From Pseudacidovorax sp. RU35E (GTDB lineage Bacteria; Pseudomonadota; Gammaproteobacteria; Burkholderiales; Burkholderiaceae_C), in NCBI RefSeq assembly GCF_900156165.1, contig NZ_FTMY01000001.1, positions 124,001 to 188,000 on the forward strand: a stretch of 64,000 bases of DNA, given 5' to 3'. The notes beneath the pieces are model-generated. The model did no database searches. It saw only the letters and a list, made by a program, of their open reading frames with translations, and was not told where the DNA came from. Numbering within the stretch: the first letter of the stretch is position 1; every line of letters starts with the position of its first letter. This document shows, piece after piece, positions 1 to 64,000 of this stretch. The translations under genes and the position numbers were made by a program.

Positions 1-462
1 ACCGCGCCCGCCACCCTCGACCGAAGCGGCATCGCCGCGCGCATTCCCCACGCGGGCAGCATGTGCCTGCTCGACCGGCTCGAAGCCTGGGATGCGCAGT
101 CCATCCACTGCACGACCGCCACGCATGCCGACCCCGCCAACCCGATGCGCACCTCCTCGGGCCTGCTCGCCCCCTGCGCCATCGAGTTCGCGGCGCAGGC
201 CATGGCGCTGCATGGTGGCCTGCTGAGCACAGTTGACGGCCCGCCTGCGGCCGGCTACCTGGCCAGCACGCGCAACGTGCGGCTGCACCGTGCCCGCTTC
301 GACGACGCCCCTGCGCCGCTGCACCTGCATGCCGAGCGCCTGTCGGGCGACGCGCAGCAGGTGCTCTATGCCTTCCGCGTGCTCGATGCCGACGGCCAGC
401 CTGTCGCGGACGGGCGGGCGGTGGTGGTTCTCAACACGCCCTTGCCGGATTCCGCGCCCTGA
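1..462 (+). CDS. Hotdog-fold 3-hydroxyacyl-ACP dehydratase-like protein (5' end cut)
   Basis: The reading frame is open from the first base, so the start lies outside the window; about 153 codons remain. The opening IPHAGSMCLLDRL block is the substrate-tunnel segment of FabA/FabZ-like hotdog dehydratases, with the usual catalytic His in the PHAG motif. Proteins of this type (ApeP and relatives) dehydrate 3-hydroxyacyl-ACP intermediates in aryl-polyene and similar fatty-acid-like pathways. The next gene, 61 bases downstream on the same strand, is a FabG-like reductase that would supply its substrate. This looks like the tail of a larger cluster to the left. Family assignment is firm; the aryl-polyene link is inferred from the gene pair. 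Confidence 0.8.
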   Translation, partial: TAPATLDRSGIAARIPHAGSMCLLDRLEAWDAQSIHCTTATHADPANPMRTSSGLLAPCAIEFAAQAMALHGGLLSTVDGPPAAGYLASTRNVRLHRARFDDAPAPLHLHAERLSGDAQQVLYAFRVLDADGQPVADGRAVVVLNTPLPDSAP

Positions 463-523
463 GCGCCTGCCCGGCCATCACGACCGGTGTCCGTGACACC
501 GGCAACGACGGAGGTACTTTTCC

Positions 524-1255
524 ATGACCCTTCAGAACAAGCGCGCCCTCGTCACCGGGGCCAGCGGCGCACTGGGCAGTGCCATCGCCGAGCGCCTGGC
601 GCGCGACGGCGCCACCGTGCTGTTGCATGCCAACGGTCGGCGCGAGGCCATCGAGGCGCTGGCCGCGCGCATCGCCGCGGCCGGCGGCCAAGCCGAGTGC
701 CATGTCTTCGACCTGACCGACGACGAAGCCACGGCGGCCGCTTGCGCCCGCATGCTGGAGGGCGGGCCGGTGCAGGTGCTGGTCAACAACGCGGGCATCC
801 ATGACGACGCCGTGATGCCCGGCATGCGGCCCGATCAGTGGCACCGCGTCATCGATGTGTCGCTCAACGGTTTCTTCCGCGTCACCCAGCCGCTGCTGCT
901 GCCCATGCTGCGCACGCGCTGGGGCCGCATCCTGAACATCTCGTCGGTGGCCGCCATCATGGGCAACCGCGGCCAGGTCAACTATGCCGCGGCCAAGGGC
1001 GCGCTCAATAGCGCGACCAAGGCGCTGTCGATGGAAGTCGCCTCGCGCGGCGTGACCGTCAACGCCATCGCGCCGGGCATCATCGCCTCGCCCATGGCCG
1101 ATGCCGCCTTCGACCCGTCCATGGTCAAGCAGATGGTGCCCGTCCAGCGCGCCGGCACACCCGAAGAGGTTGCCGCCTTGGCCGGCTTCCTGGCCAGCGC
1201 GGAGGCGGGGTACATCACGGGGCAGGTGATCTCGGTGAATGGCGGGATGGCCTGA
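524..1255 (+). CDS. FabG-like 3-ketoacyl-ACP reductase (SDR family)
   Basis: 243-residue classical short-chain dehydrogenase. Visible motifs are the nucleotide-binding TGASGALG (residues 11-18), NNAG (88-91), Ser around 140-141 and the YxxxK catalytic pair (Tyr154, Lys158); the C-terminus has the ITGQVISVNGG segment typical of FabG. It would reduce 3-ketoacyl-ACP with NADPH in the cytoplasm. A GGAGG-like ribosome site (cggaggt) lies about 8 bases before the ATG. Paired with the dehydratase upstream, it probably works in a specialised polyene or lipid pathway (ApeQ-like) rather than in housekeeping fatty-acid synthesis, which is an inference. Confidence 0.88.
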   Translation: MTLQNKRALVTGASGALGSAIAERLARDGATVLLHANGRREAIEALAARIAAAGGQAECHVFDLTDDEATAAACARMLEGGPVQVLVNNAGIHDDAVMPGMRPDQWHRVIDVSLNGFFRVTQPLLLPMLRTRWGRILNISSVAAIMGNRGQVNYAAAKGALNSATKALSMEVASRGVTVNAIAPGIIASPMADAAFDPSMVKQMVPVQRAGTPEEVAALAGFLASAEAGYITGQVISVNGGMA

Positions 1256-1299
1256 GAGCCATTCGGCTCGGCGGAAAACAAAGCCGATCAGTCGCGCTA

Positions 1300-1641
1300 T
1301 CACCGACCCAGCAGCCGGCGTGCGAGCAGGGTCTGCATGTCCCGCCGCCCGTCGGCGATCAGGTGGACCACGACCCGGTGGTCCAGCACTTGGTACACGA
1401 TGCGATAGGGCTTGAACAGGGCCTGCCGGTGGGCCTTGATGCCCAGGCTCAGCAGTTCTCTGGGGTGACTTCCTCGCTCCGGCATATGGGCCAGGCCATC
1501 GAGGGTCGCTGTGATGCGGTCGAGCAGGCGACGGGCGTTGGCGACGCTGTCGGCTTCGGCAAGGTAGTCGTAGAGCGATTCCAGGTCCTGCTCCGCACCG
1601 CGGGTCAGCAGGACCTGAAAGTCTTTCGGCTTGCGCGTCAT
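1300..1641 (-). CDS. ParE/RelE-superfamily toxin
   Basis: 113 residues with the plasmid-stabilisation (ParE/RelE) fold pattern: an N-terminal strand followed by AEQDLESLYDYLAE, a central helix pair, then the KPYRIVYQVLDHRVVVHLIADGRRD segment that forms the C-terminal sheet. Toxins of this family either poison gyrase (ParE) or cut mRNA on the ribosome (RelE); the sequence alone does not decide which. Its start overlaps the antitoxin stop by four bases (ATGA), the usual coupled arrangement with antitoxin first. Confidence 0.85.
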   Translation of the reverse strand: MTRKPKDFQVLLTRGAEQDLESLYDYLAEADSVANARRLLDRITATLDGLAHMPERGSHPRELLSLGIKAHRQALFKPYRIVYQVLDHRVVVHLIADGRRDMQTLLARRLLGR

Positions 1642-1916
1642 TCGGTGCCGGAATGCTTGCTGTGAAGCCGCTGCACCACATCGGCCAGCGGCTTGAGGTG
1701 CCCGGCCTCCACATCCTGCTGGCCCAGGGCCAGCAGCTTGAGCAGGGCCAGGGTCTCCTGGGTCTCTTCGAAGGAAGCCACGTCCTGGATCACGGCGCGG
1801 GCCTCGCCGTTCTGAGTGATGACCAGAGGCTCGCGCCGTTGCGCGAGCGTGTCCAGCACTTCAGCCGCGTTGGCCTTGAGGTAGCTGATCGGTTTGACTT
1901 GCGTCGAATAGCGCAT
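1638..1916 (-). CDS. Phd/YefM-family antitoxin
   Basis: 92 residues from the ATG at 1916. The N-terminal part (KPISYLKANAAEVLDTLAQR ... PLVITQNGEARAVI) is the DNA-binding Phd/YefM fold; the C-terminal half is an acidic, helical toxin-neutralising tail. A longer frame opens at 1988, but the 1916 start is preferred because GGGAG sits 6 bases before it and the extra 24 residues would run through the promoter. It should bind the ParE-like toxin encoded next and repress its own promoter, as known members do. Confidence 0.85.
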   Translation of the reverse strand: MRYSTQVKPISYLKANAAEVLDTLAQRREPLVITQNGEARAVIQDVASFEETQETLALLKLLALGQQDVEAGHLKPLADVVQRLHSKHSGTE

Positions 1917-1935
1917 TCGCGGCTCCCGGGAAAGA

Positions 1936-1969
1936 GGACTGAATATAGACTTTTTCCAGTCCTTTCCAA
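1936..1969 (-). promoter_or_regulatory. Promoter and probable operator of the toxin-antitoxin pair
   Basis: Reading the minus strand, TTGGAA (1969-1964) and TATATT (1947-1942) are 16 bases apart and fit a sigma-70 promoter. A perfect 6-base inverted repeat, GGACTG (1936-1941) and CAGTCC (1957-1962), brackets the -10 box, a sensible site for autorepression by the Phd-type antitoxin. The element begins 9 bases after the cusF-like stop codon. Confidence 0.6.
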
Positions 1970-1977
1970 TCGGCCGC

Positions 1978-2292
1978 TCAGTGCGCAACCGTGAGCGACA
2001 TCACGGTCAGTTGCCCGTCGACCATCTGCGCCGTGAAGCGCACCTTGTCGCCCGCCTTCACATCCTTCAGCAGCGCCGGGTCGCGGACGCGAAAGACCAT
2101 GGTCATCGCGCCCATGTCGAGGTTGGGGATGTCGCCGTGGCGCAAGGTGATGCGGCCCTGGGCGGCATCGACCCGGCGGATTTCGGCGTCCACCTCGGGC
2201 AGGGGCTGCCTGGCCTGTGCGAGTGCGGCCGGGGCGAGGACTGCAGCGGCGGCGGCCTGAAGCAGGCGGGCGAGGAAATTTCTCTTGTTCAT
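1978..2292 (-). CDS. CusF-like periplasmic copper-binding protein
   Basis: 104 residues with an N-terminal signal peptide (hydrophobic AAAAAVLAPAALAQA, cleavage near residue 26) and a CusF-type OB-fold domain. The copper site is visible as His52 in RHGDIPN and Met63/Met65 in AMTMVF; the position of the E. coli CusF tryptophan is Met60. It would carry periplasmic Cu(I). It is the last gene of the minus-strand copper cluster, 57 bases after the DUF411 gene. No CusA or CusB is present, so its delivery partner is more likely the oxidase or the DUF411 protein, which is an inference. Confidence 0.85.
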   Translation of the reverse strand: MNKRNFLARLLQAAAAAVLAPAALAQARQPLPEVDAEIRRVDAAQGRITLRHGDIPNLDMGAMTMVFRVRDPALLKDVKAGDKVRFTAQMVDGQLTVMSLTVAH

Positions 2293-2349
2293 GGTTCGGA
2301 TGTCGGTCGAGGAAAGGCGAAGGATCGGAAGTCCGCAAACGGCACGCTT

Positions 2350-2838
2350 TCAGCGGTACCGCGCGAACACCCGCGTGCCGCCCGCGGCCAGCACCAGCAG
2401 CACGTCGTAGGGATCGCGCCGGTCGCCGTAGGCGGGGCCGTCCATGCCGGGCGAGCCGATGGGCATGCCCGGCACAGCCAGGCCGATGGCGCCGGCGGGC
2501 TTCTCGTGCAGCAGGCGGTGGATGTCTCGGGCAGGCACATGGCCTTCGATGGCGTAGCCGCCGACGCGTGCCGTGTGGCAGGAGCCCAGCGTCGGCGGAA
2601 TACCCGCCTCCTGGCGCACGCGGGCGTTGCCCTCTTCATGTACACGGGTGGCAAAGCCGTTCGCGTTCAGGTGCTTCACCCAGTCCACGCAGCAGCCGCA
2701 GTTCGGGTCTTTCCAGACATCCACCCAGGGCGCGGCCGCGAACGCCGGGCCGGCGATGGGGAAAGCCGTGAGGGGCAAGACTGCCAGGAGCAGACGGCGA
2801 CGGGGAGACGCGATGGCGGAGAAGCAAGCAGTTTGCAT
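2350..2838 (-). CDS. DUF411 metal-associated periplasmic protein
   Basis: 162 residues from the ATG at 2838. An N-terminal signal (LLLAVLPLTAFPIAGPAFAA) is followed by a DUF411 domain: VWKDPNCGCCVDWVKHL with a CGCC motif, then a GHVPARDIHRLL helix and a MPIGSPGM loop with methionines. DUF411 proteins recur in copper-resistance loci and are thought to bind metal through the CxxC-type pair, but their exact role is not settled. The frame is open further upstream (to 2973) over the end of the oxidase gene; that extension is rejected because it would put the signal peptide inside the protein. Confidence 0.82.
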   Translation of the reverse strand: MQTACFSAIASPRRRLLLAVLPLTAFPIAGPAFAAAPWVDVWKDPNCGCCVDWVKHLNANGFATRVHEEGNARVRQEAGIPPTLGSCHTARVGGYAIEGHVPARDIHRLLHEKPAGAIGLAVPGMPIGSPGMDGPAYGDRRDPYDVLLVLAAGGTRVFARYR

Positions 2839-2890
2839 GGTCGTGACTTTCGATGGCTGGGTGGTTTGCGGTTCAGGGCCGCCAGCTGCT

Positions 2891-4288
2891 TCAGTGGTGG
2901 TCATGGCCGGCGGGCTTGCGCACAGAGGCGGGGGCGGCATCGCTCGTGCCGGAGGCTGAAGCGCCCGCCTCAACGCTTCGGCTCACCGCCGCAGGCGCCT
3001 GACCCGCATCGACCTCATGCGCCACGCTGCCGGCCGGATGCCTGAACCAGCCCGGGTCACGGAAGTCCCCCGGCGCCTGGTCGCGCCGCACCTTCAGCAG
3101 CGTGAACATGCCGCCCATCTCGGCCGGGCCGAAGGGGCCGCGGCCGGTCATCATGGGCAGGGTGTTGTCGGGCAGGGGCATCTCCATCGATCCCATCTCG
3201 GCCATGCCCTTGTCGCCCATCACCATGTAGTCGGGCACCAGCCGGCGGATGGTGTCGGCGACGCCGCGGTGGTCCACGCCGATCATGGTGGGCACGTCGT
3301 GGCCCATCGGGCCCATGGTGTGGTGGCTCTTGTGGCAGTGCAGGGCCCAGTCGCCTTCCTCGTCGGCGATGAACTCGATCTGGCGCATCTGACCGACGGC
3401 GACATCGGTGGTCACCTCGGGCCAGCGTGCGCTGCGTGGCACGGCGCCGCCATCGGTGCCGGTGACCTCGAATTCGTGGCCATGCACATGGATCGGATGG
3501 TTGGTCATGGTGAGGTTGCCCACGCGGATGCGCACCCGGTCGCCGCGCCGCACGCACAGCGGGTCGATGCCCGGGAAGACCCGGCTGTTGAAGGCCCAGG
3601 TGTTGAAGTCGGTCATGGTGTTGACCTTGGGCGTGGCGCCGCCGGGCTCGACGTCGAAGCTGCCGAGCAGAAAGCAGAAGTCGCGCTGCACGCGCGCGAT
3701 CTGCGGATGGTTGCGCACCTTGGGATGCGTCACCCAGAGGCCCATCATGCCCATGGCCATCTGCACCATCTCGTCCGCATGCGGGTGGTACATGAAGGTG
3801 CCAGGCCGGCGCGCGGTGAATTCGTAGACGAAGGTCTTGCCCGGTGGGATGTGTGGCTGCGTGATGCCGCCGACGCCATCCATGCCATTGGGTACCCGCT
3901 GTCCATGCCAATGGACCGTGGTGTGTTCGGGCAGCCGGTTGGTGACGAAGATGCGCACCCGGTCGCCCTCGACCACCTCGATGGTGGGCCCGGGCGACTG
4001 GCCGTTGTAGCCCCACATGTTGACCTTGAAGCCCGGCGCCATCTCGCGCACCACGGGCTCGGCGATGAGGTGGAATTCCTTGACGCCGTCCTTCATTCGC
4101 CAGGGCAAGCTCCAGCCGTTGAGCGTGACGACCGGGTCGTAGGGCCGGCCGTCGGGCGGCAGGAGCGGTGGCGCAGTGGCGGGGCCGGTCTGTTGCGCGG
4201 CCTCGGGCACGGCGGCCAGGGCCACCCGACTGACGGCACCGGCGGCGGCGCCGGCCAGCATGCCGGAGAAGAAATGTCGGCGGTCCAT
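2891..4288 (-). CDS. Periplasmic multicopper oxidase (copper resistance type)
   Basis: 465 residues. The start MDRRHFFSGMLAGAAAG is a twin-arginine signal. Copper ligands are clear: HWH (126-128), HPH (168-170), HPIHVHGH (264-271) and the type-1/trinuclear block beginning HCHKSHH (317-323) with Cys318 and Met325/Met328. Such enzymes oxidise Cu(I) to less toxic Cu(II) with O2. It is shorter than the 600-residue CopA class and resembles two- or three-domain laccase-like forms. A Met-rich stretch (MGDKGMAEMGSMEM and after) lies C-terminal. The start codon shares one base with the stop of the upstream TolC-like gene, so the two are translationally coupled. Confidence 0.92.
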   Translation of the reverse strand: MDRRHFFSGMLAGAAAGAVSRVALAAVPEAAQQTGPATAPPLLPPDGRPYDPVVTLNGWSLPWRMKDGVKEFHLIAEPVVREMAPGFKVNMWGYNGQSPGPTIEVVEGDRVRIFVTNRLPEHTTVHWHGQRVPNGMDGVGGITQPHIPPGKTFVYEFTARRPGTFMYHPHADEMVQMAMGMMGLWVTHPKVRNHPQIARVQRDFCFLLGSFDVEPGGATPKVNTMTDFNTWAFNSRVFPGIDPLCVRRGDRVRIRVGNLTMTNHPIHVHGHEFEVTGTDGGAVPRSARWPEVTTDVAVGQMRQIEFIADEEGDWALHCHKSHHTMGPMGHDVPTMIGVDHRGVADTIRRLVPDYMVMGDKGMAEMGSMEMPLPDNTLPMMTGRGPFGPAEMGGMFTLLKVRRDQAPGDFRDPGWFRHPAGSVAHEVDAGQAPAAVSRSVEAGASASGTSDAAPASVRKPAGHDHH

Positions 4289-5751
4289 CAGTGGCCTCCT
4301 TCGTTGGTCGTGCTGGCGAGGGCTGCGCCGGATCCTCCGGCGCGTAGAGCCGAAAGGCCGGCGGGCGAGCTGCCGGTCAGCGCCATCTGCAGGTCCACCT
4401 CCGCGAGCCAGAAGTCGCGCTGGGCCTGCATGGCCGCATCCACCGTTCGCGCACTGACGCGGGCTTCGGCCAGCAACTGCCAGACGCTGGCGCCCATGGC
4501 GTTGTAGCGCAGCACCATCTCGTCGTTGATCTGGCGCTGCAGCGGCAGCACCTCGGCCTGGTAGCGATGCGCGATCTGCCAGGCGTGCCGGCGGGCGGCC
4601 TCGGCTTCGCGCACTTCGCTCACGGCGGTCAGCGCCACGCCACGCACGCGGGCAGCCGCCTGCAGGTAACGCGCCTCGGCCTGCGCGCTGCGGGCCTGGC
4701 CGAAGTCGAAGAGCGGGATCGGCAGGCCGATCTCCCAGCCGCGCTGCGTGCTGCGGCTGCGGTCGGCGTCGTTGGCGAACGTGGTGTTGCGGGCCACGCC
4801 AAGTTCCATCGCGTCGACGAAACGGGTGGCGCGCGTCAGGCCCTGGGCCTCGGCGGTGGCCGCGGCGTCGGCGCGCGCGGCGCGCAGGTCCAGGCGGTCG
4901 CGCAGGGCCTGGGCCTGCAGGTCGGCCTCGGCGGGCAGCGAGGTGGGCAGCTCGGGCAGGCGGTCAGGCAGCGTGAGCCGCGCAGCTTGTGCGCCATCGA
5001 GCCCGAGCAGGCGGACCAGGGCCTCGCGGCTGGCGGTGGCAGCCTGCTCGGCGCGGCTCAGCTGCGCCTGCGCCTCGGCCTGCTGCAACTGTTCACGCCC
5101 CGCCTGCAGCACGGACCAGTTGCCCGCCTTCTGCATGCGCTGGGCCAGCGTCGCGCCGGCTTCGGCGGCATCGCGCACGTCGCGCAGGTAGACGGCGCTC
5201 TGCCGGTCGGCGACGGCGCGCAGCCAGGCGCGACGCGTGTCGGCTGCCAGCTGCAGCACCGCCTGCGCCGCATCCAGCCGGGCGGCTTCCTGCCGCTGGT
5301 CGGCCCAGCGGGCGCGCCAGGGCAGGCTGAGCAGTCCCACCACGTTGAAGCTGATCAGGCGGTCGAGCTCCAGCTCGCGGCCCTCGCGCAGGCGGCTGAA
5401 GGAGAACACAGGGTTGGGCAGCGAGGCCGCTTCCGCCCGCTCGGCATCGGACAGTTGCAGGGTCGCGAAAGCGGCCTGCATGCGCGGCCCCTGCGCCAGG
5501 GCGATGCGCACGGCTGCTTCCTGGTCGAGCGGGCCATGCAGCAGCGCATCGGCCTGTGCCGCAGCGTCGGCATCGGGCTGGCGCCGGGGCTGGGCCTCGC
5601 CCACGAGTGGCCGCCCCTGCACCAGTGAAAGAACCTGGGGTGCATCGCCGTCGGGCGACAGGCTGGCGCAGCCGGCCAGCAGCAGGGCGATGCCGGCCAG
5701 CGCGGCGCGCGATCCCGCGCGCGATCCCGCGCGCGACGAGGGCGGCAGCAT
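4288..5751 (-). CDS. TolC/CusC-family outer-membrane lipoprotein
   Basis: 487 residues from the ATG at 5751. The start is followed by a lipoprotein signal ending in LLLAGC, then the duplicated outer-membrane-efflux repeat with long heptad-rich helices (residues about 60-280 and 290-470) expected for the periplasmic barrel. In CusCBA-type pumps it forms the exit duct. Here it sits directly before the multicopper oxidase with no membrane-fusion or RND gene nearby, so it must borrow pump partners or act otherwise. An in-frame extension reaches 5865, but the lipobox makes the 5751 start more credible. The N-terminus carries an RAGS repeat from a 12-base tandem repeat. Confidence 0.85.
   Translation of the reverse strand: MLPPSSRAGSRAGSRAALAGIALLLAGCASLSPDGDAPQVLSLVQGRPLVGEAQPRRQPDADAAAQADALLHGPLDQEAAVRIALAQGPRMQAAFATLQLSDAERAEAASLPNPVFSFSRLREGRELELDRLISFNVVGLLSLPWRARWADQRQEAARLDAAQAVLQLAADTRRAWLRAVADRQSAVYLRDVRDAAEAGATLAQRMQKAGNWSVLQAGREQLQQAEAQAQLSRAEQAATASREALVRLLGLDGAQAARLTLPDRLPELPTSLPAEADLQAQALRDRLDLRAARADAAATAEAQGLTRATRFVDAMELGVARNTTFANDADRSRSTQRGWEIGLPIPLFDFGQARSAQAEARYLQAAARVRGVALTAVSEVREAEAARRHAWQIAHRYQAEVLPLQRQINDEMVLRYNAMGASVWQLLAEARVSARTVDAAMQAQRDFWLAEVDLQMALTGSSPAGLSALRAGGSGAALASTTNEGGH
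5705..5736 (-). repeat. 12-base tandem repeat in the TolC-like leader peptide
   Basis: About 2.7 copies of a GCGATCCCGCGC unit encode the repeated Arg-Ala-Gly-Ser in the signal region of the outer-membrane lipoprotein. Because the period is a multiple of three, copy changes would alter the length of the signal's positive region without shifting frame. Confidence 0.7.
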
Positions 5752-5780
5752 GGACGCGGGTCGATGAGAAAGAGGCCGGG

Positions 5781-5799
5781 CTGCATCGTCGTGATGCAG
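5781..5799. repeat. Perfect inverted repeat upstream of the TolC-like gene
   Basis: CTGCATC and GATGCAG, 7 bases each, are separated by 5 bases and lie 30 bases before the chosen start of the outer-membrane protein. It could be an mRNA hairpin or a regulator site between the His-rich gene and the rest of the copper cluster. No known Cus/Cop box matches. Confidence 0.45.
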
Positions 5800-5923
5800 C
5801 GGCGGCAGCCGGCGCGCGCCGCGCCGGACCAGAAGGATGGACAAGAGAACTCTCCTCGGAAGCAATGCATCGGCGCCGCGGCGCGTCAGGACGGCTGCGG
5901 CGGACGGACTACGGGCAGGGAGT

Positions 5924-6403
5924 TCAGGAAATGGGCGGCTTGTCGGCCTGGGCGAGCAGGGCGCTCGCGAAGTGCGGGGCGTGGCCCTGTGGCTGGACGC
6001 GCGCGGGCGGCGCCGGCAGGGCCGCCTGCATGGCGTCGGTCATGGCGACGGAATGACAGATCTGACAGAGGCCGCAGTAGCCATGGTCGTGCGCGGTGCC
6101 GCTGTCGTCGCCGTGATGCCCTGGGGCTGGGGACTCGACGTCGTGGGCATGCGCGCCATGGGCATCGCCGCCCACCGATGCGGCCTGCGACTCATGGCAG
6201 TGCGCCGACGCTTCAGCGGCTTCGGTGGTCATTGCAACCGCCGGCTGGACTGGCAAGGAAAAAGCGTCTGCCTCGTGGGCATGCCCCGGTGCGGACATGG
6301 CCGCCGCCGTCGTCACCTCGACCGCCATCGCACCTTCGAGCCAGCCGCGCAAAGGCAGCAGGACGAGGGCGAGGACGAGGATGAACAGGCGCACGGGCGG
6401 CAT
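5924..6403 (-). CDS. Histidine-rich secreted or membrane protein of the copper cluster
   Basis: 159 residues from the ATG at 6403. A hydrophobic N-terminal segment (VRLFILVLALVLLPLRGWL) is a signal or anchor. The rest is rich in His (HAHE, HCHE, GAHAHDVE, GHHGDDSGTAHDHG), followed by a CGLCQICH cysteine pair motif near residue 115. This composition suggests periplasmic metal binding. I do not recognise a named family; proteins like this often open copper-oxidase clusters. It is the first gene of the minus-strand copper cluster, 172 bases before the TolC-like gene. The exact start is uncertain; an in-frame ATG lies at 6427. Confidence 0.6.
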   Translation of the reverse strand: MPPVRLFILVLALVLLPLRGWLEGAMAVEVTTAAAMSAPGHAHEADAFSLPVQPAVAMTTEAAEASAHCHESQAASVGGDAHGAHAHDVESPAPGHHGDDSGTAHDHGYCGLCQICHSVAMTDAMQAALPAPPARVQPQGHAPHFASALLAQADKPPIS

Positions 6404-6489
6404 TCTAGGAGTCGCCCGGGCGGGCATTGCCTCCCAACCCCCCCTTGCCTTGATGGGCGTCAAGGGCGGCCGGTGGCGCTTTTTCCGCC

Positions 6490-7275
6490 TCAGCGCCCGC
6501 TGAACCGCGGCGTGCGACGGTCGGCCATGGCCGCCACGCCTTCGCGGAAGTCGTCCATGGCGAAATGCCCACGCTGCAGTTCGCGCTCATGCCGGTTGAG
6601 GGCGCGCACCGCGTCGGCCAGCCCGCGCCGCACGGTGGCGCGGGTGGACTGCACGGCCGCAGGCGCCGACTCGGCGATCTCGGCCGCCAGGTCCAGCGCC
6701 TGCTGTCGTACCTGCTCGGCCGGGGCCAGCACGTCGGCCAGGCCGATGCGTACCGCCTCGTCGCCGCCGATGCGCCGGCCGGTATAGAAGAGCAGGGCGG
6801 CCGCCTGCTCGCCGACGAGGCGCGGCAGCGTCGCGCTCAGGCCGAAGCCCGGGTGGAAGCCGAGCCGGTTGAAGTTGGCACTGAAGCGCGCCTCGGCGCG
6901 GGTGACGCGGAAGTCGGCCGCCACCGCCAGCCCCAGCCCCGCGCCCACCGCCGCGCCGTGGACGGCCGCGACTACCGGCTTGCGGGTGTCGAAGAGGCGC
7001 ATGGCATGGGTGTAGAGCTCGCCGGGGTCGCGTGTGCTGTCGGCATCGGCCGCGCTGTGGAAGTCGGCCCCGGCGCAGAAGGCGCGGCCCTCGGCGGCCA
7101 GCACCACTGCGCGGCAATCGGGATCGTCGTCCAGGCGCTCCAGCGTGTCCGCCAGGGTGCGCATCAACGGCACGTCCACATGGTTGTAGGGCGGGCGCTG
7201 CAGCACCAGCAGGGCGACGTGCGGGTGGCCGGAGTCGCGCTGGGCGAGTCCGTGGGGCGTGTCGGTCGGCGTCAT
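6490..7275 (-). CDS. Enoyl-CoA hydratase/isomerase-family protein
   Basis: 261 residues with the crotonase fold: the oxyanion-hole segments FCAGADF and HGAAVGAGLGLA are both present. The two glutamates used by true enoyl-CoA hydratases appear to be missing: where crotonase has GGCE this has GAGLG, and where it has PE this has FN. A different crotonase-superfamily reaction (isomerase, hydrolase or lyase) is therefore possible. It is the last gene of a minus-strand operon running from another crotonase-like gene through a CoA-transferase and a Bug protein, 34 bases after the latter. The operon presumably handles an imported carboxylic acid as its CoA ester. Confidence 0.82.
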   Translation of the reverse strand: MTPTDTPHGLAQRDSGHPHVALLVLQRPPYNHVDVPLMRTLADTLERLDDDPDCRAVVLAAEGRAFCAGADFHSAADADSTRDPGELYTHAMRLFDTRKPVVAAVHGAAVGAGLGLAVAADFRVTRAEARFSANFNRLGFHPGFGLSATLPRLVGEQAAALLFYTGRRIGGDEAVRIGLADVLAPAEQVRQQALDLAAEIAESAPAAVQSTRATVRRGLADAVRALNRHERELQRGHFAMDDFREGVAAMADRRTPRFSGR

Positions 7276-7309
7276 GGCTGAGGTGGTTTCCAGGGGGTCG
7301 CGGGCGCGG

Positions 7310-8266
7310 TCATTGCACTTCGATCTGGGCGATCTCGACGTAGCCCTTCCATTTCTCGCGCTCCTCGCGCTCGAAGTCGGCCAGCTGCTTCAGGCTCACG
7401 CGGGCGGGTGCGAAGGCGAAACCCTCCAGCCGACTGCGGATCGGGTCGGTGGTCACGGCCTCGTTGATCAGCGCGTTGAGCCGCTGCTGCACGTCCACCG
7501 GCGTGGCGGCTGGCACCGCGATGCCGAGGAAGCCGCCGCGGATGGTGAAGTTGGGGTAGGTCTCGGCAATCAGTGGCACATCGGGATAGCGCTTGAGCCG
7601 CGTGTCCGAATGCGCAGCCAGCGCACGCAGCTGGTTGGCCGCCACGAAGGAGTCGCCCGCGACCGTATCCGTGAACACCACCTGCGTCTGCCCGGCGATG
7701 AGTTCGGTCATGGCCTGGCTGACCTGCTTGTAGGGAATGGCGGCCAGCTCGATGCCGGCTTCGTGCGCGAACAGCGCCGCCGTGACCTTGGACGTGGCGT
7801 TGAAGTGGCCGTAGTTGATGCGACCGGGCGCGGCCTTGGCCGCGGCCACGAAGTCCTTCAGCGTCTTCCAGGGCGCGTCGGGCCGCACCAGCATGTAGGT
7901 GGAGCCGGGCCCGAAGGAACCGACGAGCCGGAAGTCGCGCGCCGGGTCGTAGGGCAGCTTGCGGAACAGGCTGGGGTTCGCCAGGTGCGTCGACGTGGTG
8001 GCCAGCAGCAGCACCGAACCGTCGGCCGGCGCAATGCGCGCCGCTTCCACGCCGATGATGCCGTTGCCGCCGGCGCGGTTGTCCACCACCACGTTCCGGC
8101 CGGTCTTCCTGGTGATGAATTCGGCCAGCATGCGGGCCGAGATGTCGCCCGAGCCGCCGGGGCCGAAGGGCACGATGATCTGGATCGGCTTGCTGTCCTG
8201 CGCCCAGGCTGGCACGGCGGCAAAGGGCAGGGCGGCCGCCGCACTGAGAAGGCTGCGTCGTTTCAT
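7310..8266 (-). CDS. Bug-type periplasmic substrate-binding protein (TTT family)
   Basis: 318 residues from the ATG at 8266, where MKRRSLLSAAAALPFAAVPAWAQ forms the signal peptide. The mature part shows the family's first strand and ligand loop (PIQIIVPFGPGGSGD), the VVDNRAGGNG turn and the later DVPLIAET segment. Bug proteins bind carboxylates or other small acids in the periplasm; no TctA or TctB membrane genes are near. Its place between a CoA-transferase gene and a crotonase-family gene suggests it captures the acid that this operon degrades. The frame is open far upstream, but that part lies over the CoA-transferase. Confidence 0.9.
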   Translation of the reverse strand: MKRRSLLSAAAALPFAAVPAWAQDSKPIQIIVPFGPGGSGDISARMLAEFITRKTGRNVVVDNRAGGNGIIGVEAARIAPADGSVLLLATTSTHLANPSLFRKLPYDPARDFRLVGSFGPGSTYMLVRPDAPWKTLKDFVAAAKAAPGRINYGHFNATSKVTAALFAHEAGIELAAIPYKQVSQAMTELIAGQTQVVFTDTVAGDSFVAANQLRALAAHSDTRLKRYPDVPLIAETYPNFTIRGGFLGIAVPAATPVDVQQRLNALINEAVTTDPIRSRLEGFAFAPARVSLKQLADFEREEREKWKGYVEIAQIEVQ

Positions 8267-8306
8267 GGCTGTGTTGTCTCCGGTTGTTGTCGTGGAAGCT
8301 GGCCGT

Positions 8307-9476
8307 TCAGGGCGCAAGCCCTGGGCAGTAGTCATGGGTGTGCTCGCCGATGGCCGGCGCGCGGTGGCGCACAGCGGGCCGTTCGCCGTCGAAGGACAGC
8401 GGCAGGCCGACGATGCGCAGCTCTTCCTGCGGCACCGTCTGCAGGATGCCCAGGGCCTCCGTGTGCGGATCGGCCAGCACCTGGGCAAAGTCCTGGATCG
8501 GCGCGCAGGGAATGCCCGCGGCTTCCAGGGCGTCGATCCAGTGCTGGCTGGGCTGGCCGCGGAAGACGGTCTCCAGTTCGGGCAACAACTCGGCCTTGTG
8601 CTGCACGCGCAGCGCGTTGCTGGCGTAGCGTGCGTCGGTGGCCCATTCCGGATGGCCCGCCACGCGGGCCAGCTTGGCGAAGAGCCGGTCGTTGGCCGCC
8701 GCCACCACCACCTCGCCGTCGGCGGTGGGCAGCGCCTGGAACACCACCACATTGGGGTTGCCGCTGCGATGGCGCGCCGGCTGCCGGCCCGTGGCGTGGT
8801 AGCCGGCCATCATCACCTGCAGCCAGCCGAGGGCCGTCTCGAACAGCGAGGCGTCCACGGTGCAGCCTTCGCCCGTCGACTGGCGCCGCATCAGGGCGGC
8901 GAGGCAACCCAGGGCTGCCCACAGTCCGGTGCCCAGGTCCAGCACCTGCATGCCCACCCGCGAGGGTGGCGCCGACTCGGGCCCATTGATGCTGAAGATG
9001 CCGGAGAAGGCCTGCACCATGGGCTCGTAGCCGGGCGCCAAGCTGCGCGGACCCTTGTGGCCGAAGGCCCAGAGCGAGCAATAGACGAGGCGCGGGTTGA
9101 GCGCCCGCATGGCTTCGGCACCGAGGCCCAGGGCCTCCAGTGCGCCGGGGCGCATGTTCTGCACCAGCACATCGGCCTCGCGCACCAGCCCTTCGAGCAC
9201 GGCGACGTGCTCGGGGTCCTTGAGGTCCAGGGCCAGGCTCTTCTTGCCGTGGTTCATGGCCTGGAAGGTGGTCGCGGTGCCGCGCCAGAAGGGCGGGCCC
9301 CAGCCGCGGGCATCGTCGCCGGTGCCGGGGCGCTCGATCTTGAGCACCTCGGCGCCGAGGGTCGAAAGGATCTCGCTGGCGTAGGGGCCGGCGATGTTCT
9401 GGCCGATCTCGATCACCTTGATGCCGGCCAGCGGCGCGGTGGCGGAAAGGCTGTGCAATGCAGCGTTGGATGTCAT
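8307..9476 (-). CDS. Family III CoA-transferase (CaiB/BaiF)
   Basis: 389 residues from the ATG at 9476. The N-terminal Rossmann-like block (GIKVIEIGQNIAGPYASEIL ... AEVLKIERPG) and the NMRPGALEALGLG segment are diagnostic. In the region carrying the covalent Asp of formyl-CoA transferase the sequence reads VDASLFE, with Glu at that position. It would move CoA from a donor such as succinyl-CoA to a carboxylic acid, activating it without ATP. It lies 13 bases after the 9490-10314 crotonase-like gene and 40 bases before the Bug gene, so the four genes read as one unit. Confidence 0.9.
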   Translation of the reverse strand: MTSNAALHSLSATAPLAGIKVIEIGQNIAGPYASEILSTLGAEVLKIERPGTGDDARGWGPPFWRGTATTFQAMNHGKKSLALDLKDPEHVAVLEGLVREADVLVQNMRPGALEALGLGAEAMRALNPRLVYCSLWAFGHKGPRSLAPGYEPMVQAFSGIFSINGPESAPPSRVGMQVLDLGTGLWAALGCLAALMRRQSTGEGCTVDASLFETALGWLQVMMAGYHATGRQPARHRSGNPNVVVFQALPTADGEVVVAAANDRLFAKLARVAGHPEWATDARYASNALRVQHKAELLPELETVFRGQPSQHWIDALEAAGIPCAPIQDFAQVLADPHTEALGILQTVPQEELRIVGLPLSFDGERPAVRHRAPAIGEHTHDYCPGLAP

Positions 9477-9489
9477 GGGCTGGTCGGGC

Positions 9490-10314
9490 CTAGCGGCCGG
9501 TGAATCGGGGGGCGCGCTTCTCGACGAAGTGCCGCACGCCCTCCTGGAAATCCTCGGTGCCGCGGCAGGCGGCGATCTCGCGGTCGGCGATGCGCGTGGC
9601 TTCGCCCAGCGTCTGGTAGCGCGCCTCGCGCAGCTGCTGCTTGATGAGGCGCACTGCGCGCGGTGAGGTGGCGGCCGCGATCTCGCGGGCCCGCGTAAGC
9701 ACGTCGGACATGAAGTCCTCGGCCGGCAGGCATTGCGCCAGGCCCATGCGCTCGGCCTCATCGCCGGTGAACGTGCGACCCGTGATCAGCAGCTCGGCCG
9801 CCTGCATGGGTCCGATGAGCCGGGGCAGCAGCCATGCGGTGCCGTGTTCGGCCACCAGGCCGCGGCGCGCATAGGGAAAGCTCAGCTTGGCGCCAGGCAC
9901 CACATAGCGCAGGTCGCAGTGCAGCGTGAGGCACAGCCCCACGCCTGACGCGGCACCGTTGATGGCGGCGATAAGGGGCTTGTCCACGTAGCCGAGGTAG
10001 CCGTAGCGTTGTGCGGCATCGGCATCGGCATCGCTCGGGTCGCCGGCATCGGCCCCGACCGCAGCGCCTTGGGCGTCTGCGCTGCGCGCCTGCAGGACGG
10101 CCATGTCCATGCCGGCGCAGAAGGCGCGGCCGGCGCCGGTCAGGACGATGCAGCGCACCTGGACATCCGCCTCGGCCTGCGCGATGCGCTGGCGCAGCTG
10201 CGTCTCCAGCTGCGGTGTCCACGCATTCATGCGGTCCGGGCGGTGGATCGTGAGCACGGCGACGCCGTCGGCCACCGCATAGCCCAGCTCGTCGCTGTCG
10301 GGTTCTGTCTGCAA
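9490..10314 (-). CDS. Enoyl-CoA hydratase/isomerase-family protein, first gene of operon
   Basis: 274-residue crotonase-fold protein: FCAGMDM and INGAASGVGLCL make the oxyanion hole. The usual hydratase glutamates seem absent (Cys in VGLCL, Tyr in FPYARRG), while a RGLVAEHGTAW segment common in related isomerase-like members is present. An Asp/Ala-rich insert (about residues 80-105, AGDPSDADADAAQ) precedes the substrate loop and is unusual. It is divergent from the IclR gene across a 91-base gap holding a perfect 17-base palindrome, so control by that regulator is likely. Confidence 0.82.
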   Translation of the reverse strand: MQTEPDSDELGYAVADGVAVLTIHRPDRMNAWTPQLETQLRQRIAQAEADVQVRCIVLTGAGRAFCAGMDMAVLQARSADAQGAAVGADAGDPSDADADAAQRYGYLGYVDKPLIAAINGAASGVGLCLTLHCDLRYVVPGAKLSFPYARRGLVAEHGTAWLLPRLIGPMQAAELLITGRTFTGDEAERMGLAQCLPAEDFMSDVLTRAREIAAATSPRAVRLIKQQLREARYQTLGEATRIADREIAACRGTEDFQEGVRHFVEKRAPRFTGR

Positions 10315-10383
10315 GGGATCTGTCTCCTGCCCGTCGCATCGGGCTGCCGCCAGTATTCAGCCGATACGCTGTGCTGCCCAGCC

Positions 10384-10404
10384 TAAAATTTCGGTCACCG
10401 AAAT
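10384..10404 (+). promoter_or_regulatory. -10 box and perfect 17-base palindrome before the IclR gene
   Basis: ATTTCGGTCACCGAAAT (10388-10404) is a perfect palindrome around one central base. It ends one base before the IclR start codon, and a good -10 hexamer TAAAAT (10384-10389) runs into it. No Shine-Dalgarno sequence separates them from the ATG. The position suits autorepression by IclR and control of the divergent crotonase operon; the regulator assignment is inferred from position. Confidence 0.65.
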
Positions 10405-10405
10405 C

Positions 10406-11224
10406 ATGACCAAGGCCGACCCTTCTCGCCCATCCTCCACCCGCGCGTTGACGCAGGCGCGTCAGACCTTCGTGCGCAGCACGGCAGGCAGTCAGTCGCT
10501 GGAGAGGGGATTGGCGTTGCTGCGTGCTTTCCGCCACGGCACCGCCTTGCTGACCAATGCCGAACTGGCCGACCGCGCCGGACTGCCGCGGCCGACGGTC
10601 AGCCGTCTCACACGTTCGCTGGTGGATGCAGGCTTCCTGCACTACGACGTGGCCCTCAAGGGCTACCGGCTGGCGCCCGCCTGCCTGAGCCTGGCGCTCG
10701 CCTACCGCAGCAGCGAGCCGGTGCTCGAGCGTGCGCTGCCGCTCATGCGCGAGCTGGCCGAAGGGCGCCGCGTCAACGTAGGGCTGGCCGTGGCGGACCA
10801 ATCGGAGATGGTCTACCTCGACTCGGTGCGCTTCAGCCGGCTCGGCATCTTCCGGCGGTTGATGCCTGGCTCCCGCATCCCCATCGCGCCGACCTCCCTC
10901 GGCTGCGCCTGGCTGGCGGGGCTGCCGGCGCAGCCGCAGCGGGCATTGTTGGCGCGTCTGAAGACGGAGCATGGCAAGGCCTGGCCTGCGCTGCAGCGTC
11001 AGGTGATGCAGTGTCTGCAGGACGTTCGATCGCTCGGCTTCTGCCATGCACAGTGGGCGGCTGGAATGGCCGCCGTGGCCGCGCCGTTACGGCCTCACGG
11101 CGGGGCACTCTATGCATTGAATGTGAGCTTCCCGGTCACGGGAAATGAGGACGCACAGGCAGTGACGGTACACGCCGAGCTGCTGCTGTCGCTGCGCCGG
11201 GCCCTGCTCTTGGCACTCGACTGA
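10406..11224 (+). CDS. IclR-family transcriptional regulator
   Basis: 272 residues. The N-terminal winged helix is seen in SQSLERGLALLRAF and LTNAELADRAGLPRPTVSRLTRSLVDAGFL (about residues 30-85), followed by the IclR effector-binding domain. It diverges from the crotonase/CoA-transferase/Bug operon and probably controls it in response to the acid or its CoA ester. The start codon directly follows a perfect palindrome and has no ribosome-binding site, so a very short or leaderless transcript is likely. A 10-base inverted repeat lies 12 bases after the stop. Confidence 0.9.
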   Translation: MTKADPSRPSSTRALTQARQTFVRSTAGSQSLERGLALLRAFRHGTALLTNAELADRAGLPRPTVSRLTRSLVDAGFLHYDVALKGYRLAPACLSLALAYRSSEPVLERALPLMRELAEGRRVNVGLAVADQSEMVYLDSVRFSRLGIFRRLMPGSRIPIAPTSLGCAWLAGLPAQPQRALLARLKTEHGKAWPALQRQVMQCLQDVRSLGFCHAQWAAGMAAVAAPLRPHGGALYALNVSFPVTGNEDAQAVTVHAELLLSLRRALLLALD

Positions 11225-11236
11225 GAGTTGACGCGA

Positions 11237-11351
11237 ACGGGCGCCCGGGCCGAGCGAGGAGCGGACTTCCAAGGCCATGGGCGCCCGTCCGACAACGGCC
11301 TGCTCGCACAGGCGCAGCCTTGGAAGGCCCCGCCTGCCAACGTCTGGCAGG
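11237..11351. repeat. Cluster of three perfect inverted repeats before the copper-storage gene
   Basis: The 153-base gap between IclR and the cysteine-rich gene holds three inverted repeats: ACGGGCGCCC (11237-11246) with its complement at 11279-11288; CTTCCAAGG (11266-11274) with its complement at 11318-11326; and a tight hairpin CCTGCCA/TGGCAGG (11333-11351, 5-base loop). The first two interlock, so their hairpins are mutually exclusive. They could form a structured leader for the downstream gene or end the IclR transcript. Confidence 0.5.
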
Positions 11352-11377
11352 TGCTTCAGCCCAGAAGGAAAGCTTCC

Positions 11378-11707
11378 ATGACCGATCTTCAATACAGGGA
11401 TTGCATCGACGCGTGCAACGCGTGTGCCGTGGCCTGCAGCCACTGCGCCGCCGCCTGTCTGCAGGAGTCCGATCCCGGCGCCATGGCTGGCTGCATCCGT
11501 CTTGACATGGATTGCGCGGCCGTGTGTCAACTGGCAGCGGCAGCGCTCGCCCGCGGCAGCGACCATGCCGGTGCCATCTGCGACCTGTGCGCACGCATCT
11601 GCGAGGCCTGTGCGGCCGAGTGCGCGCAGCACGACATGGCCCACTGCCAAGCCTGCGCGAAGGCCTGCCGCGACTGTGCCCAGGCCTGCCAGTCCATGGC
11701 GGCCTGA
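11378..11707 (+). CDS. Cys-rich four-helix-bundle copper-storage protein (Csp3-like, DUF326)
   Basis: 109 residues with 19 cysteines, spaced CxxC or CxxxC along four helices (for example C9, C13, C16, C20, C23, C27 and C90, C93, C97, C100, C104). This is the pattern of Csp copper-storage proteins, whose helical bundle is lined with Cys and filled with Cu(I). There is no signal peptide, which points to the cytosolic Csp3 type. The start is the ATG 7 bases after AAGGAA. It ends 11 bases from the convergent metal ATPase gene and is near, but not in, the copper cluster. Confidence 0.9.
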   Translation: MTDLQYRDCIDACNACAVACSHCAAACLQESDPGAMAGCIRLDMDCAAVCQLAAAALARGSDHAGAICDLCARICEACAAECAQHDMAHCQACAKACRDCAQACQSMAA

Positions 11708-11718
11708 GGCATCACGCG

Positions 11719-13887
11719 TCAGCGGCGCGGCAGACCGCGAAGCATGCGCAGCCCGTTGGCCACCACCAGCAGGCTTGCGCCCATGTCGGCGAACACGGCC
11801 ATCCACATGGTGGCCTGGCCTGTGATGGCCAGGGCGAAGAACACCGCCTTGATGCCCAGCGCCAGCGTGATGTTCTGCCACAGCAGCGCGTGAGTGCGGC
11901 GCGACAGCGCCACGGTGTCGGCGATGCGGCCCAGGTCGTCGTTCATGATGACGACGTCGGCCGTCTCCATGGCGACGTCCGTACCGGCGGCGCCCATGGC
12001 GAAGCCGATGTCGGACTGGGCCATCGCGGGCGCGTCGTTGATGCCGTCGCCCGCCATGGCCGTGGCGCCATGGCGCTGCTGCAGGTCGCGGATGGCGGCC
12101 AGCTTGTCCTGCGGCAGCAGTCCGCCGCGCGCGTCCGTGATGCCGACCTGATCGGCCACGGCCCGGGCAGTGCTGGGGTTGTCGCCGGTCAGCATGACGG
12201 GGGTCACGCCCAGCCGCTGCAGGCGTGCGACGGCCTCTTGCGAGCCGGTCTTGAGCGTGTCGGCCACTGCAAAGATGCCGAGCACCGCATGTGCGTCGGC
12301 CAGCAGCGTCAGCGTGCGGCCCTGGGCCTCATGCTCGGCCAACAGCGATTCCAGTGCGGGACTGCACAGCCCCTGCTCCTCGATCAGGCGATGGTTCGCC
12401 AGCACCAGGGCCTGTCCTTCGACCGTGCCACGGACACCGCGGCCTGCGAGGGCTTCGAAGTCCCGTACATCCGGCGCCTCCGTGTGCGCCACCAAGCCCT
12501 TCGCGATGGCCAGCGAGACCGGGTGGTCTGATCGGCCCGCGAGCGCGGCGGCAGCGCGCTCGACGCGGTCCGGCTCCGCATCGCCCCAGGCCTGCCAGTG
12601 CACCAGCACGGGCTTGCCCTGGGTGAGGGTGCCGGTCTTGTCCAGCGCAATGGCCTTGAGCCGCCGCGCGCCTTCGAGGTGCGTGCCGCCCTTGATGAGG
12701 ATGCCGCGGCGCGCGGCCGCCGTCAGGCCGCTGACCACCGTCACCGGCGTGGAGATGACCAGTGCGCACGGGCAGGCGATGACCAGCAGCACCAGTGCCT
12801 TGTAGATCGCATCCAACCAGGCCCAGTCCAGCAGCAGCGGCGGCAGCATGGCCACGGCCACGGCGGCGATGAACACTGCGGGCGTGTAGATGGTCGCGAA
12901 GCGTTCGACGAAGCGCTGCGTGGGTGCGCGCGACTCCTGCGCCTTTTCCACCGCGTCGATGATCCGGTCCAGCGTGGTCTGCCCTGCCACCGCGGTCACA
13001 CGCACCTGCAACTCGCCACCCTGGTTGACGGTGGCGGCGTACACCGGGTCGCCCACGGTCTTGTCGACCGGGATGCTTTCACCGGTCACGCTTGCCTGGT
13101 CGACGGTGCTGCGGCCGGCGCTCACCCTGCCGTCCAGCGGCACCCGTTCGCCGGGGCGGATACGCACGATGGCGTCCAGGGCCACGCTCGAGGCGGGCAC
13201 CCGCTGCCAGCTGCCATCGGCAGCCTGTACCTCGGCCTCGTCGGGCGCCAGGGCCATGAGGCCCGAGATGGCGTTGCGCGCGCGGTCCGCCGCCTTGTGC
13301 TCGATCAGCTCAGCCAGTGCATACAGGGCCATCACCATGGCCGCCTCGGGCCACTGGCCGATGAGGAAGGCGCCCGTCACGGCCACGGCCATGAGCGTGT
13401 CGATGCCCAGACGCCCCCGCATCAGGGCGCGCATGCCGCTCAGGTAGATGCCGGTTCCGGCCAGTGCGATGGCCACCGCTGCCAGCGCCATGCCGACTGC
13501 CCGCCAGGCCAGGGCGTCGGGCAGCAGCAGGTGGCTCAGTTCGGCCGCGATGGCGACGCCCAGGGCGGCGGCGATGCGGGCAGGACCGGGCAGCGGGCCG
13601 TGGTCATGCCCGTCGGCGGCTTCGTGCGCGTGCGCGTGCCCGCCCTCACCGCCGTTGTCGTGCGCATGGCCATCGCCGTGCCCGTGATCGGCGTGGCCGT
13701 GGGCCGGGGATGCTGTGGCAACCGCAGGCGTGGAGGTGCTGCAGCCGCAGCCGGTACCGCAGCCCGTGGCGACGCGCAGTGTGCGCGGCGCCAAAGCGTG
13801 GGCGGCCGGCTTGCTGGCGTGGCTGTGGGGCGTGTCGTGGCGGTGTGCCTGCTCGGCGGCGACGGAGGGGGAAGGGCGGCTCGTCAT
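11719..13887 (-). CDS. P1B-type heavy-metal ATPase (Zn/Cd/Pb exporter type)
   Basis: 722 residues from the ATG at 13887. Landmarks: TGES (268-271), the CPC metal-site motif in transmembrane helix 6 (372-374), DKTGTLT with phosphorylated Asp416, and the SDHP nucleotide motif. The last helices read NITLALGIKAVFFAL and MGASLLVVANG, as in ZntA/CadA. The N-terminus lacks a clear HMA domain; instead it has a GCGTGCGCS cysteine patch (42-50) and a long His-rich stretch (about 63-96). It exports divalent soft metals from the cytoplasm. It is divergent from a MerR-family gene, with a MerR-type promoter between them. Confidence 0.92.
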   Translation of the reverse strand: MTSRPSPSVAAEQAHRHDTPHSHASKPAAHALAPRTLRVATGCGTGCGCSTSTPAVATASPAHGHADHGHGDGHAHDNGGEGGHAHAHEAADGHDHGPLPGPARIAAALGVAIAAELSHLLLPDALAWRAVGMALAAVAIALAGTGIYLSGMRALMRGRLGIDTLMAVAVTGAFLIGQWPEAAMVMALYALAELIEHKAADRARNAISGLMALAPDEAEVQAADGSWQRVPASSVALDAIVRIRPGERVPLDGRVSAGRSTVDQASVTGESIPVDKTVGDPVYAATVNQGGELQVRVTAVAGQTTLDRIIDAVEKAQESRAPTQRFVERFATIYTPAVFIAAVAVAMLPPLLLDWAWLDAIYKALVLLVIACPCALVISTPVTVVSGLTAAARRGILIKGGTHLEGARRLKAIALDKTGTLTQGKPVLVHWQAWGDAEPDRVERAAAALAGRSDHPVSLAIAKGLVAHTEAPDVRDFEALAGRGVRGTVEGQALVLANHRLIEEQGLCSPALESLLAEHEAQGRTLTLLADAHAVLGIFAVADTLKTGSQEAVARLQRLGVTPVMLTGDNPSTARAVADQVGITDARGGLLPQDKLAAIRDLQQRHGATAMAGDGINDAPAMAQSDIGFAMGAAGTDVAMETADVVIMNDDLGRIADTVALSRRTHALLWQNITLALGIKAVFFALAITGQATMWMAVFADMGASLLVVANGLRMLRGLPRR

Positions 13888-13910
13888 CAGGTTTTCGCTT
13901 TCGTGCCAGC

Positions 13911-13941
13911 ATTGAAAACCTTCAAGCCACTTCAAGGTCAA
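13911..13941 (-). promoter_or_regulatory. MerR-type promoter with 21-base dyad for the metal ATPase
   Basis: On the minus strand TTGACC (13941-13936) and TTCAAT (13916-13911) are separated by 19 bases, the over-long spacer that MerR-family activators correct. The spacer is filled by ACCTTCAAGCCACTTCAAGGT (13918-13938), a dyad with one mismatch per arm, like the CadR, PbrR and ZntR operators. The -35 box is 2 bases from the MerR start codon, so the regulator probably also represses itself. Confidence 0.8.
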
Positions 13942-13943
13942 GC

Positions 13944-14408
13944 ATGCCTTCCGCAAGCCCCCACCTGCGCATCGGCGAAGCTGCCGGCCGTTCGGGCGTC
14001 AGTGCCGCCAACATCCGCTACTACGAGAAGGAAGGCCTGCTCGGCACGGAGCAGCGGGCCGAGAACGGCTACCGCCTGTACAGCGCGGACGATGTGCACC
14101 GACTGCGCTTCATCCGCATGTGCCGGGCCATGGACATGTCACTGGACGAGGTACGGGGCCTGCTGTCGCTCGACCTGCGCAGCAAGGCCGACTGCAGTGC
14201 GGCCTGCGACGTGCTCAACGCGCACTTGGGCCATGTGCGTGAACGCATCGCGGAGCTTCGCGTGCTGGAGCGGGACCTGCAGACGCTGCGTGACCGCTGC
14301 GACGGGCAGGACAGTTACTGCCACACCATCGAGGCCCTGCATGCGCGGGCGGACGAACAAGCCGCCGACGCGGTCAGTCCGGGTGGCGCGCCGCGTCGCC
14401 ATGTGTGA
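13944..14408 (+). CDS. MerR-family metal regulator (CadR/PbrR-like)
   Basis: 154 residues. Helix-turn-helix and wing: LRIGEAAGRSGVSAANIRYYEKEGLL and ENGYRLYSADDVHRLRFI (residues 8-60). The effector region has Cys in ADCSAACDVL and in LRDRCDGQDSYCHTIEAL, matching the three-cysteine metal site of CadR and PbrR rather than the CueR site. It should activate the divergent Zn/Cd/Pb ATPase when Cd, Pb or Zn is in excess. The His-containing tail after residue 135 is variable in the family. Confidence 0.9.
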   Translation: MPSASPHLRIGEAAGRSGVSAANIRYYEKEGLLGTEQRAENGYRLYSADDVHRLRFIRMCRAMDMSLDEVRGLLSLDLRSKADCSAACDVLNAHLGHVRERIAELRVLERDLQTLRDRCDGQDSYCHTIEALHARADEQAADAVSPGGAPRRHV

Positions 14409-14481
14409 CGAGCAGGCCCGTAAGGCGGCCGGGACCGAAGCGCCGTCAGGGCCGGCGCCGCGCGGCCGGCCGAATCGCTGC

Positions 14482-14772
14482 TCAGTGCTTGTAGCCCACG
14501 CTCGACACGCTGGAAGCGGCCCGGGCGAAGGGCAGTCGCGTCAGTTCCGGTTCGACCCGCGCATCGACACGGGCGATGGTCGGCTCCGTGCGGCACAGTT
14601 CCGCCAGGCGACGGTCGGCCTCACGGCGGAGCGCCGAGATGCGGGCCATCGCCTCGGCCTTGGCCACCCGTCGCCCGCCCTGCGTGCTCTGCTGAAGCTG
14701 ATGGATCGCCTCGTACGAGTCGCGCTCCGCCTTCATCCAGGCAGCAAATCGGGGATCGGGGGTGTCGTTCAT
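14482..14772 (-). CDS. Small hypothetical protein with charged helices
   Basis: 96 residues from the ATG at 14772. The first 65 residues are strongly charged and helical (FAAWMKAERDSYEAIHQLQQ ... AMARISALRREADRRLAEL), suggesting a coiled coil. No signal peptide and no family that I recognise. The frame is open further upstream across GC-rich DNA, but the ATG at 14772 gives the only sensible N-terminus. It converges on the MerR gene and lies downstream of the SWIB gene on the same strand, separated by 194 bases. Confidence 0.5.
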   Translation of the reverse strand: MNDTPDPRFAAWMKAERDSYEAIHQLQQSTQGGRRVAKAEAMARISALRREADRRLAELCRTEPTIARVDARVEPELTRLPFARAASSVSSVGYKH

Positions 14773-14966
14773 GGTGGCTCGGGTTCCTCGGCGGCGCACG
14801 TCGTCGTGCAACATCGGCGCGCAGTCTGAGGGCGGGCTGCGCCGGGCCACGTAGGACAAGCCTTGGGGCGGGGGTAGGCCGACGCAGGGCGATGCGGCGC
14901 ACTGCGCTTCGCCCGTGGGAGCGGGGGGCCAAGGGCCGAGCACCTCGGCGCATCCCCCGCGGGGGT

Positions 14967-15218
14967 TCAGCTGAGGTGCTTGCCCACCAGGCCGGTCATC
15001 TCGAACATGGTGACCTCGTCCTTGCCCATGACCGCCTTCAGCTTGGCATCGCACAGGATGTTTCGCTTGTTGGCGGGGTTCTGCAGGTTGTGGGCCTTGA
15101 TGTAGTCCCAGACCAATTTGGTCACCTGGGTGCGCGGCTGCGGCGTCGAGCCGATGATCGCGGCCAGTTCGGCGCTGGGGGTCATGGGACGTGCAAAGCC
15201 GCTCTTCGTTTCTGCCAT
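14967..15218 (-). CDS. SWIB/MDM2-domain protein
   Basis: 83 residues from the ATG at 15218. Nearly the whole protein is a SWIB domain: MTPSAELAAIIG, QVTKLVWDYIKAHNLQNPANKRNI and a C-terminal MTGLVGKHL helix. SWIB domains are eukaryote-like but occur as small stand-alone proteins in Chlamydia and many beta-proteobacteria, where they are thought to bind DNA-associated proteins; the job is not known. A 74-base gap separates it from the DoxX gene upstream on the same strand. Confidence 0.9.
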   Translation of the reverse strand: MAETKSGFARPMTPSAELAAIIGSTPQPRTQVTKLVWDYIKAHNLQNPANKRNILCDAKLKAVMGKDEVTMFEMTGLVGKHLS

Positions 15219-15292
15219 TGGATTCCTTTGGAAAAGCGCAGAGTCTACGCAAGCCGGCTTGGGCAGCCCCTTGTGGGGCCGACCCGTGCGCT

Positions 15293-15871
15293 TCAGAAGG
15301 CCTTGCCGAGGCGGCGGTCGACCGACCAGGCCCCCCCGCCGAAAGCCGCGAAGAACAGGCAGCCGAAGGCCCAGATGCTGGACAGCTGCACGGCCTTGCC
15401 TTGCAGCAGGTCGGTGAAGCCGACCCCAGCGTCCATGAGCCGCTTCGCGCCGTTGGGCGTGAGGAATTCGGGGTGGGCCTGGATCGCCTCGAGGCCGGCA
15501 GCGCTGAGCAGCGGCTGGGCGTTGTACGGAAAGTGGAAGTGGAACCACACGGTCACGAAGAGCATCACCGCATTGGCCAGGGCGAAGGGCCGCGTGAGGA
15601 AGCCCAGCATGAGGGCCGCGCCGCCAATCACCTGCATGACAGCCAGCAGTGGCGAGAACAGCCAGCCCGGATGAAAGCCGATCATCTCGACGAACTTCAC
15701 CTGGCCCATGGGGTCGAGGATCTTGGGCCAGCCCTCGTGCAGCAGCCAGCCGCCCACGGCCAGCCGCAGCAGCAGCCATCCCAGGGGCTGCGCAAACTTC
15801 TCGTAGACGGGAGCGAGTGACGGCACGAACAGACTGTCGCGGGGAACGTTGAAATCGAAGGGGGAACGCAT
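15293..15871 (-). CDS. DoxX-family membrane protein
   Basis: 192 residues with four predicted membrane segments: near 30-48 (GWLLLRLAVGGWLLHEG), 70-90 (LLAVMQVIGGAALMLGFL), 95-112 and 167-182 (SIWAFGCLFFAAFGGGAW). The LLRLAVGGWLLHEGWPK start and the GFLTRPFALANAVM segment are typical DoxX signatures. Members are inner-membrane proteins linked to redox or thiosulfate metabolism in a few cases; function here is unknown. A 170-base gap separates it from the LysR gene on the same strand. Confidence 0.85.
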   Translation of the reverse strand: MRSPFDFNVPRDSLFVPSLAPVYEKFAQPLGWLLLRLAVGGWLLHEGWPKILDPMGQVKFVEMIGFHPGWLFSPLLAVMQVIGGAALMLGFLTRPFALANAVMLFVTVWFHFHFPYNAQPLLSAAGLEAIQAHPEFLTPNGAKRLMDAGVGFTDLLQGKAVQLSSIWAFGCLFFAAFGGGAWSVDRRLGKAF

Positions 15872-16041
15872 GGGAGCCTTGCAAGGTGCGTGGTGGAATG
15901 CCGCCGCGTGCGACGCGCGTCACGCGGAGTGCAGACGATCTTCCCAGCCGGACGCCGAAGGTTTTTGATGCAGGTCATGGGCAGCCCACCGGACTGTCGA
16001 GAGCGTGTCGACCTGGACGGGCACCGGGGTCACCCCGGCTT

Positions 16042-16965
16042 TCAATCGGCGCGCTGGTGGCTGGATTCCGGCCGCGCCGTGACCAGCTTTTTCTGCAGGT
16101 AGTCTGCGAAGGCCACGGCCGCTGGCGACGGATGTCGATCGGCCGGCAGATAGAGTGACATCTCGCGGGTCGGCATCGGGTCTTCGATGTCTCTGCGCAC
16201 CAGCCCCAGGGGCCGGGCCAGCGATTCGACATAGGCCGGCGACAGCGTGAAGCACAGGCCGGCTGCCGCCATGCCCAGGGCGGTCGAGATGTTGTCGACC
16301 ACATGCTGGGGCATCACGCGGCTGCCTTCGAGCATCTGCTGGCGCATGCTCGCCAGGTGGATCTCGTGATCGCGGCCCGCCGTCACCAACTCGAACTTCG
16401 CCAGGTCGGACCACCGGATGCGCTTCATCCGGGCCAGTCGATGGCCGGGTGCACACCAGACCACCCACGGGCTGGGAAAGAGCGCGATGCGCAGGACTTC
16501 GGGGCCCACGGGCCGGTCGGGGCCCAGCGACAGGTCGGCCTGGCGCGAGGCGACCTTTTCGACCAAGTCTTCCACCGCGCAATCGAGCGGCCGCACGATC
16601 GACTTCGGGTGACGCCTTCTGAAGCCCGCCAGCAGGCGGGGCAGCACGGTGCTGGCGATGACCAGCGGCGCGGCGATCCGCACCAGACCGGCTGCCTGGT
16701 CCCGGATGTCGGTGGCCACCATGCGTGTGGTGTCCATCTGGCGCAGCAGATCGCGTACCGAGGGCAGGAAGGTCCGGCCCGCTGCAGACAGGGCGACCTT
16801 GCGCGTGCTGCGATCGAACAGCCGGTAACCGAGCAGCGACTCCAGTTCGATGATGAGCTGGCTCACGGCAGACGGTGACAGGCTGAGGTACTCGGCTGCC
16901 TGCGTGAAGCTGCCGGTGCTGGCCACGGCCAGGAAGGCCTGGAGTTGTCGAAGCGTGAAGTGCAT
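16042..16965 (-). CDS. LysR-family transcriptional regulator
   Basis: 307 residues. The N-terminal winged helix (LRQLQAFLAVASTGSFTQAAEYLSLSPSAVSQLIIELE, residues 5-45) is followed by the two-lobed effector domain. It diverges from the MBL-fold lipoprotein gene at 17100. The 134-base gap contains a T-N11-A dyad at 16999-17011, the usual LysR binding pattern, so it probably controls that gene set and itself. Confidence 0.92.
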   Translation of the reverse strand: MHFTLRQLQAFLAVASTGSFTQAAEYLSLSPSAVSQLIIELESLLGYRLFDRSTRKVALSAAGRTFLPSVRDLLRQMDTTRMVATDIRDQAAGLVRIAAPLVIASTVLPRLLAGFRRRHPKSIVRPLDCAVEDLVEKVASRQADLSLGPDRPVGPEVLRIALFPSPWVVWCAPGHRLARMKRIRWSDLAKFELVTAGRDHEIHLASMRQQMLEGSRVMPQHVVDNISTALGMAAAGLCFTLSPAYVESLARPLGLVRRDIEDPMPTREMSLYLPADRHPSPAAVAFADYLQKKLVTARPESSHQRAD

Positions 16966-16998
16966 GGCGCGGAGGGTGCCGGGATTATGAAGATCGGC

Positions 16999-17011
16999 TC
17001 ATGAATCATGA
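16999..17011. promoter_or_regulatory. Putative LysR box between LysR and MBL-lipoprotein genes
   Basis: TCATGAATCATGA is a 13-base dyad of two TCATGA palindromes around one base and fits T-N11-A exactly. It lies 34 bases upstream of the LysR start and 88 bases before the divergent lipoprotein start. Confidence 0.5.
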
Positions 17012-17099
17012 AGAAAAAGTCGAAGCTCGATCGACCCTGGCTCGCCAGAATCGGTGCGCAGGCTCTCAGAAGCCAAGCAAGAGACAACACGGAGACACC

Positions 17100-18617
17100 A
17101 TGACGCACAGCGACAGAACGGCACCCGGCCGTATTCCCCACTTTCCCCTCCTGGCCGCATCGGCTGCCGCCCTGACCCTTCTGGGTTGCGGCGGCGGTGG
17201 CAATGGAACCAGTTTCGTGCCCGTGCCTGCCGCCACCAACGCGCCAGCGCCAGCCCCTGCGCCGAGCAGCGGCGGGACGACGACCGTCGACACCACGCCG
17301 CAGCCCACCATCGCCAAGCCCGCCGGCCCCCTGGCGCTCGTCCCCGACTCGTCCGCTGCCTTCAGCCCGCCCGATGCCTCGGCCACCCAGTACCAGAAGC
17401 ACCTGAGCATTGCCACGGCGAACGCGGGCGCAGGCACCTTCGCCACGCCTGCGGCACCGGGCAGTGCGGCCTACTACAACGCGGCGGCCTTGCGGCGGCA
17501 GTGGTGCTACACGGCCGAGAACGCCAGCAGCCCCCCCGAGCTGCAGGACCGGGCGGTCCTGCCGCCGATCCAGATGTTCGACAACGTCTGGGCATTCGGT
17601 CCGCGCTGGGTGCTGCAGTACGGCTTCCTCACGGGCACCGGCAAATCCTTCCTGCTGGATGCACTGAACAACACCGCCGAGGCACAGGCCATCACCGAGC
17701 CGGGCCTCGTGGCGATGGGCACCACTGGCGCGCAGCTGGCCGCCATCATGCCCACGCACGGGCACGGCGATCACTACGGCGGCGCCGGTTACCTGCAGCA
17801 GAAGTACGGCACCCCCGTCTACCTGGGCAGTGCCGATGCGGCGGTGGGCGCGCGCGGCGTGCCTCCGTTCACGGTCACGCAGTTCGATTCCGCCAACCTG
17901 CAGCCGGTAGACGTGGACTTCGGCGGCCTGAAGGCGACCGTGCTGTCGACGCCCGGTCACACGGCCGGCACCATGTCGGGCGTCCTGCCGGTCAAGCTGG
18001 CCGGCAAGGATTACAAGCTGGTGTTCTGGGGTGGCACCGGCATGCCCAACACGCTGGCGCTGGCGCAGCAGTACCTGGATGGGGCGGAGCGGCTCTATCG
18101 CCTGGCTGCGGCGCAGAAGGTGGATGGCACGCTGCACACGCACCCCTTCGTCGACGGCTCCCTGTCCAAGCTCGATGCCTTGCTCGCCACGCCCGCCCTG
18201 CGCAGCAATTCGAATCCTTTCCTGGTCGGCACCAGCCTGGCTCTGCGCTCGCTGTCCATCCTGCGCGAATGCTCGGCCGCGAAGGTCGCGCAGCTCGATG
18301 CCACGGCCGTGATCCCTGCATGGCACACCACCACGACCGACCTGAGCGTGACGGCAGCGGGGCAGGACCAGAAGGGCCTGCGACTGACCGCCACGGTGCG
18401 CAACCCCTACGGCGCGTTGCGTGATGCCGTGGTCAAGTTCAGTGTGGCGCCGCAGGGTGCCACCTGCACCGCCGCAACGGATGCGAAGGGCCAGGCGTCC
18501 TGCCTGCTGCCCGCGGTGAGCGGCGTGGTCGCGTCGGTCAATGCCAGCTTCGACGACGCCGCACTGGCGGACGGGAGCCTGCAACTGGGCAGCACTGCTG
18601 CGCTCGCGCTGCGCTGA
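17100..18617 (+). CDS. MBL-fold metallo-hydrolase lipoprotein
   Basis: 505 residues from the ATG at 17100. A lipoprotein signal ends at LTLLGC, followed by a Ser/Ala/Pro-rich linker. The metallo-beta-lactamase core shows THGHGDHYGGAGYL (the HxHxDH zinc motif, about residues 218-224) and STPGHTAGTMSG with the third His. The last 90 residues form a separate beta domain (TATVRNPYGALRDAVVKFS ... TDAKGQASCLLP), like a bacterial Ig-like domain. It is probably a periplasmic, membrane-anchored zinc hydrolase; the substrate is unknown. A FAD-linked oxidase follows 89 bases later, and the divergent LysR is the likely regulator. Confidence 0.85.
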   Translation: MTHSDRTAPGRIPHFPLLAASAAALTLLGCGGGGNGTSFVPVPAATNAPAPAPAPSSGGTTTVDTTPQPTIAKPAGPLALVPDSSAAFSPPDASATQYQKHLSIATANAGAGTFATPAAPGSAAYYNAAALRRQWCYTAENASSPPELQDRAVLPPIQMFDNVWAFGPRWVLQYGFLTGTGKSFLLDALNNTAEAQAITEPGLVAMGTTGAQLAAIMPTHGHGDHYGGAGYLQQKYGTPVYLGSADAAVGARGVPPFTVTQFDSANLQPVDVDFGGLKATVLSTPGHTAGTMSGVLPVKLAGKDYKLVFWGGTGMPNTLALAQQYLDGAERLYRLAAAQKVDGTLHTHPFVDGSLSKLDALLATPALRSNSNPFLVGTSLALRSLSILRECSAAKVAQLDATAVIPAWHTTTTDLSVTAAGQDQKGLRLTATVRNPYGALRDAVVKFSVAPQGATCTAATDAKGQASCLLPAVSGVVASVNASFDDAALADGSLQLGSTAALALR

Positions 18618-18706
18618 ACCTCGGCGTCGTCGGCCTTTGCGCGTTGCTGGCCGCGGTATGGGGCCGCGGCGCGCGAGGCCGGGTGTCGACGCCTTCTCTT
18701 CATTTC

Positions 18707-20140
18707 ATGACCATCACAGACACCACCTGCGCGCAGCGCGTGCTCTCACCGGCCCTGATCCAGGACCTTGAAACTGCCGTCGGCCCCGACAACCTCTGGT
18801 CGGGCGTACGACTCGCCGAACGCCCATGGCACGACTGGAGCGGCGCCCCGAGCGTCATGCCGCTGGCCGTGCTGCTGCCGCGCACGCCTCAGGCGGTGGC
18901 CCGGGCCCTGCGGGTCTGCCATCTGCACGCCACGCCCATCGCGGTGCAAGGGGGCCTGACGGGACTCGCGGGCGGTGCCAACCCCCAGGGCGGCGAAGTG
19001 GTGCTCTCGCTGGGTCGGCTCGACGCGATCGAGCTGCTGGACGCGCAGGGCGCCACGGCGGTGGTGCAGGCGGGCGTCACGCTCCAGGCCCTGCAGGAGG
19101 CCGCGCAGGTGCATGGCTTGTCCTTTCCTCTGGACCTGGGCGCACGGGGCAGCTGCCAACTTGGCGGCAACGCCGCCACCAACGCGGGCGGCAACCGCGT
19201 GCTGCGCTTCGGGATGATGCGCAACCTGGTGCTGGGGCTGGAGGTAGCGTTGCCCGATGGCCGTCTTCTGACCATGCTCGACCGCGTCATCAAGAACAAC
19301 GCGGGCTATGACCTCAAGCACCTGTTCATCGGCAGCGAGGGAACGCTGGGTGTCATCACCCGCCTGTCGCTCGGCCTGGTGCCGCAGCCCAGCTGGACGG
19401 GCACGGCGATGTGTGCCGTACCGGACTTTCCCGCCGCGTTGTCGTTGCTGCGCATGGCCAGGGCGACGATGCCCGGCCTCACCGCCTTCGAGCTCATGTG
19501 GCGCGGCTTCTTCGATGCCGGCGCCAAGGCCATCGGGGCCGCGTCGCCCTTTGCCGGGCCGGCACCGCTCTACGTGCTGTTGGAGTCCGTGGCCGGCTCC
19601 GAGGAGCAGGGCCAGGCCGCCTTCGAGCATGCGCTGGAGCGGGCGATGGACGAGGGCCTGGTGCAGGACGCCGTGATTGCGCAGTCGCAGGCCCAGGCGG
19701 CGCAGCTGTGGGCCTTCCGCGAAGGCGTGAGCGAGCTGCTTTCCGCACACAAGCCGTGCGCAGCCTTCGACGTGAGCGTGCCCATCGAGCGCATGGATGC
19801 GCTGGTGCAGGAACTGAGCACCCGGCTCGAATCGGCGTATCCGGCCCAATCGCACCTGTTCTTCGGCCACCTGGGCGATGGCAATCTGCATCTGATCAGC
19901 GGTCCCTTCACCTCGCACGAGGAACTGGCGCAGGCGGAAGCCGTCGTCTATGCCTGTGTGGGCCGTTTCGAAGGCAGCATTTCCGCCGAGCACGGCATCG
20001 GCATGGTCAAGCGCGACTTCCTGGGCCACAGCCGCGACGACGCGCAGGTCGGGCTGATGCGACAGCTCAAGGGCCTGCTCGACCCGCACGGCATCCTGAA
20101 CCCTGGGCGCATCTTCGAGGCGGCGGCGTGCGTTCGATGA
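18707..20140 (+). CDS. FAD-linked oxidase (GlcD / D-2-hydroxyacid dehydrogenase type)
   Basis: 477 residues from the ATG at 18707. The PCMH-type FAD domain shows GGLTGLAGGANPQGGEVVLS and LGARGSCQLGGNAATNAGG, with IGSEGTLGVITRLSLG after it. The C-terminal cap has FFGHLGDGNLHL and SAEHGIGMVKRDFL, residues that bind metal and the 2-hydroxy acid in D-lactate and D-2-hydroxyglutarate dehydrogenases. It would oxidise a D-2-hydroxy acid, passing electrons to a quinone or flavoprotein. The next gene overlaps its stop by four bases, so the two are coupled. Confidence 0.88.
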   Translation: MTITDTTCAQRVLSPALIQDLETAVGPDNLWSGVRLAERPWHDWSGAPSVMPLAVLLPRTPQAVARALRVCHLHATPIAVQGGLTGLAGGANPQGGEVVLSLGRLDAIELLDAQGATAVVQAGVTLQALQEAAQVHGLSFPLDLGARGSCQLGGNAATNAGGNRVLRFGMMRNLVLGLEVALPDGRLLTMLDRVIKNNAGYDLKHLFIGSEGTLGVITRLSLGLVPQPSWTGTAMCAVPDFPAALSLLRMARATMPGLTAFELMWRGFFDAGAKAIGAASPFAGPAPLYVLLESVAGSEEQGQAAFEHALERAMDEGLVQDAVIAQSQAQAAQLWAFREGVSELLSAHKPCAAFDVSVPIERMDALVQELSTRLESAYPAQSHLFFGHLGDGNLHLISGPFTSHEELAQAEAVVYACVGRFEGSISAEHGIGMVKRDFLGHSRDDAQVGLMRQLKGLLDPHGILNPGRIFEAAACVR

Positions 20141-21210
20141 GCGTCCGGGGCTTTGGTGCAGCCTTCGTCCTGCTCGGGCTGGTCGCATCGATGCCGCCGG
20201 CCTGGGCACAGGCGGCGCGTGCGCCTTCCGCGGTGGCCTGCGCGCTCGGCGAGGCGAGGGCGCAGAAGGACACGGCCCTGCTGCATGTCGGCGGCGCCCG
20301 CGCGGTGCTGGCGCTGCTCGATGCGGCGGCGGATCCGGCTGCGCTGGTCGGCGCGGCCAATGCTGCGGGTGCGAACCTGGTCCTGGCCTTCGACTGGCCC
20401 GAACCTGCGCTGAAGCAGGCCCGCGAGGCCCTTGCCATGCCGCTGGGCGCACTGCGCACCCGGCCCGCTGTGCCTTCGCGCCTGCTGAGCGCGGGGCCCG
20501 AAGGCCTGCGCACCAGCAGCTTCCAGGTAGGCGAACGCGACGTCGTCGTACTGCTGCAGCAGGGTGCCCATGGCCTGGTGCGCGTATCCGCCTCGGTGGT
20601 GGCCGACGATGTCGCCGGCCATCGCCGCACGGTGCGGTGGCACGCGGGTGGCGATGACAGTGCTGCAGGGGCGCGGGCCGACCTGGCCACGCTCGAACAG
20701 TTGTATCGCCTGGTGCTCGAACAGTCGCCCGAAGACCGCTTCGTGCTGCACCTGGGCAGCATGCGGGCACGTCCCGCCATGGGCTATGCCGATGCGCTCG
20801 CGGCACTGGCGCAGGCGCGTGAATGCGCGGCGGGGCGTGTGCGCGCCGCCGCGTCCGGCCCGCAGCCCCTGGCCTGGCAAAGCGTTCGCGTCACGTTGGC
20901 GAAGGCCTCGGCCGCCCAGCCGCTCGCCGTGGCCGCGCGTGCGCTCGACACCGCCGGACGTCCGGTCGCCGACGCGCAGATCTCGTTCGCCCGGGGCGAG
21001 CACTTCGTGTGTTCGGCACCGACCGATGCGCAGGGCTGGGCCCGCTGCACGCTGTGGGACCCACATGGCCATGTGCTCGAGGACGACGGCCGCGACTCCA
21101 CCCTGGTGACCTTCGGCGGCCAGTGGCAGGAGGCGCGCCTGCTGCTGCCAACTACCGCTGTGTTCAGGGCCCGCTTCGTCGGCAGTCGGTCGGCGCGACA
21201 CGTCCACTGA
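20137..21210 (+). CDS. Secreted hypothetical protein with a C-terminal Ig-like domain
   Basis: 357 residues with a signal peptide (AFVLLGLVASMPPAWAQA). The middle is Ala-rich and alpha/beta (for example LATLEQLYRLVLEQSPEDRFVLH). The last 110 residues read as a beta domain, LAVAARALDTAGRPVADAQISF ... APTDAQGWARCTLWDPHG, resembling the Ig-like tail of the MBL lipoprotein two genes upstream (TDAKGQASCLL). I do not recognise the central domain. The ATGA overlap with the oxidase gene shows co-translation, so the two probably share a role at the cell envelope. Confidence 0.7.
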   Translation: MSVRGFGAAFVLLGLVASMPPAWAQAARAPSAVACALGEARAQKDTALLHVGGARAVLALLDAAADPAALVGAANAAGANLVLAFDWPEPALKQAREALAMPLGALRTRPAVPSRLLSAGPEGLRTSSFQVGERDVVVLLQQGAHGLVRVSASVVADDVAGHRRTVRWHAGGDDSAAGARADLATLEQLYRLVLEQSPEDRFVLHLGSMRARPAMGYADALAALAQARECAAGRVRAAASGPQPLAWQSVRVTLAKASAAQPLAVAARALDTAGRPVADAQISFARGEHFVCSAPTDAQGWARCTLWDPHGHVLEDDGRDSTLVTFGGQWQEARLLLPTTAVFRARFVGSRSARHVH

Positions 21211-21332
21211 GCAGCCCGCGAGTGCGGCATGCGCCGCCGTGGCGCGAAAACCTGCGGCGGGATGTGCGCCAGCGCACATCCTTTGGGGAAGGGGAAGCCT
21301 ACGCTGCAGGCCTCTCTCCACCCGAGCCGATC

Positions 21333-22454
21333 ATGAAGCTGCTTCCCTCCTTCCGAATGACCTTCCTGGCTGCTGCCCTGGCTGTCAGCACCCTGGGCCT
21401 TGCCGCCCATGCCCAGCAGGCGCCTGCGGCGTCGCCGGCCACGACCGCAGCAGTGGAGCGCGATGGCAGCGGCCAGAGCCTGAACGACCTGTACCAGGCA
21501 GCGCTGAAGGAAGGCGGCGCACTCACCGTCTACGCCGGCGGCGACGAGGTCACCCAGGGCTTCGGCATCAAGGCCGGTTTCGAGCGCCAGTTCCCTGGCA
21601 TGAAGCTCAACCTGATCGTCGACCTGAGCAAGTACCACGACGCCCGCATCGAGGAAGAGCTGCTGCGCAAGGACCTTCAGGTGGACCTGGCGCACCTGCA
21701 GACACTGCACGACTTCGACAACTGGGCGGCCCGCGGCCTGCTGCTGCCCTACAAGCCGATCGGCTGGGATCAGATCCCCACGGCCTACAAGGACCCGGCG
21801 GGCCGCTTCACCGGCCTGTTCATGCTGACCTTCGCCAACAGCTACAACAAGAACTACGTCTCGGCCGACAACGCGCCGCGCGACTATGCCGACTTCCTGA
21901 AGCCGGAGTTCAAGAACCGCATCGTCATCGCCTATCCCAACGACGACGACGCCGTGCTGTACGTGTTCGACAAGATCATCCACAAGTACGGCATCGGCTT
22001 CATCGACCAGCTCAAGGCCAATGGCGTGCAGTGGGTGCGCGGCACGCAGACGCCCCGCGATGCGGTCGAGGCGGGCAAGTACGCCATCTCCACGGGCACC
22101 TCGGGCGCCTTCGTGCCGGTGGAGTCGTCGTCGCTGCGCTTCGTGCTGCCCAAAAACGACCCCTTCCTGACCTGGGCACAGACCGGCGCGATCTTCAAGG
22201 ATGCGAAACACCCGGCAGCCGCCCGGCTGTACATGAGCTGGATGCTGTCGCTGCCGGTGGCGTCCAACCCGCGCCAGTTCCCGATCCGGCAGGACGTGCA
22301 GCCGCTTCCCGGCTTCAAGACCATCGACCAGTACAACACGAGCCCGGAGGACTTCCATGCCTTCATGAGTGACCGCGCCCGGGTCGAGCGTCTCAAGAGC
22401 CTGATGGAGCGGCTGATCGGACCGGTGCAGGGCATCTCCCCGCTCAAGGACTGA
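21333..22454 (+). CDS. ABC-type extracellular solute-binding protein (family 1 type)
   Basis: 373 residues from the ATG at 21333 with a signal peptide (FLAAALAVSTLGLAAHAQ). The mature part starts LYQAALKEGGALTVYAGGDEV, typical of iron(III), thiamine or polyamine-type periplasmic binding proteins, with FERQFPGMKLN and the MLTFANSYNKNYV hinge segments. No permease or ATPase gene is near, so it is an orphan binding protein here. It lies 122 bases after the Ig-domain protein on the same strand and faces the sulfatase gene tail to tail. Confidence 0.82.
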   Translation: MKLLPSFRMTFLAAALAVSTLGLAAHAQQAPAASPATTAAVERDGSGQSLNDLYQAALKEGGALTVYAGGDEVTQGFGIKAGFERQFPGMKLNLIVDLSKYHDARIEEELLRKDLQVDLAHLQTLHDFDNWAARGLLLPYKPIGWDQIPTAYKDPAGRFTGLFMLTFANSYNKNYVSADNAPRDYADFLKPEFKNRIVIAYPNDDDAVLYVFDKIIHKYGIGFIDQLKANGVQWVRGTQTPRDAVEAGKYAISTGTSGAFVPVESSSLRFVLPKNDPFLTWAQTGAIFKDAKHPAAARLYMSWMLSLPVASNPRQFPIRQDVQPLPGFKTIDQYNTSPEDFHAFMSDRARVERLKSLMERLIGPVQGISPLKD

Positions 22455-22482
22455 GCACGTCCGGTCCGCCGCGCAATGGTCC

Positions 22483-24411
22483 TCAGAGCGCGGCTGGGTC
22501 GCGCTTCGGTGCGGGGGGCGTGGCCGGGACCAGCACCTGGCTGTCCAGCACGTAGCGATCCCAGTCCTTCTTGAGCGCGTCCACGAGGTCCGGCCGCTCG
22601 GCGGCGCGGTCCTTCGTCTCGCCCCGGTCCTCGAGCGTGTTGAAGAGCTTCCAGGGCAGGTCGGCGTAGGTGCGGGCCGGCATGCCGGGCACCGCGGTGC
22701 GGCTGAGCTTCCAGCCGTCCGGCCCGTTCACGTAGCCCTGTCCCAGGTATTCGAAGGCGACGGACTCGGTGGGCGGCCGCACGGTGGGCACGGCCGAGGC
22801 CGACTGCAGCGCAGTGCGCAGCGAGACGCCTGTGACCGGCACGATCGCCTTGCCCGCGTACTGCTGGGTGGGCACGGCGATGCCGGCCATGTCCAGGAAG
22901 GTAGGCAGCAGGTCCTTGACCAGCGCGGGCGAGACCATCGCGACGCGGCCCTGGTCCTTGCCCTGCAGCTTGATCATGGCGGGCACGCTGACCGAGCCTT
23001 CCGCACCCGTGAAGGTCTTCCACAGGCGGAAGGGCGCGGCGCTCACCTCGGCCCAGCGCTCGCCATAGGCTACGGCGGAGCCTTGCTTGCCGATCGAGTC
23101 GAGGTCGGTGGCGGCTGTGATGGCGGCACCCGCGGCGGGGTTGCTGTCGGCGCCGTTGTCGGACATGAAGAAGATCACCGTGTCCTCGTACTGACCGGTC
23201 TCGCGCAGGTAGCTGACGAGCCTGCCGATCTGGGTGTCGAGGTTGCTCACCATGGCGGCGTAGACCTCCATGGCCCGCGCCTGGCGCGCCCGCTCGTCGG
23301 CACTCAGTTCGGTCCAGCGCTTCTTGCCCGTTCCGCCTTCGGACACGCTCGCCAGGCCGGCGTTTTCGACGAAGTTCTGCGGCAGCACGCCGAGCTGCTT
23401 CATCTTCGCGATGCGCCGCGCGCGGATCACGTCGTAGCCTTCGTCATAGCGGCCTTTCTGGGCCGCGATGTCCGCATCGGGCGCCTGCAGTGGCCAATGC
23501 GGTGCGGTGTACGCCGCATAGGCGAAGAAGGGCTTGCCGCTGCTGCGGTTGCTCTCCAGATACGAGAGCAGCTTGTCGGTGTAGCTGCGGGTGGAATAGA
23601 AGTCCGCGGGCAACTGGGTGGCCGGGAAGGCCACGTCGTCTTCCGTGTAGGTCGTAGTGTCGTAGCGCGTGGGAGGCACGCCGCTGCGCGGCGCGAAGTG
23701 CGCGCCGGCGCCGTCGAGCAACGCGAAAGACCGTTCGAAGCCCTTCTTGTTCGGATAGGCCGCGGGCAGGAAGCGGGAGCCGCCGGTCGCATCGGAGAAC
23801 TCGTAGGCCAGGTGCCACTTGCCGGCCATGTAGGTGTGGTAGCCCGCATCCTTGAACAGTTGTGGCATCGACAGCGCGCCATCGACCAGGTGGCCGCCGT
23901 AGCCGGGCGGGATGTTGTCGTAGGTGAAGTCGACGCCGAAGGGCGCGTTGCGGGTGCTCACCAGGCTGGTCACGTTGTTCTCCATCGCACCCATCCCGAC
24001 GCGGTGGCTGTCCGCGCCGGTCATCAGCATGCCGCGTGTGGGGGAGCAGGCCGGAGAGGCATAGAAGCGGGTGAGCATGCGGCCGTCGCGCATCAGCGCA
24101 TCGATGTTCGGCGTTGCGATCTCGCTGCCGAATGCACCGATGTCCGAGTAGCCCATGTCGTCGGCCAGGATCACCAGGAAGTTGGGGCGCTTGGCCACCG
24201 GAGTCTCCGGCTGGCTGCCTCCGTTGCCTGGGGGCGGGCTTGCCGTCACTGGAGCTTTGCTGCCGCCACTGCTGTCGTTGCCCGTTGCCGGAATGAAGCC
24301 GGTCAGGCGCGATCCGCTGTCGCCACCGCAGCCTGCCAGCGTCAGCGCAAGCAATCCGCCCAGCAGCGTGAAGGCCGCGCGCGGTGCGGCGCGGCGAGAG
24401 GTCGTTTTCAT
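22483..24411 (-). CDS. Lipoprotein arylsulfatase (formylglycine type)
   Basis: 642 residues from the ATG at 24411. A lipoprotein signal ends at LAGC (Cys28), then a Gly/Ser/Pro linker to residue 73. The sulfatase core begins RPNFLVILADDMGYSD (Asp84 and Asp85 bind Ca) and carries the sulfatase signature CSPTRGMLMTG with Cys122, the residue converted to formylglycine. Downstream are MAGKWHL and FFMSDNGADSNP. It hydrolyses a sulfate ester outside the inner membrane. The formylglycine-generating enzyme gene is just upstream on the same strand, 77 bases away. Confidence 0.93.
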   Translation of the reverse strand: MKTTSRRAAPRAAFTLLGGLLALTLAGCGGDSGSRLTGFIPATGNDSSGGSKAPVTASPPPGNGGSQPETPVAKRPNFLVILADDMGYSDIGAFGSEIATPNIDALMRDGRMLTRFYASPACSPTRGMLMTGADSHRVGMGAMENNVTSLVSTRNAPFGVDFTYDNIPPGYGGHLVDGALSMPQLFKDAGYHTYMAGKWHLAYEFSDATGGSRFLPAAYPNKKGFERSFALLDGAGAHFAPRSGVPPTRYDTTTYTEDDVAFPATQLPADFYSTRSYTDKLLSYLESNRSSGKPFFAYAAYTAPHWPLQAPDADIAAQKGRYDEGYDVIRARRIAKMKQLGVLPQNFVENAGLASVSEGGTGKKRWTELSADERARQARAMEVYAAMVSNLDTQIGRLVSYLRETGQYEDTVIFFMSDNGADSNPAAGAAITAATDLDSIGKQGSAVAYGERWAEVSAAPFRLWKTFTGAEGSVSVPAMIKLQGKDQGRVAMVSPALVKDLLPTFLDMAGIAVPTQQYAGKAIVPVTGVSLRTALQSASAVPTVRPPTESVAFEYLGQGYVNGPDGWKLSRTAVPGMPARTYADLPWKLFNTLEDRGETKDRAAERPDLVDALKKDWDRYVLDSQVLVPATPPAPKRDPAAL

Positions 24412-24488
24412 GGATGTCTCCTTTTCTTTTCCGATAGGGCAGTGAATCGATGCCGGCAACGGCCGGCGAGGCGACTGGGCTGCGGCCA

Positions 24489-25520
24489 CTACGACCCGGC
24501 AGTCCCGCGCAGGACGGTGCGGAAGCCCACATGCGAGGTCGACATGTCCGCTTCCTGTGGTTGGCGCGCGGTGGTCCGGTAGCGCAGGCAGTAGCTGCGG
24601 GCGCAGAGGAAGGATCCCCCCTTGATGACCCGCTGTTCGCCGCGGCGCGGGGTGCCGCCAGCCTCCCGGATGGACAGGGTGGGGTCGCCATTGCCATGGG
24701 GCTGGTGCGCCCCGGAATAGCGGTCCCGCGTGAGCTCCCACACATTGCCGATCACGTCGAACAGGCCATAGCCATTGGCGTCGAAGCAGCCCACCGGGGA
24801 GAGGGCGGCGTAGCCGTCTTCCGTGGTGTTCAGGTCGGGGAACATCCCTTGCCAGTAATTTGCCGTCGGATGCCCCTGGGCGTCGCGGGGCTCGCGGTCG
24901 ATCTGCTCGGCCGAGCCGCCGCCCTGGGCGGCGTATTCCCATTCGGCTTCCGACGGCAGGTCGCGTCCCAGCCAACGTGCATAGGCCAGGGCGTCCGCAT
25001 AGGTGACGAGCACGACCGGCTCGTTGGGCTGGGCCGTGGCCTTGCTCGAGCTGCCCTGGGGCCGGCGCCAGTTGGCACCCTGCCGCCATTCCCACCATTC
25101 GCCTTCGCGCAGCACGCCGTGGCCGGCGCGCGGGACCTGGAACACGGCGGCGGCGCCTTCACGTTCCGCCTCGGTCACGTAGCCGGTCGCGCGAGTGAAG
25201 GCCGAGAACTGGGCGTTGGTCACCTCGGTGCGGTCGATCCAGAAGGCATCGATGCGCAAGGATTCGCCGGTCGGCTTTTCCTCCGCATAGCCCTGGGCAC
25301 TGCCGAGGCGGACGGTGCCCGCGGGGACGCGCACCATGCCCGCCCGGGCCTGCACGCCGAAGCCGTCGGGCAGGCCCGAATAGTTGGTGCACAGGCGCGG
25401 CAATGTCGCCGCAGTGGCGGCGCCCATGCTCGCGCCGCGGCCCAGCAAGCCCGCCACGCAAAGGCCTGCGGCCAGCGTCGCGAAGGCAGCGCCCAGCCAT
25501 GTTCGCGACGCCTTGTTCAT
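24489..25520 (-). CDS. Formylglycine-generating enzyme (sulfatase-modifying factor)
   Basis: 343 residues from the ATG at 25520. The FGE domain runs from GMVRVPAGTVRLGS to the end. It keeps the active-site pair GGSFLCARSYCLRYR, Cys306 and Cys311, corresponding to the copper-binding cysteines of human SUMF1, plus the FDVIGNVWEL segment. It converts the sulfatase cysteine to formylglycine with O2 and Cu(I). The N-terminus has one hydrophobic helix (WLGAAFATLAAGLCVAGLL), a signal anchor that would place the enzyme in the periplasm, unlike the cytosolic actinobacterial enzymes. It is the first gene of the sulfatase pair. Confidence 0.92.
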   Translation of the reverse strand: MNKASRTWLGAAFATLAAGLCVAGLLGRGASMGAATAATLPRLCTNYSGLPDGFGVQARAGMVRVPAGTVRLGSAQGYAEEKPTGESLRIDAFWIDRTEVTNAQFSAFTRATGYVTEAEREGAAAVFQVPRAGHGVLREGEWWEWRQGANWRRPQGSSSKATAQPNEPVVLVTYADALAYARWLGRDLPSEAEWEYAAQGGGSAEQIDREPRDAQGHPTANYWQGMFPDLNTTEDGYAALSPVGCFDANGYGLFDVIGNVWELTRDRYSGAHQPHGNGDPTLSIREAGGTPRRGEQRVIKGGSFLCARSYCLRYRTTARQPQEADMSTSHVGFRTVLRGTAGS

Positions 25521-25767
25521 CGCTCGCGTCCTCGGGACTGAACACGTCGTCCGCGGGCAGCAAGGGTGTGGTTGAAAATCGATCGGCCTGCGCAGCCGCC
25601 ATTGCACGGAAGGGGCTGGTCGAATGAATGGGTCACGGTGCTTGCTTGTCTCGTCGTCTGCCCACGGTGGGTCGCCGGCACTCTAGGGCGCGGCATGTCT
25701 CTTGTTCTAATCAATCAATCACAGGGATCACCCGCAACACGGCGCACACGGATGGTGGAGACGAGCT

Positions 25768-26250
25768 TTGGAGAGAACGGCTGACCTCTTTTTGTTTCGC
25801 CTGGCCAAGCTGGCCTCGGTGAGTGGCCAGCCTCTGGTGCGGCTGTGCGAGGGCAAGTACGGCATCACCCGACGCGAGTGGCGGCTGATCGTCGTGCTCA
25901 GCCAGGAGGGGCCCTTGCTGTCCACGGCGCTGGCCAGGCGCGCCAGCATCGAGCCCGCCCGCACCTCGCGCACCGTGACGCAACTGGTGACGCGTGGCCT
26001 GGCCGAACGGATTCCGCGCTCGAACGATCGGCGGTGCATCGAGATCCACCTGACTCAGCGGGCGCGGGACATCTACGCGGATCTCTATCCGGTGGTGCGT
26101 GATCTTGAAAGCGCGCTGCTCGCGGGCTTTTCGGCCGAAGACCGCGCCGAACTGGGGCGCCTGATGGCCATGCTGGAGTCCTCAGCGGGCACGCTGGTCT
26201 CGCAGGAGGACCTGCCGAAGGCGGACCGCCGCAAGTTGCATCGGAAGTAG
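25768..26250 (+). CDS. MarR-family transcriptional regulator
   Basis: 160 residues from a TTG start. There is no in-frame ATG after the stop at 25708, and GGAG lies 7 bases before the TTG, which decides the start. The winged helix is seen in YGITRREWRLIVVLSQEGPLLSTALARRASIEPARTSRTVTQLVTRGLAERIP and the NDRRCIEIHLT wing. MarR proteins usually repress nearby genes and release DNA when an aromatic or other acid binds. It sits 98 bases before the tannase-family gene, its likely target. Confidence 0.88.
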   Translation: MERTADLFLFRLAKLASVSGQPLVRLCEGKYGITRREWRLIVVLSQEGPLLSTALARRASIEPARTSRTVTQLVTRGLAERIPRSNDRRCIEIHLTQRARDIYADLYPVVRDLESALLAGFSAEDRAELGRLMAMLESSAGTLVSQEDLPKADRRKLHRK

Positions 26251-26348
26251 GCGAGGGCGCGCAAACCCTAGGAATAGTTCATTTTTGCAATCATCTTGTC
26301 GTGACCTAGATTCGCCGGGCGCCCCCCAAGAGTCCAGGAGACAAGATC

Positions 26349-28535
26349 ATGAAGAACCCCCCCGGCCGATACCTCGGCCTCGTTGCCGCGGCCTGTTGCA
26401 CGGTCGTCGGCCTCGCTGCATGCGGCGGAGGAAGCGGCGGCAACGGTGCCAACGTCGCCGCGTTGGCCGCACTGGGCGGTCAGACCACCGGCACGGGAAC
26501 CCAGAACCCGCCCGCCAACCCCTCCAGCCCCTCCAATCCCTCGACCCCGGCGGTCGCAGCCGGCGTGACGCTGCTGGCCAAGGTGAGTTCGACGAGCGCG
26601 CCCGGCGGAATGACCGACACGGTGTACCGCGTCCGGGTGGTCAACGGTGCAACGGCACTGCAGAGCGCCATCGCGACGGCCACCTCGACCGGCGCCGACG
26701 TCACGGTGCTGGACGGCATCGTGCGGGTGGGCGGCCTGGGCGCCAACGCCAGCGCCGATCCCCAGGACACCATCACCTTGCGCCATGCCGCCAACGTGGT
26801 GCCCAACACCCGCCTGGCCTGGGCGGTGCGCGAGCATGCGGCGCCCGGTGCCGCGTCCTGCGCGGCGCTGGTGGACGCCGCGGCGAACCGCGACCTCTTC
26901 CCGCCCAACGTCAAGGTCACGACAGCGGAACTGGTCGCGGCCACGGCGCAACTGCCGGAGCATTGCAACCTGCTCGGCACGATGAACGAGCGCCAGGGCG
27001 CGAACAGCTCGCCGGGCAAGACGCAGACCTATGCCATCAAGTGGCAGGTGCGCATCCCCACGCAGTGGAACGGCCGCTTCTACATGCCGGGCGGCGGCGG
27101 GCTGGACGGCAGCATTCCCAGCACCACGGGCCAGCTGGCCAACGGCTACGCCATCGCGGCCAATGACTCCGGCCACGACAACAACACCAACTCCGACGAC
27201 CTGGCGGCCTCGGCCGGTGCCTTCGGGACGGACTTCGACGCCCGCGTGGACTTCGCCTACCGCGCCATCCAGCTCACCACGCAGCTGGCCAAGGGCTTCA
27301 TCGTGACCTATCAGGACAAGGACCCGCAGTACTCCTACTTCGAAGGCTGCTCCATGGGCGGCCGCGAGGCGCTGATGGTCACGCAGCGCCTGCCGGAGCA
27401 GTTCGACGGCGTGGTGGCGGGCGACCCGGCCCTGAAGTTCGCGTCGGTGAGCGCCAAGTCCGTGTACATCGCGCAGCTCTTCGGCAACCTCGCGAAGAAG
27501 CAGGGCGAGTTCTCGGCCAACGGCGTGCCACTGGCCAGCAACACCTACACCAACCAGGACCTGCAGCTGGTCTCCAAGGCGGTGCTCGACGCCTGCGATG
27601 CGCTCGACGGCCTGACCGACGGCATGGTCAACCAGCCGCTGCTGTGCACGACGCCGCGCGTCAAGCCCAAGCTGGATGCCTTGCGCTGCACCGGCGCCAA
27701 GACGGCCAGCTGCCTGACGGGCGACCAGATCGACACCATGGTCGCCTACTACGACGGGCCGGTCACGCCATCGGGCAACCGCCCGTACTACGGCTGGATG
27801 TGGGACGCAGGCATCGCCGGCTGCACCAGCGCCGCCGACTGCAACGTGCCCGGCGCGACCAACATCGCCACGGGCTGGCGCACGTGGAATCTGGGCACGT
27901 ACCAGACCAACCGGGCCACCGCCGTCAACACCGCCAGCGCGTACACCGCGGCCCGGGGTGGTGCGGCATCCACCGTCGTCGTGCCGACGCCGCCTGTCAT
28001 GCCGTCCCCAGTGGCCAACGAGGCGTTGACCAACTACGTCATGAACCTGGACCTGGACCTGTACGTGAGCAGCCTGTCCCGGACGACGCCGGAATTCCCG
28101 GTGTCCGGCTACGACCTGTACGAGACGTCCTCGACCGATCTGTCGAAGTTCAAGGCCAAGGGTGGCAAGCTGCTGATCTACCAACCGCAGACCGGTGGCC
28201 CGTTCTCGCCGCTGGCCATGGTGGACTACTACCAGAAGCTCAATGCGGCCAACGGCGGCAGCGCCTTCAACTACGCGCAGACCCAGACCTTCGCCCGCCT
28301 GTTCATGGCGCCCGGCATGCAACACTGCAGCGGCGGCCCGTCGACCAACGTCAGTCCCTTCCAGTCGGTGGTGGACTGGGTCGAGGCCGGCAAGGCGCCC
28401 GACCGCGTGGTCGGCACCGCTGCCGCCAGCACGCCCTGGCCGGGCCGCACGCGCCCGCTGTGCCCCTTCCCGAAGACGGCCGTGTACACGGGCCAGGGCA
28501 GCATCGAAAACGCCGAAAACTTTGCCTGTCAGTAA
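26349..28535 (+). CDS. Tannase/feruloyl-esterase/MHETase-family lipoprotein
   Basis: 728 residues with a lipoprotein signal (VVGLAAC, Cys25) and a Gly/Ser/Pro linker to about residue 70. The alpha/beta-hydrolase core has the nucleophile elbow GCSMGGRE with Ser335, and near the C-terminus APGMQHCSGG with the catalytic His. The Cys beside the Ser (Cys334) and the Cys beside the His would form the disulfide known in tannases and MHETase. A lid domain lies between. It hydrolyses an aromatic or other ester at the cell surface or in the periplasm. The Bug protein 20 bases downstream could bind the released acid. It is longer than MHETase (about 600 residues). Confidence 0.88.
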   Translation: MKNPPGRYLGLVAAACCTVVGLAACGGGSGGNGANVAALAALGGQTTGTGTQNPPANPSSPSNPSTPAVAAGVTLLAKVSSTSAPGGMTDTVYRVRVVNGATALQSAIATATSTGADVTVLDGIVRVGGLGANASADPQDTITLRHAANVVPNTRLAWAVREHAAPGAASCAALVDAAANRDLFPPNVKVTTAELVAATAQLPEHCNLLGTMNERQGANSSPGKTQTYAIKWQVRIPTQWNGRFYMPGGGGLDGSIPSTTGQLANGYAIAANDSGHDNNTNSDDLAASAGAFGTDFDARVDFAYRAIQLTTQLAKGFIVTYQDKDPQYSYFEGCSMGGREALMVTQRLPEQFDGVVAGDPALKFASVSAKSVYIAQLFGNLAKKQGEFSANGVPLASNTYTNQDLQLVSKAVLDACDALDGLTDGMVNQPLLCTTPRVKPKLDALRCTGAKTASCLTGDQIDTMVAYYDGPVTPSGNRPYYGWMWDAGIAGCTSAADCNVPGATNIATGWRTWNLGTYQTNRATAVNTASAYTAARGGAASTVVVPTPPVMPSPVANEALTNYVMNLDLDLYVSSLSRTTPEFPVSGYDLYETSSTDLSKFKAKGGKLLIYQPQTGGPFSPLAMVDYYQKLNAANGGSAFNYAQTQTFARLFMAPGMQHCSGGPSTNVSPFQSVVDWVEAGKAPDRVVGTAAASTPWPGRTRPLCPFPKTAVYTGQGSIENAENFACQ

Positions 28536-28555
28536 GGACAGGTGTGGAGACTCTG

Positions 28556-29533
28556 ATGAATCGACGAACGACGACGCGGGCACTTGCTGCCCTGATGACG
28601 GGCCTGTGCATGACGGGCGGTACTGCGATGGCGCAGACCTGGCCCACCAAGCCCGTGACGATCATGGTCGGCGTGCCCGCCGGGGGCGCACTCGACCCCT
28701 TCGCCCGGGCCCTGGCCGACCAGCTCAACAAGACCACCGGCGGCACCTTCATCGTCGACAACCGGCCCGGCGCCAACGGCAACCTCAGCGCCGAGATGGC
28801 CCTGAAGGCCACGGATGGCAACACCCTGTGGATCGGCACGCAGTCCATGATGACGATCAACCCGGCGGCCTTCGCGCAGCTGCGGTGGAAGCCGTCCGAT
28901 TTCGTCCCGGTGCTCAAGGCCGTCGAGGCACCGCTGGTGCTGGTGACGAATCCCTCGGTCAAGGCGAAGAACTTCGCGGAGCTGGAGACCTGGGTCAAGG
29001 ACCCGGCCAACAAGGCGGCCTATGCCTCCTTCAGCCCGGGCACGCCCTCGCACTTCCTGGGCTACCAGCTGAACGAGAAGCTGAAGGCCAAGATGGTCCA
29101 CATCCCGTACAAGGGATCGGCACCGCAGATCACCGACATCCTGGGCGGGCAGGTGCCGTTCGGCTTCACGCAGCTGGCGGCCGCGACGCCGCAGATCAAG
29201 GAAGGCAAGCTGACGGCCATCGCCGTGACCGGGCCGAAGCGCTCGCGCTACCTGCCCGACGTGCCCACGCTGGCCGAGGTCGGCCAGGGTGATCTGACGA
29301 CGACGATCTGGTTCGGCGTCTTCGTGCCGCGCAGCACCGATCCGAAGCTCGTGGAACAGATCCGCAGCGCGGTGCTGAAGGCCCACAAGGAGCCCGCCTA
29401 CCGCGCCCGGCTCGAGATGCTGAACTTCGACGTGCCCGATGGCTCGATCCCGGAATTCGAGAGCGAGATCGCCAGTGACACCGCCCGCTGGGCTGCGCTG
29501 GTCAAGGCCACCGGGTTCAAGGCGACCGACTGA
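28556..29533 (+). CDS. Bug-type substrate-binding protein after the tannase-family gene
   Basis: 325 residues from the ATG at 28556 with signal peptide MNRRTTTRALAALMTGLCMT...AMA. The first ligand loop is PVTIMVGVPAGGALDPFA and the second IVDNRPGANGN; MVHIPYKGSAPQITDILGGQV is the third-strand block. It is co-transcribed with the tannase-family esterase and ends at a strong terminator. The likely ligand is the carboxylic acid freed by that esterase, in the way TphC serves terephthalate use; this is inferred from the pairing. Confidence 0.9.
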   Translation: MNRRTTTRALAALMTGLCMTGGTAMAQTWPTKPVTIMVGVPAGGALDPFARALADQLNKTTGGTFIVDNRPGANGNLSAEMALKATDGNTLWIGTQSMMTINPAAFAQLRWKPSDFVPVLKAVEAPLVLVTNPSVKAKNFAELETWVKDPANKAAYASFSPGTPSHFLGYQLNEKLKAKMVHIPYKGSAPQITDILGGQVPFGFTQLAAATPQIKEGKLTAIAVTGPKRSRYLPDVPTLAEVGQGDLTTTIWFGVFVPRSTDPKLVEQIRSAVLKAHKEPAYRARLEMLNFDVPDGSIPEFESEIASDTARWAALVKATGFKATD

Positions 29534-29554
29534 GGCAAGTTTTTTCCGTGGTTT

Positions 29555-29580
29555 GGCGCCCAGCGGGGCGCCTTTTTTTT
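29555..29580 (+). terminator. Rho-independent terminator after the tannase/Bug operon
   Basis: A 7-base stem GGCGCCC/GGGCGCC with a 4-base loop is followed by eight T residues (29573-29580), 21 bases after the Bug stop codon. Confidence 0.85.
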
Positions 29581-29663
29581 GGCCCTGCGCACGGCGCTTC
29601 GACCGTCTTTGCACGGACGGGTGGGTCAGCCGTGCGGAGCCAGCCGGCCGCGCGCCAGGCGCC

Positions 29664-30566
29664 TCAACCCCACTTCATCTCGCCCTTGGCCACCTTGGCG
29701 CCGATCTGCAGCGCGGTGGGCAGCCCGGCATCGGGATAGCGGCGGGTCATGGCCGCGATCAGGGCGTCGCCATTCGGTGCGCGAGCCAGTTCCTGCTCGA
29801 AGGCCAGCAGGTAGTCCCGCGTGTAGTTCACCGCGGAGACATCCAGCGGGCCATTGGCGGACAGGTGGCCCGGCACCACGACGGCCGGGCGCCGCGCGGC
29901 GATGGCCTCCAGGGTCTTCACCCAGGCGGCGCGTGAGGCCGGCGTGGGCGTGTCGGCGGTCCACACATGCAGGCCCGAGAAGACGAGCACCCCGCCGAAG
30001 GCGGCGTTGAGCGACGGCACCCACAGATAGCGCCGCGCGCCCAGGTCGGTGGCCTTCACGATCTCGATCGTGTGGCCTTCCAGGCTCAGCGACGGGCCGT
30101 CGAAGGCCTCGGGGAACACGATGTCCGACAGCTTGCGCGGGCCGCTGTCCTTGAGCATCGGCGCCCAGGTGTCGATCTTCTTCTGCGCGGTGGCACGGAT
30201 GGCAGCCAGCGTGTCGGCGGCGGCGATCACGCGGGCTTCGGGGAAGGCCGCCTTGATCGGGCCCAGGCTGAAGTAGTAGTCGGGATCGCTCTGGCTGATG
30301 TAGATGGTGGTCAGCCGCTTGCCCGAAGCCTTGATCGCCCCGGCCACGGCGCGGCCGTCGGGCAGCGAGAAGCCGCCGTCGATCAAGAGGGCGTCGCGGC
30401 TGCCGGAGAGCAGCACCGGCGCGCGGAAGAAGCCGGCTTCGCCCGTCGGGAAGTGCTTCCATTGCAGCGGTGCCGGGGCGGGCAAGGGGGTGGCGCAACC
30501 CGCCAGTGCGGCGGCGGCGCCGGCGGCTGCGGCGGCGGTCTGGATGAAGTGTCTGCGGGTGGTCAT
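29664..30566 (-). CDS. MBL-fold lipoprotein with degenerate metal site
   Basis: 300 residues from the ATG at 30566. MTTRRHFIQT is a twin-arginine motif and AALAGC (Cys24) a lipobox. The MBL fold shows in LLSGSRDALLIDGGFSLPDG, the VVVPGHLSANG strand and EIVKATDLGARRYLWVPSLNAAFGGVLVFSGLH. Where zinc enzymes have HxHxDH this has SQSDPDYYF: only the aspartates remain. It is either a non-zinc or single-metal hydrolase or a binding protein. Its stop lies 83 bases from the tannase-operon terminator on the opposite strand, and the DsbA-like gene lies 34 bases upstream. Confidence 0.75.
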   Translation of the reverse strand: MTTRRHFIQTAAAAAGAAAALAGCATPLPAPAPLQWKHFPTGEAGFFRAPVLLSGSRDALLIDGGFSLPDGRAVAGAIKASGKRLTTIYISQSDPDYYFSLGPIKAAFPEARVIAAADTLAAIRATAQKKIDTWAPMLKDSGPRKLSDIVFPEAFDGPSLSLEGHTIEIVKATDLGARRYLWVPSLNAAFGGVLVFSGLHVWTADTPTPASRAAWVKTLEAIAARRPAVVVPGHLSANGPLDVSAVNYTRDYLLAFEQELARAPNGDALIAAMTRRYPDAGLPTALQIGAKVAKGEMKWG

Positions 30567-30600
30567 GTGGATGCTGGTCTCGGGCGATGGACGAGGGGTT

Positions 30601-31242
30601 TCAGCCGCCGGACGCGATCTGGGCGACCAGGGCCTGTGGATTGGCGAACACCGCACTCGAATGCAGCATCTGGCGCTGGCCGTCGCGCTCAAGGATGAAG
30701 GTCGGCACGCCGCCGGCACCGGCCTGCCGCATCATGGCCTGCGCCTGGGTCAGGCGCTGCTGATTGGCGGTGAGCAGGGCGATGTCGGGCTGCCTCAGGT
30801 GCGCGACCGCGTCGTCGGGGCCGAGGGACGCAAGGATGGCGGCCAGCGTGTCGATGTCGGTGATGTCGCGGCCTTCGACGTAGCGCGCCTGCTGGATGGC
30901 CTTGAGGGCGTCGGCCTCGCGCTGCGGTGCCGTGAGCGCCACGGCGGTGAGTGCGAGCGTGGCCGGTCCGCTGTCGAAGCGCTGCTGGCGATTGGCCAGC
31001 ACCTGGTCGCGGTAGCGTTCGGAAAAGGGCTGGCCGGTCAGGTGCGCAATGCGCTGGTCGTTGCTCCAGGCATAGGCCGCGAAGTCGTCGTCCATCGGGC
31101 GGGCGCCGCCTTCGGAGAACAGGCCGCTGGGCTGCAGCCGCACCGTGAGTCCGGGCGCGGCGGCCAGGGCCGCGAGCGCGGGACCGGCGCCATAGCACCA
31201 GCCGCAGAGCGGATCGAAGATGTAGTGCAGGGTGGGTGTCAT
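30601..31242 (-). CDS. DsbA-family (FrnE-like) thiol oxidoreductase
   Basis: 213 residues from the ATG at 31242. The thioredoxin-fold start LHYIFDPLCGWCYGAGPAL carries a CGWC active site at residues 13-16, and the cis-Pro loop GAGGVPTFIL is near residue 180. There is no signal peptide, so it works in the cytoplasm, like FrnE and 2-hydroxychromene-2-carboxylate isomerase relatives, not as the periplasmic DsbA. It is divergent from a LysR gene 70 bases away and precedes the degenerate MBL lipoprotein; a redox or detoxification role is plausible. Confidence 0.85.
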   Translation of the reverse strand: MTPTLHYIFDPLCGWCYGAGPALAALAAAPGLTVRLQPSGLFSEGGARPMDDDFAAYAWSNDQRIAHLTGQPFSERYRDQVLANRQQRFDSGPATLALTAVALTAPQREADALKAIQQARYVEGRDITDIDTLAAILASLGPDDAVAHLRQPDIALLTANQQRLTQAQAMMRQAGAGGVPTFILERDGQRQMLHSSAVFANPQALVAQIASGG

Positions 31243-31312
31243 GGCGGGGTTCCGTGAGAGAAGGACGCGATCGTAGGCAGCCAGAATGGTTGGATAAATC
31301 CAGCACAGGCAG

Positions 31313-32275
31313 ATGACGCGTATGGCAAAAGCAAACAATCTCGGCGAGGCCGGCAGCGGGCACCTGGCCAACCTGAAGCGCCTGGCCTACTTTGCCGCCG
31401 TGGTCGAGACCGGCAGCTTCACGGCTGCCGCCGAGCGGCTGGGCATCACCAAGGCGGTGGTGAGCCAGCAGGTGGCGCGGCTGGAGCAGGAGTTCCACAC
31501 CGCGCTGCTGACCCGCACCACGCGGCGCGTGGCGGCCACGGCGGCGGGCCAGGCCTTCTACGAGCGCTGCGCGCTGATCCTTGCGCAGGCGCACGATGCC
31601 TTCGACGAATTGAACGAGGCGGCGGCCATGCCCTCCGGCACGCTGCGGCTCACCGCGCCGCTCGACTACGGCATCGCAGCCGTGGTGCCTGCCATTGCCG
31701 AATTCACCCGCCGCCATCCGCGCTGCAAGGTGGATGCGATGCTGAGCGACCAATGGCTGGATGTGATGGCCGGCGATGTGGAACTGGCGATCCGCGTCGG
31801 CTGGCTGACGGAGCCGAGCGTGCAGGCCCGGCAGATCGGCACCTTCCGGCAGGTGCTGGTGGCGGCGCCCTCGTGGCAGCCCCGCCTGGCCGGACTGGCG
31901 CACCCCGAGGACCTGGGCGCGCTGCCCTTCGTCGCCAATGCGGCGCTGCGCGAGCCGGGCCGCTGGCGCTTCTCACGCGGCGACGACCAGCAAAGCAGCG
32001 TGAGCGTGACCTCGGTGATCTCGCTGGACGCGACGCTGGCCGTGCGCGAGGCGGTACGCCAGGGCGCCGGCCTGTCGGTGCTGCCCGACTATGTGGTGGC
32101 CGACGACCTCGCCGCCGGGCACCTGGTGCCGGTGATGCCGGCATGGACGCTGCCCTCGGGCGGTATCCATGCCGTCTTTCCGGCCACGCGCTTCCGGCCG
32201 GCCAAGGTGCGGGCCTTCGTGGAGGTGCTGCAGGAAAGGATCGCCGCCTCGGCTGGCCGGCACGGCACGATTTAG
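31313..32275 (+). CDS. LysR-family transcriptional regulator
   Basis: 320 residues; a second in-frame ATG three codons on (31322) could equally be the start. The winged helix is LKRLAYFAAVVETGSFTAAAERLGITKAVVSQQVARLEQEF. The effector domain resembles the CrgA/AaeR-type group (SGTLRLTAPLDYGIAAVVPAIAEF). It diverges from the DsbA-like gene and probably regulates it. A GGCGGC/GCCGCC hairpin directly follows the stop codon (32276-32291) but lacks a T tract. Confidence 0.9.
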   Translation: MTRMAKANNLGEAGSGHLANLKRLAYFAAVVETGSFTAAAERLGITKAVVSQQVARLEQEFHTALLTRTTRRVAATAAGQAFYERCALILAQAHDAFDELNEAAAMPSGTLRLTAPLDYGIAAVVPAIAEFTRRHPRCKVDAMLSDQWLDVMAGDVELAIRVGWLTEPSVQARQIGTFRQVLVAAPSWQPRLAGLAHPEDLGALPFVANAALREPGRWRFSRGDDQQSSVSVTSVISLDATLAVREAVRQGAGLSVLPDYVVADDLAAGHLVPVMPAWTLPSGGIHAVFPATRFRPAKVRAFVEVLQERIAASAGRHGTI

Positions 32276-32418
32276 GGCGGCAGACGCCGCCGAGTCGTCA
32301 GGGCGGTCCTCGCTGCCATTGCTGGCGCCCATGGCCTTCGCCAGAATCGGCCCACGGCGCCGGTCACGAGGATCCGGCCGAACTGCATCCGGGCGCCGGT
32401 GGAGATGGACGACCTCGC

Positions 32419-32679
32419 ATGCCCCAAGAACTCCTGGACATCCTGGCCGACCTGCGCGCCGGTCGCTGGAATGCCGCGCACGACCGGGTGCAGCGGCAGG
32501 ATTCGCTGCTCGCCGCATGGCTGCACGGCATCGTGCACCTGCAGGAGGGCGATCTGGAGGATGCGGAGAACTGGTACGAGCGCGGTGCCCGGCGCTTCCG
32601 CAGCCGCGGCTTGCTGGAGGAAGAGATGGCGGCCTTCGAGGCCGCGGTGCGCGAAGCGCAGCAGCACCCGCCGGTCTGA
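32419..32679 (+). CDS. Small TPR-like hypothetical protein
   Basis: 86 residues from the ATG at 32419: two or three amphipathic helices (ELLDILADLRAGRWNAAHDRVQR, LAAWLHGIVHLQEGDLEDAENWYERGARRF, EEEMAAFEAAVREA), the layout of tetratricopeptide or Sel1-like repeats. The GDLEDAENWYERG stretch is a good TPR-like turn. No signal peptide. The ribosome site is weak (GGAG, 14 bases before the ATG). Function unknown; possibly a protein-protein adaptor. Confidence 0.65.
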   Translation: MPQELLDILADLRAGRWNAAHDRVQRQDSLLAAWLHGIVHLQEGDLEDAENWYERGARRFRSRGLLEEEMAAFEAAVREAQQHPPV

Positions 32680-32745
32680 GCCTTTGCAGGCTGCACCCGC
32701 CAGACCCGCGGCGCCGCGTTCACGCCCTGCCGGGGCCGGGGCTGC

Positions 32746-33729
32746 CTACTCGATGCGGATGTTGGCGGCCCGCGCCACCGGTTCCCAGCGCGCCCGCTCC
32801 GTACGCGCGAGTTGGCGGAAGGCCTGCGCCGAGCCGCCCTTGGGTTCCGCGCCCATCGCCAGCAGGCGCTCGCGCGTCTCGGGCGCGGCCAGCACCGTGT
32901 TGATCGCACCCGACATGGCCTGCACCAGCGGTGCCGGCGTGCCGCCGCGCATGAAGAAGCCGATGGACGAGGCGCCGTACAGGTCCGGGAAGCCCGACTC
33001 CGCCAGCGTCGGGATGTCCGGCGCCAGGGCCGTGCGCTCGCGGCTGCCGGCAGCCAGAATGCGCACCCGGCCGGCCTGGTGCTGCGTCAGGTAGTCGGAG
33101 ATGACCGAGACGCCCGCCGGCACCTGGTTGCCCATCAGGTCGGTGAGCAGGGGCTGGCCGCCCTTGTAGGCGACGAGCTGCAAGTCCACCTTGGCGAGCT
33201 GGCTCAGCCGCAGCATCAGCAGCGCGCCCACGCTGCCCATGCTGGAGGTGCCGACGCTGGCGCGCAGCGGATCGGCGCGCGCCTGGTCCAGGAAGGCGGC
33301 CAGCGTGCGCGGCCCGGCGGTCGGCACGACCAGCGCATGCGGAATGTGCACGCCGTCGCATACCGGCACCAGGTCGGTCTCGGGGTCGTAGGGCAGCCGG
33401 CTGTACAGGAAGGGAAAGAAGGCCGCCACCGCGATGGGCGCGAACATCACCGTCCCGCCGTCGGGCTCGGTGGTCTTGAGGTACTGGCTGGCGACCAGGC
33501 CGGTGGCGCCGGGCTTGTAGTCGACCAGCACCTGGCGGTTCAGCACGGGCTTGAGCCGCTCGGCGACCAGCCGCGCCACGTTGTCCATGCTCGCGCCCGG
33601 CGGCACGACCACGATGATGCGGACGGTGTCGGGCAATGGCGCGGCCGCACGCCCGGGCCGCGGTGCCCCCAGGGTGGCGGTGGTGGCGGCGGCCGTGGCG
33701 GCCTGCAGGACCTGTCGTCGTGTGGGCAT
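32746..33729 (-). CDS. Bug-type substrate-binding protein
   Basis: 327 residues with a twin-arginine-like start (MPTRRQVLQAATAAATTATL). The ligand loops are VRIIVVVPPGASMDNVARL and VLVDYKPGATGLVASQYL; ILAAGSRERTALAPDIPTLAESGFPDLYG completes the family pattern. It is the last gene of a minus-strand set made of a Bug gene, a FAD-dependent oxidoreductase gene and this one, 44 bases after the oxidoreductase, under the divergent IclR at 36411. Confidence 0.9.
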   Translation of the reverse strand: MPTRRQVLQAATAAATTATLGAPRPGRAAAPLPDTVRIIVVVPPGASMDNVARLVAERLKPVLNRQVLVDYKPGATGLVASQYLKTTEPDGGTVMFAPIAVAAFFPFLYSRLPYDPETDLVPVCDGVHIPHALVVPTAGPRTLAAFLDQARADPLRASVGTSSMGSVGALLMLRLSQLAKVDLQLVAYKGGQPLLTDLMGNQVPAGVSVISDYLTQHQAGRVRILAAGSRERTALAPDIPTLAESGFPDLYGASSIGFFMRGGTPAPLVQAMSGAINTVLAAPETRERLLAMGAEPKGGSAQAFRQLARTERARWEPVARAANIRIE

Positions 33730-33773
33730 GGGTCAGTCTCCTTTGTTCTTCGGCGGTGGCGCGGTGGATGGGT

Positions 33774-35195
33774 TCAGAACAGCGGCTCGGTCCACGCCAG
33801 TTGCTTCGGGCCCACGCCTTCGCGGATGCAGCGCGCCGCCGCCAGGCCGGCGACCTCGCCCGTCTGCGTGCACCAGGGAAAGTTGCGCATCACCATGAAG
33901 ATGGTCTCGAAGGTGAAGGACAGCGAAGCGCCGGTGAGCAGCAGGTTGTTCACCTCGCGCGGCAGGAAGCAGCGGTAGGGCACCTCGAAGCTGTACTTGG
34001 CGTACGCATCCCAGAAGAAGGTCTTGGTCATCGGCCGCGTGACGGCGTCGGCGAAGCGGCGCTCCTCGCGTGCGTCGTCCATCGAGAACACGTACTCGCC
34101 CAGCGGATGGCGCCCATCGCGCACGCCCACGTAGCGGCCCACATGGGCGATGAAGGCGTTCTCGAAACCGGGCACGTACTTGCGCAGGAACTGGGCCTCG
34201 GCATCGATCAGCCGGCGCAGCTCGCGCTTGGCGCGCGAGGCATGCTCGGCATCGTCGTCCATGTGCAGCGCCCATTCGTATGGCACGTTCTGCCACAGGA
34301 TGAAGGTGCCCGGCCCCTGGATCGGGCTCATGTCCACCGTCGGATGGCCGATGTAGTGGTCGCCATACACGCCCTTGTCGGCGAGCCGGGGCCGGTAAAG
34401 CTCGGGCGGGATGTCGCCGGCCGCACGGGCACGGGCGATGAGGCGCTCCAGCCGCGGGTCGTCCGCGGTCTTCTGGTAGGCGGCGGTGCGGGCGAAGTCG
34501 ATGCCGCCCATGATCCACAGCAGGCCGCCGGGCACGGGCCGCGACTGGCCGTCGTGGGCCACCGTCTCGGGCTGGCGGCCGCCGCCGCGCACGAATGGCG
34601 CACCGGCGCGTGCGACCACCTCGGACGTGCCGGTGCCTTCGACGAAGAGCCGGCCGGCGATGGCGCGGCGGCCCTCGACCGTCTCCACGATGGCATGGGT
34701 GATGCGCCGGCCGTCGCCCTCGGCCGCCATGACGACATCGACGAAGGCCGCGCCGTAGAGGGCCTGCACGCCAGCCTCGTCGAGCATGCGCAGCATGACG
34801 TTGCCGGCCCCGTCCGGATTGAAGGAGGTGCGCTGGAAGGCGCTGCCGGGCGGCAGGTAGTAGTCGTAGTGCGCGAGCGGGTTGCCGGCCCAGTCGGGCA
34901 GGCTCTTCTCGTCGGCGGTGTAGAGGCAGCCTTCGCGGTCTAAGCGCGCCATCAGCTCGCTGTGGATGCCGCCCACGCCCGCATTCGCTGCGCCTTGCAG
35001 TCCGCTGGTGTGCACGCCGCCGGGCATGTCGAACTTCTCGACGATGACCACGCTGCAGCCTTCACGGCGTGCGCGAAGCGCCGCGGCAAAACCGCCGGGG
35101 CCGGCGCCGATCACGACCACGTCGGCATCGGCGATGACGGGGATGCCGTCGATCGTGGGGCAGGAAATGTTCTGGGGGCTCATGGCAGCAATCAT
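33774..35195 (-). CDS. FAD-dependent oxidoreductase (FAD_oxidored type)
   Basis: 473 residues from the ATG at 35195; an alternative ATG four codons on (35183) is equally plausible since neither has a good ribosome site. The FAD-binding block DADVVVIGAGPGGFAAALRARREGCSVVIVEKFDMPGGVHTSG (residues 22-65) is followed by a catalytic domain without recognisable cysteine-rich motifs, ending LLLTGASLSFTFETIFMVMRNFPWCTQTGEVAGLAA, the usual C-terminal FAD contact. The substrate is unknown. It lies between two Bug genes, which suggests it oxidises or reduces an imported carboxylate. Confidence 0.82.
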   Translation of the reverse strand: MIAAMSPQNISCPTIDGIPVIADADVVVIGAGPGGFAAALRARREGCSVVIVEKFDMPGGVHTSGLQGAANAGVGGIHSELMARLDREGCLYTADEKSLPDWAGNPLAHYDYYLPPGSAFQRTSFNPDGAGNVMLRMLDEAGVQALYGAAFVDVVMAAEGDGRRITHAIVETVEGRRAIAGRLFVEGTGTSEVVARAGAPFVRGGGRQPETVAHDGQSRPVPGGLLWIMGGIDFARTAAYQKTADDPRLERLIARARAAGDIPPELYRPRLADKGVYGDHYIGHPTVDMSPIQGPGTFILWQNVPYEWALHMDDDAEHASRAKRELRRLIDAEAQFLRKYVPGFENAFIAHVGRYVGVRDGRHPLGEYVFSMDDAREERRFADAVTRPMTKTFFWDAYAKYSFEVPYRCFLPREVNNLLLTGASLSFTFETIFMVMRNFPWCTQTGEVAGLAAARCIREGVGPKQLAWTEPLF

Positions 35196-35298
35196 TCGAA
35201 GGAAAAGGAAGAAGGGCTCCGGCCGCCGATGCCGCGGCCCGGCAGCGGCGCTTGCGTGCGCCGAGCCGTGCGAGAGCGCTGGGCGAAAAGGCGGGGGC

Positions 35299-36321
35299 TC
35301 AGTCGGTCGGCGTGAAGCCGGAGGTGCGCACGATCTCGCCCCAGCGGGTATGCAGGGCCTGAAGGTCGGCGCGGAAGCGCGCGGGGCTCTGGGGCGCCAC
35401 CTCCAGCCCCATCTGCGCGAAACGCGCCTGGGTCTGCGGCAGGGCCAGCATCTGGTGGGTGGACTGCGCCAGCGACGCCACCATCTCGGCCGGCACGCCG
35501 GCCGGCGCATAGAGCGAATACGACTCCTCGATGACGATGTCGGGGAAGCCCGACTCGGCATAGGTCGGCACCGCGGGCAGGAAGCGGAAGCGCTGCGTGC
35601 CCGTGGTGGCGATCAGGCGCAGCCGGCCCGAGGACATCAGCGGCAACGCGTCGGCCGGCGTCAGCACGCCCGCGGCGATCTGGCCGCCCATCAGGTCCTG
35701 CACCAGCGGCGCCATGCCGCGATACGCTGCGTGGGTGAAGTCCATGCCGGCCAGCCGGCCCAGCAGGATGCCGGAGAAGTGCGCACTGGTGCCCGCGCCA
35801 GGCGAGCCGAAGGAGGCCTCCTTGGGGTTGGCCTTGCACCAGGCAATGAACTGCGCCAGGGTGCGGACATCGGCCGGGACCCGCTCGCTGATGGCCAGCA
35901 CGAAGGGAAAGCGCGCCAGCGGCGTCACCGGCACCACGTCCTTCATCGGGTCGTAGCGCAGGTTGCGGTAGATGTGGGGGAACAGCACCATCATCCCGCT
36001 GGGGCTGACCAGCAGGCTGCTGCCGTCGGGCGGTGCCGACTTCACATGCTCGACCGCCAGCCGGCCGCTTGCGCCCACGCGGTTGTCGACGATCACCGTC
36101 TCGGCATGGCGGCCACGCATGTGGTCTGCGAGCAGCCGGGCGGTCACGTCCGCGGAGCCGCCGGTCGCGAAGCCGGTGGTGATGGTGGCCAGCTTCAGCC
36201 GCGGCGCGGCGCCTGCCGGGGCCTCCTGGGCCATGGCGGCAGCGAGGCCGGTGGGCAGAAGGGCGAGGGCGCCGAGGCGCAGCAAAGCGCGCCGATGGAA
36301 CGCGGCAGTGGAATGGGTCAT
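35299..36321 (-). CDS. Bug-type substrate-binding protein
   Basis: 340 residues with an N-terminal signal (RRALLRLGALALLPTGLAAAMAQEA). The ligand loop is ATITTGFATGGSADVTARLL, the second VIVDNRVGASGRLAVEHV, and ATTGTQRFRFLPAVPTYAESGFPDIVIE closes the pattern. It is the first gene of the set before the FAD oxidoreductase and is divergent from the IclR gene at 36411 across 89 bases that carry a perfect 15-base dyad. Confidence 0.9.
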   Translation of the reverse strand: MTHSTAAFHRRALLRLGALALLPTGLAAAMAQEAPAGAAPRLKLATITTGFATGGSADVTARLLADHMRGRHAETVIVDNRVGASGRLAVEHVKSAPPDGSSLLVSPSGMMVLFPHIYRNLRYDPMKDVVPVTPLARFPFVLAISERVPADVRTLAQFIAWCKANPKEASFGSPGAGTSAHFSGILLGRLAGMDFTHAAYRGMAPLVQDLMGGQIAAGVLTPADALPLMSSGRLRLIATTGTQRFRFLPAVPTYAESGFPDIVIEESYSLYAPAGVPAEMVASLAQSTHQMLALPQTQARFAQMGLEVAPQSPARFRADLQALHTRWGEIVRTSGFTPTD

Positions 36322-36392
36322 GGGCGGGTCTTGTCTCCTGGGCTGCGACGTTAAGGGCGCCTGCCCCGGTGCCCTAGCGAAATGCGCGCTTC

Positions 36393-36407
36393 TTACACTG
36401 GGTGTAA
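36393..36407 (+). promoter_or_regulatory. Perfect inverted repeat before the second IclR gene
   Basis: TTACAC-TGG-GTGTAA is a perfect 6-base dyad with a 3-base spacer, ending 3 bases before the IclR ATG. It overlaps a possible -10 box (TACACT, 36394-36399). No ribosome site intervenes. The site is well placed for IclR autorepression and for control of the divergent Bug/oxidoreductase set. Confidence 0.6.
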
Positions 36408-36410
36408 TTC

Positions 36411-37262
36411 ATGGACAGCATCAAGACCATCCGCGCAGTGGAGCGCGCCTTTGAGGTGCTGCGCGCCATCCAGCGCTTTCCCGAGGGTGCCACGCTGGTC
36501 GAGCTGCAGCGGGCGACCGGCCTGTCCGGCCCGACCCTGCTGCGCCTGCTCAAGACGCTGATGGGCCTCAATGCCGTCAGCCGCAGCATGGCCGATCAGC
36601 GCTACCGCAACAGCGTGCAGTTGCACGCGCTCGGCGCGAGCATCCAGCCGCTGGACCGGCTGGCCGACGTGGCCGCGCCCTGGCTGGACCGGCTCTGTCA
36701 GCAGATCGAGTGGCCGTCGGACCTGCTCGTGCACCGCGGCGAAGACGACTTCATGACCGTGCTGGAATCGAGCCTGCGCCAGAGCCCCTTCTATGTGCCC
36801 CGCCGGAGGGGCCGCGTGCGTGTGAACCTGCTGGGCTCGGCCTCGGGCATCGCCTTTCTGTGTGCGTTGCCTTCGGCTCAGCAGCAGGCGCTGATCCGTC
36901 GGGCCCGGGGCGGTGCGGACCTGCACAACACCATGGTGGCGGCGCTGAACGACCTTGCGCAGCATCTGCGCCTGTCCTGGCAGCGCGGATGGGCGCTGCG
37001 GCACCCGCTGTACCGGGGCGGCGGCCATGCGCTGCCGGCGCGCGACGATGGCCTGCAGGCCCTGGCCCTGCCCATCGTGGCGCAGGGGTGCGTGCTGGGG
37101 GCGCTCAACGTCAACTGGAACCGCAAGGCGGCGACGGCCGAGCAGATGGTCGAACGCCACATGCCCGCCCTGCAGGCGGCAGCGTCGGGCATCGCCGCCG
37201 AGGCGGGGCAGATCGGGCTGCTTCAGGACCTGCCAGCACTGCGGGCCGTGCGCAAGGACTAG
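36411..37262 (+). CDS. IclR-family transcriptional regulator
   Basis: 283 residues. The DNA-binding part (TIRAVERAFEVLRAIQRFPEGATLVELQRATGLSGPTLLRLLKTLMGLNAV, residues 5-55) precedes an IclR effector domain, which ends NWNRKAATAEQMVERHMPALQAAASGIAAEAG. It diverges from the Bug/FAD-oxidoreductase set and likely controls it. As with the IclR gene at 10406, a perfect palindrome replaces the normal ribosome-binding site in front of the start codon. Confidence 0.9.
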   Translation: MDSIKTIRAVERAFEVLRAIQRFPEGATLVELQRATGLSGPTLLRLLKTLMGLNAVSRSMADQRYRNSVQLHALGASIQPLDRLADVAAPWLDRLCQQIEWPSDLLVHRGEDDFMTVLESSLRQSPFYVPRRRGRVRVNLLGSASGIAFLCALPSAQQQALIRRARGGADLHNTMVAALNDLAQHLRLSWQRGWALRHPLYRGGGHALPARDDGLQALALPIVAQGCVLGALNVNWNRKAATAEQMVERHMPALQAAASGIAAEAGQIGLLQDLPALRAVRKD

Positions 37263-37300
37263 CCGCGCAACAGGCCTGCGACCTGCACCGACCGGCAGCC

Positions 37301-38242
37301 TCAGCGCGACAGGCGCAGCGCCTCGGCCAGCCGGTCGAGCACATCCACGTACAGCGTCGCCACCTTGCGGACCATGAGCACGAGCTGCGTGGCGGGCAGC
37401 GGCTGGCGCGTGCGCACGATGCGCAGCCGACCCGCCGCGATCTCGGCCTCGGCCGCCTGTGCAGGCACCACGGCCAGGCCCAGGCCCGCCACGGCGAACT
37501 GCACGTTGGCTTCCAGCGAGTTCGATTCGATGGTCGGCACAGGCGCCGCCTGACCGCCGGCCTTGAACATCTGGTCCACCGAGGTGCGCAGGTGCGTGCC
37601 CGTGTGGGGCAGGATCCACGGCAGGGTGCCCAGCGCCTCCCAGTCGTAGGGCCTGCGCCCCGGCAGCCGAAGCCCGCGGGCGGCGACGACCACCATCTGC
37701 ACCTCGCCGCAGGCCTGCAGCGAGAGCATGCCCAGGTCCAGGCCCGCGACTGCCTGCGGCGCATAGAGCGCGAGCACGGCATCGATGTCGCCGCGCAGCA
37801 GCAGCTCGATCAGCGCATGGAGGCGCCCCTCATGCACCTGAACCAGCGGCCCCGGCGGCGGCGCCGCGGCGCGCAGTCGCGCGAGTACGTCGGGCGCCAC
37901 ATGGGCGGCGATGAAGGGCGGCATGCCCAGACGCAGCAGCGGCGTCTGTGCGGGCGAGGTGTCGGCCATGTCGCGCCGCAATGAATCCAGCTCGCCCAGC
38001 AGCAGGCGCGCATGGCGGGCCATCTTCAGGCCCGCCGCGGTCGGCGTCATGCCAGCCGACGAGCGATCGAACAGCTGGATGCCGAGCGCCGACTCCAGCT
38101 CGCGCAGCGACTTGCTGAGCGCAGCCCGGGTCACATGCAGCTGCTGCGCGGCCACGCCCAGATTGCCCGACTGCACGAGCGCCACAACGAGTTCGAGTTG
38201 ATGGAAGCGAAGGCGCCGTGCCAGCGAGATCGGCAAGGTCAT
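37301..38242 (-). CDS. LysR-family transcriptional regulator
   Basis: 313 residues. The winged helix is RLRFHQLELVVALVQSGNLGVAAQQLHVTRAALSKSLRELESAL, and the effector domain resembles the GbpR/CbbR-like set that pairs with Bug genes. It is divergent from the Bug/SnoaL pair starting at 38351. The intergenic region has an AACC-AGC-GGTT inverted repeat at 38254-38264, a candidate part of its operator. Confidence 0.9.
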   Translation of the reverse strand: MTLPISLARRLRFHQLELVVALVQSGNLGVAAQQLHVTRAALSKSLRELESALGIQLFDRSSAGMTPTAAGLKMARHARLLLGELDSLRRDMADTSPAQTPLLRLGMPPFIAAHVAPDVLARLRAAAPPPGPLVQVHEGRLHALIELLLRGDIDAVLALYAPQAVAGLDLGMLSLQACGEVQMVVVAARGLRLPGRRPYDWEALGTLPWILPHTGTHLRTSVDQMFKAGGQAAPVPTIESNSLEANVQFAVAGLGLAVVPAQAAEAEIAAGRLRIVRTRQPLPATQLVLMVRKVATLYVDVLDRLAEALRLSR

Positions 38243-38350
38243 CGGAGGATGTTAACCAGCGGTTGATGGCGGGGCCGATTTGTCGATGGCAAGCGGGAGA
38301 TGGGCTGCCTACGATCCCGGCACCAAGAAAAGAACACGGAGACATCGTGC

Positions 38351-39355
38351 ATGCCTGACCCCACCGCTGCTGCGCCGCATCGGCGCGCCTTCCTCGCCGG
38401 CGGCCTCGCGCTGGCCGCCTGCTCGCCCCGCTGGGCCTTCGCGCAGGGCTTCCCCATTGCGGGGCGCCCGATCCGCATCGTCATTCCAGCGCCACCGGGC
38501 GGGCCGGCCGACATCCTGGGTCGCGCACTCGGCGCCCACCTGAGTGCGCAACTGGACAACGTGCCCGTCATCGTGGAGAGCAAGCCGGGCGGCGCGAGCG
38601 TGCCCGCCGCACTGGCCGTGGCGCGTGCGCCCGCGGACGGCCACACGCTCTTCCTGGGCCTGAACACGACGCACACGCAGGTGCCGCACATGTTCGCCAA
38701 GCCGCCCTACGACCCGTTCAAGGACTTCACGCCCATCACGCAGATCTACCGCAATGGCGGCGTGCTGGTGGCCCATCCCTCGGTGCCGGCGAACGACCTC
38801 AAGTCGCTGATCCAGCTCAGTCGCGACGCGGCCCAGCCGGTGCCGGCCGGCTCGCCCGGGCCGGGCACCAACGGGCACCTCTACATCGAGATGCTCAACC
38901 AGCAGTACGGTGCGCGGCTGAACCATGTGCCCTACAAGGGCTCGGCCGATGCGATGCGCGATCTGCTGGGCGGCTTCATCCAGGTGCAGTTCGATTCGCC
39001 GACGACCTCGCTGCCGCACCTGCGCAGCGGCCGGCTCAAGGTGCTGGCGGTGACAGGGCCGACGCGCATCCGCGAACTGCCGGACGTGCAGACGGGCCGC
39101 GAGCAGGGCTTTCCGGCGCTGGACGTGGCCGGCTGGATGGGCTTCTTCGGGCCTGCGGGCCTGCCGCCCGACGTGCTCGCCAGGCTCAATGCGGCGCTGG
39201 TGGCGGCGATCCGCGCGCCGGAGATCAAGGCGCAGTTCGAGCCGCTCGGCCTGGAGCTGACGGGCACCAGCGTCGAGGAATTCCGCCGCATCGTCAGCGA
39301 CGACTACCAGGCCTGGGGCCGCATCATCCGGCAGACGGGTGTGCGGCTGGATTGA
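38351..39355 (+). CDS. Bug-type substrate-binding protein
   Basis: 334 residues from the ATG at 38351. The signal region HRRAFLAGGLALAACSPRWAFAQ contains a possible lipobox (LAAC). The ligand loops PIRIVIPAPPGGPADILGRAL and VIVESKPGGASVPAALAV and the block NHVPYKGSADAMRDLLGGFIQVQFD mark the family. A SnoaL-like gene follows 16 bases later, so the two are probably co-transcribed and controlled by the divergent LysR. Confidence 0.9.
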   Translation: MPDPTAAAPHRRAFLAGGLALAACSPRWAFAQGFPIAGRPIRIVIPAPPGGPADILGRALGAHLSAQLDNVPVIVESKPGGASVPAALAVARAPADGHTLFLGLNTTHTQVPHMFAKPPYDPFKDFTPITQIYRNGGVLVAHPSVPANDLKSLIQLSRDAAQPVPAGSPGPGTNGHLYIEMLNQQYGARLNHVPYKGSADAMRDLLGGFIQVQFDSPTTSLPHLRSGRLKVLAVTGPTRIRELPDVQTGREQGFPALDVAGWMGFFGPAGLPPDVLARLNAALVAAIRAPEIKAQFEPLGLELTGTSVEEFRRIVSDDYQAWGRIIRQTGVRLD

Positions 39356-39371
39356 CTTTCAAACTGACCCC

Positions 39372-40058
39372 ATGACGCATTCCGTGAACCAAGACCTCGA
39401 AGCCCTGCAACGTCGCATCGACCTGCTGGAGCGGCGCATTGCCCGCGCCGAAGACACCGAGGCCATCGAGCGCCTCACCCGCATGTACGGCTACTACCTC
39501 GACAAGGCGCTCTGGTCCGAGATCATCGACCTGTTCACCGAGGACTGCAGCGTGGAGATCTCGGCCCTTGGCGTGTACGTCGGCCGCGACCGTGCCGCGC
39601 AGCTGTTCCGCGACATCCTGGGCAAGGGCCCGGCCATGAGCGACGAGAACGGGCTGGTGTGGGGGCGCCTCTACAACCACCTGATCGTGCAGGGCATCGT
39701 GCACCTGGACGAGGACGGCCTTGGCGCCAGCGGCCGGTGGCGCTGCTTCATGCAGATCGCCGAGTTCGGCGCCAAGGCGACGTGGGGCGAGGGCCCCTAC
39801 GAGATCCGCTACCGCAAGGAAGGCGGCGTGTGGAAGCTGCACCGCCTGCACTTCTACCGCACCTACCACACGCCCTTCGACGAGGGCTGGGCGAAGGCAC
39901 GCTCACCCCAGGGCGACCTGCGCCTGCGGCACCAGCCCGACCTGCCGCCCACGGTGGACTACGAGCCCTATCCCGCGGCCTTCGTGCCCCGCTTCCACTA
40001 CCCGAATCCGGTGTCGGGCAGCCGGGCCCACACGCGCGACGACATCGAGGCGGTCTGA
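39372..40058 (+). CDS. SnoaL/NTF2-like protein
   Basis: 228 residues. A short coiled-coil start (LEALQRRIDLLERRIARAED) leads into a SnoaL-like cone: IERLTRMYGYYLDKALWSEIIDLFTEDCSVEI, GLGASGRWRCFMQIAEFGAKATWGEGPYEIRYRKEGGVWKLHRLHF. The family holds small-molecule isomerases, dehydratases and hydroxylating enzymes, and the His/Tyr-rich LHFYRTYHTPF tail is in the usual pocket position. The exact reaction is not clear. Its pairing with a Bug protein suggests a step in the breakdown of an imported compound. Confidence 0.75.
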   Translation: MTHSVNQDLEALQRRIDLLERRIARAEDTEAIERLTRMYGYYLDKALWSEIIDLFTEDCSVEISALGVYVGRDRAAQLFRDILGKGPAMSDENGLVWGRLYNHLIVQGIVHLDEDGLGASGRWRCFMQIAEFGAKATWGEGPYEIRYRKEGGVWKLHRLHFYRTYHTPFDEGWAKARSPQGDLRLRHQPDLPPTVDYEPYPAAFVPRFHYPNPVSGSRAHTRDDIEAV

Positions 40059-40313
40059 GGCTTCGGCCGCGGTTCCCAGCAGCCCTGACGTACCGCACAT
40101 CGATCCTCTCGCCCATCCGCGCAATGCGCCCCAAGCGCGTGCGCGATGCCCCGGCATGGGGAGCCGCAAGGTTCATCGCACGGGCCAGGGGTGGACGGAT
40201 GCACGGATCCCGCCCCGCCGCTGCCTGGATTGCGGGCATGACTCCTGCATGCCGGCCGGGCCTCCACGTCGCCCATCGTCGGCCGCGCCAAAGCCCGAAG
40301 CCTCGCCTTGAAA
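40059..40313. other. Gene-free stretch before the GntR operon
   Basis: Between the SnoaL-like stop and the GntR promoter lie about 255 bases in which I see no credible gene, terminator hairpin or repeat. Short frames here have no ribosome sites and no recognisable products. Confidence 0.6.
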
Positions 40314-40350
40314 TGTCTTATTGACAGAACAATAAAACGGATCCTACGAT
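40314..40350 (+). promoter_or_regulatory. Strong sigma-70 promoter and dyad for the GntR gene
   Basis: A consensus TTGACA (40321-40326) and TACGAT (40345-40350) are 18 bases apart. The predicted transcript start, about 40357, is only 2 bases before the ATG at 40359, so the message may be leaderless; no Shine-Dalgarno sequence is present. A perfect dyad TTATTG-N6-CAATAA (40318-40335) overlaps the -35 box, and TGTC-N5-GACA (40314-40326) interlocks with it: likely operators for the GntR product. Confidence 0.7.
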
Positions 40351-40358
40351 CATTTCCC

Positions 40359-41138
40359 ATGTCCTCGGCGCTGCCGCTTCCCAAGTACCACCGCATCTAC
40401 CTCGTGCTCCGGCAGCAGCTGGAGGAGGGCGCTTTCGAAGCGGGACTGCCGGGCGAACATGCCCTGATGGAGCAGTTCGAGGTGTCGCGGGTCACGGTGC
40501 GCAAGGCGCTGGAGCGGCTGTCCGACGAGGGCCTGATCAAGCGCGAACCCGGCCGCGGCACCCGGCCCACGACGGCCAATGCCTCCGTCGCCGCACCCGA
40601 CCGCACGCCGCTCACCGGCCTGCTCGAGAACCTCGTCACCATGGGCCTGAAGACCTCGGTGAAGGTGCTCGATGTGGCGGGCATCACCGCCTCCGAGGCG
40701 GTGGCGCAGGCACTGGGCATTCCGATCGGGGCCGAGGTGCAGAAGGCGGTGCGGGTGCGCAGCACGCGCGAAGGGCCGCTGTCGCTCATCACCACCTACG
40801 TGCCCCAGGCGCTGGCGCAGGGCTTCGGCCGCCGCGAGCTGGCGCGCAAGCCCATCCTGCTGCTGCTGGAGGAGTCGGGCGTGCGCGTGGGTCGGGCCCA
40901 CCAGAGCATCTCGGCCCGGCTGGCCGACGCCCACACGGCCGAGCACCTCGACGTGTCGGTCGGCACGGCGCTGCTGGCCGTGCGCCGCCTCATCTACGAC
41001 GTGGACGACCGGCCCGTGCAGTGGCTGCACGGCCTGTACCGGCCTGACCGCTACGAGTACCAGATGGAGCTGTCCCGCGTTGGCGACATCGACGCCAAGG
41101 TGTGGGTCAGCAAGGACGCTTCCGCCCGCTTTTCCTGA
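40359..41138 (+). CDS. GntR-family regulator with UTRA domain (HutC type)
   Basis: 259 residues from the ATG at 40359. The GntR winged helix (KYHRIYLVLRQQLEEGAFEAGLPGEHALMEQFEVSRVTVRKALERLSDEGLIKREPGRGT, residues 9-68) is followed by a UTRA ligand domain similar to chorismate lyase (TGLLENLVTMG ... RLIYDVDDRPVQWLHGLYRPDRYEYQMEL). It begins the 40359-54250 unit and lies 24 bases before the transporter binding-protein gene, so it probably senses the imported compound or a product. A 17-codon upstream extension from 40308 would run through the promoter and is rejected. Confidence 0.9.
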   Translation: MSSALPLPKYHRIYLVLRQQLEEGAFEAGLPGEHALMEQFEVSRVTVRKALERLSDEGLIKREPGRGTRPTTANASVAAPDRTPLTGLLENLVTMGLKTSVKVLDVAGITASEAVAQALGIPIGAEVQKAVRVRSTREGPLSLITTYVPQALAQGFGRRELARKPILLLLEESGVRVGRAHQSISARLADAHTAEHLDVSVGTALLAVRRLIYDVDDRPVQWLHGLYRPDRYEYQMELSRVGDIDAKVWVSKDASARFS

Positions 41139-41162
41139 CATCGACCCACGAAGGAGTTCGCC

Positions 41163-42377
41163 GTGACCCAGACCACCCGCAACCGTCGCCAGTTCATCGC
41201 CCAGTCGGCGGCCGCCGCATCCGCCCTGGCCCTGCCGACCATCGGTGGCGCCCAGCCGCGCAGCATCAAGGTCGGCGTGCTGCACCCGGTCACCGGGGCG
41301 CTCGCCTATTCGGGCCAGCAATGCCGGGCCGGCGCGCTCATGGCCATCGAGGACATCAACAAGGCCGGCGGCATCAAGTCGCTCGGCGGTGCGCGCCTTG
41401 AAGCCCTGCTGGGCGACGCCCAGTCGCAGCCGCAGGCCGGCGCGGCCGAGGTCGAGAAGATGAACGAGGCTGGCGTGTCCGCCGTGGTCGGCGCCTTCGC
41501 CTCGGCCATCTGCCTGGCCACCACGCAGGCCGCCGCCAAGTACAACCTGCCGCACATCGTGGACGTGGGCGTGGCCGACCAGATCGTCGAGCGCGGCCTG
41601 AAGAACACCTTCCGCTTCGGCCCGGGCTACAAGGCCGTGACCGACCTGGCCATGGCCAACCTGCACGTGCTCAACAGCGTGGCGGGCAAGCCGGCCAAGA
41701 CCGTGATGATCATCCACGAGGAGTCGCTCTTCGGCACCGGCACGGCCAACCTGCTGTCGCGCGAGCTGCCGGGCTTCGGCTTCGAGGTGAAGGAAGTCAT
41801 CAAGCACGCCAACCCCACGCGCGACTTCAACAACATCGTGCTGCGCATCAAGTCCGTCAACCCGGACATCGTGATCCCGGCCAACTACTACAACGAATAC
41901 GCACTGCTGGTGCGCACCATGCAGCAGCAGCGCGTGGTGCCCAAGGCCATCTACTCGGTGCTGGGGGGCGCGGCGTCGAGCTACAAGTTCGTGCAGGAGT
42001 TCCCCGATGCCTCGCACGGCATCATCGACTGCAACCACTGGTTCAACCCCAAGGACGCACGCGCCCAGGCGCTGAAGAAGCGGGCCGAGGCCCAGAAGCT
42101 GTACTTCAGCTATGAGCTGTTCATGACCTACACCAGCATGATGCTGCTGGCCGATGCGCTGGAGCGGGCCAAGTCCAGCGAGCGCGCAGCGCTGATCGAC
42201 GCGCTGGAGAAGAGCACCTTCTCCGACCACTTCATGCCCTATGGCCCCACCAAGTTCGTCAACGGGCAGAACCAGGGCGGCCGCCCGCTGATGACGCAGG
42301 TCATCAACAAGGACATCAAGGTCATCATCCCGCGCGAATACCGCGAGGTCGAGCCCCTGTTCCCGCTCAAGGCCTGA
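41163..42377 (+). CDS. Branched-chain-amino-acid-type ABC transporter binding protein
   Basis: 404 residues from a GTG start with AAGGAG 8 bases upstream. MTQTTRNRRQFIAQSAAAASALALP is a twin-arginine-like signal. The Peripla_BP_6 fold is clear: IKVGVLHPVTGALAYSGQQCRAGALMAIEDINKAGG, VSAVVGAFASAICLATTQAAAKYNLPHIVDVG, and VIPANYYNEYALLVRTMQQQRVVPKAIYSVLGG. It captures the substrate for LivHMGF. Relatives in catabolic operons bind amides, urea and aromatic acids, so the ligand need not be an amino acid; the degradative genes downstream suggest a cyclic or amide compound. Confidence 0.92.
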   Translation: MTQTTRNRRQFIAQSAAAASALALPTIGGAQPRSIKVGVLHPVTGALAYSGQQCRAGALMAIEDINKAGGIKSLGGARLEALLGDAQSQPQAGAAEVEKMNEAGVSAVVGAFASAICLATTQAAAKYNLPHIVDVGVADQIVERGLKNTFRFGPGYKAVTDLAMANLHVLNSVAGKPAKTVMIIHEESLFGTGTANLLSRELPGFGFEVKEVIKHANPTRDFNNIVLRIKSVNPDIVIPANYYNEYALLVRTMQQQRVVPKAIYSVLGGAASSYKFVQEFPDASHGIIDCNHWFNPKDARAQALKKRAEAQKLYFSYELFMTYTSMMLLADALERAKSSERAALIDALEKSTFSDHFMPYGPTKFVNGQNQGGRPLMTQVINKDIKVIIPREYREVEPLFPLKA

Positions 42378-42404
42378 ACGGCACCGCCACGGGTCCTCTT
42401 CCAC

Positions 42405-43277
42405 ATGTTCGATCTGTCGATCGTGGTGCCGTCCGTGCTGAACGGACTCACCACCGGGGCGGTGTACGCCCTCATCGCCCTGGGGCTCACGCTGATCTAT
42501 GGCGTGCTGCACATCATCAACTTCGCGCACGGGGCCTCGCTGATGCTGGCGCTCTATGCCGTGTACTGGCTGCGCGCGCAGTTCGGCATCGACCCCTACC
42601 TGGCACTGCCGCTGGTGGTGGCAGGCATGTTCGCGCTGGGCTACGCATTGCAGCGCGGCATCATCAACCGCGCCAGCCACGGCAAGGACGAGAACATCCT
42701 GCTGGTCACGCTGGGCCTGTCGATCGTGATGGAGAACCTGGCGCTGCTGTTCTTCCGCTCCGACACGCGCACCATCGACACGCCCTACACGCTGACCACG
42801 CTGCAGATCGGCCCGGCCTTCATCGCGCTGCCCAAGCTCATCGCCTTCGGCGGTGCGCTGGCCGGGGCGGCCGTGCTGCTGTGGATCGTCAAGGCCACCG
42901 ACCTGGGCCGCGCGATCCGCGCCGTGGCCAAGGAGAAGCAGGGCGCGCGCCTCATGGGCATCGACGTCGACCATGTCTACGCCATGAGCTTCGGCATCGG
43001 TCTGGCCTGCCTGGGCGCGGCGGCCTGCTTCCTGCTGCCGGCCTACTACGTCAACCCGCAGGTGGGCGGCGGCTTCGTGCTCGTGGCCTTCACCATCGTC
43101 GTGCTGGGCGGCATGGGCAGCTTCACGGGGGCACTCGTGGGCGGGCTGCTGATCGGCGTGGTCGAGTCGCTGGGTGGCCTCTTCCTGGGCGAGTCGCTGG
43201 GGCAGATCGGCATCTTCCTCATCTTCATCGCGGTGCTGCTGTTCCGTCCCCAGGGCCTCTTCGGAAGCAAGGCATGA
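42405..43277 (+). CDS. livH: ABC transporter permease, LivH type
   Basis: 290 residues, about eight membrane helices. The signature GVLHIINFAHGASLMLALYAVYWL (residues 26-50) and the EAA-like loop DLGRAIRAVAKEKQGARLMGIDVDHVYAMSFGIG (165-200) identify LivH-type permeases of the branched-chain-amino-acid family. It pairs with LivM to form the channel. It starts 27 bases after the binding-protein gene and overlaps livM by four bases. Confidence 0.93.
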   Translation: MFDLSIVVPSVLNGLTTGAVYALIALGLTLIYGVLHIINFAHGASLMLALYAVYWLRAQFGIDPYLALPLVVAGMFALGYALQRGIINRASHGKDENILLVTLGLSIVMENLALLFFRSDTRTIDTPYTLTTLQIGPAFIALPKLIAFGGALAGAAVLLWIVKATDLGRAIRAVAKEKQGARLMGIDVDHVYAMSFGIGLACLGAAACFLLPAYYVNPQVGGGFVLVAFTIVVLGGMGSFTGALVGGLLIGVVESLGGLFLGESLGQIGIFLIFIAVLLFRPQGLFGSKA

Positions 43278-44236
43278 AATCGGTTCTTCTCATCGTGGTG
43301 TTCGCCCTCGTGGTGGGCGCCATCCCGCTCGTGACCACCTCAGGGGTCTGGCTCAACTTCGTCATGATGGCGCTGTATGCCGGGCTGCTGGCGCAGGCCT
43401 GGAACATCCTGGGCGGCTTCGGCGGACAGTTCTCCTTCGGCCATGCACTGTTCTTCGGCTTCGGTGCCTACGTGCAGGCCATCGCGCAGCTGCAGTGGGG
43501 CTTCAACCCCTGGGTGGCGCTGGTGGCGGCGGCCGGTGTCTCGGCGCTGGTGGGCCTGGTCGTGGGGGCGCTGAGCTTCCGCTACGGCCTCAAGGGCTCG
43601 TACTTCGCGCTGGTCACGCTGGCCTTCGCCGAGGTGTGCCGCATCCTGGCGCTGTCGCTGCCCTTCACCGGGGCCGGGGTCGGCCTGATGGTGCCGCTGC
43701 GCGAGTCGGTGGCCAACATGCAGTTCGGCTCGCGGGTGGGCTACCTGTACGTGATCCTCGCCATGGTGGTGGTGGCCCTGCTGGTCAGCGCCTGGCTGCG
43801 GCACTCGCGCTTCGGCGCCTACCTGCAGGCGGTGCGCGACAACGAGGACGCGGCCCGCGCGGCCGGGGTCGACCCGCTGCGCGTCAAGCTAGGCGCCATC
43901 GTGCTGTCGGGTGGTTTCATGGGGATGGCGGGCGCTTTCTACGTCCAGGTGTTCCAGTACATCGACCCGGGCATCGCCTTCGGCTCCACGTCGTCGGTGG
44001 AGGCCCTGGTGGCGGCCATCGTGGGCGGCATGGGCACGGTGTGGGGTCCGCTGCTGGGCGCCTTCGCGCTGCATGTGCTGGCGGACCTGACCCGCAACCT
44101 GTTCGGCGAACTGCCGGGCATCAACATGGTCATCTATGGCTGCGTGCTGGTGCTGATCGTGATGTTCCTGCCGCGCGGCATCGCCGGCGTGGGGCAGAAC
44201 GTGCGCCGGCTCTGGAAGGGAGGCCGCGGTGGCTGA
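43274..44236 (+). CDS. livM: ABC transporter permease, LivM type
   Basis: 320 residues with about eight to ten membrane helices (LLIVVFALVVGAIPLV, FVMMALYAGLLAQAWNILGGFGGQFSFGHALFFGFGAYVQ). The cytoplasmic coupling loop SRFGAYLQAVRDNEDAARAAGVDPLRVKL (about 191-219) is the EAA-type contact for the ATPases. Start by ATGA overlap with livH; the downstream ATPase begins 8 bases inside its end. Confidence 0.93.
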   Translation: MKSVLLIVVFALVVGAIPLVTTSGVWLNFVMMALYAGLLAQAWNILGGFGGQFSFGHALFFGFGAYVQAIAQLQWGFNPWVALVAAAGVSALVGLVVGALSFRYGLKGSYFALVTLAFAEVCRILALSLPFTGAGVGLMVPLRESVANMQFGSRVGYLYVILAMVVVALLVSAWLRHSRFGAYLQAVRDNEDAARAAGVDPLRVKLGAIVLSGGFMGMAGAFYVQVFQYIDPGIAFGSTSSVEALVAAIVGGMGTVWGPLLGAFALHVLADLTRNLFGELPGINMVIYGCVLVLIVMFLPRGIAGVGQNVRRLWKGGRGG

Positions 44237-44995
44237 TCATCTGCTCGAAGTCGAGGGCGTCTCCAAGACCTTCGGCGGCCTGCGCGCCGTGCGCGAGGTC
44301 TCGCTGGCGGTGCCGGCAGGCTCGCTCACCGCGCTGATCGGCCCCAACGGCGCCGGCAAGACCACACTGTTCTCGCTGATGTCGGGCTTCCAGCGCCCGG
44401 ACACCGGCCGCGTGCGCCTCGGTGGGCGCGACATCACCGGCCAGGCGCCGCACCTCAATGCCCGCATGGGCATGGGCCGCACCTTCCAGATCGTGCAGCC
44501 CTTCGCCGCGCAGACCGTGCGCGAGAACATCGCGGTCGGCGCCCACCTGCACCATGCCAACCGGCGCGAGGCCCTGGCCAGCGCCGAGGCCGTAGCCCAG
44601 CGTGTGGGCCTGGGGCCGCAGCTGGACAAGCCGGCCTCCGACCTGACCGTGGCCGGCCGCAAGCGGCTGGAGCTGGCGCGGGCCCTGGCCACGCGGCCGC
44701 GCCTGCTGCTGCTCGACGAGGTGCTGGCCGGCCTCAATCCGCAGGAGATCGCCGAGATGCTGCCCGTGGTGCGCGCCATCCGCGAGGAGGGCGTCACCGT
44801 CCTCATGATCGAGCATGTGATGCAGGCCGTGATGAACCTGGCCGAGCATGTGTGGGTGCTGGCCCAGGGCGAGCTGATCGCCGAGGGGCCGCCGCAGGTC
44901 GTCACGCGCGACCCCAAGGTCGTCGAGGCCTACCTGGGCCATGGCACGGCCGCCCGCCTGCAGCGCGGCATGGCGGCGCAGGCGGAGGTGCAGGC

Positions 44996-44999
<4 letters not shown>
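44229..44999 (+). CDS. livG: ABC transporter ATPase, LivG type
   Basis: 256 residues from a GTG start that overlaps livM. The Walker A is GPNGAGKT (around residue 38), the Q-loop is in GRTFQIVQPFA, a signature-like LTVAGRKRLELARAL segment replaces the usual LSGGQ form, as in LivG, and the Walker B is LLLLDEVLAGLNP. The C-terminal EVVEAYLG-type ending (PKVVEAYLG) is characteristic. It energises the importer together with LivF. Confidence 0.93.
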
Positions 45000-45760
<761 letters not shown>

Positions 45761-45761
45761 C

Positions 45762-47081
45762 ATGAGTACCCCCCAGACCTTGGCGCAGAAGCTCATCGCG
45801 CACGCCGCCGGCGTGCCCGCGGTGCGCGAAGGCGAGATAGTCAATTGCCGCGTGGACCTGGCCATGTTCCATGACTCCTCCGGCCCGCGCCGGCTCAAGC
45901 CGATGCTGGAGGAGCTGGGCGCGCGCATCTGGGATCCGTCCCGTGTGGTGCTGGTCATGGACCACTTCGTGCCCGAAGCCGACGACGATGCGCGGCGCAT
46001 CGTGCGCATCGCGCGCGATTGGGCGGCCGAGCAGGGCCTGCCCCATGTGCACGACAGCCAGGGCATCTGCCATGTGGTGCTGCCGCAGAAGGGGCACCTG
46101 CGCCCGGGCCTGTTCTGCGTCGGCGGCGATTCGCACTCGCCCACCGGCGGTGCCTTCGGCAGCTACATGTTCGGCATCGGCAGCACCGAGATGCTGGGCG
46201 TGGTGGTCACCGGCGAGATCTGGGTCAAGGTGCCGCGCACCCTGCGCATGCGCTGGCAGGGCCGCCTGGCCGACGGCGTGTGCGCCAAGGACATGATGCT
46301 GCACATGATCGGCCGCCTGGGCATGAACGGCGGCGACTACCAGGCGGTGGAGTTCGCGGGCGACACGGTGCGCGGCCTGTCGATGGCCGAGCGCATGACG
46401 CTGTCCAACCTGAGCGCCGAGCTGGGCGCGCAGGCAGGCCTGGTGGCGCCCGATGCCACCACCGCCGCCTGGCTGCGCGACGTGGGCGTGACGGTGAGCG
46501 ACGAAGACCTCGCCCGCTGGCAGACCGACGAGGGCGCCGCCTGCATCGACCACGACTTCGACGCGCGCGAGCTGGTGCCCATGGTGGCGTTGCCCCACAG
46601 CCCGCAGAACGGCCGCACGGTCGAAGCCGTGGCGGACGAGCCGGTGCAGCTGGCCTACATCGGCGCCTGCACCGGCGCCAAGCTGGAGGACCTGCAGGCC
46701 GCCGCCCGCGTGCTGGCCGGCCGTCGCATCGCCTCCGGCATGCGGCTGCTGGTGGCACCGGCCAGCGTGCACGACTGGCAGCGCGCCGAGGCCATGGGCG
46801 TGGCCCGGGTCCTGCGCGATGCGGGCGCCGAACTGCTGCCCAGCGCCTGCGGCGCCTGCGCCGGCTACGGCCAGGCCATCCAGGGCGCGACGCGGGTCAT
46901 CTCCAGCACGGCGCGCAACTTCAAGGGCCGCATGGGCTCGGCGCAGGCCGAGGTGTTCCTGGCCTCGCCCTACACCGTGGCGGCCTCGGCGCTGCGCGGG
47001 CGCATCACCGATCCGCGCGATGTGCTGGTGCAGGCGCCGGGCTCCGAAGCCGCATCGACATCGCCGGGCACCCCGTCATGA
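45762..47081 (+). CDS. Aconitase-family hydratase, large subunit (LeuC/DmdA-like)
   Basis: 439 residues. The aconitase/isopropylmalate-dehydratase fold is clear (MDHFVPEADDDARRIVR, GDSHSPTGGAFGSYMFGIGSTEMLGVV). The [4Fe-4S] ligands are Cys303 in GACTGAKLEDL and Cys363/Cys366 in ACGACAG. The CTGAK form differs from the CTNGR of LeuC and is seen in homoaconitase- and dimethylmaleate-hydratase-like enzymes. It would add water to an unsaturated dicarboxylate such as maleate, citraconate or dimethylmaleate. The small subunit follows by four-base overlap. The exact substrate is inferred from the operon. Confidence 0.87.
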   Translation: MSTPQTLAQKLIAHAAGVPAVREGEIVNCRVDLAMFHDSSGPRRLKPMLEELGARIWDPSRVVLVMDHFVPEADDDARRIVRIARDWAAEQGLPHVHDSQGICHVVLPQKGHLRPGLFCVGGDSHSPTGGAFGSYMFGIGSTEMLGVVVTGEIWVKVPRTLRMRWQGRLADGVCAKDMMLHMIGRLGMNGGDYQAVEFAGDTVRGLSMAERMTLSNLSAELGAQAGLVAPDATTAAWLRDVGVTVSDEDLARWQTDEGAACIDHDFDARELVPMVALPHSPQNGRTVEAVADEPVQLAYIGACTGAKLEDLQAAARVLAGRRIASGMRLLVAPASVHDWQRAEAMGVARVLRDAGAELLPSACGACAGYGQAIQGATRVISSTARNFKGRMGSAQAEVFLASPYTVAASALRGRITDPRDVLVQAPGSEAASTSPGTPS

Positions 47082-47617
47082 CCCAGCTTCCTCTGCCTGA
47101 CAACAACGAAGCGCCGGCCGGCCACCGCGTGTGGCGCCTGGGCGCCAACGTCGACACCGACGCCCTGGCCCCCGGCCATGCCATGAAGTTCGGCATGGAC
47201 GTCATCGCACGCCATTGCCTCGAATCGATGCGGCCCGAGTTCGCCGCCCAGGTGCGCCCCGGCGACGTGGTGGTGGCCGGGCCGGGCTTCGGCATCGGCT
47301 CCTCGCGCGAGCAGGCCGCGTCCGTGCTCGTGGCCCTGGGCGTGCGCGCCGTCATCGCGCCCAGCTACAGCGGCCTGTACTTCCGCAATGCCTTCAACGT
47401 CGGCCTGCTGCTGCTCACCTGTGCCGACGTGGACGCGCTGCAGGAGGGCGAGCGCATCGGCCTGACCGTGGACGACCCCGACCGGCCCCGGGTGCGCGCC
47501 GCCGACGGCCGCGTGCTCGCCTGCGACCCCGTGCCCGCCTTCCTGATGGCGCGGGTGCGCGCGGGCGGCCTGCTCAACGAACTCAAGCAACGCTTCTCCA
47601 AGGAATCCCATGTCTGA
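47078..47617 (+). CDS. Aconitase-family hydratase, small subunit (LeuD/DmdB-like)
   Basis: 179 residues: the swivel domain with WRLGANVDTDALAPGHAMK at the start and GPGFGIGSSREQAASVLVALGVRAVIAPSYSGLYFRNAFNVGL, the substrate loop SSREQA being the LeuD hallmark. It completes the active site of the large subunit. It overlaps the large subunit gene by four bases and the hyuB gene start by eight, so it is part of the same coupled chain. Confidence 0.9.
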   Translation: MTQLPLPDNNEAPAGHRVWRLGANVDTDALAPGHAMKFGMDVIARHCLESMRPEFAAQVRPGDVVVAGPGFGIGSSREQAASVLVALGVRAVIAPSYSGLYFRNAFNVGLLLLTCADVDALQEGERIGLTVDDPDRPRVRAADGRVLACDPVPAFLMARVRAGGLLNELKQRFSKESHV

Positions 47618-49295
47618 AGCCACACTCGATCCCGTCACGCTGGCGGTGCTCAAGGGGCGACTCGAGCAGATCGCCGACGAGATGGACGCGACGCTCTACC
47701 GCAGCGCGTTCAATCCCATCATTGCCGAGGCGCACGACGCCTGCCATGGCCTGTACGACGGCGACAGCGGCGACACGCTGGTGCAGGGCAAGTCGGGCCT
47801 GCCGGTGTTCGTGGGCGCGATGGCTTTCGCCGTGCGCGCCGCCAAGCGCGCGGCCGACGCCCTGGGCGGCATGCGCGAAGGCGAGGTCTGGCTGTTCAAC
47901 GACCCCTACGAGGGCGGCACCCATGCCAACGACTTCAAGCTGGTGCGCCCGGTGTTCCGCGACGGCCGGCTGCTGTGCTTCCTGGCCTCGGCCGCGCACT
48001 GGCACGATGTGGGCGGCGCGGTGCCGGGCAACTACAACCCGGCCGCCACCGAATGCTGGCAGGAGGCGGTGCAGATCCCGCCGGTGCGCATCGTGCAGGG
48101 CGGACAGATCAACCCCGACGTGCTGGCCATCCTGCGCGCCAACACCCGGCTGCCCGACAGCCTGTGGGGCGACCTCAACGGCCAGCTGGCCGCGCTGGAG
48201 CTGGGCGCGCGCCGCCTGGCCGAACTGCTCGACGCCTATGGCGACGCCGTGGTGCTGCAGGCCCTGCAGGCGCTGCGCGAGCGGGCCCGCCGGCTGATGC
48301 GGGCGCAGATCGCCTCGCTGCCCGACGGCGTCTATCGCTTCTCGGACGTGCTCGACAACGATGGCGTGGTCGACGAACCCCTCACCATCGCGCTGGACAT
48401 GACGGTGCAGGGCGAACGGCTGGTGCTCGATTTCTCGCGCAGCTCGCCGCAGTGCCAGGGCCCCGTCAACATCTCGCGCGCCACCGCGGTGGCGGCCTGC
48501 TACGTGGCACTCAAGCACCTGTTCCCCGAGGTGCCGGCCAATGCCGGCGTGCTCGACGCGGTGGAGTTCGTCATGCCCGAAGGCCTGGTCATCACGGCGC
48601 AGCGTCCGCGGCCGGTGGGCGGCTACACCGAGACCATCCTGCGCATGATCGACGTCATCTTCAGCGCCGCGGCGCAGGCCGATCCGCGCCGCGCCGTGGC
48701 GCAGGCCTACGGCACCATCAATGCGCTGTCCATCGCCGGCCACCGCAGCGAGGGCGCGCGCAGCGGCCAGCGCTGGGTGATGTTCAGCTTCTTCGGCGGC
48801 GGTCACGGCGCCCATGCGGGCGGCGACGGCCTCAACCACGGCAACGCGCCGATCTCCACGGCCACCATTCCGCCGCTGGAGATCCTGGAGGCCGCCTACC
48901 CGGTGCGCTTCACCGAATGGGCGCTGCGCCCCGGTTCGGGTGGCGACGGCACGCACCGCGGCGGCCTGGGCGCCATCTATGAAATCGAACTGCTGGAGCG
49001 CCAGGCCCAGGCCTTCATCTTCGGCGAGCGCGGCAAGTCCGCGCCCAAGGGCATCGCCGGTGGCGGCGACGCGCAGGCCAACCGCTTCAGCTGGCATTCG
49101 CAGGGCGCGTGGCACACGCCGCCCATGGTGTCGAAGATGCTGGGCATCACCCTGGAGCGCGGCGACCGCGTGCGGCTCGAAACCCCCGGTGGTGGCGGCT
49201 GGGGCCCGCCCGAGGCGCGCGGCGCCGACGAACGCGCGGTGGACGCCCGCCGCGGCTACCTGGCCGACGCGGCCAACCCGGGAGAACAGCAATGA
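47610..49295 (+). CDS. hyuB: Hydantoinase B/oxoprolinase-family subunit
   Basis: 561 residues covering the whole HyuB family: DPVTLAVLKGRLEQIADEMDATLYRSAFNPIIAEAHDACHGLYD at the start, EGEVWLFNDPYEGGTHANDFKLVRPVF, and the ending GDRVRLETPGGGGWGPP. HyuB works with the ATP-using HyuA to open five-membered lactams and hydantoins or, in relatives, to carboxylate ketones. No N-carbamoylase is present here, so hydantoin as the natural substrate is not required. Start by 8-base overlap, with AAGGAAT before the ATG. Confidence 0.93.
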   Translation: MSEATLDPVTLAVLKGRLEQIADEMDATLYRSAFNPIIAEAHDACHGLYDGDSGDTLVQGKSGLPVFVGAMAFAVRAAKRAADALGGMREGEVWLFNDPYEGGTHANDFKLVRPVFRDGRLLCFLASAAHWHDVGGAVPGNYNPAATECWQEAVQIPPVRIVQGGQINPDVLAILRANTRLPDSLWGDLNGQLAALELGARRLAELLDAYGDAVVLQALQALRERARRLMRAQIASLPDGVYRFSDVLDNDGVVDEPLTIALDMTVQGERLVLDFSRSSPQCQGPVNISRATAVAACYVALKHLFPEVPANAGVLDAVEFVMPEGLVITAQRPRPVGGYTETILRMIDVIFSAAAQADPRRAVAQAYGTINALSIAGHRSEGARSGQRWVMFSFFGGGHGAHAGGDGLNHGNAPISTATIPPLEILEAAYPVRFTEWALRPGSGGDGTHRGGLGAIYEIELLERQAQAFIFGERGKSAPKGIAGGGDAQANRFSWHSQGAWHTPPMVSKMLGITLERGDRVRLETPGGGGWGPPEARGADERAVDARRGYLADAANPGEQQ

Positions 49296-51337
49296 GCGAC
49301 GCGCGCACCCGTGTCGTCGGCGTGGACGTCGGCGGCACCTTCACCGACCTCTTCGTGCTCGACGAGGCCGCCGGCACCGCCGAGATCGTCAAGGTGCCCT
49401 CCACCCGCGGCGAAGAGTCGGTGGGCTTCATGAACGGCATCGCGCGGGTGGACGACCGCGGCGCACAGAGCCTGGCCACCATCATCCACGGCACCACCGT
49501 GGGCACCAATGCGCTGCTGGAGCGCAAGGTGGCCCGCACCGGCCTGATCACCACCCGCGGCTTCCGCGACGTGCTGGAGATGCGCCGGCGCGACCGGCCC
49601 CAGACCTGGGGCCTGCGCGGCGGCTTCGAGCCGGTGATCGAGCGCGCCCTGCGCCTGGAGGTGGACGAACGCGTGCTGGCTGACGGCCGCGTGCACACGC
49701 CGGTGGACCTGGACCAGGTGCGCGCCGCCGCCCGCCAGCTGCTGGAGCAGGGCTGCGAGGCCGTGTGCGTGTTCTTCATCAACACCTATGCCAACCCGAG
49801 CAACGAGCAGGCCGCCGCGGCGGCGGTGCGCGAGCTGTGGCCCAACGACCATGTGACGGCGGCGGCCGAGGTGCTGCCCGAGATCCGCGAGTTCGAGCGC
49901 GCCTCCACCGCCAGCCTCAACGCGGCGCTGCAGCCGGTGGTCGGCCGCTACCTGGAGCGGCTGGACGGCGACCTGCGTGCGCGCGGCTTCGGCGGCGAGC
50001 TGCTGATCGTGCAGAGCAACGGCGGCGTGATGTCGCGCCGCACGGCGGGCGAACTGCCGGTGCGCACGGCGCTCTCCGGCCCGGCGGCGGGCGTCATCGC
50101 CTGCGCGGCCATCGCCACGGCCGCGGGCCATCCGGACGTGATCACCGGCGACATCGGCGGCACCTCCTTCGACGTGTCGCTCATCGCGGGCGGGCAGGCG
50201 GCCCTGGCCTCGCAGACCAGCATCGACTTCGGCCTGGTGGTGCGCTCGCCCATGATCCAGATCGAGACCATCGGCGCCGGCGGCGGCTCCATTGCCAGTG
50301 TGGATGCGGGCGGCATGCTGCAGGTCGGGCCCGAGTCCGCCGGCAGCGTGCCCGGCCCGGCCTGCTACGGCCGCGGCAACGAACGGCCCACCGTGACCGA
50401 CGCCAACGTGCTGCTGGGCCGCATCGCGGCGCAGCGCCCGCTCGGCGGCGGCCTGCTGGGCGCGCTCGACGTCGAGAAGGCCCGCGAGGCCATCCGCCGC
50501 CACGTGGCCGAGCCGCTGGGCCTGGACGTGCTGGCCGCGGCCGAGGCCATCCTCACCGTGGCCAATGCCAAGATGGCCGGCGCGATGCGGCTGGTTTCCA
50601 TCGAGCGTGGCCACGATCCGCGACGCTTCGCCTACATGCCCTTCGGCGGTGGTGGCGGCCTGCATGTGTGCGCCATGATGCGCGAGGTGGGCGTGGTCAC
50701 CGGTATCGTGCCGCGCTATCCGGGCGTCACCTCGGCCCTGGGCTGTGTGATGGCCGACATGCGGCACGACGCGGTGCAGACCCTCAACCAGGACCTGGCC
50801 GCCATCGACTTCGCCGCGCTGCGCGAACTGCGCGCCGGCTTCGAGTCGCGCTGCCGCGCGCGGCTCGACAGCGCCGGCGTGGCCTTCGAATCGGTGCGCG
50901 AGGAACTGGTGCTGGACATGCTCTACCAGGGCCAGACCCACACGGTGGCGGTGCCGGTGCGCGCCAACGCGCTCGATGCCGACGCCGCCCGCGCCGCCTT
51001 CGAGACCGCCTACCGCGCCGAGTTCGGCCGCGTGCTCGACGGCATCGGCCTGCGCGTGATGAACCTGCGCTACGCCCTCATCGGCGTGCGGCCCAAGTTC
51101 GACCTGTCGGTGCTGGCACCGCGCGGCGAAGGCCGCACCGAGCCGCTGGGCGAGCAACCGGTCTACTTCGGCGGCGACTGGGTGCAGGCACGCCGCTATG
51201 CGCGGCTGGAGCTGCCGGTGCGCGCGCGCATCGCCGGCCCGGCCATCCTCGAACAGGCCGACACCACCGTGTGGCTCGAACCCGGCTTCGAGGCCGTGGT
51301 CGACGCCCTGGGCAACCTCATCCTTCGCCAGCCATGA
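49292..51337 (+). CDS. hyuA: Hydantoinase A/oxoprolinase-family ATPase subunit
   Basis: 681 residues. The actin-like ATPase motifs are VVGVDVGGTFTDLFVLDE (residues 8-25), HGTTVGTNALLERKVARTGLITTRGFRDVLEM, TGDIGGTSFDVSLI and the GAGGGSIASVDAGGMLQVGPESAG block; the C-terminus has AGPAILEQADTTVWLEPG. It phosphorylates and activates an amide or ketone using ATP and forms a complex with HyuB. Family members include N-methylhydantoinase, 5-oxoprolinase, acetone carboxylase and acetophenone carboxylase subunits. ATGA overlaps join it to hyuB before and the isochorismatase-fold gene after. Confidence 0.93.
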   Translation: MSDARTRVVGVDVGGTFTDLFVLDEAAGTAEIVKVPSTRGEESVGFMNGIARVDDRGAQSLATIIHGTTVGTNALLERKVARTGLITTRGFRDVLEMRRRDRPQTWGLRGGFEPVIERALRLEVDERVLADGRVHTPVDLDQVRAAARQLLEQGCEAVCVFFINTYANPSNEQAAAAAVRELWPNDHVTAAAEVLPEIREFERASTASLNAALQPVVGRYLERLDGDLRARGFGGELLIVQSNGGVMSRRTAGELPVRTALSGPAAGVIACAAIATAAGHPDVITGDIGGTSFDVSLIAGGQAALASQTSIDFGLVVRSPMIQIETIGAGGGSIASVDAGGMLQVGPESAGSVPGPACYGRGNERPTVTDANVLLGRIAAQRPLGGGLLGALDVEKAREAIRRHVAEPLGLDVLAAAEAILTVANAKMAGAMRLVSIERGHDPRRFAYMPFGGGGGLHVCAMMREVGVVTGIVPRYPGVTSALGCVMADMRHDAVQTLNQDLAAIDFAALRELRAGFESRCRARLDSAGVAFESVREELVLDMLYQGQTHTVAVPVRANALDADAARAAFETAYRAEFGRVLDGIGLRVMNLRYALIGVRPKFDLSVLAPRGEGRTEPLGEQPVYFGGDWVQARRYARLELPVRARIAGPAILEQADTTVWLEPGFEAVVDALGNLILRQP

Positions 51338-51924
51338 AAACCGCCCTGGTCATCATCGACCTGCAGAACGACTTCCTCGACGCCCGCGGCGCCTACGCCC
51401 GCGGCGGATGTGCCAACCCGGCCGCGCAGGCCCTGCCCGAACGCGTGCTGCCGCTGGCGCAGGCGGTGCGCGCGGCCGGCGGCCTGGTGGTGGCCAGCCA
51501 GTTCACGCTGTGGCCGGGCGTGGGCGGCGCGCCCATGATCTCGCCGCACCTTCTGGCGCTGCGGCCCTTTCTACGGCAGGGCGACTTCGCGCCCGGCAGC
51601 TGGGGCCAGGCCAATGTGGAGCTGCTGCAGCCGGCCATCGACGCCACGGTGCACAAGGTGGCGTACTCGGCCTTCTTCAACACCCAGCTCGACTGGCTGC
51701 TGCGCAAGAACGGCATCGAGCGCGTGGCGGTGTGCGGCATCGTGACCAATGGCGGCGTGGCCAGCACGGTGCGCGATGCGCACATGCGCGACTACGACAC
51801 CTGGGTGGTGGCCGATGGCTGCGCCGCCTTCAAGCCCGAGACCCATGCCACGGCCCTGGCCGACATGGCCACCGTGGCCCATGTGGTGGACAGCGCCGAC
51901 TTCGGCGCCCGGGTGCTGGCATGA
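51334..51924 (+). CDS. Isochorismatase-fold hydrolase lacking the catalytic Cys
   Basis: 196 residues with the isochorismatase fold: ALVIIDLQNDFLD (Asp9), HKVAYSAFFNTQLDWLLRKNGIERVAVCGIVTN (Lys108) and STVRDAHMRDYDTWVVADGCAAF. In amidases and nicotinamidases the next motif is TNxCVE; here it is TNGGVAST, so the nucleophile Cys position is Gly141, as in EntB-type isochorismatase. Asp and Lys are kept. It may hydrolyse a vinyl-ether, ester or imine without a thioester, or act as a binding protein. Four-base overlaps on both sides tie it to HyuA and the flavoprotein. Confidence 0.85.
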   Translation: MKTALVIIDLQNDFLDARGAYARGGCANPAAQALPERVLPLAQAVRAAGGLVVASQFTLWPGVGGAPMISPHLLALRPFLRQGDFAPGSWGQANVELLQPAIDATVHKVAYSAFFNTQLDWLLRKNGIERVAVCGIVTNGGVASTVRDAHMRDYDTWVVADGCAAFKPETHATALADMATVAHVVDSADFGARVLA

Positions 51925-53357
51925 CGGTCGGTGCCGCAGGCGCTGCTGCTGCGCCGGACAGCACGGCCCGCGTGGTCGTCGAGCCCGCCTTCGAGGCCCC
52001 GGTGCAGACCGACGTGCTCATCGTCGGTGCCGGCGCCTGCGGCCTCACGGCCGCGCTGCTGCTGGCCGACCTGGGCGTGGACGCCGTGGTGCTGGAACGC
52101 GATGCGCAGCCCAGCGGCTCCACCAGCCTGTCTTCCGGCTTCATCCCGGCGGCCGGCACGCGCGTGCAGCAGGCACTGGGCATCGACGACAGTCCCGAGC
52201 GCTTTGCCGAGGACATCCAGGGCAAGGCCCACGGCACGGCGGCCCCGGCCCTGGTGGCCGCCTACACCCAGGCCATAGCGCCCGCGCTGGACCATCTCGA
52301 ATCGCGGCATGGGCTTCGGTGGGAGGTGCTCACCGGCTTCCTCTATCCGGGCCACAGCCGCCACCGCATGCACACGCTGTCCGCCCGCACGGGGGTGGCA
52401 CTGGAGCAGGCACTGGAGGCCGCGTTGGCGGCCGCCGGCGTGCCGGTGCTGACCGAGGCGCAGGCGACCGAGCTGGTGGTCGACGGCGAGCAGCGCGTGC
52501 TGGGCGTGCGCGCTCGCCGGCCGGATGGCAGCACCGAGGGCGTGGGCTGCCGCGCGCTGCTGCTGGCCTGCAACGGCTATGGTGGCGCGCCCGCGCTGGT
52601 GCGCCGCTTCATCCCCGAGATGGCCGAGGCGACCTTCGGCGGCCACACCGGCAACGACGGCACGGCGCTGCATTGGGGCGAGGCGCTGGGCGCGCGCCTG
52701 GCCGACATGCGGGCCTACCAGGGCCACGGCTCCTGGGCCGTGCCGCACGGCGTGCTCATGACCTGGGCGCTGATGGTCGAGGGCGGCGTGCAGATCAACC
52801 GCGAGGGCCGGCGCTTCCACGACGAGTCGCAGGGCTACTCCGAGGCTGCGCTGCACGTGGTGGCGCAGCCCGGCGGCATCGCCTGGGCCGTGTTCGACAC
52901 GCCGGTGCATGCGCTGGCGCAGGGCTTTCCGGACTTCGTCGAGGCCGAGGCGGCGGGGGCCGTGCGGCGTGCCGATTCGGTGGCCGCACTGGCGCAGGTC
53001 ATCGGTTGCGACGCCGACGTGCTGGCCGCCACCCTGGACGCCTGGACACCGGGCGAGCCAGACGCCTTCGGCCGCCGGCTGCCGCGCCGTCTTGCCGCGC
53101 CCTTCTTCGCGGTCAAGGTGACCGGCGCGCTCTTCCACACACAGGGCGGGCTGGACATCGATGCCCGCACCCGCGTGCTCGACGCCGGCGGCGCGCCGCT
53201 GCCCAATCTGTGGGCGGCAGGCGGCGCGGCCCGCGGCGTCTCCGGCAACCACGTCAGCGGCTACCTGTCGGGCAACGGCCTGCTCAGCGCCGTGGCGGGC
53301 GGCTACATCGCCGCGCACGACATGGCGGCCTTCCTGCGCACTTCCACACCTGCATGA
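51921..53357 (+). CDS. FAD_binding_2 flavoprotein (fumarate-reductase/TcuA/ketosteroid-DH type)
   Basis: 478 residues. After about 25 Ala-rich residues, VQTDVLIVGAGACGLTAALLLADLGVDAVVLERDAQPSGSTSLSSGF is the FAD-binding start. Later are GGHTGNDGTALHWGEALGARLADM, INREGRRFHDES and the C-terminal GGLDIDARTRVLDAGGAPLPNLWAAGGAARGVSGNHVSGYLSGNGLLSAVAGG. Members desaturate or reduce C=C next to a carbonyl or carboxylate. In this operon it could make the unsaturated dicarboxylate used by the aconitase-type hydratase, by analogy with TcuA; that is inference. Confidence 0.87.
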   Translation: MTVGAAGAAAAPDSTARVVVEPAFEAPVQTDVLIVGAGACGLTAALLLADLGVDAVVLERDAQPSGSTSLSSGFIPAAGTRVQQALGIDDSPERFAEDIQGKAHGTAAPALVAAYTQAIAPALDHLESRHGLRWEVLTGFLYPGHSRHRMHTLSARTGVALEQALEAALAAAGVPVLTEAQATELVVDGEQRVLGVRARRPDGSTEGVGCRALLLACNGYGGAPALVRRFIPEMAEATFGGHTGNDGTALHWGEALGARLADMRAYQGHGSWAVPHGVLMTWALMVEGGVQINREGRRFHDESQGYSEAALHVVAQPGGIAWAVFDTPVHALAQGFPDFVEAEAAGAVRRADSVAALAQVIGCDADVLAATLDAWTPGEPDAFGRRLPRRLAAPFFAVKVTGALFHTQGGLDIDARTRVLDAGGAPLPNLWAAGGAARGVSGNHVSGYLSGNGLLSAVAGGYIAAHDMAAFLRTSTPA

Positions 53358-54250
53358 CCGAGACAAGCTCTTCCACTTCCTCCTCCGGGCGCATCGGCCT
53401 GGCCGCGCGCCTGGCCCGGCCCGAACCGCTGCTGTGCCCCGGCGTTTACGACGCCTTCAGCGCCCTGCTGGCCGAGCAGGCCGGCTTCGAGGCGCTGTAC
53501 CTGTCGGGCGCCTCCATCGCCTACACGCGGCTCGGCCGATCGGACATCGGGCTCACCACCTTCACCGAGGTCTGCGACACGCTGGCCCACATCACCGAGC
53601 GGGTGCGCACGCCGGTCATCGTCGATGCCGACACCGGCTTCGGCAATGCGCTGAATACGCAGCGCACCGTGGCCGGCCTGGAGCGCGCCGGCGCCGCCAT
53701 GATCCAGCTGGAGGACCAGGGCTTTCCCAAGCGCTGCGGCCACCTGGACGGCAAGACCGTGGTGCCCGTCGCCGAGATGCAGGGCAAGCTGCGCGCCGCG
53801 CTGGACGCGCGCCGCAGCGCCGACACGCTCGTCCTCGCCCGCACCGACGCGCTGGCCGTCGAGGGCTGGGACGCCGCCATGGACCGGGCCGAGGCCTACC
53901 TCGAATGCGGCGTCGACGCGCTCTTCATCGAGGCGCTGCGCACGCCCGAGCAACTGGCGAAGGCCGCGCAGCGCTTCGCCGGCCGCGTGCCGCTGCTGGC
54001 CAACATGGTCGAAGGCGGCAAGACGCCGATCACGCCGGCCGACGAGCTGGGCCGGCTGGGCTTTCGCATCGTCATCTTCCCGGGCGGCACGGTGCGCGCG
54101 CTGGCGCATGCGATGCAGGGCTACTTCGCCAGCCTGCGGGCGCACCAGACCACCGAGCCATGGCGCGCGTCGATGCTGGACTTCGATGGCCTCAATGCGG
54201 TGATCGGCACGTCCGAGCTGCTGGCACTGGGCAAGCGTTACGAGGGCTGA
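53354..54250 (+). CDS. Isocitrate lyase/PEP mutase-family C-C lyase (2,3-dimethylmalate-lyase-like)
   Basis: 298 residues. The TIM-barrel family motifs are all there: CPGVYDAFSALLAEQAGFEALYLSGASIA, VDADTGFGNALNTQRTV (Mg-binding Asp), IQLEDQGFPKRCGHLDGK with catalytic Cys128 in the KRCGH motif, and ARTDALAVEGWDAAMDRAEAYLECGVDALF. The KRCGH motif marks lyases rather than PEP mutases. Dimethylmalate, methylisocitrate and citramalate lyases in this family split a malate-type acid to pyruvate and a second acid. As the last gene of the operon it would supply the final cleavage. Confidence 0.88.
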   Translation: MTETSSSTSSSGRIGLAARLARPEPLLCPGVYDAFSALLAEQAGFEALYLSGASIAYTRLGRSDIGLTTFTEVCDTLAHITERVRTPVIVDADTGFGNALNTQRTVAGLERAGAAMIQLEDQGFPKRCGHLDGKTVVPVAEMQGKLRAALDARRSADTLVLARTDALAVEGWDAAMDRAEAYLECGVDALFIEALRTPEQLAKAAQRFAGRVPLLANMVEGGKTPITPADELGRLGFRIVIFPGGTVRALAHAMQGYFASLRAHQTTEPWRASMLDFDGLNAVIGTSELLALGKRYEG

Positions 54251-54334
54251 GGTCGAGACCGACCGGCCGTCGCTCCTGTTTCCGCGGCCGATTCCCAGCG
54301 CCTGGGCAGATTGCCCATGTTCAGAGGGAGTGGA

Positions 54335-54411
54335 TGGCCTGCCCGGAGGGGCTCGAACCCCCGACCTGCTGCTTAGAAGGCAGCTGCTCTATCCAGTTGA
54401 GCTACGGGCAG
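54335..54411 (-). tRNA. tRNA-Arg(UCU)
   Basis: 77 bases with encoded CCA. Acceptor arms CTGCCCG and CGGGCAG pair perfectly; D-arm GCTC/GAGC; anticodon stem GCTGC/GCAGC with loop CTTCTAA, anticodon TCT; T-arm GGGGG-TTCGAGC-CCCTC with one G-T pair. The anticodon reads AGA/AGG codons, rare in this GC-rich sequence. It lies 84 bases downstream of the lyase gene on the opposite strand. Confidence 0.97.
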
Positions 54412-54584
54412 TGAAGGAAGACGTTGAGCCGCCACAGGTGCCGCGCTGTCGTCAAGCGCGGATCGCCGGTGTTGCACCGGCGGTGTGGACGGCGGCAAGC
54501 GCGGGATTCTAATGGCAGGGGCGCTCGGCGCGTTGCCGGCGTTGGCAGGCCGGGAGTAGAGGTGCGCCGGGTCGACCGACCGGC

Positions 54585-54695
54585 TCAGACCATGCGTGCG
54601 GCCAGCACGACCACCACGAAGACCATGACGGCCGCCAGGATGGTCTTGCCGATCCGGTCTGCCTTTCGCTTGGCCGCGTACTGCTTGTGGTCCAT
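54585..54695 (-). CDS. 36-residue single-helix membrane protein
   Basis: From the ATG at 54695 to the TGA at 54585 the frame encodes a basic head (MDHKQYAAKRKADRIGK) and a hydrophobic tail (TILAAVMVFVVVVLAARMV). GAGAGGA lies 11 bases before the start. A charged N-terminus and one membrane helix make it a typical small inner-membrane peptide, which would be missed by automatic gene callers. It sits between the tRNA gene and a LysR gene, with 196 bases before it in which I see no other feature. Confidence 0.6.
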   Translation of the reverse strand: MDHKQYAAKRKADRIGKTILAAVMVFVVVVLAARMV

Positions 54696-54891
54696 GACGC
54701 AAGTGTCCTCTCATGGTATGACCAGTGGCTGACCCGGACGCGCAGGCGCCTGGCCCCATCCTCCTGCCTGCCCGGTCGCCGCCGAAGCGCGCCATGTGCC
54801 GGGCCCTCGCCGCGCCGTCCCTGATCGGCGTGTGCCGTGTGCAACGGCTGGCGGGCACAAATTCTAGTGACGGGGCGCTCCGCCCGGCGGG

Positions 54892-55884
54892 CTATTTCGC
54901 ATCGGCCGGCCTCGCCCGGCGCGCGCCGCGGCGGGCGGGTGGTGGCGTGCCGGACACGCGGCGCAGGGCCTGCGCGAACGCGCCCAGAACCCGGGGCCGC
55001 TGCAGGTCTTCCCGTCGCTGGAACAGGCCAAAGGAAGGCAACGGCACCCGTGGCAGCACCTCCAGCCGGCGCACGCCGCCACGGGCCAGCTCGTCGCTCG
55101 CATGCTCCCGACGCACCGCGCACAGCAGCTGCGGGTCGGCCCGCAGCAGGGCGCCGATGGTCACGGAGGACATGACCTCGATCACCGGCGCGGGCGGCGG
55201 CACGGCGTCGTTGAGGAAGGCCGTCATGAAGGCCTGCCGCACCAATGTGTCGCGCGGCGGCACCATCCAGGGGCTGTCGCTCAGATCGGCCCAGCGCAGG
55301 CCGCCTGTTGCGGCGCGGGGCGGCGGGCCGGCCGTGAGTACGCACAGCTCGTCCTCCAGCATCAGCACCGGCTCCAGTCGCGGCGTGAGGTCGCTGGCGA
55401 GCAGCTCGGGCGTGACCGCGCCGAACACGCAGTCCAGCTCGCCGGCGAGCAGGCGTTGGATGAGCTCGTGGACCCGGCCCTCGCGGATCTGCACCACGGC
55501 CCCGGGCATCTGCCTGCGCAGCTCGGCCACGGCGGCCGGCACGGCGGCGGTGACCGACGGCGCACCGAGCCGCAGCAGGGCCACGGCGCCGCGCTGCAGG
55601 GCAGACACCTCCTCGGTCGCCCGCTCCAGCTCGTGCAGCGCCGCCCGCGCCCGGTACGCAGCGCTCGCGCCCAGCGCATTGGGCTGCATGCCCTGATGGC
55701 TGCGCTCGAACAGCCGCGCGCCGAAGCAGGCCTCGACCTCGCCCAGCATCTTGCTGAGGGCCGGCTGGCTCAGGTGCAGGCGGGCGGCCGCGCCGCGCAT
55801 CGTGGCGGTCTCGCTCAGCGCGACGAGCAGTTCCAGATGGCGCAGGCGCAGCTTGCGCACCAGGTGGTCGGTCCGGCTGTCCAT
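54892..55884 (-). CDS. LysR-family transcriptional regulator
   Basis: 330 residues. The winged helix is LRLRHLELLVALSETATMRGAAARLHLSQPALSKMLGEVEACFGARLFERSHQGM, residues 12-66, then the effector lobes and an Arg/Pro-rich tail (TPPPARRGARRARPADAK). It is divergent from a CoA-transferase gene. A 20-base dyad in the gap, 55925-55944, is a good LysR site, so it probably controls the 55970-61280 gene set. Confidence 0.92.
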   Translation of the reverse strand: MDSRTDHLVRKLRLRHLELLVALSETATMRGAAARLHLSQPALSKMLGEVEACFGARLFERSHQGMQPNALGASAAYRARAALHELERATEEVSALQRGAVALLRLGAPSVTAAVPAAVAELRRQMPGAVVQIREGRVHELIQRLLAGELDCVFGAVTPELLASDLTPRLEPVLMLEDELCVLTAGPPPRAATGGLRWADLSDSPWMVPPRDTLVRQAFMTAFLNDAVPPPAPVIEVMSSVTIGALLRADPQLLCAVRREHASDELARGGVRRLEVLPRVPLPSFGLFQRREDLQRPRVLGAFAQALRRVSGTPPPARRGARRARPADAK

Positions 55885-55924
55885 GGGGTGGGCGGCGATA
55901 GCGCCGAGTGATCACGACCTCACG

Positions 55925-55944
55925 ATTATTGAATTTTCAAGAAT
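55925..55944. promoter_or_regulatory. Putative LysR operator before the CoA-transferase gene
   Basis: ATTATTGAATTTTCAAGAAT is an inverted repeat in which ATT, TTGAA and their complements pair around a central TT, with one mismatch per arm. AT-rich in a very GC-rich setting. It includes the last bases of a possible upstream ATG (55943), which argues for the 55970 start of the CoA-transferase. Confidence 0.55.
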
Positions 55945-55969
55945 GGCCGGCGCCGATAACGTGGCGCCC

Positions 55970-57178
55970 ATGAGCTTCAGCCAATCCGACACGGCCCCCC
56001 CCGCGGCGCCCCTGCAGGGCGTGCGCGTGATCGACATGGGCCAGTACATCGCCGGTCCCGGCGCCGCCATGGTGCTGGCGGAGCTGGGCGCCCAGGTCAT
56101 CAAGATCGAGCCGCCGGCCGGCGATCAGGCGCGCCACATCGGCCGCTATGGCGAATCGATGCTGCGCGCCTACAGCCGCGGCAAGCAGTCCATCGCGCTG
56201 GACCTCAAGCACGAGGAGGGCCGCGCCGTCGCCTGGCGGCTGATCGGCGCCAGCGACGTGCTGGTGCAGAACCTGCGCCCGGGCGCCGTGGAGGCGCTGG
56301 GCTTCGGCCCCGATGCGGTGCGCGCACGCCATCCGCAGCTGGTGTATCTGTCGATCTCCGGCTTCGGCATGCAGGGGCCCTCGCGCGGGCGGCCCGGCTA
56401 CGACATCGCGGCCCAGGCCGAAAGCGGGCTGATGTCCGTCACCGGCGAGCCCGACCGCCTGCCGCAGAAGGTGGGCGTGCCCATCGTCGATGCGGCGGCG
56501 GCGCACCTGGGCGCACAGGCCGTGCTGGCCGCGCTCTACGGACGGGAGCGAAGCGGGCAGGGCGCCACGGTGCGCACCTCGCTGCTGGAAGTCGCGCTGC
56601 ACCTGCAGGCCACCACCTGGAGCGACTACCTGGGCGGCGCGCCCGAGCCAACCCGCATCGGCGACGGCCAGCCCCACAACGCGCCGGCCGCCGAGGTGGT
56701 GCCCACGCGCGACGGCCACATCGTGCTCTCTGCCTATGCCGACGAGCACTGGGCGCGCTTCTGCCGCGTGGTGGGCCGCGAGGCGCTCGTCGACGACCCG
56801 CGCTTCTGCAGCAATGCCCAGCGGGTGCGCCATCGCGCCGAACTGCGCACCGTGCTGCGCGAGTGCCTGTCCGCCTTCAGCAGCGAGGAATGTGTGGCCC
56901 TGCTCAGCCGCAACCAGATCGTGGTGGGCGCCGTGCGCAGCTACAGCCAGGTGCTGCAGAGCGCCGACGTGCAGGCCAGCGGCATGCTGGTCGAGGCCGT
57001 CGCCGCCGATGGCAGCCGCTACACCACGCTGGCCTTGCCCTACACGCTGGACGACGCCCCGCGCGCCGCGCCGCCCGCAGCGCCGGCCGTGGGCGCCGAC
57101 ACCGATGCGGTGCTGGCAGACCTGGGCTTCTCGCCGGAGCAAACCGACGCCCTGCGTCGGGACGGCGTCGTCGGTTGA
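55970..57178 (+). CDS. Family III CoA-transferase (CaiB/BaiF)
   Basis: 402 residues from the ATG at 55970. Family blocks: GVRVIDMGQYIAGPGAAMVLAELGAQVIKIEPP, VLVQNLRPGAVEALGFGPDAV, and IRPQ-like C-terminal segments (SRNQIVVGAVRSYSQVLQSADVQASGML). At the position of the covalent Asp of formyl-CoA transferase it reads TSLLE, with Glu. It would activate an acid by CoA transfer. It leads a plus-strand set with a DUF1254/DUF1214 protein, a Bug protein and a carboxylesterase, under the divergent LysR. The ATG at 55943 is an alternative start. Confidence 0.88.
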   Translation: MSFSQSDTAPPAAPLQGVRVIDMGQYIAGPGAAMVLAELGAQVIKIEPPAGDQARHIGRYGESMLRAYSRGKQSIALDLKHEEGRAVAWRLIGASDVLVQNLRPGAVEALGFGPDAVRARHPQLVYLSISGFGMQGPSRGRPGYDIAAQAESGLMSVTGEPDRLPQKVGVPIVDAAAAHLGAQAVLAALYGRERSGQGATVRTSLLEVALHLQATTWSDYLGGAPEPTRIGDGQPHNAPAAEVVPTRDGHIVLSAYADEHWARFCRVVGREALVDDPRFCSNAQRVRHRAELRTVLRECLSAFSSEECVALLSRNQIVVGAVRSYSQVLQSADVQASGMLVEAVAADGSRYTTLALPYTLDDAPRAAPPAAPAVGADTDAVLADLGFSPEQTDALRRDGVVG

Positions 57179-57213
57179 TGCCGCCGCAGGAACAAGAAGA
57201 CGGAGACCGCCCC

Positions 57214-58482
57214 ATGAATCCAGCCATGCCCCTTGCCGATGTGGACGCCGCCGAGCAGGCGGTGATCCAGACCCTGCCGCTGTTCGAGATGATGCGCATG
57301 CGTGCCGCCACCACCGCCCGGCGCCATCCGCAACAGGGGTTCGCGGCGCCCGAGCGCGACTCGCACTGGCGCTGGGTCAACCAGTTCACCCATACCCATC
57401 GCCGGCTCGGCCCGCAGGACAAGGAGGTGGTCAGCCCCAACAACGACACGGTCTACAGCAATGCCTGGCTGGACCTGTCCGAGGGGCCTGTACTCATCGA
57501 GTCGCCCGACATGGGGGAGCGCTACTGGACGCTGGGCCTGCTCGATGCCTGGACCAACCCCTTCGCCTACGTGGGTCGCCGCACCACCGGCAACCGCCCG
57601 CAGCGCACGCTGGTGCACGGCCCGGGCTGGCAGGGCAGGGTCCCGCCGGAGGTGACGCAGGTCATCGCGGCGCCGGGCCACGACGTCTGGCTCATCGGCC
57701 GCATCCTGGTCGAGGACGACGGCGCGGACGCGCAGCAGGTGCGGCGCCTGCAGGCCGCGCTGCGCATGCAGCGGCTGGACGGCAGCGACGCCGCCATGCG
57801 TGTCGACACGGGCATCGACGGCCGCGACACCCGCGTACCCGACGCCGCCACCTACCGGCGCGTGGTGGATGCCGCGCTGGCCGGCAACCCGCCGCCGAAG
57901 AGCGAGGCGCTGGCCTGGCCGCTCGAGCCCGGGGCCCTGGCCGCGGCGCTGCCGGTGGTGTACGAGCGGCTGCGCAGCGCCGGCCAGCCGCACGACCTGG
58001 GCGGCGGCTGGGCCATTCCGGTGCTGGTGCGCACGCACTGGGGCGACGACCTGCTCACCCGCGCCCGCATCGCGCGCAACTTCATCGGTGCGCTGGGCAT
58101 GGACGAGGCGATGTACCCCACCGCCGAGGTGGACGCCGAAGGCGCCGTGCTCGACGGCGCCCAGCGCTACGAACTGCGCTTCGCCCCTGGCCGCGGGCCG
58201 CAGGTGGGCGCGTTCTGGTCGCTCACGGTGTACCGCCGCAGCGACTGCCTCTTCGTGGCCAATCCCATCGACCGCTATTCCATCGGCGACCGCACGCCGG
58301 GCCTGGTGCACGACCCCGACGGCAGCCTGGCGATCCGCCTGCAGGCCGAGGACCCGGGGCCGGGCATCAACTGGCTGCCGGCGCCGGCCGGCGAGCCCTT
58401 CTACGTGGTGCTGCGCCTCTACCAGCCGCAGGAGGCGCACCTGGCGCTGCGCTTCAACTACCCGCCGATCCGGCGGCTCTGA
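57214..58482 (+). CDS. DUF1254/DUF1214-domain protein
   Basis: 422 residues. The N-terminal DUF1254 part shows LPLFEMMRMRAATTARRHP ... PNNDTVYSNAWLDLSEGPVLIESPDMGERYWTLGLLDAWTNPFAYVGRRTTG; the C-terminal DUF1214 part shows YELRFAPGRGPQVGAFWSLTVYRRSDCLFVANPIDRYSIGDRTPGL and the ending YQPQEAHLALRFNYPPI. No signal peptide is seen, although relatives are often exported. Function of this family is not established. It lies 35 bases after the CoA-transferase and 36 before the Bug gene. Confidence 0.85.
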   Translation: MNPAMPLADVDAAEQAVIQTLPLFEMMRMRAATTARRHPQQGFAAPERDSHWRWVNQFTHTHRRLGPQDKEVVSPNNDTVYSNAWLDLSEGPVLIESPDMGERYWTLGLLDAWTNPFAYVGRRTTGNRPQRTLVHGPGWQGRVPPEVTQVIAAPGHDVWLIGRILVEDDGADAQQVRRLQAALRMQRLDGSDAAMRVDTGIDGRDTRVPDAATYRRVVDAALAGNPPPKSEALAWPLEPGALAAALPVVYERLRSAGQPHDLGGGWAIPVLVRTHWGDDLLTRARIARNFIGALGMDEAMYPTAEVDAEGAVLDGAQRYELRFAPGRGPQVGAFWSLTVYRRSDCLFVANPIDRYSIGDRTPGLVHDPDGSLAIRLQAEDPGPGINWLPAPAGEPFYVVLRLYQPQEAHLALRFNYPPIRRL

Positions 58483-58518
58483 GCGACCCGACGACAAAGC
58501 AAGAACGGAGACAACGAC

Positions 58519-59508
58519 ATGAGCAAGACCCTTCCCCGCCGCCACTTCCTGGCCACGGCCGCTGCCGGCCTGGCGCTGCCCTGGCAGCTCGATGCCGCCG
58601 CGGCCGACGCCTGGCCCGCACGGGCCATCCGGCTCGTCTCGCCCTACGGGGCGGGCGGCTCCAACGACATCCTCACGCGGGTGCTGGGCGACTTCCTCGG
58701 CCGCCGCCTCGGCCAGAGCGTGGTGGTGGAGAACAAGGCGGGCGCCGGCACGCGCATCGCCAACGACTACGTGGCCAAGGCCGCGCCCGACGGCTACACG
58801 CTGCTGCATGCCGCCGCGCCCATCGCCATCGGCGAGGCGCTCTACAAGGACCTGCCCTACGACGTGCACAAGAGCTTCGCCGCCATCGGGAGCACGGCCA
58901 TCGCGCCGCTCTTCCTGGTGGTGAATGCGCAGGCGCCGTACAAGACGCTGGCGGAGTTCGTGCAGTACGCCAAGTCCAACCCCAAGGGCGCGACCTTCGG
59001 TTCGCCCGGCGCGGGTTCTGCGCCGCACCTCACGGCCGAACTGCTGCTGCGCGCGGCCGGCGCCAAGGGCATCGTGGTGCAGTACCGCGGCGACGCCCCG
59101 GCCTACACCGAGCTGCTGGCCGGGCGCATCGATGCGACGCTCACCGCCATCTCCACGGCGGTGCCGCACATCCAGGCCGGCAAGCTGCGCGTGCTGGGCG
59201 TGGCCAACGAGACGCGCACGCCGCTCTATCCCGACGCGCCCACGCTGCGCGAGCAGGGCCTGGCGCAGGTGGTGGGCTATGGCTGGTACGGCCTGCTGGC
59301 ACCGGCCGGCACGCCGGCACCCGTGGTCGAGCGGCTCAATGCCGAGATCAATGCCGCCATCGCCGACGCCGAGGTGCGGCGCAAGGCCGAGGCCGCGGGG
59401 CTGGAACTGCGCGGCGGCACGGCCGAGGCCTTCAGCACCTTCATCGGCACCGAGACGCGCAAGTGGGCGCAGATCATCAAGGCTGCCAACATCACGGCCG
59501 AATCATGA
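58519..59508 (+). CDS. Bug-type substrate-binding protein
   Basis: 329 residues. PRRHFLATAAAGLALPWQLDAAAA is a twin-arginine-like signal. The ligand loops are AIRLVSPYGAGGSNDILTRVL and VVVENKAGAGTRIANDYV, with LPYDVHKSFAAIGSTAIAPLFLVV between. The stop overlaps the start of the carboxylesterase gene by four bases, so binding protein and esterase are made together. This suggests that the esterase product is the ligand. Confidence 0.9.
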   Translation: MSKTLPRRHFLATAAAGLALPWQLDAAAADAWPARAIRLVSPYGAGGSNDILTRVLGDFLGRRLGQSVVVENKAGAGTRIANDYVAKAAPDGYTLLHAAAPIAIGEALYKDLPYDVHKSFAAIGSTAIAPLFLVVNAQAPYKTLAEFVQYAKSNPKGATFGSPGAGSAPHLTAELLLRAAGAKGIVVQYRGDAPAYTELLAGRIDATLTAISTAVPHIQAGKLRVLGVANETRTPLYPDAPTLREQGLAQVVGYGWYGLLAPAGTPAPVVERLNAEINAAIADAEVRRKAEAAGLELRGGTAEAFSTFIGTETRKWAQIIKAANITAES

Positions 59509-61280
59509 GCCGCGTCATCCACGGGTTCGGGCCGCTGGCCCGCGTGCTGCGCCTGGCGAGTGTCGTGGCGACCATCATCGGCCTGGCCGCGTGTGCCGGA
59601 ACGGACGCGGGCCCCGGCGCCAACCCCCTGCGGCGCGACACCACCTTCGGTCCGGTAGCCGGGCGCGATGACGCCACACGGAACGGCACCTGGCGCTGGA
59701 CGGGCGTGCCCTATGCACAGCCGCCCATCGGCCCGCTGCGCTGGCGCGCGCCGCAGGCGCCGCAGCCGTGGACCGCGGTGCGCGACGCCACCCGCTTCGC
59801 CCCGGCCTGCGTCCAGACGCAGCGGCTGTACGGGCCCGGCCTGAACAACCGCTACGACGAGACCGTGGGCACCGCGCTAGGCCGCACCGTGGGCTCGGAG
59901 GACTGCCTCTACCTCAACATCTGGACGCCCGCATCCCGTCCGACGGCGCTGCGCCCGGTGATCGTCTTCGTCCACGGCGGCAGCAACATCAGCGGCTACA
60001 CCGCCGACCCGGTGTACGACGGCGCGGCGCTGGCGCGCTCGCAGGACGCGGTGGTCGTCAGCGTCAACTACCGCCTCGGCATCTTCGGCTTCCTGGACGC
60101 GGCGCCGCTCAAGACCGGCCAGCGCGAGGAGGACTCGGGCAACTTCGCGCTGCTGGACATCGTGCAGGCGCTGGGCTTCGTGGCCGGCAACGTCGCGGCC
60201 TTCGGCGGCGATCCGGAACGGGTGACGCTGATGGGCCAGTCCGCGGGCGCCGTCAATGTCGATGCGCTGATGGTCTCGCCGATGCTGGTGGCGCGCACGC
60301 GGCCGCTGTTCCATCGCGTGGCGGCGCTGAGCGGCGGCCTATCCACCGCGGCGACGCTGCCGCGGGGTGCCATCGCCGGTGTGCTTCCGAAGTCCGTCTG
60401 GGCCACGCGCGGAGAAGCTTTGCTGGTCGAAAGCCTGATTGCAGGCGGTCATGCGGCGAACGAAGGGCAGGCCCGTCAGCTTGCACGCGACGCCGCGCCG
60501 GCGCAGCTGGCCGCCTGGCTGCGCGCCATGCCGGCCGACACGCTGCTCGAACTGGTTCGCACCCGCTTGGCCGCCCGCGGCATGGCGGCGTCCAACCCCA
60601 TTCCCGATGGCTGGGTGCTGCCGCCGGACCCGATCGCCGCGGTGCGCGCCGGCCGCTATGTGAAGGTGCCCGTGCTGGCCGGCCATGCGCGGGACGAGAC
60701 CAAGCTCTTTCCCCAGCTCTTCGCGCTGCGGCCCGACCTGGGCGGCACCAGTGGCCGGTTGCTGGACGATGCGGCCGTGTTCGCCCTGGCCCATCGCTAT
60801 GACCCGGACGCGCCGCCGCGGACCCGCATCGAGCAATGGATCCCGCCTGCCTACCTGCCCACGGACGCACCGCGCACCGGCTTCGATGCCCGCGCGGCCG
60901 AGCTCGACCGCCTGTGGTTCACGGCCATCCGCGACGACCTGATGAACGCGCTGCAGAGTCAGCAGCGCGAGCTCTGGGCCTACGAATTCGAATGGGACGG
61001 GCTGCCTGCGCCCTTCGACCGGATCTTCGGCGCCGCCCATGCCTTCGACCTGCCTTTCGTCTTCGGCAACTTCGGCCCCTCGCTGTTCGCCAACATCTCG
61101 TTCAGCCGGGCCAATGCGCCGGGACGGCTGGCGCTGTCGCAGGCCATGATGGCCAGCCTGGGCGCCTTCGCGCGCAACGGCGATCCCAACGACCCGAGGC
61201 TGGGCAAGGCGTGGCCGCAGTGGCCGGGGCGGTTGGTCTTCGATGCCACGGCGACGGAGAAGGCCATCGGCGTGCGCTGA
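59505..61280 (+). CDS. Lipoprotein carboxylesterase (type B)
   Basis: 591 residues with a lipoprotein signal (IIGLAAC, Cys30). Type-B esterase features: GVPYAQPPIGPLRWRAPQ, SEDCLYLNIWTP, the oxyanion loop VFVHGGSNISGY, the nucleophile elbow GQSAGAVN with Ser246 (Gln instead of the common Glu), GHARDETKLFP with the acid residue, and GAAHAFDLPFVFGN with the catalytic His. It would cleave an ester outside the inner membrane. The frame is open for almost 1000 codons upstream through overlapping genes; the ATGA at 59505 is the real start. Its stop faces the CoA-transferase gene 34 bases away. Confidence 0.88.
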   Translation: MSRVIHGFGPLARVLRLASVVATIIGLAACAGTDAGPGANPLRRDTTFGPVAGRDDATRNGTWRWTGVPYAQPPIGPLRWRAPQAPQPWTAVRDATRFAPACVQTQRLYGPGLNNRYDETVGTALGRTVGSEDCLYLNIWTPASRPTALRPVIVFVHGGSNISGYTADPVYDGAALARSQDAVVVSVNYRLGIFGFLDAAPLKTGQREEDSGNFALLDIVQALGFVAGNVAAFGGDPERVTLMGQSAGAVNVDALMVSPMLVARTRPLFHRVAALSGGLSTAATLPRGAIAGVLPKSVWATRGEALLVESLIAGGHAANEGQARQLARDAAPAQLAAWLRAMPADTLLELVRTRLAARGMAASNPIPDGWVLPPDPIAAVRAGRYVKVPVLAGHARDETKLFPQLFALRPDLGGTSGRLLDDAAVFALAHRYDPDAPPRTRIEQWIPPAYLPTDAPRTGFDARAAELDRLWFTAIRDDLMNALQSQQRELWAYEFEWDGLPAPFDRIFGAAHAFDLPFVFGNFGPSLFANISFSRANAPGRLALSQAMMASLGAFARNGDPNDPRLGKAWPQWPGRLVFDATATEKAIGVR

Positions 61281-61314
61281 GGGCGGGCGGCGCAGGCAGC
61301 GCCGCGCCCGGTAC

Positions 61315-62454
61315 TCAGTCCCGCGGCCGATAGACCTGGAAGCCCAGGCCTGTCGAGCGCACCATGGTCTCGCCCTCGGTCAGGCCCACCGTGCCGATGC
61401 AGCCGTTGTCGGCCGCCTCGCGGCTGAACTCGGCGATGGTGCGCAGCCGCGCCGCCGGAGCGCCCGCCGCGCTGATCGCTGCTTCGAGCTCGGCGGCACC
61501 GCGCGACGCAATGACGCCGGCCAGCGCCGTCTTGAGCGCAGCGGGATCCAGCGCCCGCACGAAGCTCACGGGCCCGGCCGCGTCCAGCGGCTGCGCGAAC
61601 ACGGCCGGATCGCTGGCCAGATGCCCCAGCCCCAACACCCGCAGCACGGCCAGCAGCTGGCGAGGCGTGTTCGCGCCGATGGCCAGCCATCCGTCCTCGG
61701 CCTGGAAGAAGTTGGCCGCCGGGCTGCCCGAGTAGCCCTGGTTGCCCACGCGCGGCGGCACGCTGCCGGTGGTGAGCGCGTCACAGGCCAGCGGATACAT
61801 GAGCTGCAGCGCCGCGCCGGCCATGGAGACGTCGACCAGCGCACCGCGACCACTGCGCTCGCGCTCGCGCAAGGCACTCAGGATGGCCAGGGCCGCCAGC
61901 AGGCCGGTGGCCGAGTCGACGACGGGAAAGCCGGTCTTGACGGGCGGGTCGCCCTCGGCGCCGGCCATCCAGGCCATGCCGCTCGCGGCCTGGATCACAT
62001 GGTCGTAGGCGGGGCGGTTGCGCCATTCCTCCGCACCCCGGCCATAGCCGGAGATGGTGCAGTACAGCAGGCCCGGATGCTGGGCCTGCAGGGCCGCGTA
62101 GCCCAGGCCGAAGCCTTCGAGTACGCCGGGCCGCAGGTTGTCGACCACCACGTCGCTGGCCAGGGCCAGCGCCTCGGCCTGGCGCCGGCCGTCCTCGCTG
62201 CGCAGGTCCAGCCGGATGTGCTGCTTGCCGGCGTTGAGGGCCAGGAACTTGTCGCCGCCCTGGCCGGCCCGGCGCATCACGTCGCCGTCCAGGCTCTCGA
62301 CCTTGGTGACCTGCGCCCCCAGCCGCGCCAGCAGGAAGGTGGCGAAGGGCCCGGCGATGACATGCGAGAAGTCCAGGATGCGCACGCCGGCGAGCGGGGC
62401 GAAGTCGGTCACGGGCGCGAGCGGAGCGGTGGCGGGCATGGCGGCGGTGCTCAT
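61315..62454 (-). CDS. Family III CoA-transferase-like protein
   Basis: 379 residues from the ATG at 62454. Family blocks: GVRILDFSHVIAGPFATFLLARLGAQVTKVESLDGDVMRR, VVVDNLRPGVLEGFGLGYAAL, and VDVSMAGAALQLMY. At the point where formyl-CoA transferase has its covalent Asp (SMQDAV) this one has SMAGAA, so the nucleophile may be missing; a racemase-like or altered role is possible. The gene overlaps the preceding Bug gene by four bases and is its only partner. Confidence 0.85.
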   Translation of the reverse strand: MSTAAMPATAPLAPVTDFAPLAGVRILDFSHVIAGPFATFLLARLGAQVTKVESLDGDVMRRAGQGGDKFLALNAGKQHIRLDLRSEDGRRQAEALALASDVVVDNLRPGVLEGFGLGYAALQAQHPGLLYCTISGYGRGAEEWRNRPAYDHVIQAASGMAWMAGAEGDPPVKTGFPVVDSATGLLAALAILSALRERERSGRGALVDVSMAGAALQLMYPLACDALTTGSVPPRVGNQGYSGSPAANFFQAEDGWLAIGANTPRQLLAVLRVLGLGHLASDPAVFAQPLDAAGPVSFVRALDPAALKTALAGVIASRGAAELEAAISAAGAPAARLRTIAEFSREAADNGCIGTVGLTEGETMVRSTGLGFQVYRPRD

Positions 62455-63455
62455 GAAAGGCTGATGCGGTTGCGGGTGATGAGCGTGCGGTAGCGCCCGG
62501 TCTCCTGCTCTATGAAGCGGCTGAACTCCGCGGGCGACTCGGACACGCTGGGCACCGTGCCGTCGCGCGCATAGGCGGCGCGCAGGCCCGGGTCCTGCAT
62601 GGCCGTGCGCACGGCGCCGAACAGGCGCTGCACCAGAGGATCCGGAAGACCGGGCGGCCCCCAGATGCCGGACCACGACACCAGGTTCAGGTCCTGGCGC
62701 CGCAGGGCCTCGTTGAGCGTGGGCACCTCCGGCAGGGCCGGGTCGCGTTCGCCGGCCGTGACGGCCAGGGCGCGCAGCTTGCCGTCGCGCACCTGGGGCA
62801 GGGCGGTGGAGATGACAGGAAGGGCGAACTGCGCATCGCCGCGGATCAGCGCCAGCCCGATCTCCACCGAGCCGCGGTAGGGCACATGGGTGGCCTGCAC
62901 GTCGGCCGCCGAGAGGAAGGCGGCCGCGAACAGATGGGCCGCGCTGCCGATGCCGCCCGAGGCGTAGTTCAGCCGGCCAGGCGCACGCCGTGCGGCCTCC
63001 AGCAGGTCTTCCACGCTGCGCAGCGGCGAATCGGCGCCCACCACCAGCAGGCAGCCGCTCGTCCCGGTGCAGCAGATGTGGCTGAAGGCCTGCGGGTCGA
63101 ACTTGACCGAAGGCTGCAGCAGCTTCTGCGTGACGTGGGTGGAGCTGCCTAGCAGCAGGGTGTAGCCATCGGGCGGCTGCTGGTTGACGTATTCCGCCGC
63201 GAGGATGCCGCCCGCGCCCACCTTGTTCTCCAGAACCATGGCCTGGCCGAGCTGCCTGCCCAGCACGGGGCCGAGCAGTCGGGCCTGGATGTCCGGGCCG
63301 CCACCCGCGGCGTAGGGGACGATCAGCCGCACGGGCCGTTCGGGGTAGCGTGTCGCGGCCTCGGGCGCGGCCGCGGCCGCCAGGGCGCGGCGGCCGGCGG
63401 CCAGGCCCAGGGCGCCGAGCAGCAGCCCGCGCCGACGCAGGGGGGTCTTGTTCAT
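62451..63455 (-). CDS. Bug-type substrate-binding protein
   Basis: 334 residues from the ATG at 63455, with signal LRRRGLLLGALGLAAGRRALAAAAA. The ligand loops are PVRLIVPYAAGGGPDIQARLL and MVLENKVGAGGILAAEYVNQ, and VPYRGSVEIGLALIRGDAQFALPV marks the third block. It is coupled to the CoA-transferase-like gene and divergent from the LysR gene at 63550, 94 bases away. A typical binding-protein/CoA-transferase pair. Confidence 0.9.
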   Translation of the reverse strand: MNKTPLRRRGLLLGALGLAAGRRALAAAAAPEAATRYPERPVRLIVPYAAGGGPDIQARLLGPVLGRQLGQAMVLENKVGAGGILAAEYVNQQPPDGYTLLLGSSTHVTQKLLQPSVKFDPQAFSHICCTGTSGCLLVVGADSPLRSVEDLLEAARRAPGRLNYASGGIGSAAHLFAAAFLSAADVQATHVPYRGSVEIGLALIRGDAQFALPVISTALPQVRDGKLRALAVTAGERDPALPEVPTLNEALRRQDLNLVSWSGIWGPPGLPDPLVQRLFGAVRTAMQDPGLRAAYARDGTVPSVSESPAEFSRFIEQETGRYRTLITRNRISLS

Positions 63456-63549
63456 TGCCGGTTGTCTCCGTCGTTCGAATGCACGGATTCTGGGAGCGCG
63501 GGCCATGTCCCACAATTATTGGTTTCGAAAGAAGCCATCACTGATCGAT

Positions 63550-64000
63550 ATGGCCAAGACCGACCTCCAGCCGGAGCCGACTTCCACCGCCCGCGACGAC
63601 GAGCGCCGCGCCCGGCGCATGGACCGCCTGCGCGTGCGGCACCTCCGGCTGCTGCACTGGGTGGCCGAGACCGGCTCGCTGAGCGCCGCGGCCGAGCGCC
63701 TCCAGGTGAGCCAGCCGGGGGCCACCAAGATGCTGCAGGAGATCGAGGCCGCGCTGGGCGTGGGCCTGATCGAACGCAGCGCCCGCGGCGCGCGGCTGAG
63801 CCCGGCCGGCCGCGTGGCGCTGGACCGGCTGCGCGTGGCGCTCGGCGCGCTCGATGCCGCAGCGGGCGCGGACGCGGCCCTGGCGACGCCGGTGCTGCGC
63901 ATGGGCATCCTGCCGCTGGTCGCCGTGGCCGTGCTGCCCGCCGTCACTGCCGCCATCGACGCCGCCGGACAACTGCCCCGGCTGGAGCTGCGCGAGGCCA
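63550..64000 (+). CDS. LysR-family regulator (3' end cut by the window)
   Basis: About 150 codons are present from the ATG at 63550. A 25-residue charged start leads into the winged helix LRVRHLRLLHWVAETGSLSAAAERLQVSQPGATKMLQEIEAALGVGLIERSARGARLSPAG and the first effector strand (LRMGILPLVAVAVLPAV). It faces away from the Bug/CoA-transferase pair and most likely regulates it. A TTTCGAAA palindrome lies at 63523-63530 in the gap. Confidence 0.88.
   Translation, partial: MAKTDLQPEPTSTARDDERRARRMDRLRVRHLRLLHWVAETGSLSAAAERLQVSQPGATKMLQEIEAALGVGLIERSARGARLSPAGRVALDRLRVALGALDAAAGADAALATPVLRMGILPLVAVAVLPAVTAAIDAAGQLPRLELREA

Follow-up and report, generated by a model that had tools for sequence, protein, structure and literature searches.

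Thirteen genes lying on a single strand between positions 40359 and 54250 of the window (the whole 64,000-nucleotide stretch of DNA analysed here) were delineated from open reading frames, codon-position GC content and start sites: a GntR/UTRA regulator and 12 others (Table 1). The families of nine of the 13 proteins were assigned from Pfam and NCBIfam, and those of the remaining four, the Liv permeases and ATPases, by eye and from synteny. The operon contains a complete Liv/HAAT importer, composed of a binding protein, two permeases and two ATPases. Nine of the 12 gene junctions are overlaps of 4 or 8 bases, and at the remaining three the genes stand 1 to 27 bases apart, so that all 13 look like a single transcription unit. 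The operon is probably catabolic and substrate-induced. The coordinates, the strand, the regulator and the twelve same-strand genes with a full ABC importer given in a preliminary description of this DNA are borne out by these data and by the domain matches; its “six enzymes or subunits” are seven, as it counted twelve genes and left the isochorismatase-fold gene unnamed. No aminotransferase, amine oxidase or carbamoylase is found among the operon genes, and therefore the nitrogen is most simply released as ammonia from amide bonds. A SnoaL_4 gene is located at 39372-40058 in the window; its relationship to the tautomerase-like gene of G978 and of Sulfitobacter was considered and rejected, the similarity consisting only of chance matches of 25-29 residues.

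Table 1. Genes of the operon, with positions in the window and the evidence for each assignment
Product	Position	Strand	Evidence
GntR-family regulator with UTRA ligand domain	40359..41138	+	operon gene 1; PF00392 3.8e-17, PF07702 1.3e-33
SBP, periplasmic, Liv/HAAT importer	41163..42377	+	PF13458 Peripla_BP_6 2e-47
LivH-type permease	42405..43277	+	ORF and translation by eye; syntenic in canonical clusters
LivM-type permease	43274..44236	+	ORF and translation by eye; syntenic in canonical clusters
LivG-type ATPase	44229..44999	+	ORF and translation by eye; syntenic in canonical clusters
LivF-type ATPase	44996..45760	+	ORF and translation by eye; syntenic in canonical clusters
HydL, aconitase-family hydratase large subunit	45762..47081	+	PF00330 1.5e-86; NF001614 507 bits (cut-off 385)
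HydS, hydratase small subunit, LeuD/DmdB family	47078..47617	+	TIGR02087 141.5 bits (cut-off 108.95)
HyuB, hydantoinase B/oxoprolinase subunit	47610..49295	+	PF02538 2.7e-169; below the cut-offs of both NCBIfam models matched
HyuA, hydantoinase A/oxoprolinase ATP-binding subunit	49292..51337	+	PF01968 4.7e-84, PF05378 2.6e-48; below the equivalog cut-offs of CapA, ApcC and ApcA
ISO, isochorismatase-fold protein	51334..51924	+	PF00857 6.8e-42
FAD2, FAD_binding_2 flavoprotein	51921..53357 (alternative start 51972)	+	PF00890 1.6e-51
Lyase, PEP mutase/isocitrate lyase (PEPM/ICL) family	53354..54250	+	PF13714 5.2e-45; TIGR02317 280.8 bits (cut-off 354.4)

For the comparison with other genomes, 80 of 372 genome-contig relatives were taken; the summary of variants rests on tblastn, antisense-frame gene calls in high-GC loci (L160, most of L200, L201, L204, L205) being left out. 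All seven enzyme genes occur together in 56 of the 62 loci with enough flank, and likewise in the window and in eight of nine other genomes of the family. Families that had been described as not usually meeting are thus routine together in this lineage, and the operon is a conserved one. ISO has at least nine orthologues in other genomes (64-99% identity), no other match exceeding 42% among the matches listed for 299 same-family genomes, the window's own included; a complete operon surrounds it in eight of those nine genomes, so the grouping of the genes is not due to chance. The hosts are bacteria of roots, leaves and freshwater (Variovorax, Acidovorax, Polaromonas, Limnohabitans), and the operon is also carried on plasmids of alphaproteobacteria. 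Relatives of the GntR regulator lie beside other clusters at 39-96% identity (50-57% in the eight betaproteobacterial and halomonad variants L080, L091, L094, L101, L102, L106, L111 and G034); a shared GntR operator was rejected, since the inverted repeats upstream of 32 GntR genes have no motif in common. The operon, carried here by a soil bacterium and conserved in many related species, appears to import a small nitrogen-containing ring and degrade it to ammonia and central metabolites. The literature searched gave no description of this operon or pathway.

HydLS has the features of aconitase-superfamily hydratases of the LeuCD/HacAB/DmdAB type. The HydL cysteines C303, C363 and C366 occupy the Fe-S positions and are invariant in all eight rows of alignment A1, the unusual motif GACTGAK is found in 73 of 76 rows (the other three were unread), and the HydS motif GSSRE is kept in 77 of 77. 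The HydS substrate loop contains Met-Lys in 71 of 77 rows; when aligned with homoaconitase and IPMI subunits of solved structure, it is nearer to homoaconitase (Lys/Arg) than to isopropylmalate/citramalate isomerase (Val), and this speaks against a substrate purely of the dimethylmaleate type. The lyase, for which relatives were found in the PDB, carries the PEPM/ICL catalytic loop K(K/R)CGH, as KRCGH in 81 of 82 rows (one unread), and is closest to methylisocitrate lyase, yet it scores under the TIGR02317 cut-off, and the operon contains neither prpC nor prpD. Its pocket residues in the 82 rows are those that we take to be characteristic of methylisocitrate lyase, the literature searched giving nothing on their positions; a C2-methyl or C2-alkyl substrate and pyruvate as a product are therefore favoured. 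Together, the HydS loop and the lyase pocket, the latter on this residue assignment, are suggestive of a substrate that bears an additional carboxylate and a methyl group at C2.

The best models of HyuAB are caprolactamase subunits, matched at 506.7 and 276.1 against cut-offs of 1000, and the acetophenone carboxylase models are matched at 291.8, 169.3 and 103.7 against 1500, 1250 and 1500; lactamases, oxoprolinases and carboxylases also belong to the HyuAB family. ISO has the isochorismatase fold, as indicated by PF00857, by an AlphaFold2 model (pLDDT 91) and by a Foldseek search of this model against the PDB, in which RutB and triuret/biuret hydrolases are the nearest folds and maleamate amidases appear from rank 37. 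Asp9 and Lys108 are kept, invariant in 22 rows, and Gly141 is found where the catalytic cysteine is expected; the motif is TNGG in 89 of 90 rows and TNASV in the remaining one, with cysteine in none. ISO thus lacks the Cys of the Asp-Lys-Cys triad that marks the amidases of this fold (NicF, RutB, CSHase), and as it is absent from all 90 rows, an amidase role for ISO is assumed. FAD2 is related to flavocytochrome c, ketosteroid dehydrogenase and TcuA (NCBIfam, PDB), scores 120.4 bits against the TcuA cut-off of 369, and shares Gly-Tyr with TcuA at the second arginine site, the arginine positions of fumarate reductase being mapped on it as we presume them to lie. It had been proposed that FAD2, for want of these arginines, must act on a neutral ring; this was abandoned because the second arginine is also missing from four TcuA-family proteins that score above the NCBIfam cut-off.

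In rearranged relatives, unrelated enzymes replace one another in the ring-opening, hydration and cleavage slots. A single dihydropyrimidinase/allantoinase-type amidohydrolase stands between HydS and FAD2 in place of HyuB-HyuA-ISO in L176, whose genome (G042) gives no ISO match at E 1e-40. In L091, whose genome gives no HyuA match at E 1e-60, a gene for a PuuE-like hydrolase adjoins the FAD2 gene; as this gene stands divergent to the ISO operon, with a score of 126 where the cut-off is 424.6, its role as ring opener is a guess. According to excerpts of PMC9304392, cyclic imide hydrolases are relatives of the PuuE fold group. The ring-opening slot would hence be filled by HyuBA, by a dihydropyrimidinase/allantoinase-type hydrolase or, less clearly, by a PuuE-like one. 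The hydratase slot contains HydLS, a LeuCD-like pair or an MmgE/PrpD protein; the replacement is not clean in the three MmgE/PrpD clusters (L185, L189, G814), as a LeuCD-like pair is present too, and no hydratase gene occurs in the stretch fetched from G937. Cleavage is assigned to the lyase, or to a CoA-transferase with an HMG-CoA-lyase-like protein (G034, L102, L080). Hydration and cleavage look like the core of the pathway, since L177, L178 and L181 have clusters of the regulator, HydLS and the lyase with no HyuAB or ISO in the fetched stretch. In L111, G034, L102 and L080, ISO is accompanied by an HspB/PnpA-like FAD monooxygenase and a maleate-isomerase-like protein, both of which lie inside a canonical cluster in L119; this set resembles the maleamate end of nicotinate catabolism. 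Glutaryl-CoA dehydrogenase was rejected as an associated gene, its presence near the cluster in two of 110 sequences (within the operon in L187, upstream on the other strand in L176) being too rare. On the Sulfitobacter plasmid L209, a nearby operon has a gene annotated as 6-hydroxynicotinate reductase, which would suit a lactam substrate and speak against an imide. That the same slots are occupied by unrelated enzymes with a common reaction type lends support to the general scheme first put forward, namely import, opening of a ring amide, desaturation, hydration and a retro-aldol/Claisen split, whose substrate, step order and activities remain predictions.

We judge it rather more probable than improbable that the genes form one catabolic operon for a branched ring amide, most likely a cyclic imide: ring opening and deamidation would be followed by desaturation, hydration and cleavage to pyruvate and an acid. 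Families, gene order and its conservation, and the slot exchange were obtained from the sequence; the imide nature of the ring, the order of steps, the part played by a cysteine-less ISO and the products are deduced. The Liv-type importer would take up the small branched ring amide, HyuAB would open it at the expense of ATP, and ISO would strip the remaining amide as ammonia. With no cysteine in ISO, the substrate's own carboxylate could act as the nucleophile and acid catalysis by Asp/Lys could suffice; alkyl maleamates are a known case of such intramolecular amide cleavage. FAD2 may introduce or shift a double bond if the compound is saturated, HydLS would hydrate the branched maleate-type acid so formed, and cleavage of the hydroxy acid by the lyase would give pyruvate and another acid.

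Several other readings have to be weighed. It is unlikely that the ring is a lactam or enamide (e.g. tetrahydro-6-oxonicotinate-like, from a pyridine carboxylate), opened by HyuAB to an enamine from which the cysteine-less ISO, behaving as a true isochorismatase does, would free ammonia by protonating the double bond, as an enamine hydrolase. The Gly at the amidase Cys position of ISO, also present in true isochorismatases, would be accommodated, and one amidohydrolase replaces HyuBA and ISO in L176, as an enamidase would. A gene annotated as a tautomerase precedes hyuB in two Sulfitobacter plasmids, with a relative likewise placed in G978, one cluster has genes annotated as 6-hydroxynicotinate reductase and molybdopterin-dependent oxidoreductase in its vicinity, and the Tistrella cluster has a glutaryl-CoA dehydrogenase gene. 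However, of three Sulfitobacter clusters inspected, one has nicotinate-type neighbours, the aldehyde product would require an oxidase or dehydrogenase, none of which was seen in the operon, and the nearest folds of the ISO model are amide hydrolases. That a six-membered imide, a citrazinate- or glutarimide-type ring, gives a tricarballylate- or aconitate-like acid for desaturation by a TcuA-like FAD enzyme, followed by hydration and cleavage, is quite improbable: TcuA is among the relatives of FAD2, the Gly-Tyr is common to both and the HydS loop has Lys where homoaconitase has Arg, but FAD2 lies far under the TcuA cut-offs, the lyase pocket, taken as methylisocitrate-lyase-like in 82 rows, predicts a C2-methyl, and aconitase-like and isocitrate-lyase-like genes of the host (partial matches) should handle unsubstituted aconitate.

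Ureide or hydantoin catabolism, with HyuAB as an N-methylhydantoinase-type enzyme and ISO as a carbamoyl-amidase, is very doubtful. HyuAB and an isochorismatase-fold hydrolase are the known creatinine/N-methylhydantoin pair, and RutB, triuret and biuret hydrolases are the nearest ISO relatives by sequence and fold; against this, ISO lacks the catalytic Cys, and such a route would yield amino acids, with no explanation for the hydratase and lyase. We regard as highly improbable a HyuAB acting as an ATP-dependent carboxylase (acetone/acetophenone carboxylase type) in the degradation of a nitrogen-free ketone or acid: its matches to acetophenone carboxylase models fall far under the cut-offs, caprolactamase models match best, and replacement by an allantoinase-type hydrolase fits hydrolysis rather than carboxylation.

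Within the preferred imide reading, an extra carboxylate and a C2-methyl would fit hematinic acid (methyl/carboxyethyl-maleimide from chlorophyll and heme), an unproven candidate; catabolism by this operon of hematinic acid and similar maleimides, which are monopyrrole remnants of chlorophyll and heme, is a tentative proposal that we think has a small chance of being correct. HyuAB would then open the maleimide, ISO would hydrolyse the dialkyl maleamate aided by the substrate carboxylate, HydLS would hydrate methyl-homoaconitate, and the lyase would cut methyl-homoisocitrate into pyruvate and glutarate. Passages of PMC7318184 put chlorophyll turnover on the scale of ~10^12 kg a year and cite the occurrence of hematinic acid and maleimides in senescent leaves and lake sediments. 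If a tetrapyrrole-derived maleimide is the substrate, the operon bears on the end of chlorophyll breakdown and would constitute a route, so far undescribed, by which bacteria use both nitrogen and carbon from degraded tetrapyrroles. Being conserved, equipped with a dedicated importer and assigned no substrate in the literature searched, the pathway points to a common natural compound with a bacterial fate yet to be described; in any case, ISO defines a cysteine-less isochorismatase-fold family with a testable reaction.

Among known systems, the end module of anaerobic nicotinate fermentation consists of the dimethylmaleate hydratase DmdAB and 2,3-dimethylmalate lyase. Here, too, a LeuD/DmdB-family aconitase-type heterodimer adjoins a PEPM/ICL-family lyase, with predicted hydration followed by cleavage to pyruvate and an acid. 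A DmdAB/Dml pathway in the strict sense does not hold: the operon has no B12 mutase, methylitaconate isomerase, 6-hydroxynicotinate reductase or enamidase, its input module is HyuAB, ISO and FAD2, and the HydS substrate loop has a basic, homoaconitase-like residue. The bacterial maleamate pathway of nicotinate degradation, with NicF and NicE, shares an isochorismatase-fold hydrolase with the operon, and variants add the HspB/PnpA-like monooxygenase and the maleate-isomerase-like protein; in contrast, ISO lacks the catalytic cysteine and no dihydroxypyridine dioxygenase was noticed among the genes seen. From the methylcitrate cycle (PrpB, AcnD/PrpD) the operon differs in the absence of a methylcitrate synthase and in a lyase score below the PrpB cut-off (280.8 against 354.4), although the lyase is PrpB-like and an MmgE/PrpD protein takes the hydratase position in some relatives. 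The caprolactamase CapAB, as presented in excerpts of PMC6061476, is likewise a HyuA/HyuB-type ATP-dependent ring-opening pair, whereas the pair described here scores 506.7 and 276.1 against cut-offs of 1000 and is accompanied by no transaminase in the operon. Finally, the cyclic imide step of fungal nicotinate catabolism (HxnM/HxnN) and bacterial imidases, as far as parts of PMC9304392 describe them, employ a PuuE/HpPgdA-like hydrolase instead of an ATP-dependent HyuAB and lead to hydroxyglutarate instead of a hydratase and lyase, but follow the same logic: an imide is opened, the amide is removed and the acid is used further.

The operon is real and conserved. The GntR/UTRA regulator and twelve plus-strand genes of the preliminary description were borne out by ORF lists, codon-position GC, start sites and a codon-usage gene caller, all of which were concordant except at the start of the FAD gene (51972 by the codon-usage caller versus 51921). 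The enzyme families named there also stood; the count of six enzymes or subunits did not, since seven are present, and the isochorismatase-fold protein (ISO) had gone unnamed. Nine operon proteins were scanned and their families confirmed by Pfam and NCBIfam: a UTRA regulator, a Liv-type binding protein, an aconitase-family large subunit (HydL), a LeuD/DmdB small subunit (HydS), hydantoinases B and A (HyuB, HyuA), ISO, an FAD_binding_2 flavoprotein and a PEPM/ICL lyase. For the two Liv permeases and the two Liv ATPases, the assignment comes from their translations. The long minus-strand frame is one of several long mirror frames in this high-GC window, and the codon-usage caller did not select it.

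Coordinates of the operon, its flanks and features of related loci
Feature	Sequence	Position	Strand	Remark
Bug/TctC-type binding protein and SnoaL_4 genes	window	38351-40058	+	directly upstream of operon
Operon	window	40359-54250	+	regulator and twelve genes
874-codon open frame	window	40350-42974	-	antisense to regulator and first importer genes
ISO	window	51334-51924	+	isochorismatase-fold gene
tRNA-Arg (anticodon tct)	window	54335-54411	-	84 bases past last operon gene
Lone lyase paralogue	operon's contig	L200:9795-10694; G000:C17:470822-471673	-	69-71% identity; ~300 kb from operon
64-codon frame	Polaromonas sp. OV174	L161:13012-13206	-	upstream of hyuB
Molybdopterin-dependent oxidoreductase, 6-hydroxynicotinate reductase, UPF0280 (annotations)	Sulfitobacter sp. 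S190 plasmid	L209:18691-24605		near HyuAB-ISO cluster
Annotated tautomerase	Sulfitobacter plasmid	L207:8663-9229		before hyuB
Annotated nitronate monooxygenase	Neorhizobium petrolearium plasmid	L189:1322-2293	+	adjoins operon

LysR and IclR regulators lie farther upstream of the Bug/TctC and SnoaL_4 genes. The stretch fetched from G177, a genome of the same genus that holds the closest operon relative among the matches listed, contains no match to any of these ahead of the operon. Genes downstream of the operon vary among Pseudacidovorax strains (L049 and L050 compared), so insertions may occur at the tRNA-Arg.

In 299 genomes of the window's family (its own included), ISO has nine orthologues (64–99% identity), the non-orthologous matches listed reaching at most 42%. 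The window's operon order is kept around eight of the nine, and in six of these eight a Bug-type binding protein gene is inserted before hydL; genome G215 has two extra genes (Bug and MmgE-like) after hydS. Two other genomes of the genus in this draw (G071, G255) lack an ISO orthologue. A scan of genome contigs gave 372 relatives, of which 80 loci were kept (65–99% identity), mostly from Comamonadaceae (Variovorax, Polaromonas, Acidovorax, Limnohabitans and others); Halomonas relatives, a single Thiobacillus denitrificans and a single Pigmentiphaga are also represented. Flanks longer than 7 kb ahead of ISO and 3.5 kb behind it were taken as sufficient, and 62 loci had them: all seven enzyme genes were found in 56, the other six being variants (L080, L091, L094, L101, L102, L106). 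ISO was also detected in 8 of 398 genomes drawn phylum-wide (E 1e-40; the window's own included, six outside the family), solely in the window's own among 369 drawn class-wide, and on thirty plasmid records (Azospirillum 10, Sulfitobacter 9, Paraburkholderia 6, five others).

Variants were surveyed in 110 sequences annotated by tblastn with reference proteins, a set that counts at least three places twice (G177/L050, G215/L056, G122/L062). In locus L176 one dihydropyrimidinase/allantoinase-family protein stands between hydS and the FAD gene in place of hyuB-hyuA-ISO, and the phylum-wide search at E 1e-40 found no ISO in its genome (G042). In L091 (Billgrantia ethanolica) a relative of the flavoprotein gene adjoins a gene for a PuuE-like hydrolase, whose fold group is related to cyclic imide hydrolases according to a passage of PMC9304392; this genome gave no HyuA at E 1e-60. 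HyuA relatives are close (78%) in the genomes of L111 and L080 and merely distant (37–39%) in those of G034 and L102. The hydration slot varies as well: an MmgE/PrpD protein occupies it beside the lyase in L185, L189 and G814, with a LeuCD-like pair nearby too, the LeuCD-like pair is alone in L186, and no hydratase gene was found within the fetched stretch of G937. On a Tistrella plasmid (L187), HyuB-HyuA-ISO is followed by glutaryl-CoA dehydrogenase (1.5e-185 against the human enzyme), a CoA-transferase and LeuCD. In G034 and L102, ISO and the regulator stand beside Bug, maleate-isomerase-like, HspB/PnpA-like FAD monooxygenase, HMG-CoA-lyase-like, CoA-transferase and LeuCD genes, a set that L080 (Polaromonas sp. 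OV174) combines with HyuB-HyuA-ISO. The 64-codon frame of this last locus resembles the tail of hydS by eye, as if the front of the canonical operon had been lost and the FAD3/HMGL/CoA-transferase module gained instead. L188 is a canonical operon without the FAD gene. Within the fetched stretch, nothing beyond the regulator, HydLS and lyase was found in L177, L178 and L181, apart from a Bug gene in the first two. Because modules are exchanged or missing in these variants, the core of the pathway looks, judging from gene content, like hydration and cleavage, and ring opening and deamidation look like an input module that different enzymes could supply.

The pairing of a PEPM/ICL lyase with an aconitase-type heterodimer is a recurring module. 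The window's genome has two more lyase and LeuCD-like pairs, on contigs C9 (L202) and C20 (L203), accompanied by GntR and Bug genes and, in one case, by a PrpF-like protein (by eye) and an MmgE/PrpD relative. It also contains the lone lyase paralogue, around which most genes were miscalled, and a glutaryl-CoA dehydrogenase relative (70%). Among the plasmids, the genes annotated near the Sulfitobacter sp. S190 cluster are apparently in a separate operon. The protein annotated as tautomerase before hyuB in Sulfitobacter recurs, again ahead of hyuB, in alphaproteobacterium G978 (184 aa); the two proteins are 58% identical, and their second half is SnoaL-like by eye.

No aminotransferase, amine oxidase or carbamoylase is found among the operon's genes, so nitrogen would most simply be lost as ammonia from amide bonds. 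Two hydrolyses would turn an imide into a diacid, and we infer that the substrate is an imide. An enamide lactam stands as an alternative, as ammonia release is expected there too. The gene annotated as nitronate monooxygenase in L189 matches old-yellow-enzyme models (NamA, N-ethylmaleimide reductase) with scores under their cut-offs, and such a gene would suit a maleimide. Of 90 ISO rows, 89 have Gly where the catalytic cysteine would stand and the remaining row lacks the cysteine too; Asp9 and Lys108 are invariant (22 aligned rows). Structure prediction with AlphaFold2 gave a confident model (pLDDT 91), for which Foldseek ranks RutB and the hydrolases of triuret and biuret highest; maleamate amidases appear at rank 37 and beyond. 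Substituted maleamic acids are a well-known example of amides that are cleaved intramolecularly (Kirby and Lancaster 1972, as listed in the references of PMC6384577), and we therefore propose that ISO may act by substrate-assisted amide hydrolysis. The competing view is that ISO acts like an isochorismatase, with an enamine as its substrate. The FAD enzyme lacks the arginines of fumarate reductase; a ring substrate argued from this was withdrawn, because the second arginine is likewise missing from four TcuA-family controls, each of which scores over the cut-off of that family.

Two sequence sites may bear on the choice of substrate. The lyase pocket has Phe in all 82 rows and Ile-X-Pro in 81, presumably the positions that tell methylisocitrate lyase from isocitrate lyase; a literature search for them found no paper. 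In the substrate loop of HydS, 71 of 77 rows have Met-Lys, 3 have Met-Gln and 1 has Met-His, two being unread. In an alignment with solved relatives this Lys matches an Arg of the homoaconitase subunit and a Val of the isopropylmalate/citramalate isomerase subunit, with the caution that bacterial-type LeuD likewise has a Lys near that site. A passage of PMC7308503 reports this small-subunit loop region as setting substrate preference. Together, the two sites suggest a pathway acid that carries both a C2 methyl and an additional carboxylate. Hematinic acid, opened and deamidated, would give methyl-homoaconitate, and cleavage of the derived intermediate would yield pyruvate and glutarate. From these sites and from ecology, we hypothesize that hematinic acid is the substrate: PMC7318184 reports it in leaves, other maleimides being undetected in the same study, and cites maleimides and hematinic acid from senescent leaves and lake sediments.

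A search of open-access PMC papers, weak evidence of novelty, found no description of the gene set or pathway. Variovorax sp. WS11 carries the operon (L054); for this strain, PMC9804861 names a dimethylmalate lyase gene within a methylcitrate cluster, and its main text mentions neither hydantoinase nor isochorismatase. As far as searched, the pathway is undescribed, and it is built from enzyme families that are already known.
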